Origin: an uncultured Hyphomicrobiales bacterium
Lineage (GTDB): Bacteria; Pseudomonadota; Alphaproteobacteria; Rhizobiales; Beijerinckiaceae
Assembly: GCA_903861645.1 (NCBI GenBank)
Contig: CAIOVE010000052.1
Coordinates: 1-64,000 of the forward strand
Length of the DNA: 64,000 nt
Direction: 5' to 3'
In this document: piece by piece, positions 1-64,000 of the stretch
Position numbering within the stretch: position 1 is the first letter of the stretch
How the letters are laid out: every line of letters starts with the position of its first letter
Program-made: the position numbers and the translations under genes
The notes under the pieces: generated by a model
Told to the model about the DNA's origin: nothing
Seen by the model: only the letters and a program-made list of their open reading frames with translations
The model's database searches: none

Positions 1-146
1 GCGTGTTCGGCGGCGGTTCTTCACGCGCCGAGGCCGCGCCTGTGGATTTGAAGGCGCTTCACGCCAAGATTGGGGAGCTGGCGCTGGAGAATGATTTTTT
101 GGAAGGCGCGCTCATCAAGGCCGGCATGCTGAGCGCAAAACGATGA
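1..146 (+). CDS. IS3-family transposase OrfA, C-terminal end (partial)
   Basis: The frame ending in tga at 144-146 encodes ...HAKIGELALENDFLEGALIKAG..., the leucine-rich coiled-coil tail typical of IS3-family OrfA, the DNA-binding helix-turn-helix partner of the transposase. The N-terminal HTH lies outside the window. The stop overlaps the orfB start as ATGA, so orfB may be made by translational coupling as well as by the programmed frameshift (producing an OrfAB fusion) usual in this family. The cgcaaaacg run just before the overlap is a possible slip site, but I cannot show it is used. Confidence 0.7.
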   Translation, partial: VFGGGSSRAEAAPVDLKALHAKIGELALENDFLEGALIKAGMLSAKR

Positions 147-970
147 TCGACCGCGTACACGCCCTTCCCATCGCGCGTCAGGCGAAGGTTCTGAACCTCA
201 GCCGGGGCAGCGTCTATTACAAGCCCCGGCCCGTGTCAGCGGCAACGCTCGCGATCATGCGGCGGATCGACGAACTGCATTTGGAGTATCCGTTCGCGGG
301 CAGCCGGATGCTGCGCGACTTTCTCAATCGCGAGGGCGTCGAGATTGGACGCCAGCGCGTCGCGACGCTGATGAAGCGCATGGGCATCGAGGCGCTCTAT
401 CGGCGCCCGAATACTTCGAAGCCTGCGCCGGGACACAAGATATACCCGTATCTGCTGCGCGGATTGAAGGTCGACCGTCCCAACCAGGTGTGGGCGACCG
501 ATATCACCTACATTCCGATGGCGCGCGGCTTTGTTTATCTTGTCGCCGTCGTCGACTGGTTCACGCGGCGCGTGCTGTCGCATCGCGTGTCGATCACGAT
601 GGAAGCGGATTTTTGCATCGAGGCGCTGGAGGAAGCGATGGCGAAATACGGCAAGCCGGAAATCTTCAACAGCGATCAGGGCAGCCAATTCACCAGCGAG
701 GCTTTTACGCGTGTGCTGAACGACAACGCGATCTCGATCAGCATGGACGGCAAGGGCGCGTGGCGCGACAATGTCTTCGTCGAGCGGCTATGGAAATCGG
801 TGAAGTACGAAGAGGTGTATCTGCGCGCCTACGACAGCGTCGCCGACGCGCGCGCTTCGCTCCAAAAGTATCTCGCTTTTTACAACCAGCGCCGTCCGCA
901 TTCGAGCCTTGACCGCAGGACGCCGGATGAGGCCTACTTCGATCGTCTGCCTCAAAGAGCGGCGGCATGA
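143..970 (+). CDS. IS3-family transposase OrfB (DDE integrase core)
   Basis: A 275-residue protein of full family length. Residues about 45-105 form the HTH_21-like region (EYPFAGSRMLRDFL), followed by the rve integrase core. The DDE triad is visible as D120 (WATDITY), D178 (NSDQGSQF) and E214 (VERLWKSVK), with 35 residues between the second D and the E, the classic spacing. The C-terminus has the usual YNQRRPHSSLDRRTPDEAY signature. It catalyses cut-and-paste or copy-out transposition of the element as part of the OrfAB product. All core residues are intact, so the enzyme is probably functional. The start ATG overlaps the orfA stop. Confidence 0.95.
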   Translation: MIDRVHALPIARQAKVLNLSRGSVYYKPRPVSAATLAIMRRIDELHLEYPFAGSRMLRDFLNREGVEIGRQRVATLMKRMGIEALYRRPNTSKPAPGHKIYPYLLRGLKVDRPNQVWATDITYIPMARGFVYLVAVVDWFTRRVLSHRVSITMEADFCIEALEEAMAKYGKPEIFNSDQGSQFTSEAFTRVLNDNAISISMDGKGAWRDNVFVERLWKSVKYEEVYLRAYDSVADARASLQKYLAFYNQRRPHSSLDRRTPDEAYFDRLPQRAAA

Positions 971-1114
971 ACTTCGCGGCGCGTTTGGGGCGCAACTCTG
1001 GTCGGGCTACGCCCTCCCTGCGTCGCGCCCCAAACGCGCATCAAACCGACCAACGAAACCCGGCAGGAGTCCACTTATCGGACGCGCGAAGCTGTTCAGA
1101 CAAAGCCGGCCAGC

Positions 1115-1749
1115 TCTATGTTCGTATTGTCCTAGCCTCCGCTGAATTTTCAAGAGAGATCACATCCTCAGTCCTTTGGTTGATCGATCACGGAGTTGAT
1201 ATCCGGTGCGTTCGGCTTAAGCCGTATAGCCTAGAAAATAAACTTTTGGTGGATGTTCAGCAGATCATTCCCTTACCGGAAGCAACCGAGTACCAAGTGA
1301 AAATCAGAGAAAAGGTCCGCAAGGAACGCGAGGCCCGTGTAAGCGGCGCTGATTTCACGCGCTATAATTTAAACATAGACGGCCAGCAGCACTTGGCCAT
1401 GTGGAAACGACGGGCGATCTTTCAGATATGCCGATACCTTTGCGAAAAAGCTGTTAGTCCTGAGCAAATCGCCTCCCTGTTTGCATGGCGCGCTAACCGC
1501 GTTTGGTATTCGGTTGAAGGGAACGTAAACGCCACAGAATTCTTGAAGCTTGCGCAAGCAAAAGCGGATAATGGTGGAGGCAGCTTCGACCCGCGTCGGT
1601 GGTTTTGTAATGATGATGAACTCATTCATGCAAACGAGAAAACCTATGCTTTCTCGCATCAATGGGGCGGCGAAGGCTGGCGTAACGCAATGAACGCATT
1701 GAAGGAAAAATTCCCGCAATTTAACATCGAATTTTCGCCGGTCGAATGA
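1115..1749 (+). pseudogene. 5'-truncated DUF91/NucS-like (endonuclease-type) gene cut by the IS element
   Basis: The ORF track gives a 260-residue frame from 967, but its first 50 or so residues are translated IS tail. From about residue 50 (YVRIVLASAEFSREITSSV) the protein matches, as I recall the family, the C-terminal two thirds of DUF91/NucS-like proteins: VLWLIDHGVDIRCVRLKPY, DVQQIIPLPEATEYQVKI, then a tail domain ending NEKTYAFSHQWGGEGW. The N-terminal part, with the presumed catalytic region, is missing. The stretch is visibly less GC-rich than its surroundings. Most likely a non-functional remnant. A short chimeric protein from the IS frame is possible, but has no clear ribosome site. 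Confidence 0.75.
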
Positions 1750-1816
1750 CGTGACCGGAACAAATATCAGCCATTCATTCGAACTAGGCTAGAGCTTCGA
1801 CCAAGGCGCGCCGGGC

Positions 1817-2761
1817 CTACGGCCCAACCTGCTTGCGCACGCTTTCCTCGACGGAGGCGCGTTCACGCGGCGTGAGGCGGTTCATCTGGCTTTCAAGAAA
1901 TTCATCGCGCTCGCCCGCCGAGCGCGCGAGTATATGCCACTTCATGGCCTCGACGAGATTGACCGCGACGCCGCGGCCGGCGACATACATGCGCGCGATC
2001 CGGTTCATGGCGACGGGATTGCCCGCGTTGGCGGCGCGCAGGAAATATTTCGCCGCGGCTTCCTCGTTCTTTTCGACGCCGTCGCCATTGAACAGCATGA
2101 TGGCGTAATCGACTTCCGCCGCCGCGAGGCGCGAATCGGCCGCGGCGCGCAGATATTCGGCGGCGCGCCTGGAGTCCTTGGCGACGCCGCGACCCTCCTT
2201 GTACATGAGGCCCAGCGCGTAGGTGGCGTCGTAGTCGCCCGCGGCGGCGGCGCGGCGGAACAGATCGGCCGCGCGCGGCGCGTTCTGGATTTCGCCATTC
2301 AGCGATTGCAGGCCCAACTGGTAGAGCGCGGCGGGATGTTCCTTGCCAGCGGCGGCCTCCAGCAACGGCAGCGCCTTTTGCGTATTCTGTTCCACGCCCT
2401 TGCCTTCGAGATAGGCGATGGCGAGCGAAAAGGCGGCCTCGGGATCGCCGCGGTCGGCGGCCAGCCTGAACCAGCGCGCGGCTTCCGCGAGGTCTTGCCG
2501 AACGCCCGATCCATCCTTGTAAAGCTGGGCGATCAGGGTCATCGCCGCGGCGTCGTTCTTGTTGACGTCGATACGCTTCTTGGCCTCGGCCATGGCGGTG
2601 AGAAAATAGCCGCGCTGATAGGCGCCCAGCGCGAGGTCGGGCGGCACGCCCGGCGAAAGGTAGTTGACCGAGCCCGGCGGCTGGCTCGCCACGGGCGGCA
2701 GGTTCTGCGCCAGCGCGGACCCGCCGATAAGAATCAGCGCGAGGGCGATGCGCGTGGTCAC
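1817..2761 (-). CDS. Exported Sel1-repeat (TPR-like) protein
   Basis: A 314-residue protein starting at a GTG that overlaps the stop of the upstream ThiE-like gene as GTGA. The upstream frame extension (Arg-rich) is a shadow of that gene. Residues 1-19 form a signal peptide ending SALAQ. The rest is a series of about 36-residue Sel1 repeats of the type DLAEAARWFRLAADRGDPEA and GVAKDSRRAAEYLRAAADS, forming an alpha-solenoid used for protein-protein contacts. It is likely periplasmic. Translational coupling to the ThiE-like gene suggests co-expression, but no shared function is evident. The partner protein cannot be inferred. Confidence 0.85.
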   Translation of the reverse strand: MTTRIALALILIGGSALAQNLPPVASQPPGSVNYLSPGVPPDLALGAYQRGYFLTAMAEAKKRIDVNKNDAAAMTLIAQLYKDGSGVRQDLAEAARWFRLAADRGDPEAAFSLAIAYLEGKGVEQNTQKALPLLEAAAGKEHPAALYQLGLQSLNGEIQNAPRAADLFRRAAAAGDYDATYALGLMYKEGRGVAKDSRRAAEYLRAAADSRLAAAEVDYAIMLFNGDGVEKNEEAAAKYFLRAANAGNPVAMNRIARMYVAGRGVAVNLVEAMKWHILARSAGERDEFLESQMNRLTPRERASVEESVRKQVGP

Positions 2762-3441
2762 GCCGACACCGTCGCCCGCAGATGAACGAGCGCCGAGCGC
2801 ACCGCCTCGGCCGGGCCGCGCGGGTCCTTCCAGACGAGGTCGCCCAGCGCGATGAAATCGGCGCCGGCGGCGACCAAGGGGCCGATTTCGTCGAAGGCCG
2901 TCGCGAAGGCGACGCATGGCACGTTGAAAATCTCCGCCCACCACTCGACGCGCTCGAGCGTCTCCGCATGGGGCGGGGTCCAGCCATCCGGCGCCGGCTC
3001 GCCGAACATCAAATAATCAATATCGAGTTCGCCGGCCTCCATCGCGTCGTGCCGCGTCTTGAGGCCGCTCGCGCCAACGATATGGTCGGGCTTGAGCGCC
3101 GCTACCGCTTCCGCGAGGTCCGGGCCGGGGCCGCGCACATGCGCGCCATCCGCGCCCGCCGCGACGATGGCCGTTGAATCGGCGACCGCGATCAACGCCG
3201 CGTCATGGCGCCGCGCGATCATCGTCCATTGCTCGAGCGCCTTGCGAACGCGGCCGGCGTCGCCCTGCGCCGGCGCGACGAGCACGCAGGCGACGGCGCC
3301 ACCTTCCAGCGCCGATTCGAGCATCGCGCCAAACGCGGCGGGATCGGTCGGCGTGGGCGCGACGAGGTAGAGGCTCGGCGCCGGGCGCGCCTGCGCCTTG
3401 GGTTCCGGGGGCTTTTTGGGGCGTTTGGACTTTTTCGACAT
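2758..3441 (-). CDS. Thiamine phosphate synthase/TenI-like protein
   Basis: A 227-residue TIM-barrel protein of the ThiE/TenI family. ThiE couples the thiazole and pyrimidine phosphates to thiamine phosphate. The N-terminus is a lysine/proline-rich extension (MSKKSKRPKKPPEPK) not typical of ThiE. The core starts at LYLVAPTPTD. Family features seen are the ADGAHVRGPG strand and the phosphate-binding-like VAAGADFIALGDLVW near the C-terminus. No other thi gene is nearby, and the usual GxTHxS-type pyrophosphate motif is not obvious, so a paralog of changed function is possible. It is followed by the Sel1-repeat gene with a 4-base overlap. Confidence 0.7.
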   Translation of the reverse strand: MSKKSKRPKKPPEPKAQARPAPSLYLVAPTPTDPAAFGAMLESALEGGAVACVLVAPAQGDAGRVRKALEQWTMIARRHDAALIAVADSTAIVAAGADGAHVRGPGPDLAEAVAALKPDHIVGASGLKTRHDAMEAGELDIDYLMFGEPAPDGWTPPHAETLERVEWWAEIFNVPCVAFATAFDEIGPLVAAGADFIALGDLVWKDPRGPAEAVRSALVHLRATVSA

Positions 3442-3651
3442 GGATCGGGTTTCGCGCCAGAATCACGCCGCGTCAATCGTTGAAAATCAAGGCGACATCG
3501 CGGCGCGCGCCCAACGGCCGCCAATCGACGCGCCTGACCGCCCTCCCCTTGCGTTTCGTCCAATTTTAGCCCTATTTCCTCGCCACTTCGACGCGGCGCG
3601 TGGCCATTCGGCGCGCGCCGGAACTGTGTCTGAAACTGGGAGGGTATGCGG

Positions 3652-4815
3652 ATGCGCGCAGGCGTTCTGGCGCTGTTGGTGGGTTTGGCGGTCGTGGGCG
3701 TCGCCCATGCGAAGGATCCCAGTCCCGACAATGTGAAGGGGCTTTATCTCACCACTGATTTTCCGGCGATCCAGATTCGCGCCGGCGAGGACACGACGCT
3801 TCCGATCACCATCTACAATTATGGCCTGTCGCCGCAGCGCACGGCGATCACGCTGTCTGGCGTGCCGGACGACTGGAAGGCCGAGCTTCAGGGTTCCGGC
3901 AAGCCGGTGAGCGCCGCCTTCGTCGATTACGACGGCCGCGCCAGCCTGAACCTCAAGCTGACGATCCCAGCCTCGGCCAAGCCGGGCGCCTATCCGATCA
4001 CGCTGGTCGCCAAGGGCGACGGCGGCTCCTCGACCCTGCCGATCGCCATCGATCTGGCCGCGCCGGTGGCCGCCAAGCTGACGGCGACGCCGAAATTCCC
4101 CGTGCTCAAGGGCACGCCGAAGACGAGCTTCGACTTCTCGGTCGCCGTAAAGAACGAAAGCTCCGCCGACCTGACGGTGAACCTCGCCGCGGCGACGCCG
4201 CCCGGTTTCACGACAACGTTCAAGGAAGGCTACAACACGCAGGAAATCACCTCCCTGCAAATCAAGGCCAACGAGAGCAAGGACATCTCCGTCGGCGTCA
4301 AGCCGGGCGCGAACGCGCCCGCCGGCCAGACGCCGGTCAAGTTGACCGTCGCCGCCGACAAGGCGACCGTGACGACCGAGCTGACCCTCGACATCGCCGG
4401 CCAGCCCACGGTCGCGATCACCGGTCAGGACGATCGCCTGAGCGGCGAGGCGACCGCCGGTCAGGAAAAGAGCTTTCCGCTGGTCATCCGCAACACCGGC
4501 ACGGCGGCGGCCAAGGGCCTGAGCCTCAATGGCACCGCGCCGAGCGGCTGGACGATCAAGTTCGATCCGAAGGAGCTTTCCGAGGTCGCGCCGAACGGCG
4601 AGGCCAAGGTCAACGCGCTCATCACGCCCACCGCCAAGGCCATCGCCGGCGACTATGTCGTCAGCCTGCGCGCCTCCGGCGACGGCGTGTCGGAATCGGC
4701 CAGCTATCGCGTCACCGTCACCACCTCGACCCTGTGGGGCGTCACCGGCGTCGGCGTCATCGCCGTCGCGCTGCTCATTCTGGTTGGCGCCGTGGGGAGG
4801 TTCGGTCGGCGATGA
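3652..4815 (+). CDS. NEW3-domain exported protein with C-terminal membrane anchor
   Basis: About 387 residues: signal peptide ([16 protein letters not shown]), several beta-sandwich repeats resembling NEW3 (alpha-galactosidase-associated, COG1470) modules, such as [19 protein letters not shown] and [18 protein letters not shown], and one C-terminal transmembrane helix ([17 protein letters not shown]). It should sit outside the inner membrane, tethered at its C-terminus. The ORF track starts at 3646, but GGGAGG at 3638-3643 lies only 2 bases from that ATG and 8 from the in-frame ATG at 3652, so I use 3652. Its stop overlaps the ABC ATPase start (ATGA). It is probably the extracytoplasmic partner of that transporter; substrate unknown. 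Confidence 0.8.
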
Positions 4816-5747
4816 GCGAACCGGTCATCCGCGCCGAGCAACTCACGAAGGTTTACGGCAAGGCGGTGGCGGTCGATCATCTTGATCTGACGATCCCGCC
4901 CGGCGAGGTGTTCGGCCTGCTCGGCCCGAACGGCGCCGGCAAGACGACGACGATCCTGATGCTGCTCGGTCTCACCGAGCCGACGTCGGGCGCGGCGACC
5001 GTGGCGGGTTTCGACCCGCTGCGCCAGCCGCTGGAGGTCAAGCGCCGCGTCGGTTATCTGCCGGATCAGGTGGGGTTCTACGACAACCTCACCGGCAACG
5101 AGAACCTGCGCTACACCGCCAAGCTCTGCGGCCTGCGCGGCAAGGAGGTCGACGACCGCATCGCGGCCGCCGCCCGGCGCGTCAAGCTCGACTACGCCAT
5201 GAACAAGCCCGTCCGCGCCTATTCGCGCGGCATGCGTCAGCGTCTCGGCATCGCCGAAATCCTGATGAAGGGCGCCTCCATCGCGATTCTCGACGAGCCG
5301 ACGGGCGGTCTCGACCCGCAGGCGACGCGCGAGTTTCTCGAACTGATCCGCTCGCTCAAGCACGACGGCATGACCATCCTTTTGTCGTCGCACCTGCTCG
5401 AAATGGTGCAGTCCATCTGCGATCGCGTCGCACTGTTCAATCGCGGCAAGATCGGCCTGATGGGCCGCGTCGACGAGTTGATGAGCAACGTGCTCGGCGG
5501 CTCGCATGTCGTGCGCGTCGAGGCGTCGGGCGCGGGCCTCGCCGAGGCCATCGCGAAAGTGCCGGGCGTCGCGCGCGTCACGAACGAGGGCGGCCAGTTG
5601 CGCGTCGAGGCGGGCGGCGACATCCGCGGCGACATCGCGCGCGCGGTCGTCGCGGCGGGCGGCGATCTCAAGATGATCGACGCCGGCCACGCCAGCCTCG
5701 AGGATGTTTACACGCGTTATTTCGAGGGAGCGCCACATGCGGCGTGA
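4812..5747 (+). CDS. ABC transporter ATP-binding protein (ABC-2/NosF-type)
   Basis: A 311-residue cytoplasmic ATPase with Walker [10 protein letters not shown], signature [13 protein letters not shown], Walker [14 protein letters not shown] and the H-loop LLSSHLLEM, in the right order and spacing. A C-terminal domain after residue 220 resembles the regulatory tail of NosF/CcmA-like subunits. The start is the ATG in the ATGA overlap with the NEW3 gene; the permease gene begins inside its last codons, so the three genes are one translationally coupled operon. The long upstream extension in the ORF track is out-of-frame NEW3 sequence. It energises export or membrane remodelling by the permease; the cargo is not identifiable. 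Confidence 0.92.
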
Positions 5748-6693
5748 GGGTTGGGCCCTGTCGGGCGTCGGTTCCGTCGTGATGAAGGAACTCGCCGACA
5801 ATCTGACGAGCACGCGCATGCGCCTGCTCGAGGGATTGATTTTCCTCACCGGCGCCGGGGCGGTCTATTCGACCATCGGCGCCGTGAAGGAAGTCATCGG
5901 CGAGGATCCGTTCATCTTCCTGCGGGTGTTCACCACGGGCATCCCGCCGCTGCCGTCGTTCGTCGGTTTTCTCGGTTTTCTCATCCCCATCATCGCCATC
6001 GCGCTGGGCTTTGACGGGGTGAACGGCGAGTTCAACCGACGCACGATGAGCCGCATCCTGGCCCAGCCGATCTATCGGGACGGCCTGCTGTTCGGCAAAT
6101 TCCTCGCTGGCCTCGCGACGATCGCCATGGCGCTGACCGCGCTGTGGCTGTTCGTGACGGGTCTCGGCATTCTCATGCTCGGCCTGCCGCCGAGCACGGA
6201 GGAGGTGTTGCGCAGCTTCGCCTTCCTGCTGGCCTCGATCGCCTATGGCGGCGTGTGGCTGGCGCTGGCGATGCTGTTCTCGGTGATCTTCCGTTCCGCC
6301 GCCACCGCCGCGCTCGCGGCGCTCTCGGTCTGGCTGTTGTTCGCCTTCTTCTGGCAGATGCTGGTGGTTCTGCTGACGCCGATCATCGCGCCCATCGACC
6401 CCTACAACCTCCAGTCGCAGGTGCACACGGTCGAGGTCGGTCTTGGTCTCGCGCGCCTGTCGCCGAACACGCTGTTTTCCGAAACGGCGCTGGCCTTTCT
6501 GAACCCCGCCGAGCGCGGCCAGAACCTCGGCGTGCTGTTGCCTTCGCAATTGCAGGGCGCCATCTCCGGCCCGCTGCCGTTTGGCGAAAGCGTCGCGCTG
6601 GTGTGGCCGCAGATGACCGGCATGTTCGCCAGCTTCATCGTGCTGTTCACCATCGCCTATGTGATGTTCCAGCGTCAGGAAGTCCGCGCTTAA
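5737..6693 (+). CDS. ABC-2 type transporter permease (NosY-like)
   Basis: A 318-residue membrane protein with about six hydrophobic segments, including [36 protein letters not shown] and [13 protein letters not shown]. The motif [23 protein letters not shown] between the first segments is characteristic of ABC-2/NosY permeases (EREEGTL-like element). The start at 5737 has GGAG 7 bases upstream and overlaps the end of the ATPase gene; the ORF-track start at 5704 lacks such a site. It forms the transmembrane channel of the NEW3-ATPase-permease system. A strong terminator follows at once, so the operon is exactly three genes. No nos genes are present, so a copper/nitrous-oxide role is not supported. 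Confidence 0.88.
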
Positions 6694-6715
6694 CCGACCG
6701 CCATCGTTATTCAGG

Positions 6716-6751
6716 AAGCCCTTCCCGCCTCGCGGGAAGGGCTTTTTGTTT
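6716..6751 (+). terminator. Rho-independent terminator of the NEW3-ABC operon
   Basis: A perfect 13-bp stem aagcccttcccgc / gcgggaagggctt with a 3-base loop, followed by tttgttt. It lies 23 bases after the permease stop and its end abuts the convergent methyltransferase-like gene. Confidence 0.9.
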
Positions 6752-7475
6752 ACATCGGCTTCTGGAACTTCAACGCGAATTCATCGACCGGCGTCGGGTT
6801 CTTGAAGATAATGGTTTCGCGCGTGTCCTCGGGATGCCGCAGGAACTGCGCGTCGGCGACAAATTTGAATCCGGCCGCCTCGACCTCCGCCCTCAGGCTT
6901 TGCTCCGCGATCCGGTGCAGCGTCTTGCCGACGGCGACGCCATCCTCGGGCTTGGCCGACCAATCCGTCACGATCAGCCATCCACCCGGCTTCAACGCGG
7001 CGAGGATCGCCTTGTTCATCCTGGCGCGATCGACCTGCATGTAGGTCGTGTCGTGGTAGTAGTTGAAGAAGGTAACGAGATCGAGGTTGTTGACGTCGGC
7101 GGGCGCGGGATCGTCGAAGGGCCGCACCAGTTGCGTCACGTTCGCCATGGCCTGCGTCTTGAGGCGCGCGAGGAATTTCTCCGGCTCGCGATCATTCTGC
7201 CCCCAGACATGGCCCGTCGGCCCCACCGCGCGCGCGATGAGCTCGGTGCTGTAGCCGGCGCCGGCGCCCATATCGAGCGCCTTCCAGCCGGACTTGACGC
7301 CGGCGAAGGCCAGCAATTCGGCGGGATGCCGTTTCTGGTCGTTCTGGCGATCGGCGTCGGCGCGGTCAGGCGCGGCGACCAGCGCCTGATAGTCCTGCGC
7401 CATCGCCGCCGGCGCCAGGGCCGCCGCGGCGACCGCGAGCGCGAGCCCCGGCGCGATCAAGAATGTCATGCGCAT
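6750..7475 (-). CDS. Exported class I SAM-methyltransferase-like protein
   Basis: A 241-residue protein with a clear signal peptide (LALAVAAAALAPAAMAQ) followed by a class I methyltransferase fold: motif I LDMGAGAGYSTELIA, a glycine-rich ALKPGGWLIVTDW strand, and NYYHDTTY. It resembles the COG4798 'predicted methyltransferase' group, members of which also carry signal peptides. What it methylates, and whether SAM is available in the periplasm, is unknown. The start is supported by GGGGGAG 6 bases upstream. The gene lies 64 bases downstream of a TTT receptor gene on the same strand and is probably co-transcribed with it. Confidence 0.8.
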   Translation of the reverse strand: MRMTFLIAPGLALAVAAAALAPAAMAQDYQALVAAPDRADADRQNDQKRHPAELLAFAGVKSGWKALDMGAGAGYSTELIARAVGPTGHVWGQNDREPEKFLARLKTQAMANVTQLVRPFDDPAPADVNNLDLVTFFNYYHDTTYMQVDRARMNKAILAALKPGGWLIVTDWSAKPEDGVAVGKTLHRIAEQSLRAEVEAAGFKFVADAQFLRHPEDTRETIIFKNPTPVDEFALKFQKPM

Positions 7476-7539
7476 GTTGAACTCCCCCGCCCCGCGACGG
7501 ACGCGCGCGGCTGTTGCTGTTGATCGCGCGTCCGCGCGA

Positions 7540-8580
7540 CTATTTCTTTTCGACGCGCGAGAGAATTTCGATCATTCGTTTTTTCTGCTCGGGCGTTGGA
7601 TCGGAGACGACGCCCAGCGTCGCCTTGCGCGTTTGCGCGGCATCCATGAAGCCGATGAATCGCTGGGTGCGCTCGCCCTCGGCGATCAGCGCGGGATCGG
7701 TGAGCGTCGTCTTGACGGCCTCGGACAGAAAGGCGACGCGCTCGGGCGGCGTGCCCGGCGGCGCCACGAGAATGCGGCCGATCTTTTCCGCGGTCGAATG
7801 GAAATCCAGCAACGCGGCTTCGTCGGGTTTCAGCGTCACGCTTTCAAAAAGCGTGGGCACGTCGGGGAAGATCGTCGAGCGCGCGCGGCTCATGGTCGAG
7901 AGCACCTTGATCTTGCCGCCCTTGACGTAATTGGCCGCGGAGGTGTCGACGATGTACATCATGTCCATCTCGCCATTGGCGACCGACATGGCGGATTCAT
8001 TGCTGCCGGGATAACCGAGCACGATGTTGCAATCGAGCTTCAGCGCCTCGCAGACGAAGGCCGCGCCATCCGACAGGCCATCAATGGGGCCGCCCGCGGT
8101 CCACATGTATTTCTTCCTGGCCTCGACCACCTGTTTCGGCGACGTGTAGGGCGAGTTGACGTTGACGAGCCAGACCCAGGGATTGCCGCTGACCGTGCCG
8201 AGATGTTCGAGTTTCGCGAGATCGTAGCGCACGCCCTGCTGCTCGATGAACTGGCCGAAGGCCGCGGCCATGCCGTTGACGAGCATGATCTGCAAGCCAT
8301 CGGGCGGGGCCGTCATCATGCGGTTGAGCGCGCCGATGCCGCCGGCGCCCGGCTGATTCTCGACGATGACATTGGCGCCCAGCGCCTTGCCGAGATAGGG
8401 CGCGATCATGCGGGCGTAGAGATCGAAGCCGCCGCCGGCGCCATAGCCAACGATGACCCGCACCGTCTTGCCCTTGAAGAAAGCCGCTTCCGACGACTGC
8501 GCGCGCGCGGCGATGGGGAGGAGGCAGGCAAGCGCCAGCATCGCCGCGCCAATTCGCCTGATGTTCCACCCAAGGCGCAT
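7540..8580 (-). CDS. Periplasmic TTT/Bug-family solute receptor
   Basis: A 346-residue substrate-binding protein of the tripartite tricarboxylate transporter (TctC/Bug) family: signal peptide ending IAARAQ, KTVRVIVGYGAGGGFDLYARM, VENQPGAGGIGALNRMM, and the C-terminal APPGTPPERVAFLSEAV segment usual in the family. It is predicted to bind a carboxylated solute in the periplasm. The start at 8580 is preceded by a GGGGGGGA Shine-Dalgarno; the ORF-track extension to 8646 is not needed. No TctA/TctB membrane subunits are nearby, so it is an orphan receptor. It is followed by the exported methyltransferase-like gene. Confidence 0.9.
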   Translation of the reverse strand: MRLGWNIRRIGAAMLALACLLPIAARAQSSEAAFFKGKTVRVIVGYGAGGGFDLYARMIAPYLGKALGANVIVENQPGAGGIGALNRMMTAPPDGLQIMLVNGMAAAFGQFIEQQGVRYDLAKLEHLGTVSGNPWVWLVNVNSPYTSPKQVVEARKKYMWTAGGPIDGLSDGAAFVCEALKLDCNIVLGYPGSNESAMSVANGEMDMMYIVDTSAANYVKGGKIKVLSTMSRARSTIFPDVPTLFESVTLKPDEAALLDFHSTAEKIGRILVAPPGTPPERVAFLSEAVKTTLTDPALIAEGERTQRFIGFMDAAQTRKATLGVVSDPTPEQKKRMIEILSRVEKK

Positions 8581-8726
8581 GTTTCCCCCCCGTGTTCGTC
8601 GGCAATCCCGTCCGGCCATGATTGCTTTGTTCGCCACGCGAGGCAAGCGCGTCGCGCCTGTCGCGGCGATGGAAATGCGCTAATATAAGCCAGCCGGCGA
8701 TCAAGCCGGGGCCTCGGGGAAACGCC

Positions 8727-9890
8727 ATGTCGACACTCGCCAGTCTTTGCAAACTCGCCGCCGCGACGCTCGCCTCCGTCCTCGCCGTTGGCGCCGCGCG
8801 GGCCGAACCGCCGCTGACGCTGGCGCGCAACGGGTCGTTCTATGTCGGCGGCAAGATGACCGAGATCGACGGGCGCGCCGTGATGATCAATCACATGTAC
8901 GTCGAATACATGATCCCCGCGCGCAAGACGCATCCCTATCCCATCGTCATGGTGCATGGCGGGCTGCGCACCGGCGTGAATTTCACCGGCACTTTCGATG
9001 GCAAGGAAGGCTGGGCCCAGTATTTCGTGCGGCAGGGCTACGCCGTCTATCTCGTCGATCAGGTCGGGCGCGGTCGCTCGCCCATCATCGAGAAGGCCTA
9101 TGGCCCCGCCCGCATGGGCGACACGCGCGGCGTGCAGAAGCGCTACGCCCAGCAGGAAAAATACAAGCTCTGGCCGCAAGCGCACTTGCACGCGCCATGG
9201 CCGGGCGGCGGCGAGATGAGCGACCCGTGGGTGGTGCAACTGAGCGCCTCGCAGGCGGTGGAGATCGAGAATTTCCACACGCAGCAGGAACTCAACCGCG
9301 ACGCGCTGGTGGCGCTGGTGGACAAGATCGGCCCGTCGATCCTGCTCGCCCATTCGCAGGCCGGCGCCTTCCTGTGGCCGGTCGCCGACGCGCGACCGAA
9401 CGCCATCAAGGCCATCCTCGCCATCGAGCCGAATGGCCCGCCCGTGCGCGCGGTGGATTTCACCGGCGCGCCCGACTGGTTCAAATATGGCGAGGTCGCG
9501 CTCGCCTATGGCGTGACCGACGTGCCGCTGACCTACGCGCCGCCGGTCAAGGACGCGTCGGAGCTGAAATTCGTCCAGCAGGACAAGCCCGACGGCGAAG
9601 GGCTGGTGCGATGCTTCGAGCAGGTCGAGCCGGCGCGGCAACTGCCCAACCTGCGCGACATTCCCACGCTGGTGCTGACATCGGAGGCGTCCTATCACGC
9701 GCCCTATGATCACTGCACGGTCAAATACCTCCAGCGCGCCGGCGTGAAGCCGAGCTTCATCCGGCTCGCCGATGTCGGCATTCACGGCGATTCCCACGTG
9801 CTGATGCTGGAAAAGAACAGCCACGCGATCGCCGGCGTCATCGCACGCTGGCTGTCGACCTCCCTGCCCGGCAAGCAGGCCAGGCGCTGA
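8727..9890 (+). CDS. Exported alpha/beta-hydrolase
   Basis: A 387-residue protein with a signal peptide (LASVLAVGAARAE). The hydrolase fold shows the oxyanion strand IVMVHGGLRTG, the nucleophile elbow LAHSQAGAF with serine, and a late histidine in DVGIHGDSHVL, consistent with a Ser-Asp-His triad. It is probably a periplasmic esterase or lipase-like enzyme; the substrate is unknown. It is divergent from the TTT receptor, with about 145 bases between the starts. The start ATG at 8727 begins the signal peptide; the frame upstream of it is untranslated leader. Confidence 0.85.
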   Translation: MSTLASLCKLAAATLASVLAVGAARAEPPLTLARNGSFYVGGKMTEIDGRAVMINHMYVEYMIPARKTHPYPIVMVHGGLRTGVNFTGTFDGKEGWAQYFVRQGYAVYLVDQVGRGRSPIIEKAYGPARMGDTRGVQKRYAQQEKYKLWPQAHLHAPWPGGGEMSDPWVVQLSASQAVEIENFHTQQELNRDALVALVDKIGPSILLAHSQAGAFLWPVADARPNAIKAILAIEPNGPPVRAVDFTGAPDWFKYGEVALAYGVTDVPLTYAPPVKDASELKFVQQDKPDGEGLVRCFEQVEPARQLPNLRDIPTLVLTSEASYHAPYDHCTVKYLQRAGVKPSFIRLADVGIHGDSHVLMLEKNSHAIAGVIARWLSTSLPGKQARR

Positions 9891-9950
9891 TTGCTTTTGG
9901 CGCGCGGCGGGTTGAAAAAGGTTTCACCTTTCCTCCCGCCGCGCGTTCGC

Positions 9951-11231
9951 ATGTTTCCCACGCTGTCGTCGAAGCCCTTCATCCGCGTCTGGCGGCATCG
10001 CGAGTTCCGGCTCTACGAATCCGGCATGTCGCTTTATTCGGTGACAGGCTGGATCCAGCGCGTCGGCGTGGGCTGGCTCGCCTGGGATCTGACTCATTCG
10101 ACCTTCTGGCTGGGCGTCGTCGCCTCGGCCGATCTCGGCCCGATGATCCTGCTGGCGCCCTTCGCCGGCGCCGTGGCGGATCGCGTGGATTCCTGGAAGC
10201 TGTCGCGCGTGTCGCAATTCCTGCTGATGCTGCAAGCCATCGCGCTATGCGGCCTCATGTACACCCGCGCGATGGGCATCTACACGCTGCTCGCCGTGTC
10301 GCTCTACACGGGCCTGCTCTATCCGTTTTCCGGCGCCGCGCGGCAAACGCTGCTGCCGCGCACCGTGCCGCACGCCGAATTCGCCACCGCCATCGCGCTC
10401 GATTCGGCGGCCTTTCAGGCGGCGCGCTTTATTGGACCGGCCATCGCCGCGCTGATCATTCCCGCCTTCGGCGTCATGGCGGCCTTCGCCATCCACGGCC
10501 TCGGCTCCATCGTGTTTCAGACGGCGATCGCCTTCATGCGACTGCCGCCGGAGGAGCCGCGCAAGCGCGCCCATCGCAACATCCTGCGCGACATCGGCGA
10601 AAGCTTTACCTACGTGCGCGGCCACGTAGGCATCGGCTCGGTGTTCTTCCTGATGATCGCCGCCTCGATCATCATTCGCCCGGTGCAGGACATGCTGCCG
10701 GGTTTCGCGGGCGGCGTGTTCGGCGGCGGCGCGCGCGAACTGGCGTGGCTGACGTCGAGCATGGGCGTCGGCGCGATGGTCAGCGCCTCGACCATCGCCA
10801 TGCGCGGCGGCGTTTCCGGCCTGACGCTAAGGGTGTTTCTGGGATTCATCGGCCTGGCGGCGGCGGTGTTCACGCTCGTCGGCACGGATTACCTGCCGCT
10901 CGGCGTGCTGGGCTCGGCGCTGATCGGCTACACGCTCAATTCCATGTCGACCAGCACGCAGGCGCTGGTGCAGACCGCCGTCGACGACGAGATGCGCGGC
11001 CGCGTGATGAGCCTGTATCTACTCATCTTCCGCGGCATGCCCGCCATCGGATCAATCCTCGATGGCTACATCGCCCAGTTGGTCGGTCTGCGCTGGACGT
11101 TCGCCGTCGGCGCGACGATCTGCGCGCTCCTGTGGCTGGCGTCCATGCCGCGCCGCCACGCCATCGCCGAGTCGCTGGAAGGCCCGCGCGCCGGCGGCCC
11201 GCGCGCGCGGTCGCGCGCGTTCGGGCGTTGA
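9951..11231 (+). CDS. MFS transporter (MFS_3/EntS-like)
   Basis: About 426 residues with roughly 12 hydrophobic helices, beginning PFIRVWRHREFRLYESGMSLY, the typical entry of the MFS_3 (enterobactin-exporter-like) group. Signature loops: GAVADRVDSWKLSRVS after helix 2 and a repeat-half motif with PRRHAI near the C-terminus. Predicted inner-membrane drug or siderophore-type exporter; substrate unknown. The ORF track starts at a TTG at 9891 directly after the hydrolase stop. I prefer ATG 9951, which fits the family N-terminus, though no clear Shine-Dalgarno precedes it. It lies 60 bases after the hydrolase gene and may be co-transcribed. Confidence 0.87.
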   Translation: MFPTLSSKPFIRVWRHREFRLYESGMSLYSVTGWIQRVGVGWLAWDLTHSTFWLGVVASADLGPMILLAPFAGAVADRVDSWKLSRVSQFLLMLQAIALCGLMYTRAMGIYTLLAVSLYTGLLYPFSGAARQTLLPRTVPHAEFATAIALDSAAFQAARFIGPAIAALIIPAFGVMAAFAIHGLGSIVFQTAIAFMRLPPEEPRKRAHRNILRDIGESFTYVRGHVGIGSVFFLMIAASIIIRPVQDMLPGFAGGVFGGGARELAWLTSSMGVGAMVSASTIAMRGGVSGLTLRVFLGFIGLAAAVFTLVGTDYLPLGVLGSALIGYTLNSMSTSTQALVQTAVDDEMRGRVMSLYLLIFRGMPAIGSILDGYIAQLVGLRWTFAVGATICALLWLASMPRRHAIAESLEGPRAGGPRARSRAFGR

Positions 11232-11238
11232 GGCTCGC

Positions 11239-13050
11239 CTAGCCTTCCATCTCCTCGCGCAGCAATTCGAGCTCCAGCCATTCCTCCTCGAGCCGGGCGA
11301 TGCCGGCTTCGGATTCCGCCAGCGTCTTCGTCGCCTTCTGGTAGCCGGCTGGATCGCGCGCGTAGAGCGCGGGATCGGCGAGGATCGCCTGCAACTTGTC
11401 GCGCGCGGCGCGCAGCGTCTCGATCTTGCCGGGGATCGTCTCCAGCGCGTGCTTCTGCTTGAACGACAGCTTGCGCTTCTGTTCGCCGCCCGCGGTCGGC
11501 GCGAGCGCGCGCTGCTTGCGCGAGCCCTCGGCCTTCGCCGACGCCGGCGCGCCGCTGACGCCAAAGCCGCGTTGCGAGACCATGTCGGAATAGCCGCCGG
11601 CGTATTCGCGCCAGACGCCTTCCTCCTCGGCGACGATCACCGATGTGGCGACGCGGTCGAGAAAATCGCGATCATGGCTGACGACGATGACCGTGCCGGG
11701 ATAATCGGCGATCATCTCCTCCAGCAGATCGAGGGTTTCGAGATCGAGATCATTGGTCGGTTCGTCGAGCACCAGCAGGTTCGAGGGCAGCGACAGGGCG
11801 CGCGCCAGCAACAGCCGCGCGCGTTCGCCGCCCGACAGGCGCGACACCGGCGTGCGCGCCTGCTCGGGGCCGAACAGGAAGTCGCGCATGTAGCCGATGA
11901 CGTGCTTCTTCTCGCCGTTGATTTCGACCCAGTCGCCGCCGCCGCCCGTCAGCGTGTCCTTCAGGGTCATGTCGTCCTTGAGCGCGATGCGCTTCTGGTC
12001 GAGGCTCGCCAGTTCGAGATTGGCGCCCAGCCGCACGTGGCCCGAGTCGGGCTCCAGAGCGCCGGTCAGAAGATTGATCAGCGTGGTCTTGCCGGCGCCA
12101 TTGCGCCCGACGATGCCGAGCCGGTCGCCACGCAGCACGCGGATCGAGAAATCATTGACGATGACGCGCGCGCCATAGGCCTTTGTGACCTGATCCGCCT
12201 CGATGACGAGCTTGCCCGAAACCTTGCCCTCGGCGACGGAAATCTTGACGTCGCCGGCGACGCGCCGCGCCTCGCGGAATTCATTGCGCAGGCCACGCAG
12301 GCGCTCCATGCGCCCGACATTGCGCTTGCGCCGCCCGGTGACGCCGTAGCGCACCCAATGCTCCTCGTTGGCGATGCGCCGTTCGAGCTTGTGGTGGTCG
12401 CGCTCTTCCTGCTCCAGCACCTCGTCGCGCCAGGCCTCGAATTCGCCGAAGCCTTTTTCCAGCCGACGCGTCTGGCCGCGGTCGAGCCAGACCGTGGCGC
12501 GCGTCAGATCCTGCAGGAAGCGGCGATCGTGGCTGATGAGCACGACGGCCGAGCGCATGCCGGCGATCTCGCTTTCGAGCCATTCGATGGCGGGCAGGTC
12601 GAGATGGTTGGTCGGCTCGTCGAGCAACAGAACATCCGGCTCGGGCGCCAGCGCGCGCGAAATCGCCGCCCGGCGCGCCTCGCCGCCCGACAGATTGGCG
12701 GGATTCTCGTCGCCGGTCAGGCCAAGTTGTTCGAGCAGATAGCGGGCGCGATAGGGATCGTCGTTGGGGCCAAGGCCATGCTCGACATAGGCGAGCACGG
12801 TGGAAAAGCCGGAAAGGTCCGGCTCCTGCGGCAGGTAACGCACGGTGGCGTCGGGCTGGAAAAAACGCTCGCCCTTGTCGAACTCAAGCTCGCCCGCGGC
12901 GATCTTCAACAGGGTCGACTTGCCCGAGCCGTTGCGGCCGACCAACGCCAGCTTGTCGCCGGGCGACACGGAAATCTCGGCGCCTTCCAGCAGGGGCTTG
13001 CCGCCGATGGTCAGTTCGATGTCGCGCAGGATGAGAAGGGGCGGGGCCAT
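11239..13050 (-). CDS. ABC-F family ATPase (Uup-like)
   Basis: A 603-residue soluble protein with two ABC cassettes and no membrane domain: Walker A GRNGSGKST and GRNGAGKTT, signatures LSGGEARRAAISRAL and LSGGERARLLLARAL, Walker B DVLLLDEPTNHLDL and LLVLDEPTNDLDL. The helical linker between cassettes (KLERRIANEEHWVRYGVTGRR) and a basic, coiled-coil C-terminal tail (about residues 520-603) fit Uup rather than EttA. ABC-F proteins act on ribosomes to relieve stalling or influence elongation. The 729-residue plus-strand ORF covering the same region is its shadow. Its end lies 8 bases from the convergent MFS gene. Confidence 0.93.
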   Translation of the reverse strand: MAPPLLILRDIELTIGGKPLLEGAEISVSPGDKLALVGRNGSGKSTLLKIAAGELEFDKGERFFQPDATVRYLPQEPDLSGFSTVLAYVEHGLGPNDDPYRARYLLEQLGLTGDENPANLSGGEARRAAISRALAPEPDVLLLDEPTNHLDLPAIEWLESEIAGMRSAVVLISHDRRFLQDLTRATVWLDRGQTRRLEKGFGEFEAWRDEVLEQEERDHHKLERRIANEEHWVRYGVTGRRKRNVGRMERLRGLRNEFREARRVAGDVKISVAEGKVSGKLVIEADQVTKAYGARVIVNDFSIRVLRGDRLGIVGRNGAGKTTLINLLTGALEPDSGHVRLGANLELASLDQKRIALKDDMTLKDTLTGGGGDWVEINGEKKHVIGYMRDFLFGPEQARTPVSRLSGGERARLLLARALSLPSNLLVLDEPTNDLDLETLDLLEEMIADYPGTVIVVSHDRDFLDRVATSVIVAEEEGVWREYAGGYSDMVSQRGFGVSGAPASAKAEGSRKQRALAPTAGGEQKRKLSFKQKHALETIPGKIETLRAARDKLQAILADPALYARDPAGYQKATKTLAESEAGIARLEEEWLELELLREEMEG

Positions 13051-13202
13051 GGGGTCCAGACGATTGGAGAGGCCGGACCCTTAGCCTGTTTGCGCGCGCG
13101 GCGCGAGGCAAAGCTTTGCTGGTTCATTCGCGTTAGGGCGACGACGCGCGCTCGTCGGGCCCTTGATGGACGGCGGCGGCCCGGATCAATCGAACTTGGC
13201 CG

Positions 13203-13769
13203 TCAATGCTTCACCCACGCCGTTGTTCCGCCGCCCTCCAACGAGGCATGAAGCCGCCAGGCCGACACGTCCGCGAACAGCGATTTCATTCGCCGCGAGT
13301 CCTGGGGCGAGGCGAGATCGAGATTCGCGCAGACGAAAACGCCGCCCGCCGGCAGCAGGGCCGTCAGGGATCGCAGCAGTTCAAGGGTTGGCGCGAAGCC
13401 ATCGAAAAAGGCGAGATCGTAAGTCCCGCCCAGCGTGGGAAGAACCCGTGCGAAATCGCCCAGATGAACCGTGATCCGGTCGGATAAATTCGCATGCGCA
13501 ATATTGCGGCGCGCGATGTCGACATGCTCCGGATCGCCTTCGATGGTATCGACCAGCGCTCCCGGCGCGCCGGATGCGAGGCAGCACGCCGTGTAGCCCA
13601 GCGCCGTCCCGAGTTCGAGAATGCGAGCGGGTTGAAACGTCCGGGAAATCGCCGCGAGGCCGCCGCCGTCCTCGAAGGTGTAAGCGCCGCATCCATGTTC
13701 GCGGCGGTGGACGCGCGTCGCCGCCTGGAGCATCGGGTGGGGATCGCTTGTTTCGCGATTATTGTTCAT
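13203..13769 (-). CDS. Small class I SAM-dependent O-methyltransferase
   Basis: A 188-residue methyltransferase of the catechol O-methyltransferase-like group: motif I ILELGTALGYTACCLA, motif II DTIEGDPEHVDIARRN, and a DLAFFDGFAPT strand corresponding to the acidic motif. Cytoplasmic, with no signal peptide. The protein is shorter than the usual 210-220 residues, mainly at the N-terminus. The substrate is not inferable. It lies 42 bases upstream of the SnoaL-like gene on the same strand, in the opposite orientation to the LysR gene further right. Confidence 0.83.
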   Translation of the reverse strand: MNNNRETSDPHPMLQAATRVHRREHGCGAYTFEDGGGLAAISRTFQPARILELGTALGYTACCLASGAPGALVDTIEGDPEHVDIARRNIAHANLSDRITVHLGDFARVLPTLGGTYDLAFFDGFAPTLELLRSLTALLPAGGVFVCANLDLASPQDSRRMKSLFADVSAWRLHASLEGGGTTAWVKH

Positions 13770-13811
13770 CTGATTCTGCTCCAGGCGGGTTTCATCGTTT
13801 GGACGCGTCGA

Positions 13812-14294
13812 CTATTTCTCGAAGGCCCCCATCTGGAACAGCGCGCCCAGCCAGTTCTCGATGTGCCAGGTCTTGACGACCTTGCCGTCCTTGAACTGGT
13901 GAATATCGATGGCCATTGTCGAAAAGCGCTTGCCCTTGGAGGGAAAGCCCGCGAAGGGCGCCGCCTGCGTGCCCGACAGGGTCGACCGCACGATCACCTT
14001 TTCGCCCGCGTCGATGATATCTTCGTTGACCACCTTCAAATCGGGAAACATCGCGTGGAAACCGCCCACGTAGGGCTTGAACGCGTCGCGACCGATGGCT
14101 TGCCCCTCGTTGGGAGGAATGTCCTCCCAGTCAGGCGCGAGGATTCCGTCCAGCAGGTCTGGCTTGTTCTGTCCGAACGCCTCGTAAAACTGCTTGATCG
14201 ATTGAGCGTTGCCTGCCGTGGCCGCGGTGGGAAGGGAAGCCATCAGAATGAGGGCGCCGGCAGCCGCGCCCTTCAGGAAAGTTTGGCTATTCAT
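13812..14294 (-). CDS. Exported SnoaL-like (ester cyclase/NTF2-fold) protein
   Basis: A 160-residue protein with signal peptide MNSQTFLKGAAAGALILMASLPTAATA followed by a SnoaL-like/NTF2 fold: IKQFYEAFGQNKPDLLDGIL, GFHAMFPDLKVVNEDII, MAIDIHQFKDGKVVKTWHIENW. SnoaL-like proteins bind small hydrophobic ligands and some cyclise or hydrolyse them. The start is ATG 14294 (GAGAGGAA upstream); the 338-residue ORF-track version is an artefactual extension through the LysR gene. It is divergent from the LysR regulator with an 11-bp inverted repeat between them, so it is probably that regulator's target. Confidence 0.83.
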   Translation of the reverse strand: MNSQTFLKGAAAGALILMASLPTAATAGNAQSIKQFYEAFGQNKPDLLDGILAPDWEDIPPNEGQAIGRDAFKPYVGGFHAMFPDLKVVNEDIIDAGEKVIVRSTLSGTQAAPFAGFPSKGKRFSTMAIDIHQFKDGKVVKTWHIENWLGALFQMGAFEK

Positions 14295-14349
14295 ATTCGT
14301 TCCTCTCGCATCGCCGCCAAGCCTAGCGGCCTTTCCCTGATCGTTGATC

Positions 14350-14378
14350 CCGGATAATTTGAAAAATAAATTATCCGG
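14350..14378. promoter_or_regulatory. Perfect 11-bp inverted repeat, probable LysR operator
   Basis: ccggataattt-gaaaaat-aaattatccgg, a perfect 11-bp dyad with a 7-base spacer in an AT-rich island between the divergent SnoaL-like and LysR genes. It includes several T-N11-A matches, the LysR-family box. It ends 9 bases before the LysR start, fitting autorepression and divergent control. Confidence 0.75.
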
Positions 14379-14387
14379 ATTTTGACA

Positions 14388-15311
14388 ATGCAAAAATTGA
14401 ATAATGGATGGCTGGACCTCGCGACCTTGCGCGTGCTGCGCTCGTTGTTCGAGACGCGGAACACGACCCGGACAGCCGAGCAACTCAACATCAGCCAGCC
14501 AGCGGTCAGTCGGGCGCTGGCGAAGCTGCGCGACGCCCTCGGCGACGCGATCATGGTCAAAGGCCCCGGCGGGATGGTGCCAACCGACCGGGCGCTGGAG
14601 ATCCGCGCGCGCCTGGACGTGGCGATCGCCAGCCTCGACGAGCTTCTGGTGCGCCCTGTTTTCGACCCGGGAATCGCCACGCGCGCATTCCGGATGACCA
14701 CCACGGATTATGGGGCCCTCGCGGTATTGCCGCGTTTGACGCGCATGTTGGCGGACGTCGCGCCGGGGATATCGATCGAAATTCTGCCCTTCTCCCCGGA
14801 TGCATTCCGCCAGCTTGGGGAAGGGCAAACCGACTTCGTTCTGTACAGCGACGACGAGGTTCCCTTGCCGCTAAGGTCGCGCAAGCTGTATCGCGAAGGC
14901 TATGCGAGTCTGGCGCGGCGGGATCATCCCGCGCTCGCGAAGCCCATGGACCTTGAATCGTTCCTGGCCTGGCCCCATGCCCTGGTCACCGTAATGGGCG
15001 GCCGCAAGGGCGTCGTGGACGACGCGCTCGCCGCCCTTGGACGACAGCGCGTGATTGCCCTGTGGCTTCCCTATTTCGCGACCGCGGCGAGCGTGATCGC
15101 GCATACGGACATGATCCTGACCGTTCCCGCACGGGCGGCCGACGAATTGTCGCGCGCCGGCGCGCTCGGTCGATTTGAACCGCCGCTGGCGATCGAGGGG
15201 TTCGATTATCGGCTGTTATGGCACGATCGAAGTCATGCGGACCCTGGGCACAAGTGGTTGCGGGACGTGATCGCCGACGTCTCTTCCGGCGCGCCGACGC
15301 CGCGATTGTAG
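14388..15311 (+). CDS. LysR-family transcriptional regulator
   Basis: A 307-residue regulator. Residues 10-70 form the winged HTH (TTRTAEQLNISQPAVSRALAKLRDALGD), followed by a two-lobed periplasmic-binding-like effector domain (FRMTTTDYGALAVLPRL onward). The NodD/LeuO/PcpR-like start LDLATLRVLRSLFETRN is recognisable. I use the ATG at 14388 rather than the TTG at 14382. It is divergent from the SnoaL-like gene across an AT-rich spacer carrying an 11-bp inverted repeat, the usual LysR arrangement with its target. The effector is unknown. Confidence 0.93.
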   Translation: MQKLNNGWLDLATLRVLRSLFETRNTTRTAEQLNISQPAVSRALAKLRDALGDAIMVKGPGGMVPTDRALEIRARLDVAIASLDELLVRPVFDPGIATRAFRMTTTDYGALAVLPRLTRMLADVAPGISIEILPFSPDAFRQLGEGQTDFVLYSDDEVPLPLRSRKLYREGYASLARRDHPALAKPMDLESFLAWPHALVTVMGGRKGVVDDALAALGRQRVIALWLPYFATAASVIAHTDMILTVPARAADELSRAGALGRFEPPLAIEGFDYRLLWHDRSHADPGHKWLRDVIADVSSGAPTPRL

Positions 15312-15429
15312 CCCTGGACGGCTAGGGCTTCCCGAAATGCGCGATCCCCCGTGGCGGCTTCCAGTCCGGACGCTCGCGCGTTGTTCAACGCGACCAAGCG
15401 CATGAGATTTCAGCGTGCCCCATGAACCC

Positions 15430-15456
15430 TTGGCGGGCATCTTCCCGTGCTATAGG
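15430..15456 (+). promoter_or_regulatory. Candidate alphaproteobacterial housekeeping promoter
   Basis: TTGGCGGG, 11 bases, GCTATAGG matches the Caulobacter-type housekeeping consensus TTGaCgS-N10-14-GCTAnaWC. It lies 40 bases before the quinone oxidoreductase start. Not tested against background frequency. Confidence 0.5.
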
Positions 15457-15495
15457 CGTCGGACCGTGACCCGACCGGATGCGAGAGAGCCCGCC

Positions 15496-16503
15496 ATGAC
15501 CACCCTGCCCGCGCGGATGCGCGAAATCTTCTTCGACGGCGCCGGCGGCCCGGAGGTCGTCAAGCTGCGCGAGGCCGACACGCCGCGCCCGCGCCCCGGC
15601 AAGGTTCTCGTGCAAGTCGTCGCCGCGGGCGTCAATCGCCCCGATTGCGCGCAGCGCACGGGCTCCTATCCGCCGCCGCCCGGCGAGACCGCCATTCCCG
15701 GTCTTGAAATCGCCGGCCGCGTCGTGGCGCTTGGCGAGGGCGTGACCTCGCCCGCCATCGGCGACGAGGTCTGCGCGCTGGTCGGCTCGGGCGGCTACGC
15801 GGAATATTGCGAGGCGGACGCCGCGCTCTGCTTGCCGAAGCCGCGCGCGCTGAGCTTCATCGAAGCCGCCGGCATACCGGAGACGTTCTTCACGGTTTAC
15901 GACAACGTCTTCACCCGCGGCGCGCTGAAGCCGGGCGAATCCTTCCTCGTGCATGGCGGTTCGAGCGGCATCGGCTCCACCGCCATCCAGCTCGCCAGGC
16001 ATTTCGGCGCGACCGTGTTCGCGACGGCGGGCTCGGATGAAAAATGCGATTTCTGCAAATCGATCGGCGCCGACCACGCCATCAACTATCGCGATGGCGA
16101 TTTCGTCGAGGCGATCAGGACCATCACGCAAAAGCGTGGCGTCGACGTCATTCTCGACATGGTCGGCGGGCCCTACATCGCCAAGAACATTTCCATTCTG
16201 GCGACGGACGGGCGCCTTGTGCAGATCGCCTTCCTGCAGGGTCATGTCGCGGAGAAGGTGAACTGGACGCCGGTGCTGACGCGTCGGCTGACGCTCACCG
16301 GTTCGACACTACGTCCGCGCACGGTGGCGCAAAAGGCGATCATCGCCGGACAATTGCGCGAGAAGGTCTGGCCGCTGCTGGAGGCGGGCGACGTGAAGCC
16401 GATCGTTCACGCCACGTTTCCGCTCGCCGAGGCGCGCGCCGCCCATGAACTGATGGAAACGTCGGCGCATCTCGGCAAGATCGTGCTGACCATCGACGGC
16501 TGA
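15496..16503 (+). CDS. Zinc-free NAD(P)H:quinone oxidoreductase (MDR superfamily)
   Basis: A 335-residue medium-chain dehydrogenase/reductase of the QOR/PIG3 type. Features: GROES-like N-terminal domain with VAAGVNRPDCAQRTGSYPPPPG, Rossmann segment LVHGGSSGIGSTAIQLARHFGATVFAT, and the tail LETSAHLGKIVLTI-like end typical of PIG3 proteins. The structural and catalytic zinc cysteines of alcohol dehydrogenases are absent. Cytosolic, NADPH-dependent reduction of quinones or enones is expected. The start at 15496 gives the conserved N-terminus; the ORF-track extension from 15415 overlaps the candidate promoter. Confidence 0.9.
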   Translation: MTTLPARMREIFFDGAGGPEVVKLREADTPRPRPGKVLVQVVAAGVNRPDCAQRTGSYPPPPGETAIPGLEIAGRVVALGEGVTSPAIGDEVCALVGSGGYAEYCEADAALCLPKPRALSFIEAAGIPETFFTVYDNVFTRGALKPGESFLVHGGSSGIGSTAIQLARHFGATVFATAGSDEKCDFCKSIGADHAINYRDGDFVEAIRTITQKRGVDVILDMVGGPYIAKNISILATDGRLVQIAFLQGHVAEKVNWTPVLTRRLTLTGSTLRPRTVAQKAIIAGQLREKVWPLLEAGDVKPIVHATFPLAEARAAHELMETSAHLGKIVLTIDG

Positions 16504-16523
16504 TCCGTCGACGGTCAAACAGG

Positions 16524-17099
16524 TCAGTCCTTGGCGCGCTCGACGTAGGAGCCGTCTTCCGTCTGGACGACGATGCGCGTGCCGACCTGAATGTGTGGCG
16601 GCACCATGACGCGCGCGCCATTCGACATGATCGCGGGCTTGAACGAGGACGAGGCGGTCTGGCCCTTCATCGCCGGCTCGGTCTCCATGACCTCCAGCGT
16701 GATGCGAGGCGGCAGCTGGATGGACACGGCGACGCCGTTGAACATGCTCAGCATGACCTTCATGCCTTCCTGCAAATAAACCTTCTGGTCGCCGAGCACG
16801 TCGTCGGTGACCATCACCTGATCGAAGGTCGCTTCGTTCATGAAGTGGTTGCCGTCCCCGTCCGAGTAGAGGTAGCTGAAGTTGCTGTCCTCGACGAAGG
16901 CGCGCTCGACCTGCTCGGTGGTCTTGTAGCGGACCTGCGTCTTCACGCCGTCCGAAATGCGACGCATGTCGATGGTCGTGGTCGGCGTGCCCTTGCCGGG
17001 ATGGAAGCTTTCGGCCGACAGAACGGCGTAGAGCTGGCCATCCTCGTGCTCGACGATGTTGCCCTTGCGAATGGAGCTGGCGATAACCTTCACGATCAT
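16524..17099 (-). CDS. efp: Translation elongation factor P
   Basis: EF-P (191 residues) enters stalled ribosomes and promotes peptide bonds at polyproline runs. The KOW-like N-domain and two OB-fold domains are present. The loop [11 protein letters not shown] carries a lysine at position 36, equivalent to the E. coli Lys34 that is beta-lysylated; an arginine there would have implied EarP rhamnosylation. The C-terminus [25 protein letters not shown] is typical. It is divergently transcribed from epmA-epmB, which encode the modifying enzymes, so locus and residue agree. Confidence 0.97.
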
Positions 17100-17206
17100 T
17101 TCCCCGGTTGATGGCGGGCCCGGCGCGCCCTATTCAGGGCGAACACAAGCGGCCCGCGAGAATTTCCGCGCGCGAACTGCCGCCCGTATCGCAAAGCCGG
17201 ACAAGA

Positions 17207-18286
17207 ATGACAACTGGTTCCTCGGAGAATGCCGGCGCGGCGGCCTCGCCCTGGTGGCGGCGGCGCGTCCACGAGGACCGGCGGCCGGCCCTGCTGGCCC
17301 GGGCGCGGATGATGGCCGCGTGGCGGGCGGGCTTCGCCGACCGCGATTACATCGAGGTCGAGACCGCCGTCTTGCAGGTCTCGCCCGGCAACGAGGCTGA
17401 AATCGCCGGGTTCGGGACCGATCTTGTCGGACCCGACGGGTCGACGACCCGGCTTTACCTGCATTCCTCGCCGGAATTCGCCTGCAAGAAGCTGCTGGCG
17501 GCGGGGGAAGAGCGGATATTCACCTTCGCCCGCGTGTTCCGCAACGGCGAGCGCGGGGCCCTGCACCACCCCGAATTCACCATGCTGGAATGGTACCGGG
17601 CCGGCGCCGACTATCTGGACCTCGTCGCCGATTGCGGCTGGCTCGTAGCCGAGGCCGCCCGCGCGGCTGGAGCGACACGCCTGCGCTTCCGCGACCGCGA
17701 GGCCGACCCCTTCGCCCCGGCCGAAGTCATGACCGTGCGCGAGGCTTTCCGCCGTCACGCCAGTGTCGACCTTTACGAAAGCCTGGGGCCCGATGGCGCG
17801 CCGGACGCCGCCGCCCTTCGCGCCGCGGCCGCCCACGCCGGCTTCGCCACGGCGCCCGACGACTCATGGACGGACGTTTTCAGCAAGCTGCTGGTGGCGC
17901 GGGTCGAGCCCCATCTGGGCCTTGGCCGACCCACGGCGCTGATCGAATATCCCGCCTGCGAGGCGGCGCTGGCGCGGCCCTGCACGCACGACGCGCGCGT
18001 CGCCGAGCGATTCGAGTACTACGCCTGCGGGGTGGAGCTCGCAAACGCCTTTGGCGAGTTGACCGACCCGGTCGAGCAACGCCGACGTTTCATCGTGGAG
18101 ATGGACGAACGCGAGCGTCTGCATGGCGAGCGCTATCCAATCGACGAGGATTTCCTCGCCGCGCTGGCCGAGATGCCGCCGGCGAGCGGCATCGCGCTTG
18201 GCGTCGACCGGCTGGTCATGCTGGCGACCGGCGCGCCGCGCATCGATCAGGTCATGTGGACCCCCGTTGTGGACCCCTCCGCGTGA
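17207..18286 (+). CDS. epmA: EF-P--lysine ligase (EpmA/GenX/PoxA)
   Basis: About 359 residues resembling the catalytic core of class II lysyl-tRNA synthetase without the anticodon-binding domain. It activates (R)-beta-lysine and attaches it to the EF-P loop lysine. Motif 2 is seen as ARVFRNGERGALHHPEFTMLEWYRA and motif 3 as SGIALGVDRLVMLATGA. I use ATG 17207 (MTTGSSENAGAA); the ORF-track extension to 17108 is Arg/Pro-rich and lies in the efp-epmA promoter region. Its stop overlaps the GTG start of epmB as GTGA, so the pair is translationally coupled. Confidence 0.93.
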   Translation: MTTGSSENAGAAASPWWRRRVHEDRRPALLARARMMAAWRAGFADRDYIEVETAVLQVSPGNEAEIAGFGTDLVGPDGSTTRLYLHSSPEFACKKLLAAGEERIFTFARVFRNGERGALHHPEFTMLEWYRAGADYLDLVADCGWLVAEAARAAGATRLRFRDREADPFAPAEVMTVREAFRRHASVDLYESLGPDGAPDAAALRAAAAHAGFATAPDDSWTDVFSKLLVARVEPHLGLGRPTALIEYPACEAALARPCTHDARVAERFEYYACGVELANAFGELTDPVEQRRRFIVEMDERERLHGERYPIDEDFLAALAEMPPASGIALGVDRLVMLATGAPRIDQVMWTPVVDPSA

Positions 18287-19350
18287 ACGGGCCGCGCCCG
18301 CTCACCACGCCCGGCGATCTCGTCGCCGCCGGCCTGCTCGCCGAGGACGCGCGGGCGGCCGTCAAGCGGGTCGCCGAGCGTTACGCCATCGCCGTGACGC
18401 CCGATATCGCCGCCCTGATCGACCCCGCGGATCCCGCCGACCCCATCGCGCGGCAATTCCTGCCCGACGTCCGCGAGCTCGAGGCGGGGCCGGGCGAACG
18501 CGCCGATCCCATCGGCGACGAAGCCCATTCGCCCGTGGAGGGAATCGTTCACCGGTATCCCGACCGGGTGCTGTTGAAACCGCTGCATGTCTGCCCGGTC
18601 TATTGCCGCTTCTGCTTCCGGCGCGAGGTCGTCGGCCCCGACGGCGCGGGCGTCCTGTCGGCGGGCGCGATGGCGCGCGCGCTCGACTATATCCGGGCGG
18701 ACGCCAACATCTGGGAGGTGATCCTCACCGGCGGCGATCCCCTCGCGCTTTCACCCCGGCGGCTGGGCGACATCGCCGAGGCGCTCAGCGCCATTCCGCA
18801 CGTCAAAGTCCTGCGCGTTCACACGCGCGTGCCCGCCGTCGATCCCGGTCGGGTGACCGGGGAACTCGTCGCCGCGCTCAAGCGCTTTGGCCGCGCCGTT
18901 TACGTGGCGCTGCACGCCAACCATCCACGCGAACTGACGCCGGCGGCGCGCGCGGCCTGCGCCCGCCTCATCGACGCTGGCGTGCCCATGGTCAGCCAGA
19001 GCGTGCTGCTGCGCGGCGTAAACGACGACGTCGACACGCTGGCCGCGCTGATGCGCGCCTTCGTCGAAACCCGGATCAAGCCCTACTACCTGCATCACGC
19101 CGATCTCGCGCCAGGCACGGCGCATTTGCGGGTCGGCATCGAGGAAGGCCGGGCGCTGGCGCGCGCGCTGCTGGGCCGCGTCTCCGGCCTGTGCCAGCCG
19201 GCCTATGTGCTCGACATTCCCGGCGGCCATGGAAAATCCCCGATCGGGCCTGAATATCTGACCCGCGACGCGTCGGGGCGCGCCCTCGTCGAGGATTTTC
19301 GCGGGCGCGCGCATGTTTATCCGCCCGACGATCGCGACGGGGTAGAGTAG
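18283..19350 (+). CDS. epmB: EF-P (R)-beta-lysine-forming lysine 2,3-aminomutase (EpmB/YjeK)
   Basis: A 355-residue radical-SAM, PLP-dependent aminomutase that converts L-lysine to (R)-beta-lysine for EpmA. The radical-SAM cluster motif is C-x3-C-x2-C in CPVYCRFCFRREVVG. The SAM-binding LTGGDPLALS, the DPGRVTGELVAAL region and the PLP-lysine motif VLDIPGGHGKSPIGP are also present. The start is the GTG at 18283 within the GTGA overlap with epmA; the 586-residue ORF-track frame is an out-of-frame extension through epmA. It is shorter than clostridial KamA, as expected for EpmB. Confidence 0.93.
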   Translation: MNGPRPLTTPGDLVAAGLLAEDARAAVKRVAERYAIAVTPDIAALIDPADPADPIARQFLPDVRELEAGPGERADPIGDEAHSPVEGIVHRYPDRVLLKPLHVCPVYCRFCFRREVVGPDGAGVLSAGAMARALDYIRADANIWEVILTGGDPLALSPRRLGDIAEALSAIPHVKVLRVHTRVPAVDPGRVTGELVAALKRFGRAVYVALHANHPRELTPAARAACARLIDAGVPMVSQSVLLRGVNDDVDTLAALMRAFVETRIKPYYLHHADLAPGTAHLRVGIEEGRALARALLGRVSGLCQPAYVLDIPGGHGKSPIGPEYLTRDASGRALVEDFRGRAHVYPPDDRDGVE

Positions 19351-19379
19351 TCTCGAGCGAATCATCCGGAGTCCGGGGC

Positions 19380-21818
19380 GTGAAAAGCCTGTTTGCCGTC
19401 CTGTCGCGCGCCCTCGCGCTCGGCCTTGTTCTCATGGCCGCGGCCGTCGCCCAGCCGGCGGCGCCCGGCCCGGCCGCGCCCTCGCCTTTCGCCGCGCAGT
19501 CGCAGAAGCTCGACGGCGTGCGCGCAAACCTCGACCAGATCGGCCGGACGCTCGCGCGCAAGGATCTGTCCGACGCGGAATTGCAGGATTTGCGCGCGCG
19601 GCTCGATCCGCTGGCGCAATCGTCCCAATCTGTCATCGACGACATGCAGCCGCGGAGCGACGCCATCAAGGCGCGCATCGACCAGCTTGGTCCGAAGCCG
19701 GCCGCCAACGCCCCACCCGAGAGCCCCGAGGTCGCGACGCAACGCGACGAACAGCAGAAGCTGTTCGATGTCGTCGATGGCGTGGTGAAACGGGCCGGCC
19801 TCTACGCCAAGGAAATCGAGCAGGACGCCGACTCGATCACCGCCCAGCGGCGTGAATTGTTCACCCGCGCCCTGTTCGCGCGCACGCCGAGCATCATCGA
19901 TCCGCGTCTTTGGATTTCGGTCGCCGCCGAGGGAAAGCGCGACGGCCGCGCCGCCCGCACGGTGGCCGGCGACTGGCTCGCCAGCGCGCGCGTCAAGCTC
20001 GCGGGCTGGAATGGCGCGGTGATGCTCGCCGCGCTCGTCGCGCTGGCCGCCGCCTATGTGCTGCTGCGCAAGGTGTCGGGACGGGTGAACCTGCGCGATC
20101 CCGCCGTTCACGATCCCAGCGCCCTGCGCAAGTCGACCGCGGCGACCTGGGCCCTGCTGGTCGATATCGCCACGCCCATCGCCGCGGCGATTGTCCTGTT
20201 CGGGATCGCGCGATCGTTTGATCTGATCGGCGCCCGCATGGAGCCGCTGGCGAACGCGCTGTTCGACGCCGTCGCGCGCATTGCCGCGGCGGCGGCGGCG
20301 GCGCGGGCCCTGTTGGCGCCCGGCCTCGTCAACTGGCGTCCGCTCGACCTGACCGACGCCACGGTCGAGCGATTGTGCAAGGTGGTGATCATCGTCGCCG
20401 CCATCGTTTCGGGCGTGAAGATTTCGGAAGCCTGCCTTGAAATCATCGGCGCGGGCCTGCGCTCCTCCATCGCGCTGCGCGGCGCGGGCGCGCTGTTGTC
20501 CGCGGCCTTGGCTGGCGTGGCGCTTCACAGGGTCGCGGCCACGTCCGAGCGGGAGGAGGAATGCCTGCCGCCGCGGGTCGCGGGCGGGCCCGACTGGCGC
20601 GGGCCGCTGCGCGCGTCGGTCTGGGTCATCGTCGCCACCGTCATCGGCGCGACGCTGATCGGCTTCAACGCCTTCGCCGCCTTTCTCGTCGATCAGACGC
20701 TGTGGGTCGCCTTTGTCGGCGCCTGTCTGTTCTTGCTGATCAATCTCGCCGACGAGGCCATCACGGTCGGGCTGCAACCGGGCGCGCCGGTGGGGCGCGC
20801 GGCCATCAACACGATCGGCCTGCGGCGCGAGTCGCTCGACCAGATCGCCGTGTTGCTGACGGGCGCCCTGACGGTCGGCCTCGCCAGCATGGCGATCATG
20901 CTGGTGCTCGCGCCGTGGGGCGTCGAATCCGATGACATGTTCGGCGGCGTGCGCACGGCCTTCTTCGGCTTCAGGGTGGGCGAGGTCACGATCTCGCTGT
21001 CGAGCATCATCGTCGCGTTCATTCTGTTCGGGCTGGTCTGGGCGCTGGCGCGCGCGCTGCAAAACTGGCTTGAAACGCGCTTCCTGCCGCATACGCAACT
21101 CGACGCGGGCCTGCGCAATTCCATCCGCACCAGCATCGGCTATATCGGCTTCCTGCTCGCCCTGTCGGTGGCGCTGGGCTATCTCGGCCTCAGCTTCGAC
21201 AAGCTGGCGATCGTCGCCGGCGCCCTGTCCGTCGGCATCGGCTTTGGCCTCCAGTCCATCGTCAACAATTTCGTTTCCGGCCTGATCCTGCTGTGGGAGC
21301 GGGCGATCCGCGTCGGCGACTGGGTGGTGATCGGCGACGAACAGGGCTATGTGCGCCGCATCAACGTGCGTTCGACGGAAATCGAGACCTTCGACCGGGC
21401 GATGATGATCGTGCCGAACTCCAATCTCGTGTCGGGCGTGGTCAAGAACTGGGTGCGCAACGACCGGGTCGGGCGCATCAAGAATCCGGTGTCTCTGACC
21501 ACCGACGCCGATCCCGAAAAGGCGCGCGAAATCCTTCTCGCCTGCGCCGCGAGCCACGACCTCGTGCAGAAATTTCCGGCGCCGGGCGTGCTGTTCACCG
21601 GCATGACGGACAACGCGCTGAAATTCGAACTCGTGTGTTTTGTCTCCGACGTCGAGGTGTCCGCGCGCATTCGCAGCGACCTCAATTTCGAGATCCTGAA
21701 GCGCCTGCGCGCCGAGGGAATCGCGGTCTTTTCCGCCCCCACCAATATCGCGCTCGTCGATGTCGAGCGCATCGAGGCCGCGCTGTCGCGCGCGATGAAA
21801 TCAGATCGAACGCCGTGA
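19380..21818 (+). CDS. Large MscS-family mechanosensitive channel (DUF3772 type)
   Basis: An 812-residue protein with a signal peptide (GTG start; LALGLVLMAAAVAQ), a periplasmic helical region of about 150 residues of the DUF3772 type (KLDGVRANLDQIGRTLARKDL), around ten transmembrane segments, and a C-terminal MscS core: pore helix and beta-domain GALSVGIGFGLQSIVNNFVSGLILLWERAIRVGDWV, then the IEVPNS-like FDRAMMIVPNSNLVS. It releases solutes on hypo-osmotic shock, or modulates membrane tension. It starts 29 bases after epmB on the same strand, so it may be read through from that operon. The 731-residue minus-strand ORF is its shadow. Confidence 0.92.
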   Translation: MKSLFAVLSRALALGLVLMAAAVAQPAAPGPAAPSPFAAQSQKLDGVRANLDQIGRTLARKDLSDAELQDLRARLDPLAQSSQSVIDDMQPRSDAIKARIDQLGPKPAANAPPESPEVATQRDEQQKLFDVVDGVVKRAGLYAKEIEQDADSITAQRRELFTRALFARTPSIIDPRLWISVAAEGKRDGRAARTVAGDWLASARVKLAGWNGAVMLAALVALAAAYVLLRKVSGRVNLRDPAVHDPSALRKSTAATWALLVDIATPIAAAIVLFGIARSFDLIGARMEPLANALFDAVARIAAAAAAARALLAPGLVNWRPLDLTDATVERLCKVVIIVAAIVSGVKISEACLEIIGAGLRSSIALRGAGALLSAALAGVALHRVAATSEREEECLPPRVAGGPDWRGPLRASVWVIVATVIGATLIGFNAFAAFLVDQTLWVAFVGACLFLLINLADEAITVGLQPGAPVGRAAINTIGLRRESLDQIAVLLTGALTVGLASMAIMLVLAPWGVESDDMFGGVRTAFFGFRVGEVTISLSSIIVAFILFGLVWALARALQNWLETRFLPHTQLDAGLRNSIRTSIGYIGFLLALSVALGYLGLSFDKLAIVAGALSVGIGFGLQSIVNNFVSGLILLWERAIRVGDWVVIGDEQGYVRRINVRSTEIETFDRAMMIVPNSNLVSGVVKNWVRNDRVGRIKNPVSLTTDADPEKAREILLACAASHDLVQKFPAPGVLFTGMTDNALKFELVCFVSDVEVSARIRSDLNFEILKRLRAEGIAVFSAPTNIALVDVERIEAALSRAMKSDRTP

Positions 21819-21850
21819 GATCAACGCTTGCTTAACCATGGTTGGCCAAC

Positions 21851-22366
21851 ATGCCGCGCTTCATGACCTGTTTCGCCCTTCTCGCAACGCTCGGACTGTC
21901 GCTTGGCGGCTGCGCCGACGCGCCATCGGCGCCGGCGCCGGGCGCGACGCCCGCCTTCTATCGGCAACTCGACGCCGGCAACGCGGTCGTCGATCCCGTC
22001 GCCGCGCGCGACATGATTTCCGTCTATCGCCACAACAATGGCCTGCCGACGCTCTCCATCGACCCCGCCTTGCAGGGGGAAGCCCGCGAGCGCGTCAACG
22101 CCATGGCGCGCGCGAACGCCGTCGGTCCGTCCTCGCGCGGCTCGCTTTCGGAACGGTTGGCCGCGGCCCACGCGTCGCGCGCAGCGGCGGTCGAAAACGT
22201 GTCGGCCGGCTATCACACGCTGGCGGAGGCGTTTTCGGGCTGGCGGGAATCAAAGCCGCACAACGCCAACATGCTCAACCCGCGGGCGCGCCGCATGGGC
22301 ATCGCGACGGCCTACGCGCCGGACAGCAAATACAAGGTCTTCTGGGCGCTCGTGCTGTCGGACTGA
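21851..22366 (+). CDS. CAP-domain (SCP/PR-1-like) lipoprotein
   Basis: A 171-residue protein. The N-terminus FALLATLGLSLGGC ends in a lipobox-like LGGC, so it is probably a lipoprotein. The body is a bacterial CAP/SCP domain: DMISVYRHNNGLPTLSIDPAL, ARERVNAMARANAV, AAVENVSAGYHTLAEAFSGWRESKPHNANML, ending KVFWALVLSD, the usual 'xxWxxxL' end. CAP domains in bacteria are secreted proteins of mostly unknown biochemical role. ATG 21851 is preferred over the TTG at 21842. It lies 32 bases after the MscS gene. Confidence 0.85.
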   Translation: MPRFMTCFALLATLGLSLGGCADAPSAPAPGATPAFYRQLDAGNAVVDPVAARDMISVYRHNNGLPTLSIDPALQGEARERVNAMARANAVGPSSRGSLSERLAAAHASRAAAVENVSAGYHTLAEAFSGWRESKPHNANMLNPRARRMGIATAYAPDSKYKVFWALVLSD

Positions 22367-22402
22367 CGGCACGCGGGTTGAAAAACTTCCGGGGAGGATG
22401 GA

Positions 22403-23185
22403 ATGATCTGGTGCCGCTACCAGCAAGGCGACATGACGTCGTTCGGACTTGTCGAGGGCGATGTCGTGCGCGAGGTCGAGGGAACGCCCTTCGGCGCCCA
22501 TGTCGCCACCGCGCGCACGCGCAAGCTCGCCGAGGTGAAGCTGCTGACGCCGGTCACGCCGGGCACGTTCTACTGCGCGGGCGTCAACTACCGCGACCAC
22601 GTCATCAAGAGCGCAGCCAGGCGCGGCGTCGCCCCGGTTTTTCCGACGCGGCCCGACATCGGCTATCGCGCCAACAGCGCGCTGATCGCGCATGGCGAGA
22701 ACATCGTCAAGCCGCGCGACGCCGGTCCCGCGTTCCAGTACGAGGGCGAGCTTGTCGCGGTTTTCGGCAAGCCGGCGCGCCATGTGACGCGCGAGCAGGC
22801 GCTCGATTGCGTGCTGGGCTGGACGATTGGCAACGACGTCAGCGAACGCGGCTGGCAGGCGAGCGACCGCACGCTTTGGCGCGCCAAGAACTGCGACACG
22901 TTCAAGCCCATGGGGCCGTGGATCGTCACGGACCTCGATCCGCGCGACATGACGACCAACATCCGGCTCAACGGCGAGCTCGTCGATTCCTTCGCCACGG
23001 GCGACATGATCTTCGACGCGGCGACCTACATCGCCGAGGTGTCGAAATACATCACCATCCAGCCCGGCGACGTCATGTGGCTTGGCACGGATGGCTTGCC
23101 GCGCGACATGAAGCCCGGCGACACAATCGAGATCGAGATCACCGGCATCGGCGTTCTGCGCAATGGGGTCGTCGCGGAGGCGTGA
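22403..23185 (+). CDS. Fumarylacetoacetate hydrolase (FAH) family protein
   Basis: A 260-residue member of the FAH superfamily, metal-dependent enzymes that hydrolyse, decarboxylate or isomerise beta-keto/enol acids in aromatic catabolism. Seen: the YCAGVNYRDHV entry, the divalent-metal acidic residues in FQYEGELVAVFGKPAR and TIGNDVSERGWQ, and the closing IQPGDVMWLGTDGLP with IEIEITGIGVLRN. The exact reaction cannot be assigned. GGGGAGG lies 5 bases upstream of the start. Followed 68 bases later by the TAXI-like gene, which has its own candidate promoter. Confidence 0.88.
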   Translation: MIWCRYQQGDMTSFGLVEGDVVREVEGTPFGAHVATARTRKLAEVKLLTPVTPGTFYCAGVNYRDHVIKSAARRGVAPVFPTRPDIGYRANSALIAHGENIVKPRDAGPAFQYEGELVAVFGKPARHVTREQALDCVLGWTIGNDVSERGWQASDRTLWRAKNCDTFKPMGPWIVTDLDPRDMTTNIRLNGELVDSFATGDMIFDAATYIAEVSKYITIQPGDVMWLGTDGLPRDMKPGDTIEIEITGIGVLRNGVVAEA

Positions 23186-23190
23186 CGCGT

Positions 23191-23218
23191 TTGCGCGTCG
23201 CGTGAAATTCGCTAGTTT
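23191..23218 (+). promoter_or_regulatory. Candidate alphaproteobacterial promoter before the TAXI-like gene
   Basis: TTGCGCGT, 12 bases, GCTAGTTT approximates TTGaCgS-N10-14-GCTAnaWC, 35 bases before the start of the next gene. Supported by pattern only. Confidence 0.4.
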
Positions 23219-23253
23219 GCTCGCCAACAAGCACGCATCGATCTGGAGGAAGC

Positions 23254-24219
23254 ATGGAGCCGTTGCCGGTGGGCGCCAATTTCAAGCGCGCCAAGATTTT
23301 GTGGGAGCTGGGCCTGCACATCGCCGGCAATCCCGCGACCAAATACGGCGGCAATCGCGACATGTGCATCACGGTCGGCGCCGGCTCGGGCGAAAGCTTC
23401 CGGCCCTCGTTGCGTCTGGCGACGGGATCGGCGGTCATGGCCCACGCGGTGGCGAAGGGCGAGATCGAGATGGCCTTCGTCAATCCCTCGGCCATGCTCA
23501 CGCAGGCCTATCGGGGCGTCGGCCTGTTCGACAAGCCGCTGCCCGTGCGCATCATCGGCAATTATCCCAGCGCCGACCGTTTCGTCATCGCCGTGCGCGA
23601 GAAGCTCGGCCTGCGCTCGCTGCACGACATCAAGAAGGCGCGCTATCCCCTGCGCATATCGTTGCGCGAGGATCCGACCCATTCGACGCTGGTGCTGGTC
23701 GAACAGTTGCTGTCCTTCCACGGCATGAGCGTGGCGGAGATCGAATCCTGGGGCGGTCACGTGCGCCCCTGCGGCGGCCCCGGCGACATCCGACGTCTCG
23801 GCGGCTTGCGCGACGGCACGATCGACGCCGTTTTCGACGAGGGCATCAGCGCCTGGCTCGACGAGGCGCTCGCCCATGGAATGGTTCCGCTCGATCTCGA
23901 CGAAGAGGCCTTCGCGCATCTGGGCGCGATCGGCTGGCGACGCATGCCGCTCAAGGCGGGTCGCTTCTCCTATCTCGACCGCAACCATGACTGCATCGAT
24001 TTCAGCGGCTGGCCGCTTTACGCCAGCGCGTCGCTGCCCGATCAGGTCGCCTACGAGGTCTGCGGCGCCTTCGGCGCCCGCCATGACGAAATGCCCTGGG
24101 AGACGGCGACCCATCAGGGCATTTCGCAGATCGGCCGCGAGACCGACGCGACGCCGATGGACGTGCCGCTGCATCCCGGCGCCGAACGCTGGTATCGCGA
24201 GCAGGGACATCTCGGCTAG
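23254..24219 (+). CDS. TAXI-family solute-binding-like protein lacking a signal peptide
   Basis: A 321-residue protein with the TRAP-associated extracytoplasmic immunogenic (TAXI) binding fold: ITVGAGSGESFRPSLRLATG, HAVAKGEIEMAFVNPSAML, PLPVRIIGNYPSADRFVIAV, GLRDGTIDAVFDEGI. TAXI proteins are normally exported, but this one begins MEPLPVGANFKRAKILWELG, with no hydrophobic segment. An in-frame TAG lies about 40 bases upstream, so no longer version exists. GGAGGAAGC precedes the ATG, supporting this start. It may act as a cytoplasmic sensor or binding protein. No TRAP membrane genes are nearby. The neighbours are FAH-family and HugZ-like enzymes. Confidence 0.8.
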   Translation: MEPLPVGANFKRAKILWELGLHIAGNPATKYGGNRDMCITVGAGSGESFRPSLRLATGSAVMAHAVAKGEIEMAFVNPSAMLTQAYRGVGLFDKPLPVRIIGNYPSADRFVIAVREKLGLRSLHDIKKARYPLRISLREDPTHSTLVLVEQLLSFHGMSVAEIESWGGHVRPCGGPGDIRRLGGLRDGTIDAVFDEGISAWLDEALAHGMVPLDLDEEAFAHLGAIGWRRMPLKAGRFSYLDRNHDCIDFSGWPLYASASLPDQVAYEVCGAFGARHDEMPWETATHQGISQIGRETDATPMDVPLHPGAERWYREQGHLG

Positions 24220-24255
24220 GATCGCGGCGGCAAGGGATACTCGCGGGAGATCGTC

Positions 24256-25026
24256 ATGACCGAATCCGAGAACGGCGCGCGGCCCCTGCCGGGGCTTCCG
24301 GCGGGCTATGACGGTCTTGGCGAGGCCAAGCGCCTGCTGCGCGGCGTCAAGGTGGCCGCGCTCGGCACCATCGAGCGGGCGGGTGGTTTTCCTCTCGCCA
24401 CGCTGACGACCATCGCCACCGATCACGACGGCTCGCCCATCCTGCTGATGTCGCAACTGTCGGCGCATACGAAAAACCTCGACGCCGACCCCCGCGCCTC
24501 GGTGCTGCTGGCGCAGGGTGGCAAGGGCGACCCGCTCGCGCATCCGCGCGTGACCATCGTCGGGCGCGCGATCAAGCAGACCGATCCCGCCATCCGCGAG
24601 CGGTTGAAAGCGCGGTTCCTGCGACGCAATCCCAAGGCGGCGCTTTACGCCGACTTCGGCGATTTCGCCTTCTGGCGACTCGCCGTCGAGGGCGCCCATC
24701 TGAACGGCGGTTTCGCCAAGGCGGCGGATTTTCCCGCCGCCGACATCCTGACGTCGCTCGATGGAGCCGACGATCTCATCGCCGCCGAGGAGGGCGCGCT
24801 GGAACACATGAACGCCGACCATCCCGAGGCGCTGGCGCTCTACGCCACGCGGCTGGCGGGCGAACCGGCGGGACGCTGGCGCGCCACCGGCCTCGATCCC
24901 GAAGGCATTGATCTGGCGGCCGGCGACATGACGACGCGGGTGGCGTTTCCGCGTCGCGTCAATGGACCCGCCGATCTACGCGCCGTATTGGCGGAAATGG
25001 CGGCGACGGCGCGCGCGAATTCCTGA
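24256..25026 (+). CDS. HugZ-type pyridoxamine 5'-phosphate oxidase-fold protein with DUF2470 tail
   Basis: A 256-residue protein. The N-terminal split-barrel flavin/heme-binding domain (VAALGTIERAGGFPLATLTTIATDHDGSPILLMSQLSAHTKNL) is that of the HugZ/HutZ group, some of which degrade heme. The C-terminal DUF2470 domain includes EEGALEHMNADHPEAL, where the histidines fit the heme-ligand region of the family. Heme degradation is plausible but not proven by sequence. The gene lies 36 bases after the TAXI-like gene, on the same strand. Confidence 0.85.
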   Translation: MTESENGARPLPGLPAGYDGLGEAKRLLRGVKVAALGTIERAGGFPLATLTTIATDHDGSPILLMSQLSAHTKNLDADPRASVLLAQGGKGDPLAHPRVTIVGRAIKQTDPAIRERLKARFLRRNPKAALYADFGDFAFWRLAVEGAHLNGGFAKAADFPAADILTSLDGADDLIAAEEGALEHMNADHPEALALYATRLAGEPAGRWRATGLDPEGIDLAAGDMTTRVAFPRRVNGPADLRAVLAEMAATARANS

Positions 25027-25268
25027 GATCATTCGACGATTTGCCTAGACCGGAATAGTGAAACGCAATTTCGCGGGATGTAAAGAAGTTATTGCATCGC
25101 AACAAAGGCTTAACAATGCGGATGATCTTGCGTCCGCGCGTCTTGCCCGACGCTTGCGCGAGCGGTAAAGACACGCCCGACTCACGCCCCGCCCCAAGTC
25201 GGACGCGCGAGGAGGAAGCGTCAGTGCCTCGCAAGAGTCCGCGCGAAATTTGACCCGGAGTTCCCCCC

Positions 25269-26885
<1,617 letters not shown>

Positions 26886-26907
26886 GCCTCGGCTAAATCC
26901 AACGAAA

Positions 26908-26934
26908 GCGGCGGCCCTCGGGCCGCCGTTTTTG
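26908..26934 (+). terminator. Rho-independent terminator of pckA
   Basis: A GC-rich stem cggcggccc / gggccgccg with a very short loop, followed by tttttg, 23 bases after the pckA stop. Confidence 0.9.
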
Positions 26935-26952
26935 TTTGTCCGCGCGGCCAAC

Positions 26953-26980
26953 AAAAAAGCGGCGCCGGAAAGCGCCGCTT
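26953..26980 (-). terminator. Rho-independent terminator of the YbjQ-like gene
   Basis: Read on the minus strand: aagcggcgc-tttccg-gcgccgctt followed by tttt (aaaaaa at 26953-26958 on the plus strand), 30 bases beyond the YbjQ-like stop. It faces the pckA terminator, so the two convergent genes each have their own. Confidence 0.85.
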
Positions 26981-27009
26981 GAATGCGTGGGAAAACCGAA
27001 AAGCCCGGT

Positions 27010-27294
27010 TCAGGCGCGGGCGAGCTTGACCGCGATGCCCGAGGCGGTGACGCGCTCGAGATCGAAGGACGAAAGGTCGGTCGCGGCGACGCCGTCGACC
27101 TCGTAGCCAACGCCGATCACCGCGTCGGCCTCGAAATCCTCCGCCGCGCTCATCAGCGCGCGCAGGGCTTCTTCCTTCCAGTCGCCGCGGGCGCAGGGGG
27201 CGCCGGGCGCGTGCCAGGACGTGGCCGCGCGCACGCGACCGATGGATTGAACAACGCGGCCACCCTCGACCTGTTCATTGTAGCTGATACGCAT
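27010..27294 (-). CDS. YbjQ/DUF74-family protein
   Basis: A 94-residue protein of the YbjQ (UPF0145/DUF74) type, small pentameric proteins sometimes called heavy-metal-binding on structural grounds. It has the family's EDFEADAVIGVGYEV core with conserved Ala-Asp-Ala-Val-Ile-Gly, though the N-terminal third (MRISYNEQVEGGRVVQSIGRVRAATSWHAP) diverges from E. coli YbjQ. No metal-ligand cluster is visible. Single-gene unit with its own terminator. Confidence 0.75.
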   Translation of the reverse strand: MRISYNEQVEGGRVVQSIGRVRAATSWHAPGAPCARGDWKEEALRALMSAAEDFEADAVIGVGYEVDGVAATDLSSFDLERVTASGIAVKLARA

Positions 27295-27484
27295 GATGCG
27301 ACCTGATCTCCGTGTCCGGCATTCACTGCCACGCGATGGTTTCGCGTCTGTTAACGGCGCGACCGCGACTTGAATTTGATTTGTCGTGTCAACATCGTGG
27401 CGAACGCCCGGTAAACAGCCATATAGATGAATGGCCGTTCAGACGGTGCGTTCGCGCACGCCGCGCGCCGGGACCGGACGAAGC

Positions 27485-29077
27485 CTAGTGGCGGAAGTGG
27501 CGATGGCCCGTCAGCACCATCGCGAGACCGGCCTCGTCGGCGGCCTTGATGACCTCGTCGTCGCGCATGGAGCCGCCCGGCTGGATGATTGCCGTCGCGC
27601 CGGCTTCCGCCGCCGCCAGAAGGCCGTCCGCGAAGGGGAAAAATGCGTCGGACGCGACAACCGAGCCGCGCGCGAGGGTTTCCGCCAGTCCCGCCGCCTT
27701 CGCCGCCTCGGCGGCCTTCCACGCCGCGATGCGCGAGGAATCGACGCGGCTCATCTGACCCGCGCCGACGCCGACCGTCGCGCCATCGCGGGCATAGACG
27801 ATCGCGTTGGACTTGACGTGCTTGCAGACGCGGAAGGCGAACTTGAGGTCGGCCAGTTCGCGCGCGGTCGGCGCGCGCCTGGTGACGACCTTGAGGTCCA
27901 TGTCGTCGACGACGGCGTTGTCGCGGCCCTGAAACAGGACGCCGCCGGCGACCGTGCGCGCCACGAGGCCGCGCGCGCGGGGATCGGGCAGGCCGCCGGT
28001 GAGCAGCAGGCGCAGGTTCTTCTTGCCGGCGATAACGCGCATGGCGTCCTCGTCCGCGTCGGGCGCGATGATGACTTCCGTGAAAATCTTGACGATCTCC
28101 GTCGCCGCTTCCAGGTCGAGCTTGCGGTTCAGCGCGACGATGCCGCCGAAGGCCGACACGGGATCGCAGCGCAACGCCTTTTCGTAGGCCTCGCGCAGGC
28201 TCGCGCCCTCGGCGACGCCGCAGGGATTGGCGTGCTTGATGATGGCGACGGCGGCGACGCGGGCGGGATCGAACTCGGCGACGCATTCGAACGCGGCGTC
28301 GGTGTCGTTGACGTTGTTGTAGGACAGCGTCTTGCCCTGCGCCTGACGCGCGGTGGAGACGCCGGGGCGCGTCTCGGCGGTCTTGTAGAAACCGGCGGCC
28401 TGATGGGGGTTTTCGCCGTAACGCATCTTTTCGGCGAGGACGCCGCCGATGGCGCGGTAATCGGGCGTGTCCTCGCCGAGCTGGGCCGCGAACCAGTTGG
28501 AAATCGCGGCGTCGTAGGTCGCCGTGCGGGCGTAGGCCTTCTGGGCAAGACGACGGCGCAGGGCCAGATTGGTCGCGCCGGCGTTGGCGGCGAGGCTGTC
28601 AAGAATCGCGGCGTAATCGGCGACATCGACGACGACCGCGACGTCGTTGTGGTTCTTCGCGGCGGCGCGAATCATCGCGGGTCCGCCGATATCGATGTTC
28701 TCGATGCAGTCGTCGTAGGGCGCGCCCGCCGCGATGGTCGCCTCGAACGGATAGAGATTGACCACCAGAAGATCGATGGGGCCGATGCCATGGGCGAGCA
28801 TGGCCGCCTCGTGCTCGGGATTCTCGCGAATGGCGAGCAGGCCGCCGTGCACCATCGGATGCAGCGTCTTGACCCGGCCATCCATCATCTCGGGAAAGCC
28901 CGTGAGGTCGGAAACGTCGCGCACGGGCACGCCCGCGTCCGCCACCGCCTTGCGGGTGCCGCCGGTCGACACCAACTCGACGCCCGCGGCGGACAAGGCC
29001 CGCGCGAAGTCGATCAGGCCCGTCTTGTCGGACACGGAAAGAAGGGCGCGCGTGACGCGACGAAGATCGGCGACCAT
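27485..29077 (-). CDS. purH: Bifunctional AICAR transformylase/IMP cyclohydrolase
   Basis: A 530-residue enzyme catalysing the last two steps of IMP synthesis: formylation of AICAR with 10-formyl-THF, then ring closure. N-terminal IMP cyclohydrolase (MGS-like fold): [50 protein letters not shown]-terminal transformylase: [27 protein letters not shown] with the catalytic Lys-His, and FFPFADGLL. The start is ATG 29077; the ORF-track frame to 29209 adds Arg-rich sequence upstream of a normal N-terminus. Confidence 0.97.
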
Positions 29078-29405
29078 GAAAACCTCTGCGGGTAAGGGAA
29101 TTTCGTGGCGGATTATCACGTTGCGCCGCGAAAACAAACGGCGGGACGGCCAGCGGTCGCGCCTTGTGGCGGAAAAGCGCGCCGGTGCGACAAATGCGCC
29201 GATGGCCATGGCGCCGCATGGGCGACGGCGCCCGATTCAGCTAGGCACGGCGGCAAGTTGGCTACGTCGGCCCGCGCGCCGATGGCGATGATCCAATGAA
29301 AATGTTCAGACGTATACAAGTTGTGACTTGAATTTTTGTGCAGCGCACAATATAAAAGATCCACGAAAGAGGGCCGAGGCCCGGGGAGCAACAAGGATTT
29401 TCCTC
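29078..29405. other. 328-base intergenic region between purH and the VERK-repeat gene
   Basis: No gene is seen. The left half (to about 29280) is GC-rich with no recognisable element apart from the presumed purH upstream region. The right half (29290-29405) is an AT-rich island holding a strong promoter candidate, two short dyads (caagt-tgtg-acttg and ttgtgc-agc-gcacaa), a gggcc-gag-gcccgg hairpin in the leader and an AAGGA ribosome site. Confidence 0.6.
29328..29356 (+). promoter_or_regulatory. Sigma70-like promoter with dyad in the spacer
   Basis: TTGAAT, 17 bases, TATAAA: near-consensus elements at ideal spacing. The spacer contains ttgtgc-agc-gcacaa (29336-29350), a 6-bp dyad that could be an operator. 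It lies 50 bases before the small unknown gene and is among the strongest-looking promoters in the window. Confidence 0.65.
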
Positions 29406-29846
29406 ATGCGCGCGACAGCCACCAAGCAGAAATTCAAGGGCCCCGTCCGCGTGCGGAAAGACCCGCCGACGCTGGAAGAGGCGATATTCGCCGCCCAGGG
29501 CTTCATCGACGATATCGACCAGCAGGCTGAGTTCGCGGCGTCCCTCATGGACATGCCGATCGAGGAAGCCCGCCCGCTGGCGCTGAAGGCGCTCGCCGCC
29601 AGCCGTCGCACCCAGTCGCAGGAAGTCGCCTTCGCGACCGACCGCTCGGGCGGCCAGCGCGCGGTGGTCGTCGAGCGCAAAATCGAGCGTCGCCCGGCCG
29701 TCACGGTCGAGCGCAAGGCCATGTTCAGGCCCGCCGGCGCCTCGGTGGAACACACCGGCGGCGCGACTGTCGAGCGCAAGCCCTTCCTGAGCATCGCTGG
29801 CGGCGCGCCGCGCACGCTGCTGCGTCTCGGCACGGCCCGTCGCTAG
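29406..29846 (+). CDS. Small basic protein of unknown function with VERK repeats
   Basis: A 146-residue protein I do not recognise. The basic N-terminus (MRATATKQKFKGPVRVRKD) leads into an acidic helical segment (TLEEAIFAAQGFIDDIDQQAEFAASLM), then a C-terminal region with three spaced copies of VERK (VVVERKIERRPA, VTVERKAMFRPA, ATVERKPFL). No signal peptide or membrane segment. The start at 29406 has AAGGA 8 bases upstream and a near-consensus promoter; the ORF-track start at 29328 would lie in the promoter itself. Upstream of recF by 64 bases, so it could be the first gene of a unit with recF. Confidence 0.65.
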   Translation: MRATATKQKFKGPVRVRKDPPTLEEAIFAAQGFIDDIDQQAEFAASLMDMPIEEARPLALKALAASRRTQSQEVAFATDRSGGQRAVVVERKIERRPAVTVERKAMFRPAGASVEHTGGATVERKPFLSIAGGAPRTLLRLGTARR

Positions 29847-29910
29847 GCCAACCGACGCCCCCACTGCGCGCGGCTGTTCAAGCCGCGCGATCCGTGGCAA
29901 GCCGCGACGC

Positions 29911-31080
29911 ATGGCAGCCCTTGATTCCGCCTTCGCGCCAGAGCCGCGACGTCCGCTGATCACGCGGCTGACGCTCTCGAACTTTCGCTCCTATGACGCG
30001 CTCGACCTGCCGGTCGAGGCGCGCCTCGTCGCGTTGGTGGGCGAAAACGGCGCGGGCAAGACCAACGCGCTGGAAGCGTTGTCGATGTTCACGCCCGGCC
30101 GCGGATTGCGCCGCGCCGACCTCGCCGATCTCGCTCGCGCCAACGGACCGGGCGGCTGGGCCGTGTCGATCCGGCTCGATTCGCCCTATGGCGATATCCA
30201 GCTCGGCGCCGGCATGGACCCGCCCGACGGTTACGCCGCCTCGACGCGGCGATTCCGGGTCGACCGCGCGCCCGTCGGCTCGGCGCGGGCCTTCGCCGAG
30301 CACATTCGGGTGGTGTGGCTGACACCCTCCATGGATTCCCTTTTCAGCGGCCCGGCGGGCGACCGGCGGCGCTATCTCGACCGCCTGGTGCTTGCCGTCG
30401 ACAGCGAGCATGCGAGCCGGGTCAACGCCATGGAGCGGGCGCTGCGCAACCGCAACCGGCTGCTGGAGGACGGTGGCCGCGACGGCCACTGGCTCGACGC
30501 GGCCGAGCACGAACTCGCCGACCTCGCCGTCGCCGTCGCCGCCGCGCGCCACGAGACCGTCTCGCGCCTCGGCGACCTGATCACGGCGACGCGCGACGAC
30601 GCCTCGCCCTTCCCCTGGGCGCGGGTCGCGCTCGAAGGAGAGATCGAACGGATGATCCCGGAACGTCCGGCGATCGAGATCGAGGAGCGCTACCGCGCCA
30701 TCCTGCGCGACAACCGGGGCCGCGACGCGACCGCCGGGCGCACGCTGGTGGGGCCGCAGGCGAGCGATCTGGCGGTCTGGCACGGGCCCAAGGGCGTCGA
30801 GGCGGCCCGCGCCTCGACGGGGGAGCAGAAGGCCCTGCTGGTGGGGCTGGCGCTCGCCCACGCCCGTCTGGTGACCTCCATGAGCTCCATCGCGCCGATC
30901 ATGTTGATGGATGAAATCGCCGCCCATTTCGACCCCTCGCGCCGCGCGGCGCTCTACGCCGATCTGGAAGGGCTTGGCGCGCAAATCTGGATGACCGGAG
31001 CGGACGCCGGCGCTTTCGCCGAACTCGGGCCATCCGCCCGGATTTACAGGGTTTCCGGCGGTCGGGTGACGCCCGCCTGA
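29911..31080 (+). CDS. recF: DNA replication and repair protein RecF
   Basis: A 389-residue SMC-like ATPase that helps load RecA at gaps in replicating DNA. Walker A VGENGAGKTNALEAL near residue 45, preceded by the family opening TRLTLSNFRSYDALDL; the signature TGEQKALLVGLALAHARL and Walker B PIMLMDEIAAHFD are near the C-terminus. gyrB follows by 140 bases, the classic recF-gyrB order, but dnaN and dnaA, usually upstream near oriC, are not here; instead a small unknown gene and purH precede it. Confidence 0.96.
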   Translation: MAALDSAFAPEPRRPLITRLTLSNFRSYDALDLPVEARLVALVGENGAGKTNALEALSMFTPGRGLRRADLADLARANGPGGWAVSIRLDSPYGDIQLGAGMDPPDGYAASTRRFRVDRAPVGSARAFAEHIRVVWLTPSMDSLFSGPAGDRRRYLDRLVLAVDSEHASRVNAMERALRNRNRLLEDGGRDGHWLDAAEHELADLAVAVAAARHETVSRLGDLITATRDDASPFPWARVALEGEIERMIPERPAIEIEERYRAILRDNRGRDATAGRTLVGPQASDLAVWHGPKGVEAARASTGEQKALLVGLALAHARLVTSMSSIAPIMLMDEIAAHFDPSRRAALYADLEGLGAQIWMTGADAGAFAELGPSARIYRVSGGRVTPA

Positions 31081-31169
31081 CAATTCGTCGGAAAACGCCC
31101 CGAACGCGCCGAAAAGAGCGCGAAAAACGTGCAATTCCGCCCGGTTTCCGGGTAGATTGCGGAACTTGA

Positions 31170-33677
<2,508 letters not shown>

Positions 33678-33702
33678 CGGGCGGTCGCATCCACCATCGC
33701 GC

Positions 33703-33724
33703 CGCGCCCGATGTTCCGGGCGCG
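33703..33724 (+). terminator. Possible hairpin terminator after gyrB
   Basis: A perfect 8-bp stem cgcgcccg / cgggcgcg with a 6-base loop, 25 bases after the gyrB stop. It is followed by acaaaaat rather than a T-run, so it is a weak or Rho-assisted candidate only. Confidence 0.4.
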
Positions 33725-33832
33725 ACAAAAATACGCTTGCGCGCATCTAATTCCAATCATAATGGTAGGAAATAAATTCCGCTGTCCAGCGGGCCCTGGC
33801 GGTCCGGGACGCGTTGCCGAAGGACTATCTCC

Positions 33833-34885
33833 GTGTCGTCGATACGAACCATGCGCGCCGTCGGGCTCGCCCTGACGGCGGTATTCGCCGCCGCGCCCGC
33901 CCGCGCCGCCGAGGATGTCGAGGCCGCTTTCAAGGGCAAGACGATCAATTTCATCGTCGCGCTGGCGGCGGGCGGCGGCTACGACCAGTACGCGCGCACG
34001 CTCGCCAAGCATCTCGAGCGGCACATTCCCGGCAAGCCGAGCGTCGTCGTCCAGAACATGACGGGCGCGGCGGGCATGCGCGCCACCAACTGGCTCTACA
34101 CGATCGCCCCGCGCGACGGACTGACGATTGGCATCACCCAGCGCTCGGTTCTGGTGGAGCCGCTCTACGGCACGAAGGAAGCGACGTTCGACCCGACGAA
34201 GTTTTCGTGGATTTCGAGCCTCAACGACGAGGCCTTCATCGCGGTGACGTGGAAGGGCCGCGGGCTCGACAGCATCAGGGACGCGCAGGAGCGCGAATTC
34301 GCCGTGGCGGCGGATGGCCCGGCCTCCGACGACTACATCTGGCCCGCCATACTCAACGCGACAATCGGTACGAAGTTCAAGATCGTGTCGGGTTACACAG
34401 GCAAGGCCGAGGAGCGCCTGTCGACGCGGCGCGGCGAGACAAACGGCCTGATCGGCTGGAGCTGGGCGGCGTTGCAGGCCAGCGAATGGGACGATTACAA
34501 GGCTGGCAACTGGCGCATCATCGCGCATCTCGGCAAGGGCCATCACCCGGATTTCGACGCGCCGTCGATCTACGACTACGCCGTCACGCAAGAGGCGCGC
34601 GACATCTTCGATTTTCTCGACGCCACCCTGTCGCTGGGCCGGCCGGTCTTCGCGCCGCCGGGCATTCCGAAGGACCGCGAGGCGGCGCTGCGCGCCGCCT
34701 TCGACGAGACCTTGAAGGATCCAGCCTTCCTCGCCGACGCGGAAAAGCAGAAGCTCGACATCAGCCCTGCGACCGGCGAGGCCCTCGCCGAGCGCGTCGC
34801 GCGGCTCTATCGCACGCCGCCGGAAGTGGTCGAGCGCGCTCAAGCCATTCGAAAACAGGCGATATCGGGCGCCGGTAAACCCTGA
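33833..34885 (+). CDS. Periplasmic TTT/Bug-family solute receptor (GGGYDxYAR subtype)
   Basis: A 350-residue receptor: signal peptide (GLALTAVFAAAPARAAE), then GKTINFIVALAAGGGYDQYARTL, IPGKPSVVVQNMTGAAGM, and the C-terminal LYRTPPEVVERAQAIRKQ segment. It belongs to the same ~350-residue subtype as the receptors at 38.5 and 55.7 kb, distinct from classical ~325-residue Bug proteins. The GTG start at 33833 has AAGGA 8 bases upstream. It opens a plus-strand run with a TauD-like dioxygenase, a rhodanese and UbiD, hinting that the ligand feeds that pathway. No transporter membrane subunits are present. Confidence 0.88.
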   Translation: MSSIRTMRAVGLALTAVFAAAPARAAEDVEAAFKGKTINFIVALAAGGGYDQYARTLAKHLERHIPGKPSVVVQNMTGAAGMRATNWLYTIAPRDGLTIGITQRSVLVEPLYGTKEATFDPTKFSWISSLNDEAFIAVTWKGRGLDSIRDAQEREFAVAADGPASDDYIWPAILNATIGTKFKIVSGYTGKAEERLSTRRGETNGLIGWSWAALQASEWDDYKAGNWRIIAHLGKGHHPDFDAPSIYDYAVTQEARDIFDFLDATLSLGRPVFAPPGIPKDREAALRAAFDETLKDPAFLADAEKQKLDISPATGEALAERVARLYRTPPEVVERAQAIRKQAISGAGKP

Positions 34886-34965
34886 CCCAACCCGACTTGA
34901 CGGGGCGCCCGCGCTCGGTCAATTTCCGCCACCGCCCCAATGCCCTCCAAGAAAGGCGCCGGCAC

Positions 34966-35841
34966 ATGTCATCGGCAAATACTCCCATCCGCATCGTCGC
35001 CACCACCGCCATGCCCGCCGGCGTGCGCGTCTCGCAGCTGCAACCCGCCGTCGGGTCGATAATTTCCGGCTTCCGTTTCGACGGCAAGCCGTTGAGCGAC
35101 GACTTCCGCGCGGCCCTTCGCGACGTGCTGCACAACCGCGGCCTCGTCATTTTCGAGCCGGGCACGGTGACGGCGGAAAACTTCACGGCCTTCGCGGGCT
35201 TCCTCGGCGAGTTCTTCCACTACGCCGGCCCGCACACGCCGCGCGCGCCGGAAAACCCCGACGCCACGATGATCGATTCCACCAAGGACAAGCATCTGCG
35301 CAATCACATCTGGCACGCCGACGGCGGTTTCCGCCCGGACGCGCCGGCCTTCACGGCGCTCTTCGCCCAGCAATTGCCGGACTTCGGCGGCGACACGATC
35401 TTCAGCAACGCCGCGTGGGTCTACGAACAGCTCGATCCGCTTTTCGCCGCCTATCTGGAATCGCTGACCGTCATCCAGTCGGCCGACGCGACCGGTCACA
35501 TCACCGACCGTTATCTCGATCCGGAAGCCGCCGCGCAGGCGCGTCAGAAAATGCCGCCCTTCGAGATGCCGCTCGTGCGCGTGCATCCGGTGACGGGTCG
35601 CAAGTGGATTGGCGTGAATGAGTCCTACACCAACTACATCAAGGGCGTCAGCCGCATCATCAGCCAGAACATTCTCGGCATCCTGTTCGACATGATCAAG
35701 TCGCCGGAGGCCACCGTGCGCTACTCGTGGTCGCGCGGCGCGCTGGCGATCTGGGACAACCGCGTCGTCCAGCACAAGGGCATCAAGGATTACGCGGGCG
35801 GCGGACGGCGCGTGCTGTATCGCGCCACGATGACCGCCTGA
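34966..35841 (+). CDS. TauD/TfdA-family Fe(II)/2-oxoglutarate dioxygenase
   Basis: A 291-residue non-heme iron dioxygenase. The facial triad is visible: H117-x-D119 in IWHADGGF and a distal histidine near residue 270 in NRVVQHKGI, followed by the 2-oxoglutarate-binding arginine region GGRRVLYRATM. Such enzymes hydroxylate sulfonates (taurine), phenoxy-acids or related compounds, releasing the product after C-heteroatom cleavage. The start is ATG 34966; the ORF-track extension from 34897 has no support. The next gene, 14 bases on, is a rhodanese, so a sulfur-containing substrate is conceivable, but this is inference. Confidence 0.88.
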   Translation: MSSANTPIRIVATTAMPAGVRVSQLQPAVGSIISGFRFDGKPLSDDFRAALRDVLHNRGLVIFEPGTVTAENFTAFAGFLGEFFHYAGPHTPRAPENPDATMIDSTKDKHLRNHIWHADGGFRPDAPAFTALFAQQLPDFGGDTIFSNAAWVYEQLDPLFAAYLESLTVIQSADATGHITDRYLDPEAAAQARQKMPPFEMPLVRVHPVTGRKWIGVNESYTNYIKGVSRIISQNILGILFDMIKSPEATVRYSWSRGALAIWDNRVVQHKGIKDYAGGGRRVLYRATMTA

Positions 35842-35855
35842 GCGGAGACGCGGAC

Positions 35856-36698
35856 GTGAGCGTGGAACGATCGCGGGTTCTTGTCGCCGTCGAGGAACTC
35901 ATTGGATTGTTGACGGCGGGCGCGCCGGTCGTTCTGCTCGACGTGCTCGACGAGCCGGGCGCGGCGCCGGTGGATCGACCGAGGATTCCCGGCGCCCTCT
36001 CCGTTCATCTCTCGACGGATTTTTCTGGCAAGCCGTCGCCGTTGGCGGGCAAGCGTCCATTGCCCGAGATCGCGGCGCTCGAAACAAGCGCGCGGCGCTG
36101 GGGCGTCAACCCCGACACGCCTGTCGTGGTGTACGACAACAACGGCGGCGCGCAGGCCTCGCGCGCCTGGTGGACGCTGCGCTGGGCTGGCTTCGAAAAT
36201 GTTCGCATTCTCGATGGCGGAATGGGCGCCTGGACGGCCACTGGCCGGGATGTCGCGCATCATCATCAGGTTGAAGCCCCCGTCGCGGGGAGCGTCACGC
36301 TGAGCGCGGGCAACATGCCCGTGATCGAGGCGGATGACGCCGCGCGACTGGCGCGCGAGGCGGTGCTGCTCGACGCGCGCGGACGCGCCGCCTATGTCGG
36401 CGAGCCCGGCAAGGCGGCGACAGGTCATATTCCCGGCGCCCATAGCGCGCCGGCGACAGCGACCGTTGGCCCGGACGGCGCCTTCAAGCCCCACGAAGCC
36501 CTGCGCGCGCACTTCGCCGCCCTTGGCGCCGACGGCTCCACGGAAATCGGCGTCTATTGCGGCAGCGGCAACGCGGCGGCCCATGCGATCGCCGCGCTGG
36601 CCGCGGCGGGTCTTCCCGCATCGCTTTATGTCGGCTCATGGTCGGCGTGGAGCGCCGATCCCTCGCGGCCCGTCGCCCAGGGGCCGGAACGCGGCTGA
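35856..36698 (+). CDS. Two-domain rhodanese/thiosulfate sulfurtransferase
   Basis: A 280-residue sulfurtransferase with two rhodanese domains. The N-terminal one (VVLLDVLDEPG, IPGALSVHLSTDFSG, VVVYDNNGGAQASRAWW) has Asp in place of the catalytic Cys. The C-terminal one (VLLDARGRAAYVG, GHIPGAHSAP) carries the active-site loop VYCGSGNAAAH with a cysteine. The loop is CGSGNAA rather than the CRxGx[RT] of classical thiosulfate:cyanide transferases, so the acceptor may differ. GTG start 35856 has a GGAGA site about 8 bases upstream. It sits between the TauD-like and UbiD genes. Confidence 0.87.
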   Translation: MSVERSRVLVAVEELIGLLTAGAPVVLLDVLDEPGAAPVDRPRIPGALSVHLSTDFSGKPSPLAGKRPLPEIAALETSARRWGVNPDTPVVVYDNNGGAQASRAWWTLRWAGFENVRILDGGMGAWTATGRDVAHHHQVEAPVAGSVTLSAGNMPVIEADDAARLAREAVLLDARGRAAYVGEPGKAATGHIPGAHSAPATATVGPDGAFKPHEALRAHFAALGADGSTEIGVYCGSGNAAAHAIAALAAAGLPASLYVGSWSAWSADPSRPVAQGPERG

Positions 36699-36806
36699 CG
36701 CGGGCGGTTTCAGGTCACGGCGCGCGGGAATGGCGCGCGGCCCGTCGAAGGCCGCCGTCGGACAGCGAGCGCGCGCATTGCCATTCTCGAAGAGCGAACC
36801 ATCATC

Positions 36807-38441
36807 ATGACGAACAACGCCGTGGACCACGCCCCCGTCGATCTGCGCGAACACCTCGCGCGGCTGGAAGCGCGCGGCTTGCTGACGCGCATCGACGTTC
36901 CGATCAACAAGGACACGCAACTGCATCCGCTCGTGCGCTGGCAATTCACCGGCGGCCTGCCGGAGGAAGCGCGGCGCGCCTTCATGTTCACCAACGTTCA
37001 TGGCGCTGACGGGCGCAAGTTCACCTCGCCGGTCGTCGTGGGGGCGCTCGCGGCCTCGCCGGAAATCTACGCCGCCGGCATGGGCGTCACAGTCGCGGAA
37101 ATCGGCGATGTCTGGACCCGCGGAATCGCCAACCCGATCGACCCCGTGCATGTCGACGAGGCGCCGTGTCAGGAGGTCGTCATCACCGGCGACGACTTGC
37201 GCAAGCCCGGCGGCGGTCTCGCCTCGCTGCCCATTCCCGTGTCGACGCCCGGCTTTGATTCCGCGCCCTATTTCACCGCGACGCTGTGCGTGACCAAGGA
37301 TCCGGAGACGGGCGTGCGCAACATGGGCACCTACCGCGCCGGACTCAAGGCGACCGACCGGCTGTGCGTTCGCATGGCGACGCGCCTGACCGGCGCGGGC
37401 GGCTATCAGCACTGGCTGAAATACAAGGAACTCGGCCAGCCCATGCCGATCGCCATCGTCGTCGGCGCATCGCCCATCGTGCAATACACCGGGCCGCAGA
37501 AGCTCGCGATCGATCTCGACGAAATGGCGGTCGCGGGCGGTCTGGCGGGCGTCGCCGTGCGCACCTGCCGCGCTCGGACCGTTGATCTCGAGGTTCCCGC
37601 CGACGCCGAGATCGTCGTCGAGGGATTGATCGACACGGAACTCGTCGAGCCGGAAGGCCCCTTCGGCGAAAGCCACGGCTATATCGCGCTCGAGGAATTC
37701 AACATGTCCATGCGGGTGACGGCCATCACCCACCGGCGCGATCCCATTCTGGTGTCGATCGTCAGTCAGGTGACGCCGAGCGAATCCAGCGTGATGAAGA
37801 AGGTCGCCTACGAGCCGCTCTATCTCCAGCATCTGAAAAAGACGCTGAACGTGAAGGGCCTGACCGGCGTCGTCATGCACGAGCCGCTGTCGAACCTGCG
37901 GCCGATCATCTTCCTGCAATTCGCGCGCAATTCGATTCAGTCCGAGGTCTGGCGCGGATTGCAGGGCGCCTCCACCCTGCAGGCGCAGTGCGGCAAGATC
38001 GTCATCGCCGTCACCGACGACGTCGATCCACGCAACGCCGACGCGGTGTTCTGGTCGATGGCCTATCGCTCCAATCCGATCGAGGATTTGCTGGTGGTGC
38101 CGTATCGCTCGCGCAGCCACGGCCCCAAGACCGAGGGCGGCGCGGCGAATTCCACGCTGCTGATCGACGCGACGGCCAAGAGCCTGATGCCGCCGCTGGC
38201 CCTGCCTGCGCGCAAATACATGGACGAGGCGCGCGCGATCTGGGAACGGATCGGCCTGCCGTCGTTGAGCCCGCGCGCGCCCTGGCATGGCGTGCATCTG
38301 GGCGACTGGGACGATCGTTGGGAGCGTTTCGCCGAGGCCGCGGCCGCGGGCGAATGGGAACGCAACGGCGAGAACTCCTACCAGCGTCGCCGCCCGAACG
38401 TGGCGCCGGAGACGCCAGTCCGCCGCGTCGAGCGGGATTGA
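36807..38441 (+). CDS. UbiD-family prenylated-FMN-dependent decarboxylase
   Basis: A 544-residue enzyme of the UbiD/VdcC/Fdc group, which (de)carboxylates aromatic or alpha,beta-unsaturated acids using prenylated FMN. Features: the MGVTVAEIGDVWTRGIANPIDPV entry, the GTYRAGLKATDRLCVRM strand, VVGASPIVQYTGPQKLAIDLDE, and the catalytic E-x-E-like region LVEPEGPFGESHGYIALEE. It is longer than the ~490-residue E. coli UbiD. No ubiX-like prenyltransferase is in the window, so the cofactor must be made elsewhere. Given its setting, a catabolic carboxylated aromatic is a likelier substrate than a ubiquinone precursor. It is followed by a Tat-exported receptor. Confidence 0.92.
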   Translation: MTNNAVDHAPVDLREHLARLEARGLLTRIDVPINKDTQLHPLVRWQFTGGLPEEARRAFMFTNVHGADGRKFTSPVVVGALAASPEIYAAGMGVTVAEIGDVWTRGIANPIDPVHVDEAPCQEVVITGDDLRKPGGGLASLPIPVSTPGFDSAPYFTATLCVTKDPETGVRNMGTYRAGLKATDRLCVRMATRLTGAGGYQHWLKYKELGQPMPIAIVVGASPIVQYTGPQKLAIDLDEMAVAGGLAGVAVRTCRARTVDLEVPADAEIVVEGLIDTELVEPEGPFGESHGYIALEEFNMSMRVTAITHRRDPILVSIVSQVTPSESSVMKKVAYEPLYLQHLKKTLNVKGLTGVVMHEPLSNLRPIIFLQFARNSIQSEVWRGLQGASTLQAQCGKIVIAVTDDVDPRNADAVFWSMAYRSNPIEDLLVVPYRSRSHGPKTEGGAANSTLLIDATAKSLMPPLALPARKYMDEARAIWERIGLPSLSPRAPWHGVHLGDWDDRWERFAEAAAAGEWERNGENSYQRRRPNVAPETPVRRVERD

Positions 38442-38471
38442 TCGCGTCCGCGCGGAACGGTGGAGCAAACA

Positions 38472-39518
38472 ATGGCGCGCGCCAGCAAACCCATCAGCCG
38501 CCGCGCCGCGCTCGCGGGTTCGTTGCCGCTGATCCTCGGCGGCGTTGGCCAACGCGCGCGCGCGCAAGGGCTCGATGATCCCGGCAAGAGCATCACGCTG
38601 CTCGTGAGCCACGCGGCGGGCGGCGGCTATGACGCCTATGCGCGGCTTTACGCCCGCCATGTCGGGCGATTTCTGCCGGGGCGGCCAACGGTGGTGGTGC
38701 GCAACATGCCAGGCGCGGCCGGCATCGTGATGACGAATTTCGTCGCCACGCAGGCGCCACGCAATGGCTCCGTCATCGCGCTTGGACCCGGCAGCGTCGC
38801 GACGGCGGCGCTTTTTGGGTCGCAGGGCGCGCGCTACGACGCGCGCGAACTCGGCTGGATCGGCAGCCTGAACAATGACGTTTCCGTCGTCGTCAGCCGC
38901 TCGGATTCGCCCGTCGTCACGCTCGCCGATCTCTTTGCGAAAGACCTCGTCGTGGGCGGCGCCGGCGCGTCCGACAACAGCGTGATCCACGCGACCATCC
39001 TGTCGCGGATGTTCGGCGCGCGGCTGAAGCTCGTGGCCGGCTACAACGGCAGCGGCGACACCGTGCTGGCGCTCGATCGCGGCGAGGTGCAGGGCATAGC
39101 GGGCTGGAATTATTCATCCATCACCACGATGAAGCCGGAATGGATTCGCGACCGCAAGATCAACATCCTGTTGCAGATGTCGCTGACCCATCATCCCCAA
39201 CTGCCGGATACGCCGACCGTTCTCGACCTCGCGCGCGACGACCGGCAGCGTGAAATCCTGCGGCTGATCTTCGCGCAAAGCCAGATGGGACGCGTGCTGC
39301 TGGCGCCGCCCGGTTTGCCAAGGGCGCAAATCGACGCGCAGCGCTCGGCTTTCGATCAGGCGCTGAAGGATCCGGAATTCCTCGCCGACGTGCAACGCGC
39401 GCGCCTTGAAATCAGCGGCCCCATGTCGGGCGCGGAAGTCGAGGTATTGATCGCCGATCTTTATCGCGCCGCGCCCGATCGCATCAAGGAAGCCGCGGCC
39501 ATCATCGAGCCGAAATAG
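38472..39518 (+). CDS. Tat-exported TTT/Bug-family solute receptor
   Basis: A 348-residue receptor: the N-terminus ASKPISRRAALAGSLPLILGG carries a twin-arginine-like signal (SRRAAL), unlike the Sec signals of its paralogs. The body has KSITLLVSHAAGGGYDAYARLYARHVG, FLPGRPTVVVRNMPGAAGI and a C-terminal LYRAAPDRIKEAAAI segment. ATG 38472 is preferred over GTG 38460 because GGAG sits 6 bases upstream. Tat export could mean it folds, or binds a ligand, before export. It is last in the run receptor-TauD-rhodanese-UbiD-receptor and converges on the minus-strand receptor pair. Confidence 0.88.
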   Translation: MARASKPISRRAALAGSLPLILGGVGQRARAQGLDDPGKSITLLVSHAAGGGYDAYARLYARHVGRFLPGRPTVVVRNMPGAAGIVMTNFVATQAPRNGSVIALGPGSVATAALFGSQGARYDARELGWIGSLNNDVSVVVSRSDSPVVTLADLFAKDLVVGGAGASDNSVIHATILSRMFGARLKLVAGYNGSGDTVLALDRGEVQGIAGWNYSSITTMKPEWIRDRKINILLQMSLTHHPQLPDTPTVLDLARDDRQREILRLIFAQSQMGRVLLAPPGLPRAQIDAQRSAFDQALKDPEFLADVQRARLEISGPMSGAEVEVLIADLYRAAPDRIKEAAAIIEPK

Positions 39519-39540
39519 GCGGTGGCCCGGATCGGGCGCG

Positions 39541-40512
39541 TCAGTTCTGATCGATCTCGATATGGCGCTCGCGCACGACCCGGCCCCATTTGGCCATGTC
39601 GTCGGCGATGATGTCGCGCGTTTCCGACGAGCGGCCATCGCCGGGAACCATGCGAAACGTCTCAAGGCGAGCGCGATAATCGCCGTCGCGCATGACCGCC
39701 GCGATATCGGTTTCAAGCTTCGCCAGAATATCCGCGGGCGTGCCCTTGGGCGCGAACACGCCGATCCACGCGCGCCCCTCGTATCCGGGAACGCCCGCCT
39801 CGCGCATCGTGGGCACGTCCGGCATGAGCGCGGACCGCGTCGCCGAGGTCACGGCGAGCGCCTTGACGCTCGGCGATTGCAAGGCGGGATTGGCCGTGCC
39901 GAGGTCGGCGATCATCATGTTCGCGTCGCCCGCGATGACGGCGTTGATGGCCGGCGCGCCGCCATTGTAGGGCACGCTCAGAATGTCGACGTCGGCGATT
40001 GATTTCAGCAATTCCAGATAAAGCAACGAGTTCGTGCCACCGGAGGCGTTGGTCAATTTTCCGGGATTTCGCTTCGCCGCGTCGATGAAGCCGCGAACGT
40101 CGGGCACGCCGGTCTTGACGTTCGTCAGGAACACCTCGGGCGCGGTGGCGATCAACGGCAAGGGCTCGAAGTCCCGTTGCGGGTGATAGGGCAGTTTCGC
40201 GTAAACCACCGCGTTCATCGACAGCGCGCCGTCATGGGCGACGAGCAGCGTGTAGCCATCGGCGGGGGCCTTGGCGACGGCGTCCGCGCCGATGCGCATG
40301 GACGCGCCGGGCCGGTTCTCCACCATGACGTTTTGTCCCCACGCCTGTTGCAGCTTGTTGGCGAGGATACGGGCCGTCGCGTCGATGGAGCCGCCCGGCG
40401 GCGTCGGCACGACAAGGCGCACCTGACGCGTCGGCCATGGCTCGGCGTGGACGGACGCTGGCGCGCAAGCCAGAATGATCGCCGCGAAGGCAATAAGACG
40501 AATCCGCGTCAT
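39541..40512 (-). CDS. Periplasmic TTT/Bug-family solute receptor (classical TctC type)
   Basis: A 323-residue classical Bug protein: signal peptide IIACAPASVHAE, then PWPTRQVRLVVPTPPGGSIDATARILA, VMVENRPGASMRIGADAVAKAPADGYTLLV, and the family segment PDVPTMREAGVPGYEGRAWIGVFAPKGTP. GGAGG precedes the ATG at 40512. It is third in a minus-strand unit (amidohydrolase, receptor, receptor), 63 bases after the second gene. Ligands of this family are mostly small carboxylates or aromatic acids. Confidence 0.92.
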   Translation of the reverse strand: MTRIRLIAFAAIILACAPASVHAEPWPTRQVRLVVPTPPGGSIDATARILANKLQQAWGQNVMVENRPGASMRIGADAVAKAPADGYTLLVAHDGALSMNAVVYAKLPYHPQRDFEPLPLIATAPEVFLTNVKTGVPDVRGFIDAAKRNPGKLTNASGGTNSLLYLELLKSIADVDILSVPYNGGAPAINAVIAGDANMMIADLGTANPALQSPSVKALAVTSATRSALMPDVPTMREAGVPGYEGRAWIGVFAPKGTPADILAKLETDIAAVMRDGDYRARLETFRMVPGDGRSSETRDIIADDMAKWGRVVRERHIEIDQN

Positions 40513-40575
40513 GATCAGGTCGCCTCCCCAAAAACGCTGGTTTGACGCGACACACCGTCGTGGCGCGCGATCCAT

Positions 40576-41538
40576 TCAGTCGCCGGCTATGCCCGCCGCG
40601 CCAACAATCCGCTTCATCGAGGCGTAATTGTCGGTCAGCAATTCCGTGAAGGCGGCGGAGGACATGGGCCGCGGCTCGATGCCCTGCTGGGCGATGCTCT
40701 CGGCGACCCGTGGAATGGCGATCGTTCGCGCCACGGCGTCGTTCAGGCGTTGCGTGACGTCGGCGGGCATTTTCGCCGGACCGAGCAGGCCAAACCAGGA
40801 CGTGAACTCGAAGCCCGGCAGTCCGCTCTCGTCCACGGTGGGAACGTCGCGAAAAGTCGGAATACGTTGTTTCGACACGACCGCCAGCAGGCGGATGGCG
40901 GGATTGGCGACAAAGGCCTGCGAGCCGAGCGTCGGCACGATGAGGGCCTCGGTGTCGCCGCCAATCAGACTGTTCAGCGCCTCGGCCGTGCTCTTGAACG
41001 GCACGTGCACGACGTTGATTTGCGCGCGCGTGGCGAAATAGGCCATGGCCAGATGGGTCGCGCTGCCCACGCCAGCCGAGGCATAGTTCAGTTTGCCGGA
41101 TCTGGTCTTCGCGTAGGCGATGAATTCCGCGACCGACCTGGCGGGAATTTTCGCGTTGACGAGAAAAATATACGCGCCCGTGCCGACATGGGCGACCGCG
41201 GTGAAATCGTTCACGGGATCGAAGGGCGCCTTGCGGTCGAGCGCGGCGCTGATCGTGTGGCTGGACGCCGCCATCAGCAGGGTCGAGCCATCCGGCTTCG
41301 AACGCGCGACATCGGACGCGCCAAGGGCGCCGCCCGCGCCGGCCCTGTTTTCAACCACGAACGTCGCGCCGAGCTGAGCGCCAAGCTCGGGAGCGATGAC
41401 GCGTGCCAGAACATCCTGACCGCCGCCCGCGGCGAAGGGCACCACGATTTTCGCGATCGTCGACTGCGCGCGCGCGGTGGGCATTGGCGCGGTGAACATC
41501 AGTAACGCGCCCGCGAGCGCCGCCATCCATGTTTTCAT
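40576..41538 (-). CDS. Periplasmic TTT/Bug-family solute receptor (classical TctC type)
   Basis: A 320-residue receptor with signal peptide (ALLMFTAPMPTARAQ), IAKIVVPFAAGGGQDVLARVIAPEL, FVVENRAGAGGALGASDVARSKPDGSTLLM, and FRDVPTVDESGLPGFEFTSWFGLLGPAKMP. The ATG at 41538 gives a normal signal peptide and has GGGTGG upstream; the ORF-track GTG adds three residues. Together with the neighbouring receptor and the amidohydrolase it forms a minus-strand unit. The two receptors differ clearly in sequence, so they are not a recent duplication and may bind related but distinct ligands. Confidence 0.92.
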   Translation of the reverse strand: MKTWMAALAGALLMFTAPMPTARAQSTIAKIVVPFAAGGGQDVLARVIAPELGAQLGATFVVENRAGAGGALGASDVARSKPDGSTLLMAASSHTISAALDRKAPFDPVNDFTAVAHVGTGAYIFLVNAKIPARSVAEFIAYAKTRSGKLNYASAGVGSATHLAMAYFATRAQINVVHVPFKSTAEALNSLIGGDTEALIVPTLGSQAFVANPAIRLLAVVSKQRIPTFRDVPTVDESGLPGFEFTSWFGLLGPAKMPADVTQRLNDAVARTIAIPRVAESIAQQGIEPRPMSSAAFTELLTDNYASMKRIVGAAGIAGD

Positions 41539-41586
41539 TGTTTCCACCCTTGTCGATCTTGTCTCGAAAGTCCGGTCGCCGGCGCG

Positions 41587-42441
41587 TCAGCGCGCCAGCG
41601 AAGGGTAAAGCCGCTCCGCCGTGCGACGGAAAATCCAGTCCCGTTCTTCCGCCGTCAGGAACGCCAGCGCCCGCTTGCTCTCGGAGACAATTTCGGAAAG
41701 CGACGCGCCCGACGTCGGGAAGTTCGAGCCCCAGGCGATGCGCGACGCGCCGAAAACGTCGACGACCTTGCGGAAAAAGGGCTCGAACGGGCCGCCGCCC
41801 TCCGCGATCATACGGACGTTGCGAATGGTCGCCTTGAGGTAAAGGTTGGGGTAGGCCGCCAGATCGAACAAGGACTGGGCCGCCGCGTAGGGCGCGCCAT
41901 CGCGCGCGTCGGGCGAGCCCAGATGATCGAGAATGATGGTCGCGTCGGGGAAGCGCGCGAGCAGCACGCGCAATTGATCCACCGCCTTCATGTGCATCTG
42001 CACGCAGACGGGAATGCGCAGATCCCGCGCGCGCTCCCACGCGGGGAACGTGCGCGGATCGTCAAGCCAGCCAGCCTGTTCGGGCATGGTGCTGCCGGTC
42101 GTGAAAAGGCGCAGGCCGGACAAGCCCTTGTCCACCCATTCGGAAACGCGCTCCGGCGCGTCCTTTCGCAGCACGTCGACGGAAAATACACCGGCGAAAC
42201 GGTCGGGATGGGCGCGCACGGCGTCAACAACCAGCGAATTGTCGTAGCCGTAGCACGTGGAGGCGTGCACGAGCGCGCAGCGCGCGACGCCGGCCTCGTC
42301 CATCGCCTCGATCATCCGCTCCGGCGTCACCGGTCGATCACGCGCCCAGTCCGACAGGATGCCGCCAAGCGGCGACCGCGGATAGCGCGCTTCGTCCGGC
42401 GAAATGACGTGCGGATGGATATCAATAATGGTGTCCGCCAT
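41587..42441 (-). CDS. Amidohydrolase-2 family (ACMSD-like) metal-dependent hydrolase
   Basis: A 284-residue TIM-barrel amidohydrolase of the ACMSD/2-pyrone-4,6-dicarboxylate lactonase type. It begins IIDIHPHVISPDEARYP with the HxH metal motif; later metal-site candidates are VQMHMKAVDQ, IILDHLGSPD (reminiscent of PDC lactonase) and WGSNFPTSG. These enzymes hydrolyse lactones or decarboxylate ring-cleavage products of aromatics. ATG 42441 is preferred over GTG 42450 because GGGAG lies about 10 bases upstream. First gene of the unit with the two Bug receptors, linking uptake to hydrolysis. Confidence 0.88.
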   Translation of the reverse strand: MADTIIDIHPHVISPDEARYPRSPLGGILSDWARDRPVTPERMIEAMDEAGVARCALVHASTCYGYDNSLVVDAVRAHPDRFAGVFSVDVLRKDAPERVSEWVDKGLSGLRLFTTGSTMPEQAGWLDDPRTFPAWERARDLRIPVCVQMHMKAVDQLRVLLARFPDATIILDHLGSPDARDGAPYAAAQSLFDLAAYPNLYLKATIRNVRMIAEGGGPFEPFFRKVVDVFGASRIAWGSNFPTSGASLSEIVSESKRALAFLTAEERDWIFRRTAERLYPSLAR

Positions 42442-42659
42442 GCGTGGCACGCTCCCGGAAATCTAAATCCACCGCCGCGATCAAGCATATCGGCTGTTAT
42501 TGCCATACATGCGGCGACCGGTCATTTCAATCGACATGCCCGACGCGGGCGACCGCGCGCGGCGGGGTGCAAGTGGCGGCGGTCGCTGATAATGTTTCGC
42601 CACAATCAATGATCGCGGCGCGCGCGGTGGCGCGTCGCCTCTTTTCGAAGCGAGGAAAC

Positions 42660-43367
42660 ATGCGTCCGTCCCATTCATCGGTAATCGCCGTCGTACTGGG
42701 CGCGTGCCTGATCGCCGGCGGCGCGCGAGAAGCCGCGGCGCAGCAAGCCGCCGCCGCGCGCCCGATGACCCGCGACGCCTGGCCGGCGGATATTGATCGC
42801 AATTCGGGATTCCGCCTGCCGCTGCCAAGGCGCGACGATCTCGATGACGCCGGCAAGGCCGCCTATGATCGATTCACGGCGCCGGGCGCGAGCATCGCCG
42901 GGCTGCAAGGCCCCAATGGCGTGCAACTCTATAGCCCGCGCATCGCGGGGCAGGTGTCCGCCGTCAATGGCTTCCTGCGCAGGGATGCCGGCATTTCGCC
43001 GCGCTTGCGTGAAATCGCCATTCTGACAACGGCGCGTGAATTCGACAGCCAGTTTGAATGGACCGCGCATGAGCGCGAGGCGCTCAAGGAAGGCGCGCCG
43101 CCCGCGACGATCGAGGCGATCAAGTTCCGCAAGCCGCTGGAAGGACTGGACTCAACCGACGCCCTCGTCATCGAACTGGGGCGTCAACTCTGGCGCGACC
43201 ACAAGGTCTCGTCGGCGACCTTCGCGCGCGGCAAGGAGACGTTCGGGCCCAACAGGCTCGTCAACATCATTCTGTTGATGGGCAATTACGCGGGCACGGC
43301 GGCCTTGCTGACCGCCGTCGACATGCAATTGCACGACGGCGAAACGCCGCTCCTGCCGTTGCCCTAG
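42660..43367 (+). CDS. Exported carboxymuconolactone-decarboxylase-like protein
   Basis: A 235-residue protein with an N-terminal export signal (SVIAVVLGACLIAGGAREAAAQ) and a CMD/AhpD-type helical fold: ISPRLREIAILTTAREFDSQFEWTAHEREALKEG. The fold normally acts in the cytosol. No Cys-x-x-Cys is present (the only Cys is in the signal), so an AhpD-like peroxidase role is excluded and a CMD-like or structural role remains. LGAC could alternatively be a lipobox. I use ATG 42660 after CGAGGAAAC; the ORF-track start at 42444 has no support. It is divergent from the amidohydrolase unit. Confidence 0.8.
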   Translation: MRPSHSSVIAVVLGACLIAGGAREAAAQQAAAARPMTRDAWPADIDRNSGFRLPLPRRDDLDDAGKAAYDRFTAPGASIAGLQGPNGVQLYSPRIAGQVSAVNGFLRRDAGISPRLREIAILTTAREFDSQFEWTAHEREALKEGAPPATIEAIKFRKPLEGLDSTDALVIELGRQLWRDHKVSSATFARGKETFGPNRLVNIILLMGNYAGTAALLTAVDMQLHDGETPLLPLP

Positions 43368-43395
43368 GCGCGTCGCGCGGGAGTTGACCGCGCGA

Positions 43396-44007
43396 TCAGC
43401 CAGCCGGCAGCGCTTGCGTCATTTCCTCCAGCCATGCCTTGTCGACGCCGTCGAGCGACGCGAGTTCGTCCGCCGCCTCCGACTTCGTCTGCGCGACGAG
43501 GGGAATAACATTGGGATCCTCGCCGTCCGCCATCTGGCAGGCGAATTCAAGCCGGATGCCGTTCGGATCGAAAAAGTAGATACCGTCCAGACCGGGCATC
43601 TGCGGAATGGGTCCAACGTAGGGCACGTCGTATTTTTTCAGGCGCTGTTCGAGCGCGCGGAATTTCTCGACCGTGACGACGAAGGCGCAATGCTGCATGG
43701 CGCCGATGGCGTTGCGGTTGCCGGCGGGTTCCTCGCCCCTGGGGATTTCGAAAAAGGCCAGCACGCTGTCGTTGCCCATGTCGAAAAAGTAATGACGCAC
43801 TTCCTCGTAGGGCGGATTGCCGCGGTTGTTGGGCCCCTTGCCGAGACCCGGCGGCACCTTCATCGCATGCACCAACGGCATGCCGATGACGCGCGTGTAG
43901 AACTCCGTTGTCGTTTTCATGTCGTCGGTGCACAGCGCCAGATGATGCACGCCGCGCGTGGGCGGTTGAATACTGGTTTCGGCGCGCTTTTCGGTCGTGG
44001 TCGACAT
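43396..44007 (-). CDS. VOC-superfamily (glyoxalase/extradiol dioxygenase-like) protein
   Basis: A 203-residue vicinal-oxygen-chelate protein with two beta-alpha-beta-beta-beta modules: TRGVHHLALCTDDMKTTTEFYTRVIGM and MQHCAFVVTVEKFRALEQRL. Likely metal ligands are the histidines in GVHHLAL and MQHCAF and the glutamate in GIRLEFACQ. It could be a ring-cleavage dioxygenase, lactoylglutathione-lyase-like or epimerase; sequence alone does not decide. Divergent from the Liv-type operon across an 89-base gap holding an 18-base dyad, and convergent with the exported CMD-like gene. Confidence 0.85.
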   Translation of the reverse strand: MSTTTEKRAETSIQPPTRGVHHLALCTDDMKTTTEFYTRVIGMPLVHAMKVPPGLGKGPNNRGNPPYEEVRHYFFDMGNDSVLAFFEIPRGEEPAGNRNAIGAMQHCAFVVTVEKFRALEQRLKKYDVPYVGPIPQMPGLDGIYFFDPNGIRLEFACQMADGEDPNVIPLVAQTKSEAADELASLDGVDKAWLEEMTQALPAG

Positions 44008-44023
44008 GAGCTCCTCCCGCGGA

Positions 44024-44041
44024 CAAGCCGTGTCCGGCTTG
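44024..44041. promoter_or_regulatory. 18-base inverted repeat between divergent VOC and Liv genes
   Basis: caagccg-tgtc-cggcttg, a perfect 7-bp dyad with a 4-base centre, 16 bases from the VOC start and 55 from the transporter start. It could be an operator for both units or a hairpin in the VOC leader. Confidence 0.45.
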
Positions 44042-44096
44042 ATCTTGAAAATTCAGCATGCATTATGCCTGAACCAAATATCAAGGGGGAAACGCC

Positions 44097-45245
44097 ATGT
44101 CGCGCTCACGATCGACTCGCCTTTCGCTAGCGGCCTTCGCCATCGCCTTGACGATGCCCGCCTTCGCCCAGGACACGATCAAGATCGGCGTCATCACCGA
44201 TCACGTCGGCGGCTCCAAGTTCTACGCCGAGCCCGTGACCCGCGGCATCGAATATGGCGCGCGCAAGATCAACGAGTCCGGCGGCGTGCTAGGTCGCAAG
44301 CTTGAGCTGATCATCGAGGACGATCAGAACAAGCCCGATGTCTCCGCCGCCAAGGCGCGCAAGCTCGTCGACGACGGCGTGGTCATTTTCCTCTCCACGA
44401 CGGGTTCGCCGTCGACCCAGCAGGCGCAGACCGTTTCACTCGAAACGAAAACGCCGCAACTCGCCCCCGCCAATGGCGCGGATCAGATGACCACCGCGCT
44501 CGACAATCCCTATTTCTTTCAGACGGGTCCGCTGGCGTCGGTGCAACTCGCGACCCTGATGGCCTACACCAGGAAAAAGGGCTTCAAGGAAGTCGCCATC
44601 GTGCGGGACAACACGGCGCTTTCGCAAGGCTTCGCGGATTCCTTCCGCGGCGGTCTCGAAAAGGCGGGGATCAAGGTCGCGCTTGAGGAAGTCATTCCGC
44701 AAGGCTCGACGTCGGCGGTCGCCAACCTGCAAAAGGTCCGCGGCGCCAAGGTCGACGCCATCTTTCAGGCGGGCATCAGCGGGCCGGAGATGCTGCAGTT
44801 CTTCCGAGCCTATGCGCAGCTCGGCATGAAGGAGCCGATCTACGGTTCCTACAACCTGAGCATTCCCGCCTATCTGACGATGGCCAAGGATCTGATGGAA
44901 GGCGTCATCTTCGCCGACGCCTTCGATCCAGATCGCCCCGACGTGAAGACCTTCCTGACGGATTTCGCGAAGGAGAACTCCGGCGGACCGGCGGGCAGTC
45001 TGGAAGCCTATGGCTGGGACGGCATCCATCTCGTCGCCGAGGCGCTACGCCGCGCCGGCGCGCCGGACCGCGAGAAGCTGCGCGCCGCCCTTCAGGGCAT
45101 CGACAAGTTCGACACGATCGTCGGCGCCAAGGGCACTTTCTGGAGCTTCGCTGGCGGCAAGCGCGCGGGCTTCCATCCGCAGGGCGCCGTCATTCGCGTC
45201 GTCGAGAACAACCAGCATGGCCGCGTGCTGCAAGCGGGGCAGTAA
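44097..45245 (+). CDS. Branched-chain-amino-acid-type ABC transporter substrate-binding protein
   Basis: A 382-residue periplasmic receptor of the LivJ/Peripla_BP_6 type: signal peptide (AFAIALTMPAFAQ), then DTIKIGVITDHVGGSKFYAEPVTRGIEYGARKINESGGVLGRKLELIIEDDQNKP. In catabolic clusters this family often binds aromatic acids rather than amino acids. It heads a five-gene HAAT-type importer operon (receptor, LivH, LivM, LivG, LivF) with very short or overlapping junctions. AAGGGGGAAAC precedes the start. The ligand is unknown; the setting suggests a substrate or intermediate of the surrounding enzymes. Confidence 0.94.
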   Translation: MSRSRSTRLSLAAFAIALTMPAFAQDTIKIGVITDHVGGSKFYAEPVTRGIEYGARKINESGGVLGRKLELIIEDDQNKPDVSAAKARKLVDDGVVIFLSTTGSPSTQQAQTVSLETKTPQLAPANGADQMTTALDNPYFFQTGPLASVQLATLMAYTRKKGFKEVAIVRDNTALSQGFADSFRGGLEKAGIKVALEEVIPQGSTSAVANLQKVRGAKVDAIFQAGISGPEMLQFFRAYAQLGMKEPIYGSYNLSIPAYLTMAKDLMEGVIFADAFDPDRPDVKTFLTDFAKENSGGPAGSLEAYGWDGIHLVAEALRRAGAPDREKLRAALQGIDKFDTIVGAKGTFWSFAGGKRAGFHPQGAVIRVVENNQHGRVLQAGQ

Positions 45246-45268
45246 GCCGCGCCGCCGCGAGACCGCGC

Positions 45269-46168
45269 ATGGAAGATTTCCTTGAGCTGCTGGTGAGCGC
45301 GACGGCGTCAGGCTGTGTGTATGGCCTGCTCGCGCTGGCCTATCTGGTCATCATCCGGCCGACGTCGATCATCAACTTCGCGGTCGGCGAATGGGCGGCG
45401 TCCGGCGCCTTCGTGGGCGTCGCGGTGCTGTCGACACTGGTGTGGCCGGCGCTCGAATGGCCGTGGTGGTCGGCCTTGCTCATCGTCGCCGCCTTTGGCG
45501 CGCTTGTCGGCTACGGGACGGAACTTCTCTGCGTGCGGCCGCTCGTGGCGCGCGGCGCGCCCGAACTCAGCGCCATTCTGGTGTTGCTGGGCGTTCTCGT
45601 GATTTTTCGCGAAGGCAATACACTGCTGTTCGGGGCGTCGCCGCTGCCCTCGCCCGCGCCCTTCGGCTTTCGGCGCATGTTGATCGGGCCGTTTCCCGGC
45701 GTCTCCCAGCAATTTCTCATCATCGGCGCGACGTTCGGCGTGTTCCTGAGCGCGTGGCTGTTCTTTGAACGCACGGTGTGGGGACGCGCCTTCGAGGCGG
45801 TCGCGCTGAACCGCAAGGCCGCGGCCTTGATGGGCATTGATCTGCGCATGGTCGGCGCGCTCGCCTTCGCCGCGGGCGGCGCGATCGCCGCGGTGGCGGG
45901 CCTGCTCGTCAGTCCGCTCACGTCGGCGCATTTCCTGATGGGGCTGCCGCTCGCCACGCAGGGCTTCACCGCGCTGGTCATCGGCGGCATTGGCCGCGTC
46001 GAGGGCGCGCTGCTTGGCGGCCTTATCCTCGCGTTCGTCGAGCAGTTCGGCGCGCGCTGGCTGCCCGTTCCCTCGGGCATGACGCTGGCGTTTCCCTTCG
46101 TGCTGCTGATCGGCTTCCTGCTGTTCAGGCCGACGGGCCTGCTGCGCGCGCCGGAAACGCGCGTATGA
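45269..46168 (+). CDS. Branched-chain-type ABC transporter permease (LivH-like)
   Basis: A 299-residue inner-membrane protein with about eight helices. Family landmarks: SATASGCVYGLLALAYLVIIRPTSIINFAVGEWA at the N-terminus, VALNRKAAALMGIDLRMV (the EAA-like coupling loop) and LATQGFTALVIGGIGRVEGALLGG near the C-terminus. With LivM it forms the translocation path. It starts 23 bases after the receptor gene and overlaps the LivM gene by 4 bases (ATGA). Confidence 0.94.
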   Translation: MEDFLELLVSATASGCVYGLLALAYLVIIRPTSIINFAVGEWAASGAFVGVAVLSTLVWPALEWPWWSALLIVAAFGALVGYGTELLCVRPLVARGAPELSAILVLLGVLVIFREGNTLLFGASPLPSPAPFGFRRMLIGPFPGVSQQFLIIGATFGVFLSAWLFFERTVWGRAFEAVALNRKAAALMGIDLRMVGALAFAAGGAIAAVAGLLVSPLTSAHFLMGLPLATQGFTALVIGGIGRVEGALLGGLILAFVEQFGARWLPVPSGMTLAFPFVLLIGFLLFRPTGLLRAPETRV

Positions 46169-47106
46169 ACGGTCGCGGCGTCCACGCGCTTGGCTGGCTC
46201 GCCGGCATGGGCGTCGCCATTGGTCTCGCCTTCGTGCTTGGCTCCTATCACACCGACGTCTATCGCAAGATGCTGATCTGGGTGGCGATGGCGCTCGGCT
46301 TCAATTTTCTGTTTGGCGTCGCCGGTCAGATCGCCTTTTCGCATTTCGCCTTCGCCTCCGTCGGCGCCTATGGCGTCGTCATCCTGTCGCATCAACTGGG
46401 CTTGCCCTTCGGGCTCGCGTTCGTGCTGGCGATCGTCATTTGCGGCCTGACGGCGTTCATCGTCGCGATCCCCGCGACGCGGCTCGAGGGATTCTATCTC
46501 GCGCTGGCGACACTCGCGTTCTCGCAACTCGTGCGCGTGACGATCGACGAGGGCGGCGCGTTGACCGGCGGCACCGGCGGCCTCGCCAACTATCGCCTGC
46601 CGCCCTTTTTCGGCGTCGACGTGCGCGGCCCCTGGTACACCGTCTGCCTCGTGCTGCTCGTCGCCTTCACGCTCTGGATATTGACGCGCGTCGACGCGTC
46701 GTGGTTCGGGCGCGCCTGTCGCGCGGTGCGCGACAATCCGCGCGCCGCCGAGGCCATGGGCGTCGACATTGCACGCGCGCGCATTCTGGTCTTCGTCATG
46801 ACCAGCACGCTCGCGGGTCTCGCCGGCATCGGTTACGCCTATGTCGACAACGTCATCAACCCCGCCGTGTTCAGCCTCGAAAATTCATTCCTGTTGCTGT
46901 TCATGATCATCATCGGCGGCAGCGGCCGCCACGTCGGCGCCATGCTGGGCGCGGTCGTTCTGTACCTCGCGCCATTCGCCCTCGAGCCGGTGGCGGGCAA
47001 TCATTACATGCTGGTGTTCGGCGTGCTGATCGTGCTCGCCATCCTGTTTCGACCCGATGGTCTGGCGGGCTTGTTGCGGATCACGCGACCGGGAAAAGCC
47101 GCGTGA
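46165..47106 (+). CDS. Branched-chain-type ABC transporter permease (LivM-like)
   Basis: A 313-residue inner-membrane protein: LIWVAMALGFNFLFGVAGQIAFSHFAFASVGAYG, the coupling loop RAVRDNPRAAEAMGVDIARARIL, and GGSGRHVGAMLGAVVLYL are standard LivM features. Its start overlaps the LivH stop and its stop overlaps the LivG GTG start (GTGA), so expression is translationally coupled. It is shorter than E. coli LivM (425 residues), as usual in alphaproteobacterial HAAT systems. Confidence 0.94.
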   Translation: MNGRGVHALGWLAGMGVAIGLAFVLGSYHTDVYRKMLIWVAMALGFNFLFGVAGQIAFSHFAFASVGAYGVVILSHQLGLPFGLAFVLAIVICGLTAFIVAIPATRLEGFYLALATLAFSQLVRVTIDEGGALTGGTGGLANYRLPPFFGVDVRGPWYTVCLVLLVAFTLWILTRVDASWFGRACRAVRDNPRAAEAMGVDIARARILVFVMTSTLAGLAGIGYAYVDNVINPAVFSLENSFLLLFMIIIGGSGRHVGAMLGAVVLYLAPFALEPVAGNHYMLVFGVLIVLAILFRPDGLAGLLRITRPGKAA

Positions 47107-47885
47107 GCGCGCCGCTCTTGCAAGTGCGCGGCCTGACGCGCCGGTTTGGCGGCCTCGTCGCGGTCTCCGATCTCGATGTCGACCTCGGCCGAGGCGAAAT
47201 ACTCGCGCTGATAGGGCCCAATGGCGCGGGCAAAACCACCACGTTCAACCTCATCGCGGGCGTCGATCGTCCGACATCGGGTACGATTGTGTTCGACGGG
47301 CGGGACATCTCCCGCCAGCCCGCCCATGCGCGCGCCGCCCTTGGCCTGACGCGCACGTTTCAGCACAACATGCCCTTCGCCGGCATGTCGCTGACCGACA
47401 ATATTCTCGTGGGGCGTCACGCTCGCTTCACCGGCGGACTCGTCGACGTGATTCTCGGGGCGCGCCGCCTACGCGAGCAGGAAAGCGCGGCGCGGCGCAA
47501 GGCGGACGAATTGATCGAATTCACCGGGCTTGGCGCGCGCGTGGACGCCGATGTTTCGACCCTCAGCTTCGGCGAGGGTCGTCTGCTGGAGGTCGCCCGC
47601 GCGCTTGTGAGCGATCCCCGCGCGATCCTGCTCGACGAACCGGCCGCGGGACTAACCGGCGCGGAGGTCGCGCGTCTCGCCCGGATCATCGCCGACATCG
47701 CCGCGCGCGGCATCGCGGTGCTGCTGATCGATCACGACATGCGTTTCGTGCTGCCTCTCGCCCATCGCGCGATCGTGCTGAAGTTCGGCGAGAAGATCGC
47801 GGATGGCCCGCCGCGCGACATCGTCAACGATCCCGCCGTCATCGCCGCCTATCTCGGCAATTCCGCGGGAGCGGCCCATGCTTGA
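47103..47885 (+). CDS. Branched-chain-type ABC transporter ATP-binding protein (LivG-like)
   Basis: A 260-residue ATPase with Walker [10 protein letters not shown] and the LivG-specific FQHNMPFAGMSLTDNILVG. The signature is LSFGEGRLLEVARAL, a variant of LSxGxxR, and Walker B is AILLDEPAAGLT; the C-terminal LivG tail VNDPAVIAAYLG is present. The GTG start at 47103 overlaps the LivM stop. The 481-residue ORF-track frame from 46440 includes an out-of-frame reading of LivM. Confidence 0.93.
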   Translation: MSAPLLQVRGLTRRFGGLVAVSDLDVDLGRGEILALIGPNGAGKTTTFNLIAGVDRPTSGTIVFDGRDISRQPAHARAALGLTRTFQHNMPFAGMSLTDNILVGRHARFTGGLVDVILGARRLREQESAARRKADELIEFTGLGARVDADVSTLSFGEGRLLEVARALVSDPRAILLDEPAAGLTGAEVARLARIIADIAARGIAVLLIDHDMRFVLPLAHRAIVLKFGEKIADGPPRDIVNDPAVIAAYLGNSAGAAHA

Positions 47886-48585
47886 GGCGCGCGCGCTCGC
47901 GGGCGGCTACCGCAAGGCGGATGTCATCGCCGACATCGATCTGCGCCTCGACGCCGGCGAGAGCGTGGCGCTGCTGGGCCCCAACGGCGCCGGCAAGTCG
48001 ACGGTGCTCGCCGCGCTCACGGCGACCCTGCCGCGACGCAGCGGCGCGATCCTGTTCAACGGCCGCGACGTCAGCGCCGAGCCCGGTCACAAGCTCGTCG
48101 CCGCCGGCCTCGCGCTCGTGCCAGAGGGTCGGCAGATTTTCGCGCCCTTCACCGTGCGGGATAATTTGCGACTGGGCGCCATCGCCCTGCCCCGCGCGCA
48201 TCGAGTCGCCGACAGATTCGATTATGTCTTCACGCTGTTTCCACGCCTCGCCGAGCGCGCGTCGCAACGCGCCGGCACCATGTCGGGCGGCGAACAGCAG
48301 ATGCTCGCCATCGGTCGCGCCCTGATGAGCGCGCCGCGCCTGCTGTTGCTCGACGAACCCTTCCTTGGCCTCGCGCCGATGATCGTCGAGGAAATCCTCG
48401 CCACGCTGGCCCGGTTGCGGGCGGATGGACTGACAACGCTCATCGTCGAGCAGAAACTCGAGATCGCGCTGGCCTGCGCCACGCGCGCCTATGTGATGGT
48501 CAATGGCCGCGTCATAAGGCATGCGCCCTGCGCCGAACTGGCGGCGGGCGGCGATTTGCAGGACATCTATTTTTCCGCGAACTGA
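47878..48585 (+). CDS. Branched-chain-type ABC transporter ATP-binding protein (LivF-like)
   Basis: A 235-residue ATPase: Walker A GPNGAGKST, the LivF motif LALVPEGRQIFAPFTVRDNLRLG, signature MSGGEQQMLAIGRAL, Walker B LLLLDEPFLGLAP and H-loop IVEQKLEIAL. The start ATG lies within the last codons of the LivG gene. It closes the five-gene importer operon; the convergent frameshifted methyltransferase lies 13 bases downstream, with no clear terminator between. Confidence 0.94.
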   Translation: MLEARALAGGYRKADVIADIDLRLDAGESVALLGPNGAGKSTVLAALTATLPRRSGAILFNGRDVSAEPGHKLVAAGLALVPEGRQIFAPFTVRDNLRLGAIALPRAHRVADRFDYVFTLFPRLAERASQRAGTMSGGEQQMLAIGRALMSAPRLLLLDEPFLGLAPMIVEEILATLARLRADGLTTLIVEQKLEIALACATRAYVMVNGRVIRHAPCAELAAGGDLQDIYFSAN

Positions 48586-48598
48586 CCCACGCCGACGA

Positions 48599-49365
48599 TC
48601 ACGGCGCGTGACGGTCCGCGACGAGCGAATACATGGGATAGGGGCTGGTTCCGTTATAGAGCCCGTCGAACCGGTGCAGCCCGGTCACGCGAAAGCCCAT
48701 GACGCCAAGGGCGTTCTCGAAAAATTTCGGCGCGAACTCCCACCATGTATGGGGATTGCGATTCAGCGCGTCCGGCACAAGTCGCGCGACCGGCGCCACA
48801 TAATCCTCCATCCACGGCTTCCAGGCCTCGACAATGACAATGCGCTGGTGACGCGCCGCGCCACGCCGGTCAGAACGCCGAGCGCGTCGGTGGAATGCAG
48901 CATGATCGAGGCAAGCACGCCAATCTCGAAATCATGGCCGAAATCCGGGAGCCTTCGCGCGTCGCCGTGATAGACCCTCGACCTCGAACCACGCTGTTCA
49001 TGGGAAAACCAGAAAGAATTGAACAACCGGTCGAGCAGGACCGCGCGTTCGCGATTGGCGGCCTCCATGTCGAGATCGTGATGGGGCACGACATCGCCCA
49101 GATAGTTCCCGCCCAGTTCAACGGCGGTGACATCGGCGCCGCGATCCTCCATCGCGAAGGTGAGGAAGCCGGAGGCCGGCCCTATTTCCAGCACGCGGCG
49201 CCCGGCAAAATCGGAAAAACCGAGATGCGCGTCCACGCAAAGGCGCAAATCCCAGTCGCCCGGTATCAACCCGCCATCGGGCGTTTCCATATGCGTGTAG
49301 AAATAGCAGTCCTCGCGCGACACGCCGAGGCGCGGCGTTGCAAATCCGGTCGGCGGCAGGGTCAT
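48599..49365 (-). pseudogene. Class I SAM-dependent methyltransferase, frameshifted
   Basis: Two overlapping frames together make one methyltransferase of about 255 residues. The N-terminal frame (from ATG 49365) has motif I RVLEIGPASGFLTFAMEDRG and DVTAVELGG, then FEIGVLASIMLHSTDALGVL. It loses sense after GVARRVTSA, near 48838-48855. The other frame continues as IVIVEAWKPWMEDYVAPVARL... and ends FDGLYNGTSPYPMYSLVADRHAP, the expected C-terminus. A single-base indel explains this. It is either a recent pseudogene or an assembly/sequencing error; the rest of both frames looks well conserved. The methylated substrate is unknown. Confidence 0.75.
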
Positions 49366-49589
49366 TCACGACGCTTTCGATTCGCTGGGATTTTTTCAGC
49401 GGACGCGTCCGAAAGACTTCCCCGCAAATCCGGTGTTGTCCACTTTCGCCGACATGGTGAAACTGGCGGCGAGATACGCGCTTAACGCGGCGCGCCTGCA
49501 GCCGAAAGCGCGCCGAACACCATTAGCGACGAAAGATCAGGCAAGCAATGCCCGCCACGGCGCGCCCACGTCGCGCCGCGGCGAGAGGG

Positions 49590-51359
49590 TCACGCCCTGA
49601 CGAGCGCGCCCGGGTTTTTCAGATACTGGTTTTTCAGCGCGTCGGCGATCCAGTAGGCGAGCGCGCCGACCGGACCCGTCGGATTCTTGCCCGCGTTCTG
49701 CGGAAAGACGCAGGCGCCGGTGACGAACACGTTCGGCACGTCCCAAACCTGACAATAGCGGTTCAAGGCGCTGGTGCGCGGGTCGGTTCCCATCACCGCG
49801 CCGCCGGTATTGTGCGTGCTCTGATAGGGCACGATGGAATAGGGCACGGGATTGGTGCGCGCCTCGACCTTGCGCGCGCCCATTTCCTTGCCGATGGCGG
49901 CGCAGACATCCGCCAGCGCCTTCATCTGCTTCTGCTCGTTGTCGAGGAAGTCGAAGGTCATGCGCATCAGCGGCCGTCCGTAGATGTCGCGATAGGTCGG
50001 ATCGAGATCGAGATAGTTGCTCCGGTAGGCCATGTTGGAGCCCTGATTGGAAACGCCGGCCGCGTGCGGGTAATTGGCGGCGGTGGCCTTCTTCCACTCA
50101 AGTCCCCAGCGGGGCGTTCCCGCCGGCACGGGGCGCGACTGGATGGGCCGACCACCGGACGTCGACGCGCCGATGCCGCCGCCGCCGATATAGCCAGCCT
50201 TGGCGAAATCGTAATTGCCGGCGTTGAAATCGTCGATGTTCACGCCCAGCGCGCCCGCGCCCATGAAGGAGTTGATGTAGGTCTTCTCGTCGAAGAACAG
50301 GGTCGCGCCGCTGGAGGCCTGATAGGCGTAGTTGCGGCCGACGACGCCCGTGTTGGTGACGGGATCATAGGGCTTGCCGATGCCCGACCAGAGCATCAAC
50401 GCGACATTGCCCAGCGCATAGGCGCTGAGGACGACGAGATCGGCGGGCTGGATGAACTCGCGCCCGCGCGCGTCGACATAAAGGACACCGGTCGCCTTCT
50501 TGCCGGTGGAGTCGAGCAGCACCTTCATGACGTTGGCGTTGGTGCGCAGCTCGAAATTCGGATTGCGCGCGGCGATCGGCATGACCGTGAAATGCGGGCT
50601 CGCCTTGGCGTTGGCCTCGCAACCGAACCGTTCGCAGAATCCGCAGTAATGACACTGACCGAACGCGACGCCATCGGGATTCGTGTAAGGCTGGGAGGAA
50701 TTGGCCGCCGGCGAGGGAAAGGGATGATAGCCGAGATTGCGCGCGGCCTTCTCGAACATCACGCCGGTTTGCGTCTGCTTCAACGGCGGATTCGGATATT
50801 CGGACTTGCGCGGCCCCTCGAACACGTTGCCGCCGTCGATTTTCTGGCCGTTGAGATTGCCCGCCTTGCCCGACACGCCGCAGGTCTTCTCGAACCTGTC
50901 GTAATAGGGCTCCAGCTCATCGTAACCGATGCCCCAGTCCTGAAGGTTCATCCCCTCGGGAATGATCTTCTCGCCATAGCGCTCGACGGTCTGCTTGCGG
51001 GCTTCCTGATCCCACGGCGTCCAGCGCCACGTGACGCCGTTCCAGTGCACGCCGGCGCCGCCGACGCCCTCGCCCGGCAGGAACGAGCCAAGCTGACGCA
51101 TGGGCAGCGCCGTCTGCGACGACTTGTTGCGGAAGGTCAGGGTCTCGCGCGACACGTCCTGCATCAGGTCGTGACGCACGGCGTAGCGCAGTTCATCGTC
51201 CTTGTGCGGCTCAAGGAAATCGGGGTTGGTGTCGCGCGGGCCGCCGCGCTCCAGCGCCAGGATTTTCAGCCCGGTGGACGCCAGTTCCTTGGCGATGATG
51301 CCGCCGGTCCAGCCGTAGCCAACCAGCAGGATATCGACGGGCTTGAGTTGGGTAGCCAT
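49590..51359 (-). CDS. GMC-family FAD-dependent dehydrogenase, large subunit (gluconate 2-dehydrogenase-like)
   Basis: A 589-residue GMC oxidoreductase. FAD-binding DILLVGYGWTGGIIAKELA at the N-terminus; FLPGEGVGGAGVHWNGVTWRW is the GMC flavin loop; the C-terminal catalytic region includes YQSTHNTGGAVMGTDP with His-Asn. A cysteine cluster CHYCGFCERFGCEANAK (near residue 235) resembles the iron-sulfur ligands of FAD-GDH-type enzymes. It oxidises a sugar, polyol or alcohol in the periplasm and passes electrons to a cytochrome c. No signal peptide of its own is seen, so export probably depends on the Tat-exported small subunit encoded 59 bases upstream. No dedicated cytochrome c subunit gene is adjacent. 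Confidence 0.9.
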   Translation of the reverse strand: MATQLKPVDILLVGYGWTGGIIAKELASTGLKILALERGGPRDTNPDFLEPHKDDELRYAVRHDLMQDVSRETLTFRNKSSQTALPMRQLGSFLPGEGVGGAGVHWNGVTWRWTPWDQEARKQTVERYGEKIIPEGMNLQDWGIGYDELEPYYDRFEKTCGVSGKAGNLNGQKIDGGNVFEGPRKSEYPNPPLKQTQTGVMFEKAARNLGYHPFPSPAANSSQPYTNPDGVAFGQCHYCGFCERFGCEANAKASPHFTVMPIAARNPNFELRTNANVMKVLLDSTGKKATGVLYVDARGREFIQPADLVVLSAYALGNVALMLWSGIGKPYDPVTNTGVVGRNYAYQASSGATLFFDEKTYINSFMGAGALGVNIDDFNAGNYDFAKAGYIGGGGIGASTSGGRPIQSRPVPAGTPRWGLEWKKATAANYPHAAGVSNQGSNMAYRSNYLDLDPTYRDIYGRPLMRMTFDFLDNEQKQMKALADVCAAIGKEMGARKVEARTNPVPYSIVPYQSTHNTGGAVMGTDPRTSALNRYCQVWDVPNVFVTGACVFPQNAGKNPTGPVGALAYWIADALKNQYLKNPGALVRA

Positions 51360-51418
51360 GGGTCATCCTCCCCCGGCGGCGTTCGCGCGGCGCGCCGGCT
51401 TATTGTTGTCGGAAATTA

Positions 51419-52183
51419 TCAGGCGAAGTCCTGAATCGACTGGGTTTCGCCCGTGTAGGGCTTGTTGCGGAATTCCTCGATCATGTTGACGTACATGGCG
51501 GGAACGCCGGGAAAGCCGATCATCTTCCAGGCGGCCTTGTCCTTGTTGCCGCCGTAGATCGGGTCGCCGAAATAGCCTTCCATGGTCAGCGCGAGAAACT
51601 GATTGAACCAGACCGGGCCGGGAACATGCGCCAGTTGCGCCTTGCCTTGCTCCACTTCCGTCAGGACGGCGGCGCGCGTCGTGGCGTCGAGATCGCGCAG
51701 GCCCTTCTTGCGCGTCGCCATCGCGTAGGCGTCGACGTCGGCGATGCCGATGCGGATGAGGTCCGCCGGGGCGAGCGGCAACTGGTAGCCCTGCTGGGGC
51801 GTGCCCTCGGCGAAGGGCCCCTGCATGTAGAGCCGCGCGCCGCGCCCGAAGGCGCCGCCGAGCTGGCGATCCATGTAGGTGGCGCAGCCGGCTTCCGAGC
51901 CGCCGGGGCCGGTGGGATCGGGCGGGACCAACGTGTCGAGCGCGGCCTTCACGAAGGAGACCTCGTCGGGATTGAAAAACACGAAGCCGTCGAGCGCGCT
52001 CCGGGCGGCGCCCGCCGACGCGGGCGTGGGCATGGCGTGATCATGGCCGGCGTGTTCGCCGGCGGCGGGCGGGGACCCCTGCGCCATGGCGGTCGACGTG
52101 GCCGATACGCCGGCGGCCGCGCCCGTCGCGCCGACAACCTTCAGGAATCCGCGCCTGTCAACGCGATGGTCTTCGCCGCTCAT
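51419..52183 (-). CDS. Gluconate 2-dehydrogenase subunit 3-like small subunit, Tat-exported
   Basis: A 254-residue small subunit with a twin-arginine signal DRRGFLKVVGATGAAAG, a histidine-rich linker GEHAGHDHAMP, and the gluconate_2-dh3 domain (FFNPDEVSFVKAALDTLVPPDPTGPGGSEAGC, then AHVPGPVWFNQFLALTMEGYFGDPIYGGNKDKAAWKMIGFPG). Such subunits piggy-back the GMC large subunit through the Tat pathway. ATG 52183 has GGGAGGAT upstream. It is the first gene of the dehydrogenase pair and divergent from the LysR gene, which may control it. Confidence 0.9.
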   Translation of the reverse strand: MSGEDHRVDRRGFLKVVGATGAAAGVSATSTAMAQGSPPAAGEHAGHDHAMPTPASAGAARSALDGFVFFNPDEVSFVKAALDTLVPPDPTGPGGSEAGCATYMDRQLGGAFGRGARLYMQGPFAEGTPQQGYQLPLAPADLIRIGIADVDAYAMATRKKGLRDLDATTRAAVLTEVEQGKAQLAHVPGPVWFNQFLALTMEGYFGDPIYGGNKDKAAWKMIGFPGVPAMYVNMIEEFRNKPYTGETQSIQDFA

Positions 52184-52316
52184 GGCATCCTCCCTCTTCG
52201 ATGGCGCGCGTTCGCCGCGTCGCCCAATCATTGGGCAAAGCCTACCGCGCCGGCGCGCGCTCGGCTATAGTTTTGTGACATGTCTGAATCGCGCCCCGGG
52301 CGCGGGGGAGGCTTCC

Positions 52317-53240
52317 ATCAACCTTCGGCAGCTCGCCTATTTCTCCAGGGTCGTGGAAGCCGGCAACATGACGGCGGCGGCCGAACAGCTCAAGGTCGCC
52401 CAGCCGGCGCTCGGCGTGCAAATCCGTCAGCTCGAAACCGAGCTCGGCGTCGATCTGCTGGTGCGCCATTCGCGCGGCGTGACGCCGACGCCGGCGGGCC
52501 GGCTGCTGCACGAGCGCGCGGCGCGCATCCTCGCCGATGTCGAGGCGACTCGGCGGGAGGTGACGGCGTTGGCCGCCGAAAGCGAGGACCATGTGGTGCT
52601 GGGCGTGCCGCCGAGCATCATGCTGCTGCTGGGTCCGAGCCTGCTCATCGACGCCCGCGCGGAAATGCCGGGCGTCCACCTCAGTCTCGTCGAGGAGCGC
52701 AGCGTTGTTCTGATGGAGGCGCTGGAGCGCGGCCAGATCAACATCAGCTTCGCCTGGAACGTGCCGGAGAAGCCGGATATCGAGCGCATCGCCCTGCTGG
52801 AGGAAGACCTGCTGCTGGTCACCGCGCCCGACGAGGCGGGCGGCGACGGCCCCGTGTCGCTCGCCGAGGCGCTGCGGCACGATCTGGCCATCGCCGGCGA
52901 GCGCGGCGTCATCCGCAACATCGTGCAGGGCGAGGCGCGGCGGCTCTCCCTTCCCATGAAGCTCGCCTTCGAGGTCCACTCGGTCAGCGCGATGAAGGCG
53001 CTGATCACGCGCGGCGGCGCCGCGACGATCATGCCGTTCTCGCTGGCGCCGCGGGAACTGACCACGGGCGAACTCGTGGGCCGGCGCATCGACCGCCCCT
53101 CGATCACCCGCACGCTCTACGCCGTGCGCGCCGCCCGCGCGACGCCCTTTGGCCGCGAGGCCGACATCCAGAAATTCCTCGATGGGGTCGTCGGCAAGGC
53201 GCTGGCGGCCATGGGCCCGCACGCGCGATCCTTGCGTTGA
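52317..53240 (+). CDS. LysR-family regulator with probable ATC start codon
   Basis: A 307-residue LysR regulator: HTH LRQLAYFSRVVEAGNMTAAAEQLKVAQPALGVQIRQLE, then an effector domain of the CbbR/nac-like type (VVLGVPPSIMLLLGP). Family proteins begin MNLRQLxYF; here that position is ATC (52317), preceded by GGGGGAGG at 5-base spacing. There is no ATG or GTG with a ribosome site in this frame. The nearest standard alternative is GTG 52275 (321 residues, adding VTCLNRAPGAGEAS), which has no Shine-Dalgarno. It is divergent from the GMC dehydrogenase pair and upstream of the Rieske cluster, either of which could be its target. Confidence 0.85.
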   Translation: MNLRQLAYFSRVVEAGNMTAAAEQLKVAQPALGVQIRQLETELGVDLLVRHSRGVTPTPAGRLLHERAARILADVEATRREVTALAAESEDHVVLGVPPSIMLLLGPSLLIDARAEMPGVHLSLVEERSVVLMEALERGQINISFAWNVPEKPDIERIALLEEDLLLVTAPDEAGGDGPVSLAEALRHDLAIAGERGVIRNIVQGEARRLSLPMKLAFEVHSVSAMKALITRGGAATIMPFSLAPRELTTGELVGRRIDRPSITRTLYAVRAARATPFGREADIQKFLDGVVGKALAAMGPHARSLR

Positions 53241-53266
53241 ATTGCTGCGCCGCGGCAGGTCGCGAG

Positions 53267-53308
53267 CGAATTTATTCGTTGGCCTGCGCGAACGAATTCG
53301 TCTTGGAC
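53267..53308 (+). promoter_or_regulatory. Two CGAAT/ATTCG dyads and a -35-like box before the Rieske operon
   Basis: CGAATTTATTCG (53267-53278) and the perfect palindrome ACGAATTCGT (53292-53301) are related half-sites with centres 24 bases apart. TTGGAC, a -35-like box, follows at 53303-53308, and CTAGCT lies 17 bases further at 53326-53331. This is a plausible paired operator controlling the Rieske-unknown-amidohydrolase genes. Confidence 0.5.
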
Positions 53309-53395
53309 AACCCCCTACCAATGTCCTAGCTAGTTGGCATGGCAGAGACCGCCCAAGGCGGGTCGCCACCCGAACGTGTTGGAGGGAATGCGCTC

Positions 53396-53758
53396 ATGGC
53401 CGAGCAATTCATTGGAAAAGCGTCCGAATTCAAGGACGGCGACCGTCAGATCGTCCGCATCGGCGAGGACGAAATCGGCGTTTTCAAGCACGAAGGCGCC
53501 TTCTACGCCTATAGCAACTTCTGCCTGCATCAGGGCGGTCCGGCCTGCGAGGGCCTGACGATCGCCAATGTCGAGGAGCGCCTCCGCCCCGACAAGACCT
53601 CGATGGGTCTGCACTTCACCGACCAGATGAACTTCGTCTGCCCGTGGCATGGCTACGAGTACGACATGAAGACCGGCTGCCACGTGAAGGACAAGTCCGT
53701 GAAGCTGCGCAAGTACGACGTCGTGACGAAGGGAAACGACGTCTATGTCGTCGCCTAG
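53396..53758 (+). CDS. Rieske [2Fe-2S] ferredoxin
   Basis: A 120-residue soluble Rieske protein. The cluster ligands are the canonical CxH...CxxH: CLHQGG and CPWHGYEYD, separated by about 45 residues, longer than the usual 15-20 because of the insert CEGLTIANVEERLRPDKTSMGLHFT. Such ferredoxins deliver electrons to ring-hydroxylating oxygenases or other redox enzymes. Start 53396 (MAEQFIGKASEF) has GGAGGG 9 bases upstream; the ORF-track start at 53339 is rejected. The last 14 bases overlap the next gene. No oxygenase alpha subunit or ferredoxin reductase is in the window. Confidence 0.88.
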   Translation: MAEQFIGKASEFKDGDRQIVRIGEDEIGVFKHEGAFYAYSNFCLHQGGPACEGLTIANVEERLRPDKTSMGLHFTDQMNFVCPWHGYEYDMKTGCHVKDKSVKLRKYDVVTKGNDVYVVA

Positions 53759-54302
53759 GACCAAGAAGGCCGCCCCCAAGGCGGCCAAGCCCTCGACCAA
53801 GGCGGCCAAGCCCGCCATCAAGGCGTCTCGCGCGGCCAGCAAGCCGGCGAGCGACGAGGGCATGACGGGTCGGGACAAGGCGAATTTCATCAAGGCCATG
53901 ATGGAGGGAATCGCGCCCAAGGACGCGTCCGGCAAGCGCCCCCCCATCAAGGTCGAGGCGCCCAAAAAGGTGGAAATCCTCCGCAAGATTTCCGCCCCCA
54001 CGCCCGTCGAGCGCAAGTCGAATCCGTTGTCGGACGAGGCCTTGAAATTTGCCGCCAGGCTGGAAGAGAAATTCGCCAATGGCGATTTCGAGGCGCTGAC
54101 CCCCGAGGCGACGCAGGCGCTGATGACCGCGATCTGCAAGCTTTACAGCGCCAACGCGGAAGCGGGCAACAAATTCCCGGTGGTCAAGGATCGTTTCTCG
54201 GTCACCGGAACGGACGCGATGATTCTCTGCGGCGCGCTGCTGAAGGCGGTCGACCTGCAGGTCTTCGAACTGGGCATGTGGCAAAGCTGGTCGGGCATCT
54301 GA
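53745..54302 (+). CDS. Protein of unknown function with Lys/Ala/Pro-rich N-terminus
   Basis: A 185-residue protein I do not recognise. Residues 1-40 are a low-complexity basic tail (KKAAPKAAKPSTKAAKPAIK) like histone-H1-type tails; residues 45-85 are mixed charged; residues 90-185 form a folded-looking domain (LSDEALKFAARLEEKFANGDFEALTPEATQALMTAICKLYSANAEAGNKFPVV) ending DAMILCGALLKAVDLQVFELGMWQSWSGI. There is no signal peptide or clear cofactor motif. The start overlaps the Rieske gene by 14 bases and the amidohydrolase follows by 42, so it is the middle gene of a tight trio and may be a subunit or adaptor. Confidence 0.7.
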   Translation: MSSPRTKKAAPKAAKPSTKAAKPAIKASRAASKPASDEGMTGRDKANFIKAMMEGIAPKDASGKRPPIKVEAPKKVEILRKISAPTPVERKSNPLSDEALKFAARLEEKFANGDFEALTPEATQALMTAICKLYSANAEAGNKFPVVKDRFSVTGTDAMILCGALLKAVDLQVFELGMWQSWSGI

Positions 54303-54344
54303 ACCGCCCGTCTGGCCATCACTTTAGAAAACGGAGGGATTGAC

Positions 54345-55592
54345 ATGGACCTCATAGCTGACCGCGGTCGACGCGTACAAGTCGACGAACTCAACACCAG
54401 CAAGCTGCTCGCGCACGCCGCCAAGCAGACCCGCGACAAGGGCTTCGACGACGTGCTGATCGTCGACGTCGACGCGCATCACTACGAGAACGAGAGCTTC
54501 GGCGAAATCCTGCCGTTCATGGAGAACGAGGTTCTCAAGCAGTTGGCGATCGCCTCGCGCGCCAAGGGCGGCCGCGGCAATGTCGCGCCGTCGGGCTTCG
54601 GCTATCAGGACATGGGCGGTCGCGTCACGCGCTATCCGCTGCGCTCGTCTGAAAAGACCGACGCCAACGGCCCGCACCGCGACGTGCAGCTCGGCAACCG
54701 CTGGATGGACGCCATGGGCGTCGACTATTCCTGCCTGTTCCCCACGGGCATGCTGTCGATCGGCCTGCACCCGCAGAAGGAAATGGAAGTCGAGCTGTGC
54801 TGGGCCTACAACCGGTGGGTGACGGAAAAGGCCCTGCCGGAAAGCGGCGGACGCCTGTTCACCATGCTCTGCCTGCCCTTCAGCGACGCCGACGAATGCC
54901 TGCGTCAGGTCGAGACCTTCGGTCATCGTCCGGGCGTGCGCGGCTTCATGGTGACGACCGTGCGTCCGAAGATGGGCGTGCAGGACAACGCCTACATGAA
55001 GGTCTATCGCGCCATCGAGGAACGTGGCCTCGTGCTGTCGTTCCACTCCGGCCCGTCGTGGGGCGACCACACGTTCCAGAGCTGCAACCGCTTCCTGTCG
55101 GCGCATGCGCTGGGCTTCTCCTGGTACAACATCCTGCACTGCACGAACTGGGTCGTGAACGGCATGGGCGAGCGTTTCCCCAAGCTGCCCGTGCTGTGGA
55201 TCGAGGCCGGCCTGTCGTGGATTCCCTTCGTCATGCAGCGCATCGACCATGAATACATGCTGCGTCCGTCGGAATGTCCGCTTTTGAAGAAGAAGCCATC
55301 CGACTACATGCGCGACATGTTCTATTCGGTGCAGCCGATGGAAATCCAGGACATGGGCGCGCTGGAAACGACGTTCCGCATGATGGACGCCGAGAACTCG
55401 CTGCTCTACGCCTCGGACTATCCGCACTGGGACTTCGACCTGCCCTCGACGATCTGGGATCTGCCCTTCCTCACCGACAAGGCGCGCCACAACATCCTCG
55501 GCGGCACGGCCCACCGGCTGTTCAAGCTGCCGCCGCGCAACGAGGCGCAGAAGCAGAACCTCATCAAGTACGGCAACTACCAGGAATTCTGA
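54345..55592 (+). CDS. Amidohydrolase-2 family metal-dependent hydrolase/decarboxylase
   Basis: A 415-residue TIM-barrel amidohydrolase. Probable metal-site residues: VDVDAHHYENESF near residue 42 (D-x-D-x-H-H in place of the usual DxHxH), the strand LVLSFHSGPSWGDH with histidines, and LYASDYPHWDFDLPST near the C-terminus with the late aspartate. Enzymes of this family cleave C-N, C-O or C-C bonds in aromatic or cyclic compounds. GGAGGG precedes the ATG. Third gene of the Rieske-unknown-amidohydrolase unit, closed by a terminator. An unusually long insert (residues about 75-130) distinguishes it from ACMSD-like members. Confidence 0.87.
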   Translation: MDLIADRGRRVQVDELNTSKLLAHAAKQTRDKGFDDVLIVDVDAHHYENESFGEILPFMENEVLKQLAIASRAKGGRGNVAPSGFGYQDMGGRVTRYPLRSSEKTDANGPHRDVQLGNRWMDAMGVDYSCLFPTGMLSIGLHPQKEMEVELCWAYNRWVTEKALPESGGRLFTMLCLPFSDADECLRQVETFGHRPGVRGFMVTTVRPKMGVQDNAYMKVYRAIEERGLVLSFHSGPSWGDHTFQSCNRFLSAHALGFSWYNILHCTNWVVNGMGERFPKLPVLWIEAGLSWIPFVMQRIDHEYMLRPSECPLLKKKPSDYMRDMFYSVQPMEIQDMGALETTFRMMDAENSLLYASDYPHWDFDLPSTIWDLPFLTDKARHNILGGTAHRLFKLPPRNEAQKQNLIKYGNYQEF

Positions 55593-55618
55593 TTTCCGGT
55601 GGTTTGGGACTAGGATCG

Positions 55619-55644
55619 CGGGCGGCCCTCGGGTCGCCCGTTTT
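55619..55644 (+). terminator. Rho-independent terminator after the Rieske-amidohydrolase unit
   Basis: Stem cgggcggccc / gggtcgcccg (one G-T wobble), 2-base loop, then tttt. It ends only 6 bases before the first possible start of the next gene. Confidence 0.85.
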
Positions 55645-55650
55645 CGTTGA

Positions 55651-56703
55651 ATGGACCTGTTCATGATCATGCGCGCGGGACGCCGCCTCGCTTTCGTCGC
55701 GATAACGCTTTGCGCGGCAACCAGCGCCCGCGCACAGGACGCCGCCGGCTTCTATCGCGGCAAGACCGTCACGATGATCATCGCGTCCGCGGCGGGCGGC
55801 GGCTTCGATGCGTATGGCCGGCTCGTCGCGCGCCACATCGGCGCGCATATTCCCGGCAATCCCAATGTCATTCCGCAGAACATGCCGGGCGCGGCGGGCG
55901 CCAACGCCGCCTATTACGTGGTGAACGTCGCGCCGAAGGAGGGAACGGTCATCGGCGCCATTCACCCCGGCAACATCATCGAGCCCGTGCTGGGCGACAA
56001 GCGCAAGGTGCGCTTTGATCCCAGCGCGTTCCAGTATATCGGCAACGCCAACACGGATGTCTACATCTGCGTGACGCGCGCCGACGCGCCCGCCAAATCG
56101 TTCGCCGAGGCGTTGAACACCGAACTCGTGATGGGCTCGGGCGGCGAGGCCGCGTCGACCAAGGACTTTCCGGTCATGTTGACGAACGTGCTCGGCGCGA
56201 AATTCAAGATGGTGCTCGGCTATTCGGGCAATCGCGAGGTGCAGCTCGCGATCGAGAAGGGCGAAATTCACGGCGAATGCGGCGCCGGCTGGTCGAGCGT
56301 GCTGTCGGCGCATCCCGACTGGTTCGCCAACAAATTCGCGCGCGTGCTTGTGCAGGAGGCCTCCGTCGGACATCCCGATCTCGACCGGATGGGCGTGCCG
56401 AAGACGGTCGATTTCGCGAAGACGCCCGAACAACGCGCCGTGCTGGATCTCGTCTACGCGCAGGAGCAATTCGGGCGCCCCTATATCATGGCGCCGGAAA
56501 CGCCGGCCGAGCGCGTGTCGACCATGCGCAAGGCTTTCATGGATACGTTCCACGATCCCGCGTTCCTCGCCGAGGCCGCGCGGATGAACCTCGATGTGTC
56601 GCCGACCTCCGGCGAGGAAACGCAGGCGCTGGTGCGCAAGGTTTTCGCGACGCCGCCCGACATCGTCGAGCGCGCGAAACAGGCGACGACGGCGCGCGAA
56701 TAA
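55651..56703 (+). CDS. Periplasmic TTT/Bug-family solute receptor (GGGxDxY subtype)
   Basis: A 350-residue receptor of the same subtype as those at 33.8 and 38.5 kb: signal peptide (RLAFVAITLCAATSARAQ), GKTVTMIIASAAGGGFDAYGRLVARH, IPGNPNVIPQNMPGAAGAN, and the end KVFATPPDIVERAKQ. The start is uncertain: ATG 55651, 55663 and 55669 are all in frame and none has a Shine-Dalgarno; the signal peptide fits best from 55669. A terminator ends 6 bases before 55651, so expression depends on read-through or on a promoter overlapping the hairpin. Convergent with the VOC dioxygenase gene, 6 bases away. Confidence 0.87.
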   Translation: MDLFMIMRAGRRLAFVAITLCAATSARAQDAAGFYRGKTVTMIIASAAGGGFDAYGRLVARHIGAHIPGNPNVIPQNMPGAAGANAAYYVVNVAPKEGTVIGAIHPGNIIEPVLGDKRKVRFDPSAFQYIGNANTDVYICVTRADAPAKSFAEALNTELVMGSGGEAASTKDFPVMLTNVLGAKFKMVLGYSGNREVQLAIEKGEIHGECGAGWSSVLSAHPDWFANKFARVLVQEASVGHPDLDRMGVPKTVDFAKTPEQRAVLDLVYAQEQFGRPYIMAPETPAERVSTMRKAFMDTFHDPAFLAEAARMNLDVSPTSGEETQALVRKVFATPPDIVERAKQATTARE

Positions 56704-56709
56704 CCGGCG

Positions 56710-57705
56710 TCAGCGCGCCAGGAATTTTTCCAGCGTCAGCGGCATCGGCGGCTTGGCGGGAGCCTTCGGCGGCGTCGCCTCGAAATGCGTGGCTTCCTCG
56801 AACCATTTGCGCTGCGCGGGCAATCCCCACGGCAGGGAGATGTTGGGATCGCCGGGATCCCAGCGCACCGGTTCGTTCTCGAGATCCATGATCTGGTAAT
56901 GCGTGTTGAACAATTCGACGCGATGACCATCGGGATCGCGGAAATAGACAAACAGCGCGTGACCGGGGCCGTGGCGGCCGGGACCACGCTCGACGTCGCG
57001 GCCAAATCCCATTTCGCCGGCGATGTCGCAGGCGCGCAGCAGATTGTGCGTTTCCGCGGCCGCGTAGGCGAAGTGATGCAGGCGCGGCCCCTCGCCATTG
57101 AAGAACACGATGTCGTGCGGGTTGCCCTTGCGTTGCAGGAACACGCCGAAGATATCGTCGCCGCCCGCGGGCGCGATATATTCGCTCGCGCGAAATCCCA
57201 TTTCCATCCAGAACTCGGTCGCGCGTCGCACGTTCGGCGACAGAATCTGGCAGTGATCGATGCGTTGCGCGCAGCCGCCCTTGTGGCTTGAAAACCTCGT
57301 GATCATGCGCGGCATCGCGTCCATGCGGGCCGTCAGTTCGATCGGCGCGCCGACGGGATCGATCAGGTGCAGCGTGCGGCCCTGATAAGGCGCGTCGACG
57401 AAACGTGGATCGCAACCCGCCGCCGCGAAGGCGTCGTGCGCGCGATCGAGATCGTCCTCGGTCATCACGCGCATGCCGACGCGTTGGCACAGGGCGTCGC
57501 CCGACGAGCGCCTCAGCACGAGACTATGATGACAGGCTTCCTCGACTCCACGCAGATAAAGAGCGTCCTTGTCCTGATCGGAAACAACCAGACCTAGCAC
57601 CTCCGTGTAGAAATGCCGGCTGGCGTCGAGATCCCGGACGGTCATCACGAAATGGCTGGTGCGCGTAATGCGGCAGGGCGGATCGAACCGCGGCTTTGGC
57701 AGCAT
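56710..57705 (-). CDS. Extradiol dioxygenase-like VOC protein (homoprotocatechuate 2,3-dioxygenase type)
   Basis: A 331-residue two-module VOC protein the size of type I extradiol ring-cleavage dioxygenases. N-terminal module: ITRTSHFVMTVRDLDASRHFYTEVLGL. Catalytic C-terminal module with the likely 2-His-1-carboxylate iron ligands: QRIDHCQILSPNVRRATEFW, GPRLHHFAYAAAETH and DGHRVELFNTHYQ. This pattern resembles HpaD/BphC-type enzymes that open catechols next to the hydroxyls. ATG 57705 is preceded by CGAGGAAC; the longer ORF-track start is rejected. The exact catechol is unknown. Confidence 0.87.
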   Translation of the reverse strand: MLPKPRFDPPCRITRTSHFVMTVRDLDASRHFYTEVLGLVVSDQDKDALYLRGVEEACHHSLVLRRSSGDALCQRVGMRVMTEDDLDRAHDAFAAAGCDPRFVDAPYQGRTLHLIDPVGAPIELTARMDAMPRMITRFSSHKGGCAQRIDHCQILSPNVRRATEFWMEMGFRASEYIAPAGGDDIFGVFLQRKGNPHDIVFFNGEGPRLHHFAYAAAETHNLLRACDIAGEMGFGRDVERGPGRHGPGHALFVYFRDPDGHRVELFNTHYQIMDLENEPVRWDPGDPNISLPWGLPAQRKWFEEATHFEATPPKAPAKPPMPLTLEKFLAR

Positions 57706-57900
57706 GGACGTTCCTCGAACAGGCAACGCACCGCTTGGCGCGGGCTCGGCGGGAGTATGGCCCGCGGCGATCGGAAATGTCCATCCGCCAAGCGGAAACG
57801 GGCCGCGCAAGGTTGTCAGAATCGCCCGTGACAATTAGTGTTCCGGTTAAATCCGACGCGGTTGCAAAACGCGCGGAACGCCATGCGGGAGGAGCTGCAA

Positions 57901-59562
57901 ATGCCGAGACATTCGATTTCTGGATTGGGCGCGGGCGTGGCCCTCGCCGCCTTGTTGCTTGCGTCGCCGACATTGGCGCAAGGACTATCCGGCAAGGTTG
58001 CTTCCGAAGCCGAGCCCAAAATGGAAGGCGTGCTCGTCACCGCCAAGCGCGAGGGATCGACCATCGCCACGACGGTCGTGACCGACGCGACGGGCGCCTA
58101 CGCCTTCCCGGCCGATCGCATAGGCCCCGGCAAATATACACTGTCGATCCGCGCCATCGGCTATGTGCTCGACGGACCGAAAAGTGTCGAGGTGCCGAAC
58201 GGGCAGCCGGCGACCGCCGACATCAAGCTGTCGAAGACAAAGAACCTCGCCGCGCAACTGTCGAACGCCGAATGGCTGATGTCGATGCCCGGCACGGACA
58301 AGGAAAAACAGTTCCTCGACGCCTGCTCGGGCTGCCACACCTATCAGCGCATCGTGAACTCGACCTACGAGCCCGAGGATTTCCGCGACAACATCTTCAA
58401 GCGCATGGGTTCCTATTCGCCGGGCTCCATGCCGACGAAGCCGCAGCCGCTCCTGCCCGGCCCGCGCGGCGAGCGCCCGGCCGTCAACGAGAAGGCGGCC
58501 CCCGCCGCCGCGGAACTGCTGGCGAAGGCCAACCTCAGTCAGGGCCCCAACCGGAGCTACGAACTCAAGACCCTGCCGCGGCCGGCCGGTCGCGCGACGA
58601 AGGTGATCATCACCGAATACGACCTGCCCGCGAAGGACTGGGAGCCCCACGACGTGATCATGGATCACGAGGGCATGGTCTGGTTCTCCGATTTCGGCGA
58701 CCAGCGCATGGGCCGCATGGACCCCAAAACCGGCAAGGTCGAAACCCTCGAACTGCCCATGATGAAAACCGATGGCTCGCCCAAGGGCGGACTTGAAATC
58801 GGCGAGGCGCCGAACGGCGACATCTGGCAGTCGGGCATGTATCAGGGCGGCGTCTATCGTTGGGAGCGCGCCACCGGCAAGGTCACCGCCTATCGCATTC
58901 CCGACAAATGGCAGACGGCCTCGACGCAGGAGTCGATGGTCTCGCCGCAGCATTCGGATGTCGACGGCTATGTCTGGACGAACGATCAGCAAGACCACTC
59001 GCTGCTGCGCCTGAACGTCAAGACCGGCGAATACGAGCAGATGGGCGAAACGAAGGACGCGAACGGCAAGCCGATTCCCGGCTATGGCATGCCGACGGAC
59101 CTCAAGAACCGACCCATGCTGCATGAATTCTCGGGCACGAGGATTGGCTGGTACGATCCCGAGAAGCGCGTCGCCGAGGTCTTCACGACGCCGTTCCAGG
59201 GCTCGGCGCCGCGGCGCGGACGCGTCGACGCGGAGGGCCGCCTGTGGTTCGCCGAATATCGTGGCGGCGGCATCGGCATGTTCGACACGAAGACCAAGGA
59301 ACTCAAGGAATACAAGCTGAAGGCGCCATGGGCGACGCCCTATGACGTCGTCGCGACGAAGACCGGCGAGGTCTGGGCCGGTTCGATGGCCAACGACATG
59401 GTCAACCGGCTCGATACGAAGAGCGGCGAGGAGGTCGATTACCTCATGCCGCGGCCGACCAACATCCGGCGCGTCTTCGTCGACGAGCGCGGCTCCCGCC
59501 CGGTGTTGTGGGTCGGCTCCAATCACGGCGCCTCGGTCATCAAGGTCGAGCCGCTGGATTGA
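57901..59562 (+). CDS. Exported carboxypeptidase-regulatory/heme c/beta-propeller fusion (Vgb-like)
   Basis: A 553-residue exported protein. Signal peptide to about residue 27 (ALLLASPTLAQ). Residues 28-110 form a CarboxypepD_reg-like beta-sandwich (LVTAKREGSTIATTVVTDATGAYAFP). The c-type heme motif C142-SGC-H146 lies in a short cytochrome-like helical segment with possible Met ligands near 170-177. Residues about 230-553 form a Vgb/streptogramin-lyase-like propeller with repeats such as DHEGMVWFSDFGDQRMGRMDP and DAEGRLWFAEYRGGGIGMFDT. A redox or ring-opening role in the periplasm is possible. GGGAGGAG precedes ATG 57901. It lies between two VOC dioxygenase genes. Confidence 0.85.
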   Translation: MPRHSISGLGAGVALAALLLASPTLAQGLSGKVASEAEPKMEGVLVTAKREGSTIATTVVTDATGAYAFPADRIGPGKYTLSIRAIGYVLDGPKSVEVPNGQPATADIKLSKTKNLAAQLSNAEWLMSMPGTDKEKQFLDACSGCHTYQRIVNSTYEPEDFRDNIFKRMGSYSPGSMPTKPQPLLPGPRGERPAVNEKAAPAAAELLAKANLSQGPNRSYELKTLPRPAGRATKVIITEYDLPAKDWEPHDVIMDHEGMVWFSDFGDQRMGRMDPKTGKVETLELPMMKTDGSPKGGLEIGEAPNGDIWQSGMYQGGVYRWERATGKVTAYRIPDKWQTASTQESMVSPQHSDVDGYVWTNDQQDHSLLRLNVKTGEYEQMGETKDANGKPIPGYGMPTDLKNRPMLHEFSGTRIGWYDPEKRVAEVFTTPFQGSAPRRGRVDAEGRLWFAEYRGGGIGMFDTKTKELKEYKLKAPWATPYDVVATKTGEVWAGSMANDMVNRLDTKSGEEVDYLMPRPTNIRRVFVDERGSRPVLWVGSNHGASVIKVEPLD

Positions 59563-59629
59563 TCCTTGCTAGCTAATCGTCGCGCGCGAGAGGCGCGCGG
59601 CGCCCGCCTTTCATGTTCCGGAGCACACA

Positions 59630-60544
59630 ATGATACAGGCCCAACGCCTTTCGCACGCCACGCTCGAAACGCCCGACATGCAACGCGCCATCGATTACTA
59701 TGTCGGCGTGAACGGTCTCGTCGAAGTCAGCCGCGACGCCGGCCACGCGTGGCTCGCCTCGAAAATCGGCCAGCTCGCCATCGAACTGGTGAAGGGCGAG
59801 GAGCCGGCCTGCACGCGGCTTTCGTTCGAGGTGGCGCCGACCACCAATCTCGCCGAGGCGCGCGACAAGCTCGCCGCCCTGGGCGTGAAGGCCGAATTGC
59901 GCGCCGACCCCTTCCCCGGCACGCCGCAATGCCTGAGCTTCTCCGATCCCGCCGGCACGATGATCGACATTTTCGCCAAGTGGGATTTCGTCGCGCCCAA
60001 CCAGAACGTCGCGGGCATCGGTCCGTTGAAGGTCGGCCATGTCGCCTTGTTCGTGCCCGACCTGCATCAGACAATCGATTTCTATTCGAAGGTTCTGGGT
60101 TTCCGCGTGTCGGACTGGATCGGCGATCTCTTCGTGTTCATGCGCTGCAACCCCGATCATCACACCGTGAATTTCTTTCAGGGCGGCCCGCGGCGCCTGC
60201 ATCACCTCGCGCTGGAACTGAAGGACTTCGTGCACATCAACAACGCCTGCGAAACGCTGGCGATGCATCGGATTCCACTGGGCTGGGGGCCGCTACGCCA
60301 TGGCCCCGGCCACAACATCGCCGCCTATCATCGCAACCACGACGATCACGTGATCGAGTATTATTGCGAACTCGACCAGATGAAGAACGAGGATCTCGGC
60401 TATTTCGAGCCGCGCCCGTGGCACGTCGATCGTCCGCAGCGGCCAAAGGTCTGGCCGGCGCGCACGTGGGTGTCGGGCTGGGGCACGCCGCCGGCGCCGG
60501 ACTTCGGCCGCAACGAACGCGCGCTCGGCTCGCGCAACCTCTAG
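59630..60544 (+). CDS. Extradiol dioxygenase-like VOC protein
   Basis: A 304-residue two-module VOC protein: [29 protein letters not shown] and [30 protein letters not shown]. The probable iron ligands in the second module are the histidines in KVGHVALF and [10 protein letters not shown] and the glutamate in [12 protein letters not shown]. It is expected to cleave a catechol-type ring with Fe(II) or Mn(II). It differs substantially from the 331-residue paralog at 56.7 kb, so the two probably act on different ring substrates. CCGGAGCAC precedes the ATG. Confidence 0.87.
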
Positions 60545-60641
60545 GCGCGCGACGACGACCGACGGGGCGGGGACGTTCGATTCCCGTCGATCGGCGCGGC
60601 GGGTCCATGGTAGGGTTTGCGATCAACCATCGGAATCCCTC

Positions 60642-61520
60642 ATGAACCTCGCCGCGATGCTCAAGGCGTTCGACGCGCCGACCGACCTGCCCGAGGAGGC
60701 CCTGCGCTGGGGCCTCGACCACTGGGACATCGCGCGGCCCGCGCTTGTTCAAGTGCTGGCCCGTTGCGCCCGCAACCCAGAGGGCGCGCGCGACGGCGAC
60801 ATGCTCGCGGCCTATTTCGGCCTGTTTTTGCTGGCCGAAAAACGCGACCCCGCGGCCGCGCCGATGTTGCGCGCGCTGATCAAGGCGCCGGAAGGCGCCG
60901 CGACCCTGTTCGCCGACGACGGCTCGATGTCGCTGGCGCGCGTGATGATCTCGGTTTTCGACGGCGACGCGCGCGCGCAGCGGGCGCTCGCCGAGGATCG
61001 CGCCATCGATCCCTTCATGCGCGAGATGGCCTATGAAACGGTCGCCTGGCTGACGGCGGCGGGGAAGATCGATCACGACGAAACGCTGGCGTGGCTGACC
61101 GCGGCGACCGCGCGCTTCGAGTCGATAGATCCCGTCGACGCCGACTGGATTTCATGGGGCTTCGCGGTGGCCCGGCTCGGCCTCGGCGACCTGATGGGCG
61201 AGGCGCGCGAAGCCTTCGGCGTCATGGGCGAGCAGGCCGTCGAGGCCATCGAGGAACTCGACATGATCTTCGCGATGGCGCGCGAGGAGACCGATCCGCT
61301 CGCCGTCTTCGCGCGTGACGGCATCGGCCCGGTGGATGACGCCATCGCCGACCTTCGACGCATCGATGAAATCGCCGCCACCCTCGAGGAAATGGAAAAT
61401 CCCGACGATGGCGAGGAGGCTCTCGCGCCCGTCGTCAATGAATTCCGCGATGTCGGACGTAATGATCCCTGCCCCTGCGGCAGCGGCAAGAAATTCAAGA
61501 AGTGCTGTCTGGCGGCGTGA
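60642..61520 (+). CDS. HEAT-like/DUF1186-type protein with C-terminal SEC-C zinc motif
   Basis: A 292-residue alpha-helical protein. The N-terminal about 220 residues ([50 protein letters not shown]-like helices) fit the DUF1186 family. The C-terminus is a complete SEC-C motif, [19 protein letters not shown], with the Zn ligands CxCx8CC, as in the tail of SecA. SEC-C tails bind zinc and often contact ribosomes or SecB-like partners. No function is established for the combination. It marks the end of the catabolic neighbourhood and is followed by a bidirectional terminator. Confidence 0.85.
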
Positions 61521-61552
61521 GCCGACGCGCCATCCGCGACGACGCGCAAACA

Positions 61553-61582
61553 AAAACGCCGGGGAGCGATCCCCGGCGTTTT
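61553..61582. terminator. Bidirectional Rho-independent terminator
   Basis: A perfect 13-bp stem aaacgccgggga / tccccggcgtttt around a gcga tetraloop, with T-rich flanks on the plus side (ttttgtttt) and A-rich flanks (caaacaaaaa) that give T-runs on the minus strand. It serves both the SEC-C gene and acnA. Confidence 0.93.
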
Positions 61583-61601
61583 GTTTTGATGATTGAAAAT
61601 A

Positions 61602-64000
<2,399 letters not shown>

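Follow-up and report, generated by a model that had tools for sequence, protein, structure and literature searches.

The window, by which we mean the whole 64,000-nucleotide stretch of DNA analyzed here, encodes an exported protein in which a CarboxypepD_reg sandwich, a putative heme-c site, and a seven-bladed propeller of the streptogramin lyase (Vgb) type are fused in a single chain. This fusion is best explained as belonging to an uncharacterized family of monoheme propeller proteins of the periplasm, which has expanded into many paralogues. Regarding its function, we see about an even chance that it is a Sec-exported c-type redox enzyme or electron relay for an anionic small molecule, with dioxygenase neighbours that are specific to its lineage. 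The features of the locus are given in Table 1. The fusion gene starts with ATG, preceded by GGGAGGAG, and its residue numbers follow those of P0001 (true residue plus one). The window also holds a pair of GMC and gluconate-2-DH subunit 3 genes, i.e., a GMC/gluconate-2-DH-type enzyme at 49590-52231.

Table 1. Features of the fusion locus, with positions in the window.
Feature	Position	Strand	Basis or remark
Amidohydrolase	54345-55592	+	PF04909
TctC/Bug-type solute-binding protein	55651-56703	+	Weak PF03401 match
VOC1, type I extradiol dioxygenase, HpaD-like, 331 aa	56710-57705	-	PF00903 E 1e-26; TIGR02295
Divergent intergenic region VOC1/fusion, 195 bp	57706-57900	.	One weak sigma-70-like match, - strand
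Fusion protein, 553 aa	57901-59562	+	Signal peptide, CarboxypepD_reg, monoheme c module, Vgb-type seven-bladed propeller
Fusion, signal peptide MPRHSISGLGAGVALAALLLASPTLA	57901-57978	+	Sequence; residues 4-25 low pLDDT
Fusion, CarboxypepD_reg beta-sandwich, residues 30-112	57985-58233	+	PF13620 E 5.8e-13 (Pfam)
Fusion, CSGCH heme-c attachment motif, residues 143-147	58324-58338	+	C143, C146, H147 invariant in 49 members
Fusion, Met170, probable distal heme ligand, +23 from His147	58405-58407	+	Invariance; spacing in paralogues
Fusion, seven-bladed Vgb-type propeller, residues 236-554	58603-59559	+	PF24684; Foldseek 2qc5 and 2z2o
VOC2, second, distantly related type I extradiol dioxygenase, 304 aa	59630-60544	+	PF00903 E 2.6e-18
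DUF1186/SEC-C protein	60642-61520	+	Pfam; last gene before terminator at 61553-61582

The initial annotation had described an exported protein made of a sandwich, a CSGCH site, and a streptogramin-lyase-like propeller, and this architecture was confirmed by the signal peptide, Pfam, AlphaFold2, and Foldseek. The AlphaFold2 model, computed without heme, reached a pLDDT of 91.8. The propeller matched the Pfam family Vgb_lyase (PF24684) with an E-value of 1.6e-23 and 83 bits, against a cut-off of 50, and Foldseek superposed it on the streptogramin lyases 2qc5 and 2z2o (E ~1e-18 to 1e-17, TM 0.87-0.89 by target length). CarboxypepD_reg was matched in all 49 family members, about a dozen copies of the family occur in one genome, and the domains stay together in a single protein wherever the family is, patchily, shared by Alphaproteobacteria and Acidobacteria. 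Because only a few candidates were scored in each genome of the surveys by phylum and by order, the near-absence seen there is to be read as a lower bound. Searches of plasmids returned only distant propeller matches, and those of phages returned none. No model in Pfam or NCBIfam spans the whole architecture, and a literature search for it or for close analogues found no description.

Judged from its residues, the heme-c site of the fusion looks real, since the only two cysteines of the protein both fall within CSGCH (chance expectation about 1e-4) and all the CXXCH members that we examined, down to those of 25-30% identity, have a methionine at position +22 or +23 after the heme histidine. 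An exact CXXCH was found in 47 of the 49 family members and CX3CH in the other two, and M170 is the sole invariant ligand-capable residue of the heme module outside this motif. Profile comparison of the module with solved structures gave, as its best but weak matches, the alpha subunit of quinohemoprotein amine dehydrogenase (QHNDH; E 0.004 and 0.012) and cytochrome c553 (E 0.03). The Pfam models Cytochrome_CBB3 and Cytochrom_C each matched one family member weakly, P0001 had no Pfam cytochrome match, and Foldseek returned nothing significant for the isolated module. The genome encodes CcmF, which is involved in cytochrome c maturation. Together, the signal peptide, the family-wide CXXCH and methionine, and the maturation gene support the periplasmic and redox character first proposed for the fusion, in which heme c would be ligated by H147 and M170.

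QHNDH is likewise periplasmic and combines a seven-bladed propeller with beta-sandwiches and heme c. Its structures (1jju, 1jmx) and the heme module of the fusion share, besides the weak profile match, a similar His-to-Met spacing once an insert is set aside. However, the alpha subunit of QHNDH is diheme and works with a separate CTQ-bearing subunit, whereas the fusion is one chain with a single CXXCH, and neither a CTQ subunit nor its maturation genes were seen among the adjacent genes identified at its locus.

Vgb (virginiamycin/streptogramin B lyase, PF24684) shares the seven-bladed propeller of the fusion and is its best Pfam, PDB, and Foldseek match, but lacks the signal peptide, the sandwich domain, and the heme c. 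This likeness is what favours a lyase or hydrolase that uses a mechanism like that of streptogramin B lyase, the heme being decorative or structural. The catalytic set of Vgb, which we take to be H228/E268/H270/E284 (residue roles partly presumed), aligns with R440/T480/Y482/M497-A498 of the fusion and matches at no position. The H270A variant is called catalytically inactive in the Vgb structure entry 2z2p. In a shifted blade register, E268-P-H270 of Vgb could equal E249-P250-H251 of the fusion, but E249 is not conserved (Glu in 16/49), the equivalent of E284 is F266, and the catalytic set is still not restored. Likewise, the NCBIfam models for VgbA and VgbB scored the fusion at 64.1 and 58.9 bits against a cut-off of 600, and the heme motif is retained family-wide. 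We therefore regard a mechanism of this kind as very improbable. The lyase step that the initial annotation offered as one option is not supported, given this lack of conservation; streptogramin-lyase activity itself we rejected on the catalytic residues together with the sub-cut-off NCBIfam scores. The propeller does carry a ring of conserved residues at inner-strand positions (H251, Y396, R440, Y482, and R524), located at positions homologous to the catalytic ones of Vgb. A comparable case is CylK, in which a Vgb-like propeller is fused to an RTX domain; this enzyme has resorcinols as substrates, and its active site lies where the two domains meet (PMC8916777). Like the fusion, CylK joins a Vgb-type propeller to a second domain and has lost the Vgb active-site residues (PMC8916777); unlike the fusion, it has no heme, makes C-C bonds, and carries an unrelated fused domain.

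The fusion probably oxidizes an anionic small molecule or relays electrons from it. The two arginines, two tyrosines, and one histidine of the propeller mouth may bind an anionic, probably carboxylated, compound; the protein would act as a redox enzyme, or as the electron-relay partner of a periplasmic dehydrogenase, with electrons passing via its heme to a soluble cytochrome c. Substrates would differ among the many paralogues. If the propeller were only a docking scaffold, the fusion would be restricted to electron transfer or sensing, its heme shuttling electrons from a separate periplasmic dehydrogenase to the respiratory chain. A lone heme with a His/Met-like motif is what one expects of an electron-transfer cytochrome, no non-heme cofactor is evident in the fusion, and the GMC/gluconate-2-DH-type enzyme of the window is one candidate partner. 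Moreover, at a few distant paralogues a possible redox partner is encoded close by, which counts for the main redox reading as well: immediately upstream of two of them (C85 and C95) lies the gene of a separate small cytochrome c (for one of the two, checked against Pfam, PF13442), and one (L087) has a PQQ-dehydrogenase-like gene nearby. Nevertheless, the invariant or near-invariant His, Tyr, and Arg residues of the propeller mouth exceed what a scaffold needs, and comparison of the loci revealed no dehydrogenase that is a constant partner. A purely electron-transferring or sensing role, although compatible with the data, is unlikely in our view. In its most novel form, the redox reading would make the fusion a new type of oxidoreductase of the periplasm: one heme c would be placed above the Vgb-type propeller, and the carboxylated aromatic or humic compounds held in the propeller mouth would be its electron donors. 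The paralogues, diversified to about a dozen in each genome, would have been exchanged between Alphaproteobacteria and Acidobacteria. We put this forward tentatively, as a possibility that is somewhat on the unlikely side.

As first annotated, two different extradiol-type dioxygenases flank the fusion. Both are intact, with two VOC modules and a 2-His-1-Glu iron site each (Pfam Glyoxalase/dioxygenase; alignment), and they differ widely in their scores against HpaD (homoprotocatechuate 2,3-dioxygenase, TIGR02295, 1f1x), with 319.1 bits for VOC1, just below the equivalog cut-off of 321.4, and only 132 bits for the much more distant VOC2. By alignment, VOC1 shares with HpaD the type I extradiol iron site (H150/H210/E263) and the acid/base residues H196, H244, and Y253, but it carries I288/S289 in place of the substrate-carboxylate anchor R292/R293. 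The best solved relative of VOC2 is 3b59 (E 2e-27), and its H137/H192/E243 align with the iron ligands of C23O. Since VOC1 (ATG at 57705) is divergent from the fusion, only VOC2, which starts 67 bp downstream, can share the fusion transcript. On the other side of VOC1, both the TctC/Bug gene (85%, again beside VOC1) and the amidohydrolase gene (PF04909; 97%) are retained at locus L049.

The initial annotation also suggested that a reaction in the periplasm feeds ring opening in the cytosol; on this view, the fusion would process an aromatic compound specifically for VOC1 and VOC2. The complete VOC1-fusion-VOC2 trio occurs only here and in the nearest relative (G015), and in one further genome (G048) VOC1 alone still adjoins the fusion orthologue. 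Among genus-mates, orthologues of VOC1 and of the fusion occur together in 8 genomes, singly in 3 and 3, and in 37 neither is found (Fisher p = 3.5e-5, phylogeny not corrected). This co-occurrence is the best remaining support for a link to ring cleavage. However, the two lie on different contigs in five of the eight genomes (G050, G016, G046, G009, and G011), and the other fusion orthologues, at 68-80% identity, adjoin lepA/hrcA or different genes. Close fusion paralogues occupy other gene contexts, and the dioxygenase orthologues elsewhere are usually away from the fusion, several of them adjoining an FAA-hydrolase-like gene. It had been set beforehand that a fusion confined to unrelated neighbourhoods would count against the proposal, and our observations come close to that outcome without quite reaching it. 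Genes for Rieske oxygenases, UbiD, LigB, or amidohydrolases near some homologues would fit a role in aromatic catabolism. Nevertheless, around the 12 paralogues of this genome neither TctC genes (3/12 loci within 6 kb versus 32% expected, with 118 TctC genes counted in the genome, including the weak match of the window) nor VOC genes (2/12 loci versus 13% expected) are enriched, so this link is only suggestive. The absence from VOC1 of the carboxylate-binding Arg pair of HpaD also argues against specific feeding, and on the whole we find such feeding quite improbable. Rieske oxygenases recur near several fusion homologues; there are 42 in the genome and no significance was established. A conserved operon of the fusion with the dioxygenases was rejected on synteny and the tree. 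In our reading, the flanking extradiol dioxygenases represent a recent, lineage-specific neighbourhood outside any conserved machine, and it is largely by chance in this lineage that the fusion is linked to ring cleavage.

Recognizing the ring-cleavage neighbourhood as lineage-specific averts a false pathway assignment, as well as the automatic label of 'virginiamycin B lyase'. If redox-active, the fusion would represent an unrecognized step of periplasmic electron input in soil and lake bacteria.

The fusion gene lying between the dioxygenase genes VOC1 and VOC2 encodes an exported protein that joins a CarboxypepD_reg sandwich, a CSGCH-bearing helical module and a Vgb-type (virginiamycin B lyase) propeller, as initially annotated. 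Residues 2-27 (P0001 numbering, with one additional leading residue) look like a Sec signal peptide, the propeller matches PF24684, and the AlphaFold2 model, built with 49 family sequences, reached a mean pLDDT of 91.8 and a pTM of 0.89. Foldseek searches with this model placed Vgb structures at the top (2qc5, E 2.9e-18, TM 0.89 by target length).

Features of the fusion protein, the window and loci (L) from relatives and paralogues
Feature	Location	Strand	Details
Fusion start (ATG)	57901	+	preceded by GGGAGGAG; product 553 residues
CarboxypepD_reg sandwich	residues 30-112
CSGCH in helical module	residues 143-147
Propeller	residues 236-554		PF24684
VOC1	56710-57705	-	two-module vicinal-oxygen-chelate, type I extradiol dioxygenase group
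VOC2	59630-60544	+	two-module vicinal-oxygen-chelate, type I extradiol dioxygenase group
Strong terminator-like hairpin	61553-61582		3' of gene after VOC2
TctC/Bug-type genes	39541-41547, 55651-56703, others
TAT-exported gluconate-2-dehydrogenase subunit 3-like protein and GMC oxidoreductase	49590-52231	-
Rieske-type ferredoxin-like protein	53396-53758	+	upstream of amidohydrolase gene
FAA hydrolase	22403-23185
Branched-chain-type ABC transporter genes adjoining carboxymuconolactone-decarboxylase-like and single-module VOC genes	42609-48585		possibly a second aromatic uptake/catabolism block
CFQSCH subfamily	L015, L041, L053 12127-13608, L054 12055-13536, L086 8714-10294
Small cytochrome c	L081 555-905		Pfam-confirmed
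Small cytochrome c	L093 1882-2226		same cluster as L081 gene
Cytochrome c and ~620-aa paralogue pairs	L081 555-2761 (C85); L093 1882-4100 (C95)
Tandem fusion duplications in relatives	L089 (G011:C160) 1927-5390, L090, L092

The protein has two cysteines, both within CSGCH, and across the 49 aligned family members C143, C146, H147 and M170 are invariant, with no further invariant ligand-capable residue in the heme module. A Met at +22 or +23 from the heme His is found in every CXXCH member of the alignment and also in paralogues of 25-30% identity. A profile of the heme module alone matched weakly to quinohemoprotein amine dehydrogenase, in its diheme subunit (E 0.0041, 0.012), and to cytochrome c553 (E 0.03), its further matches being mostly cytochromes; Foldseek with the isolated module returned no significant match. 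The invariant cysteines, His and Met, the sole cysteines being those of the motif, the weak cytochrome matches and the presence of CcmF in the genome make heme binding very likely on sequence grounds. One subfamily carries CFQSCH (CX3CH) instead of CXXCH and retains the distal Met, a possible non-standard heme-c attachment site.

The proposed lyase step is unlikely. The Vgb catalytic residues H228, E268, H270 and E284 align with R440, T480, Y482 and M497-A498, and after a one-blade register shift H251 takes the place of H270 with the acidic partners still missing, so that neither register holds the catalytic set. It is replaced by H251, Y396, R440, Y482 and R524, whose family-wide conservation at inner-strand positions suggests a putative pocket for an anionic ligand. 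CylK, which joins a propeller of the Vgb type to a second domain, is an enzyme acting on aromatic rings; its active site lies where the two domains meet, and it no longer has the Vgb residues (PMC8916777), a precedent for catalysis by a fused propeller of this kind.

Two differing extradiol-type dioxygenases do flank the fusion, all three genes lying where first annotated. VOC1, divergently oriented and 195 bp from the fusion, is HpaD-like (319.1 bits on TIGR02295, slightly below the cut-off of 321.4) and aligns over its full length with homoprotocatechuate 2,3-dioxygenase (1f1x). That enzyme's iron-binding H155/H214/E267 are matched by H150/H210/E263 in VOC1, and H200, H248, Y257 and R243 are all retained, whereas the R292/R293 pair of HpaD is I/S; the residue roles are those generally known for HpaD. 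VOC2, starting 67 bp after the fusion, is far more distant from HpaD, with 3b59 as the closest solved structure and H137/H192/E243 as iron ligands by alignment.

Functional coupling to both dioxygenases was not borne out by conservation. Within the tree-defined orthologue clade (n=11, 68-84% identity), the amidohydrolase-TctC-VOC1-fusion-VOC2 block occurs only in the window and its nearest relative G015 (L049), and VOC1-fusion adjacency also in G048 (L074). Neither dioxygenase adjoins the fusion in G050, from the same inner clade; a VOC-like gene and TctC receptors are found there at a distance of a few kb. In sister and outer members (L050, L051, L052/L089, L055, L076) lepA or hrcA-type housekeeping genes are adjacent, and L054 has a VOC2-like gene (49% identity). 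The simplest reading is thus that the fusion gene came to lie among the VOC genes within the window's lineage. VOC1 and fusion orthologues lie on separate contigs in G050, G016, G046, G009 and G011, where relatives of the FAA hydrolase gene stand beside several VOC1 and VOC2 homologues. Among 51 genomes, 8 have both orthologues, 3 and 3 a single one and 37 neither (p = 3.5e-5 for co-occurrence, uncorrected for relatedness). TctC and VOC genes are not enriched around 12 paralogues in the window's genome; TctC/Bug-type solute-binding proteins number about 117 in this 4.2 Mb genome, an extreme expansion.

The fusion is most likely a periplasmic redox protein. The periplasmic redox step initially proposed to feed ring opening is partly supported: export stands on the signal peptide and redox function is probable from CXXCH and Met, while delivery to the dioxygenases is mostly unsupported, given the unconserved neighbourhood. 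A substrate or partner would dock at the propeller mouth, and electrons would then run via heme c to a soluble cytochrome c. Hints of this role come from small cytochrome c genes directly upstream of two distant paralogues in the same genome (L081, L093) and a PQQ-dehydrogenase-like gene near another (L087). None of the genes next to the gluconate-2-dehydrogenase/GMC pair was recognised as a cytochrome c subunit, so the fusion could be the electron acceptor of this enzyme. Recurring Rieske oxygenases, UbiD, LigB, amidohydrolases and luciferase-like monooxygenases near homologues are suggestive of a link to aromatic catabolism.

The window's genome encodes five family members that share 42-100% identity with the window protein, besides at least six of greater divergence. 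Matches at E <= 1e-20 occurred in 22 of 101 surveyed genomes, all of the same genus; order and phylum surveys, with few candidates scored per genome, gave no additional strong match. The family is also represented in Acidobacteria, Xanthobacteraceae and MAGs of other Alphaproteobacteria, and the interleaving of Acidobacteria with Alphaproteobacteria at several well-supported places in the family tree suggests that it has been transferred between phyla. What is new here is the uncharacterised, expanded fusion architecture, not its neighbourhood.
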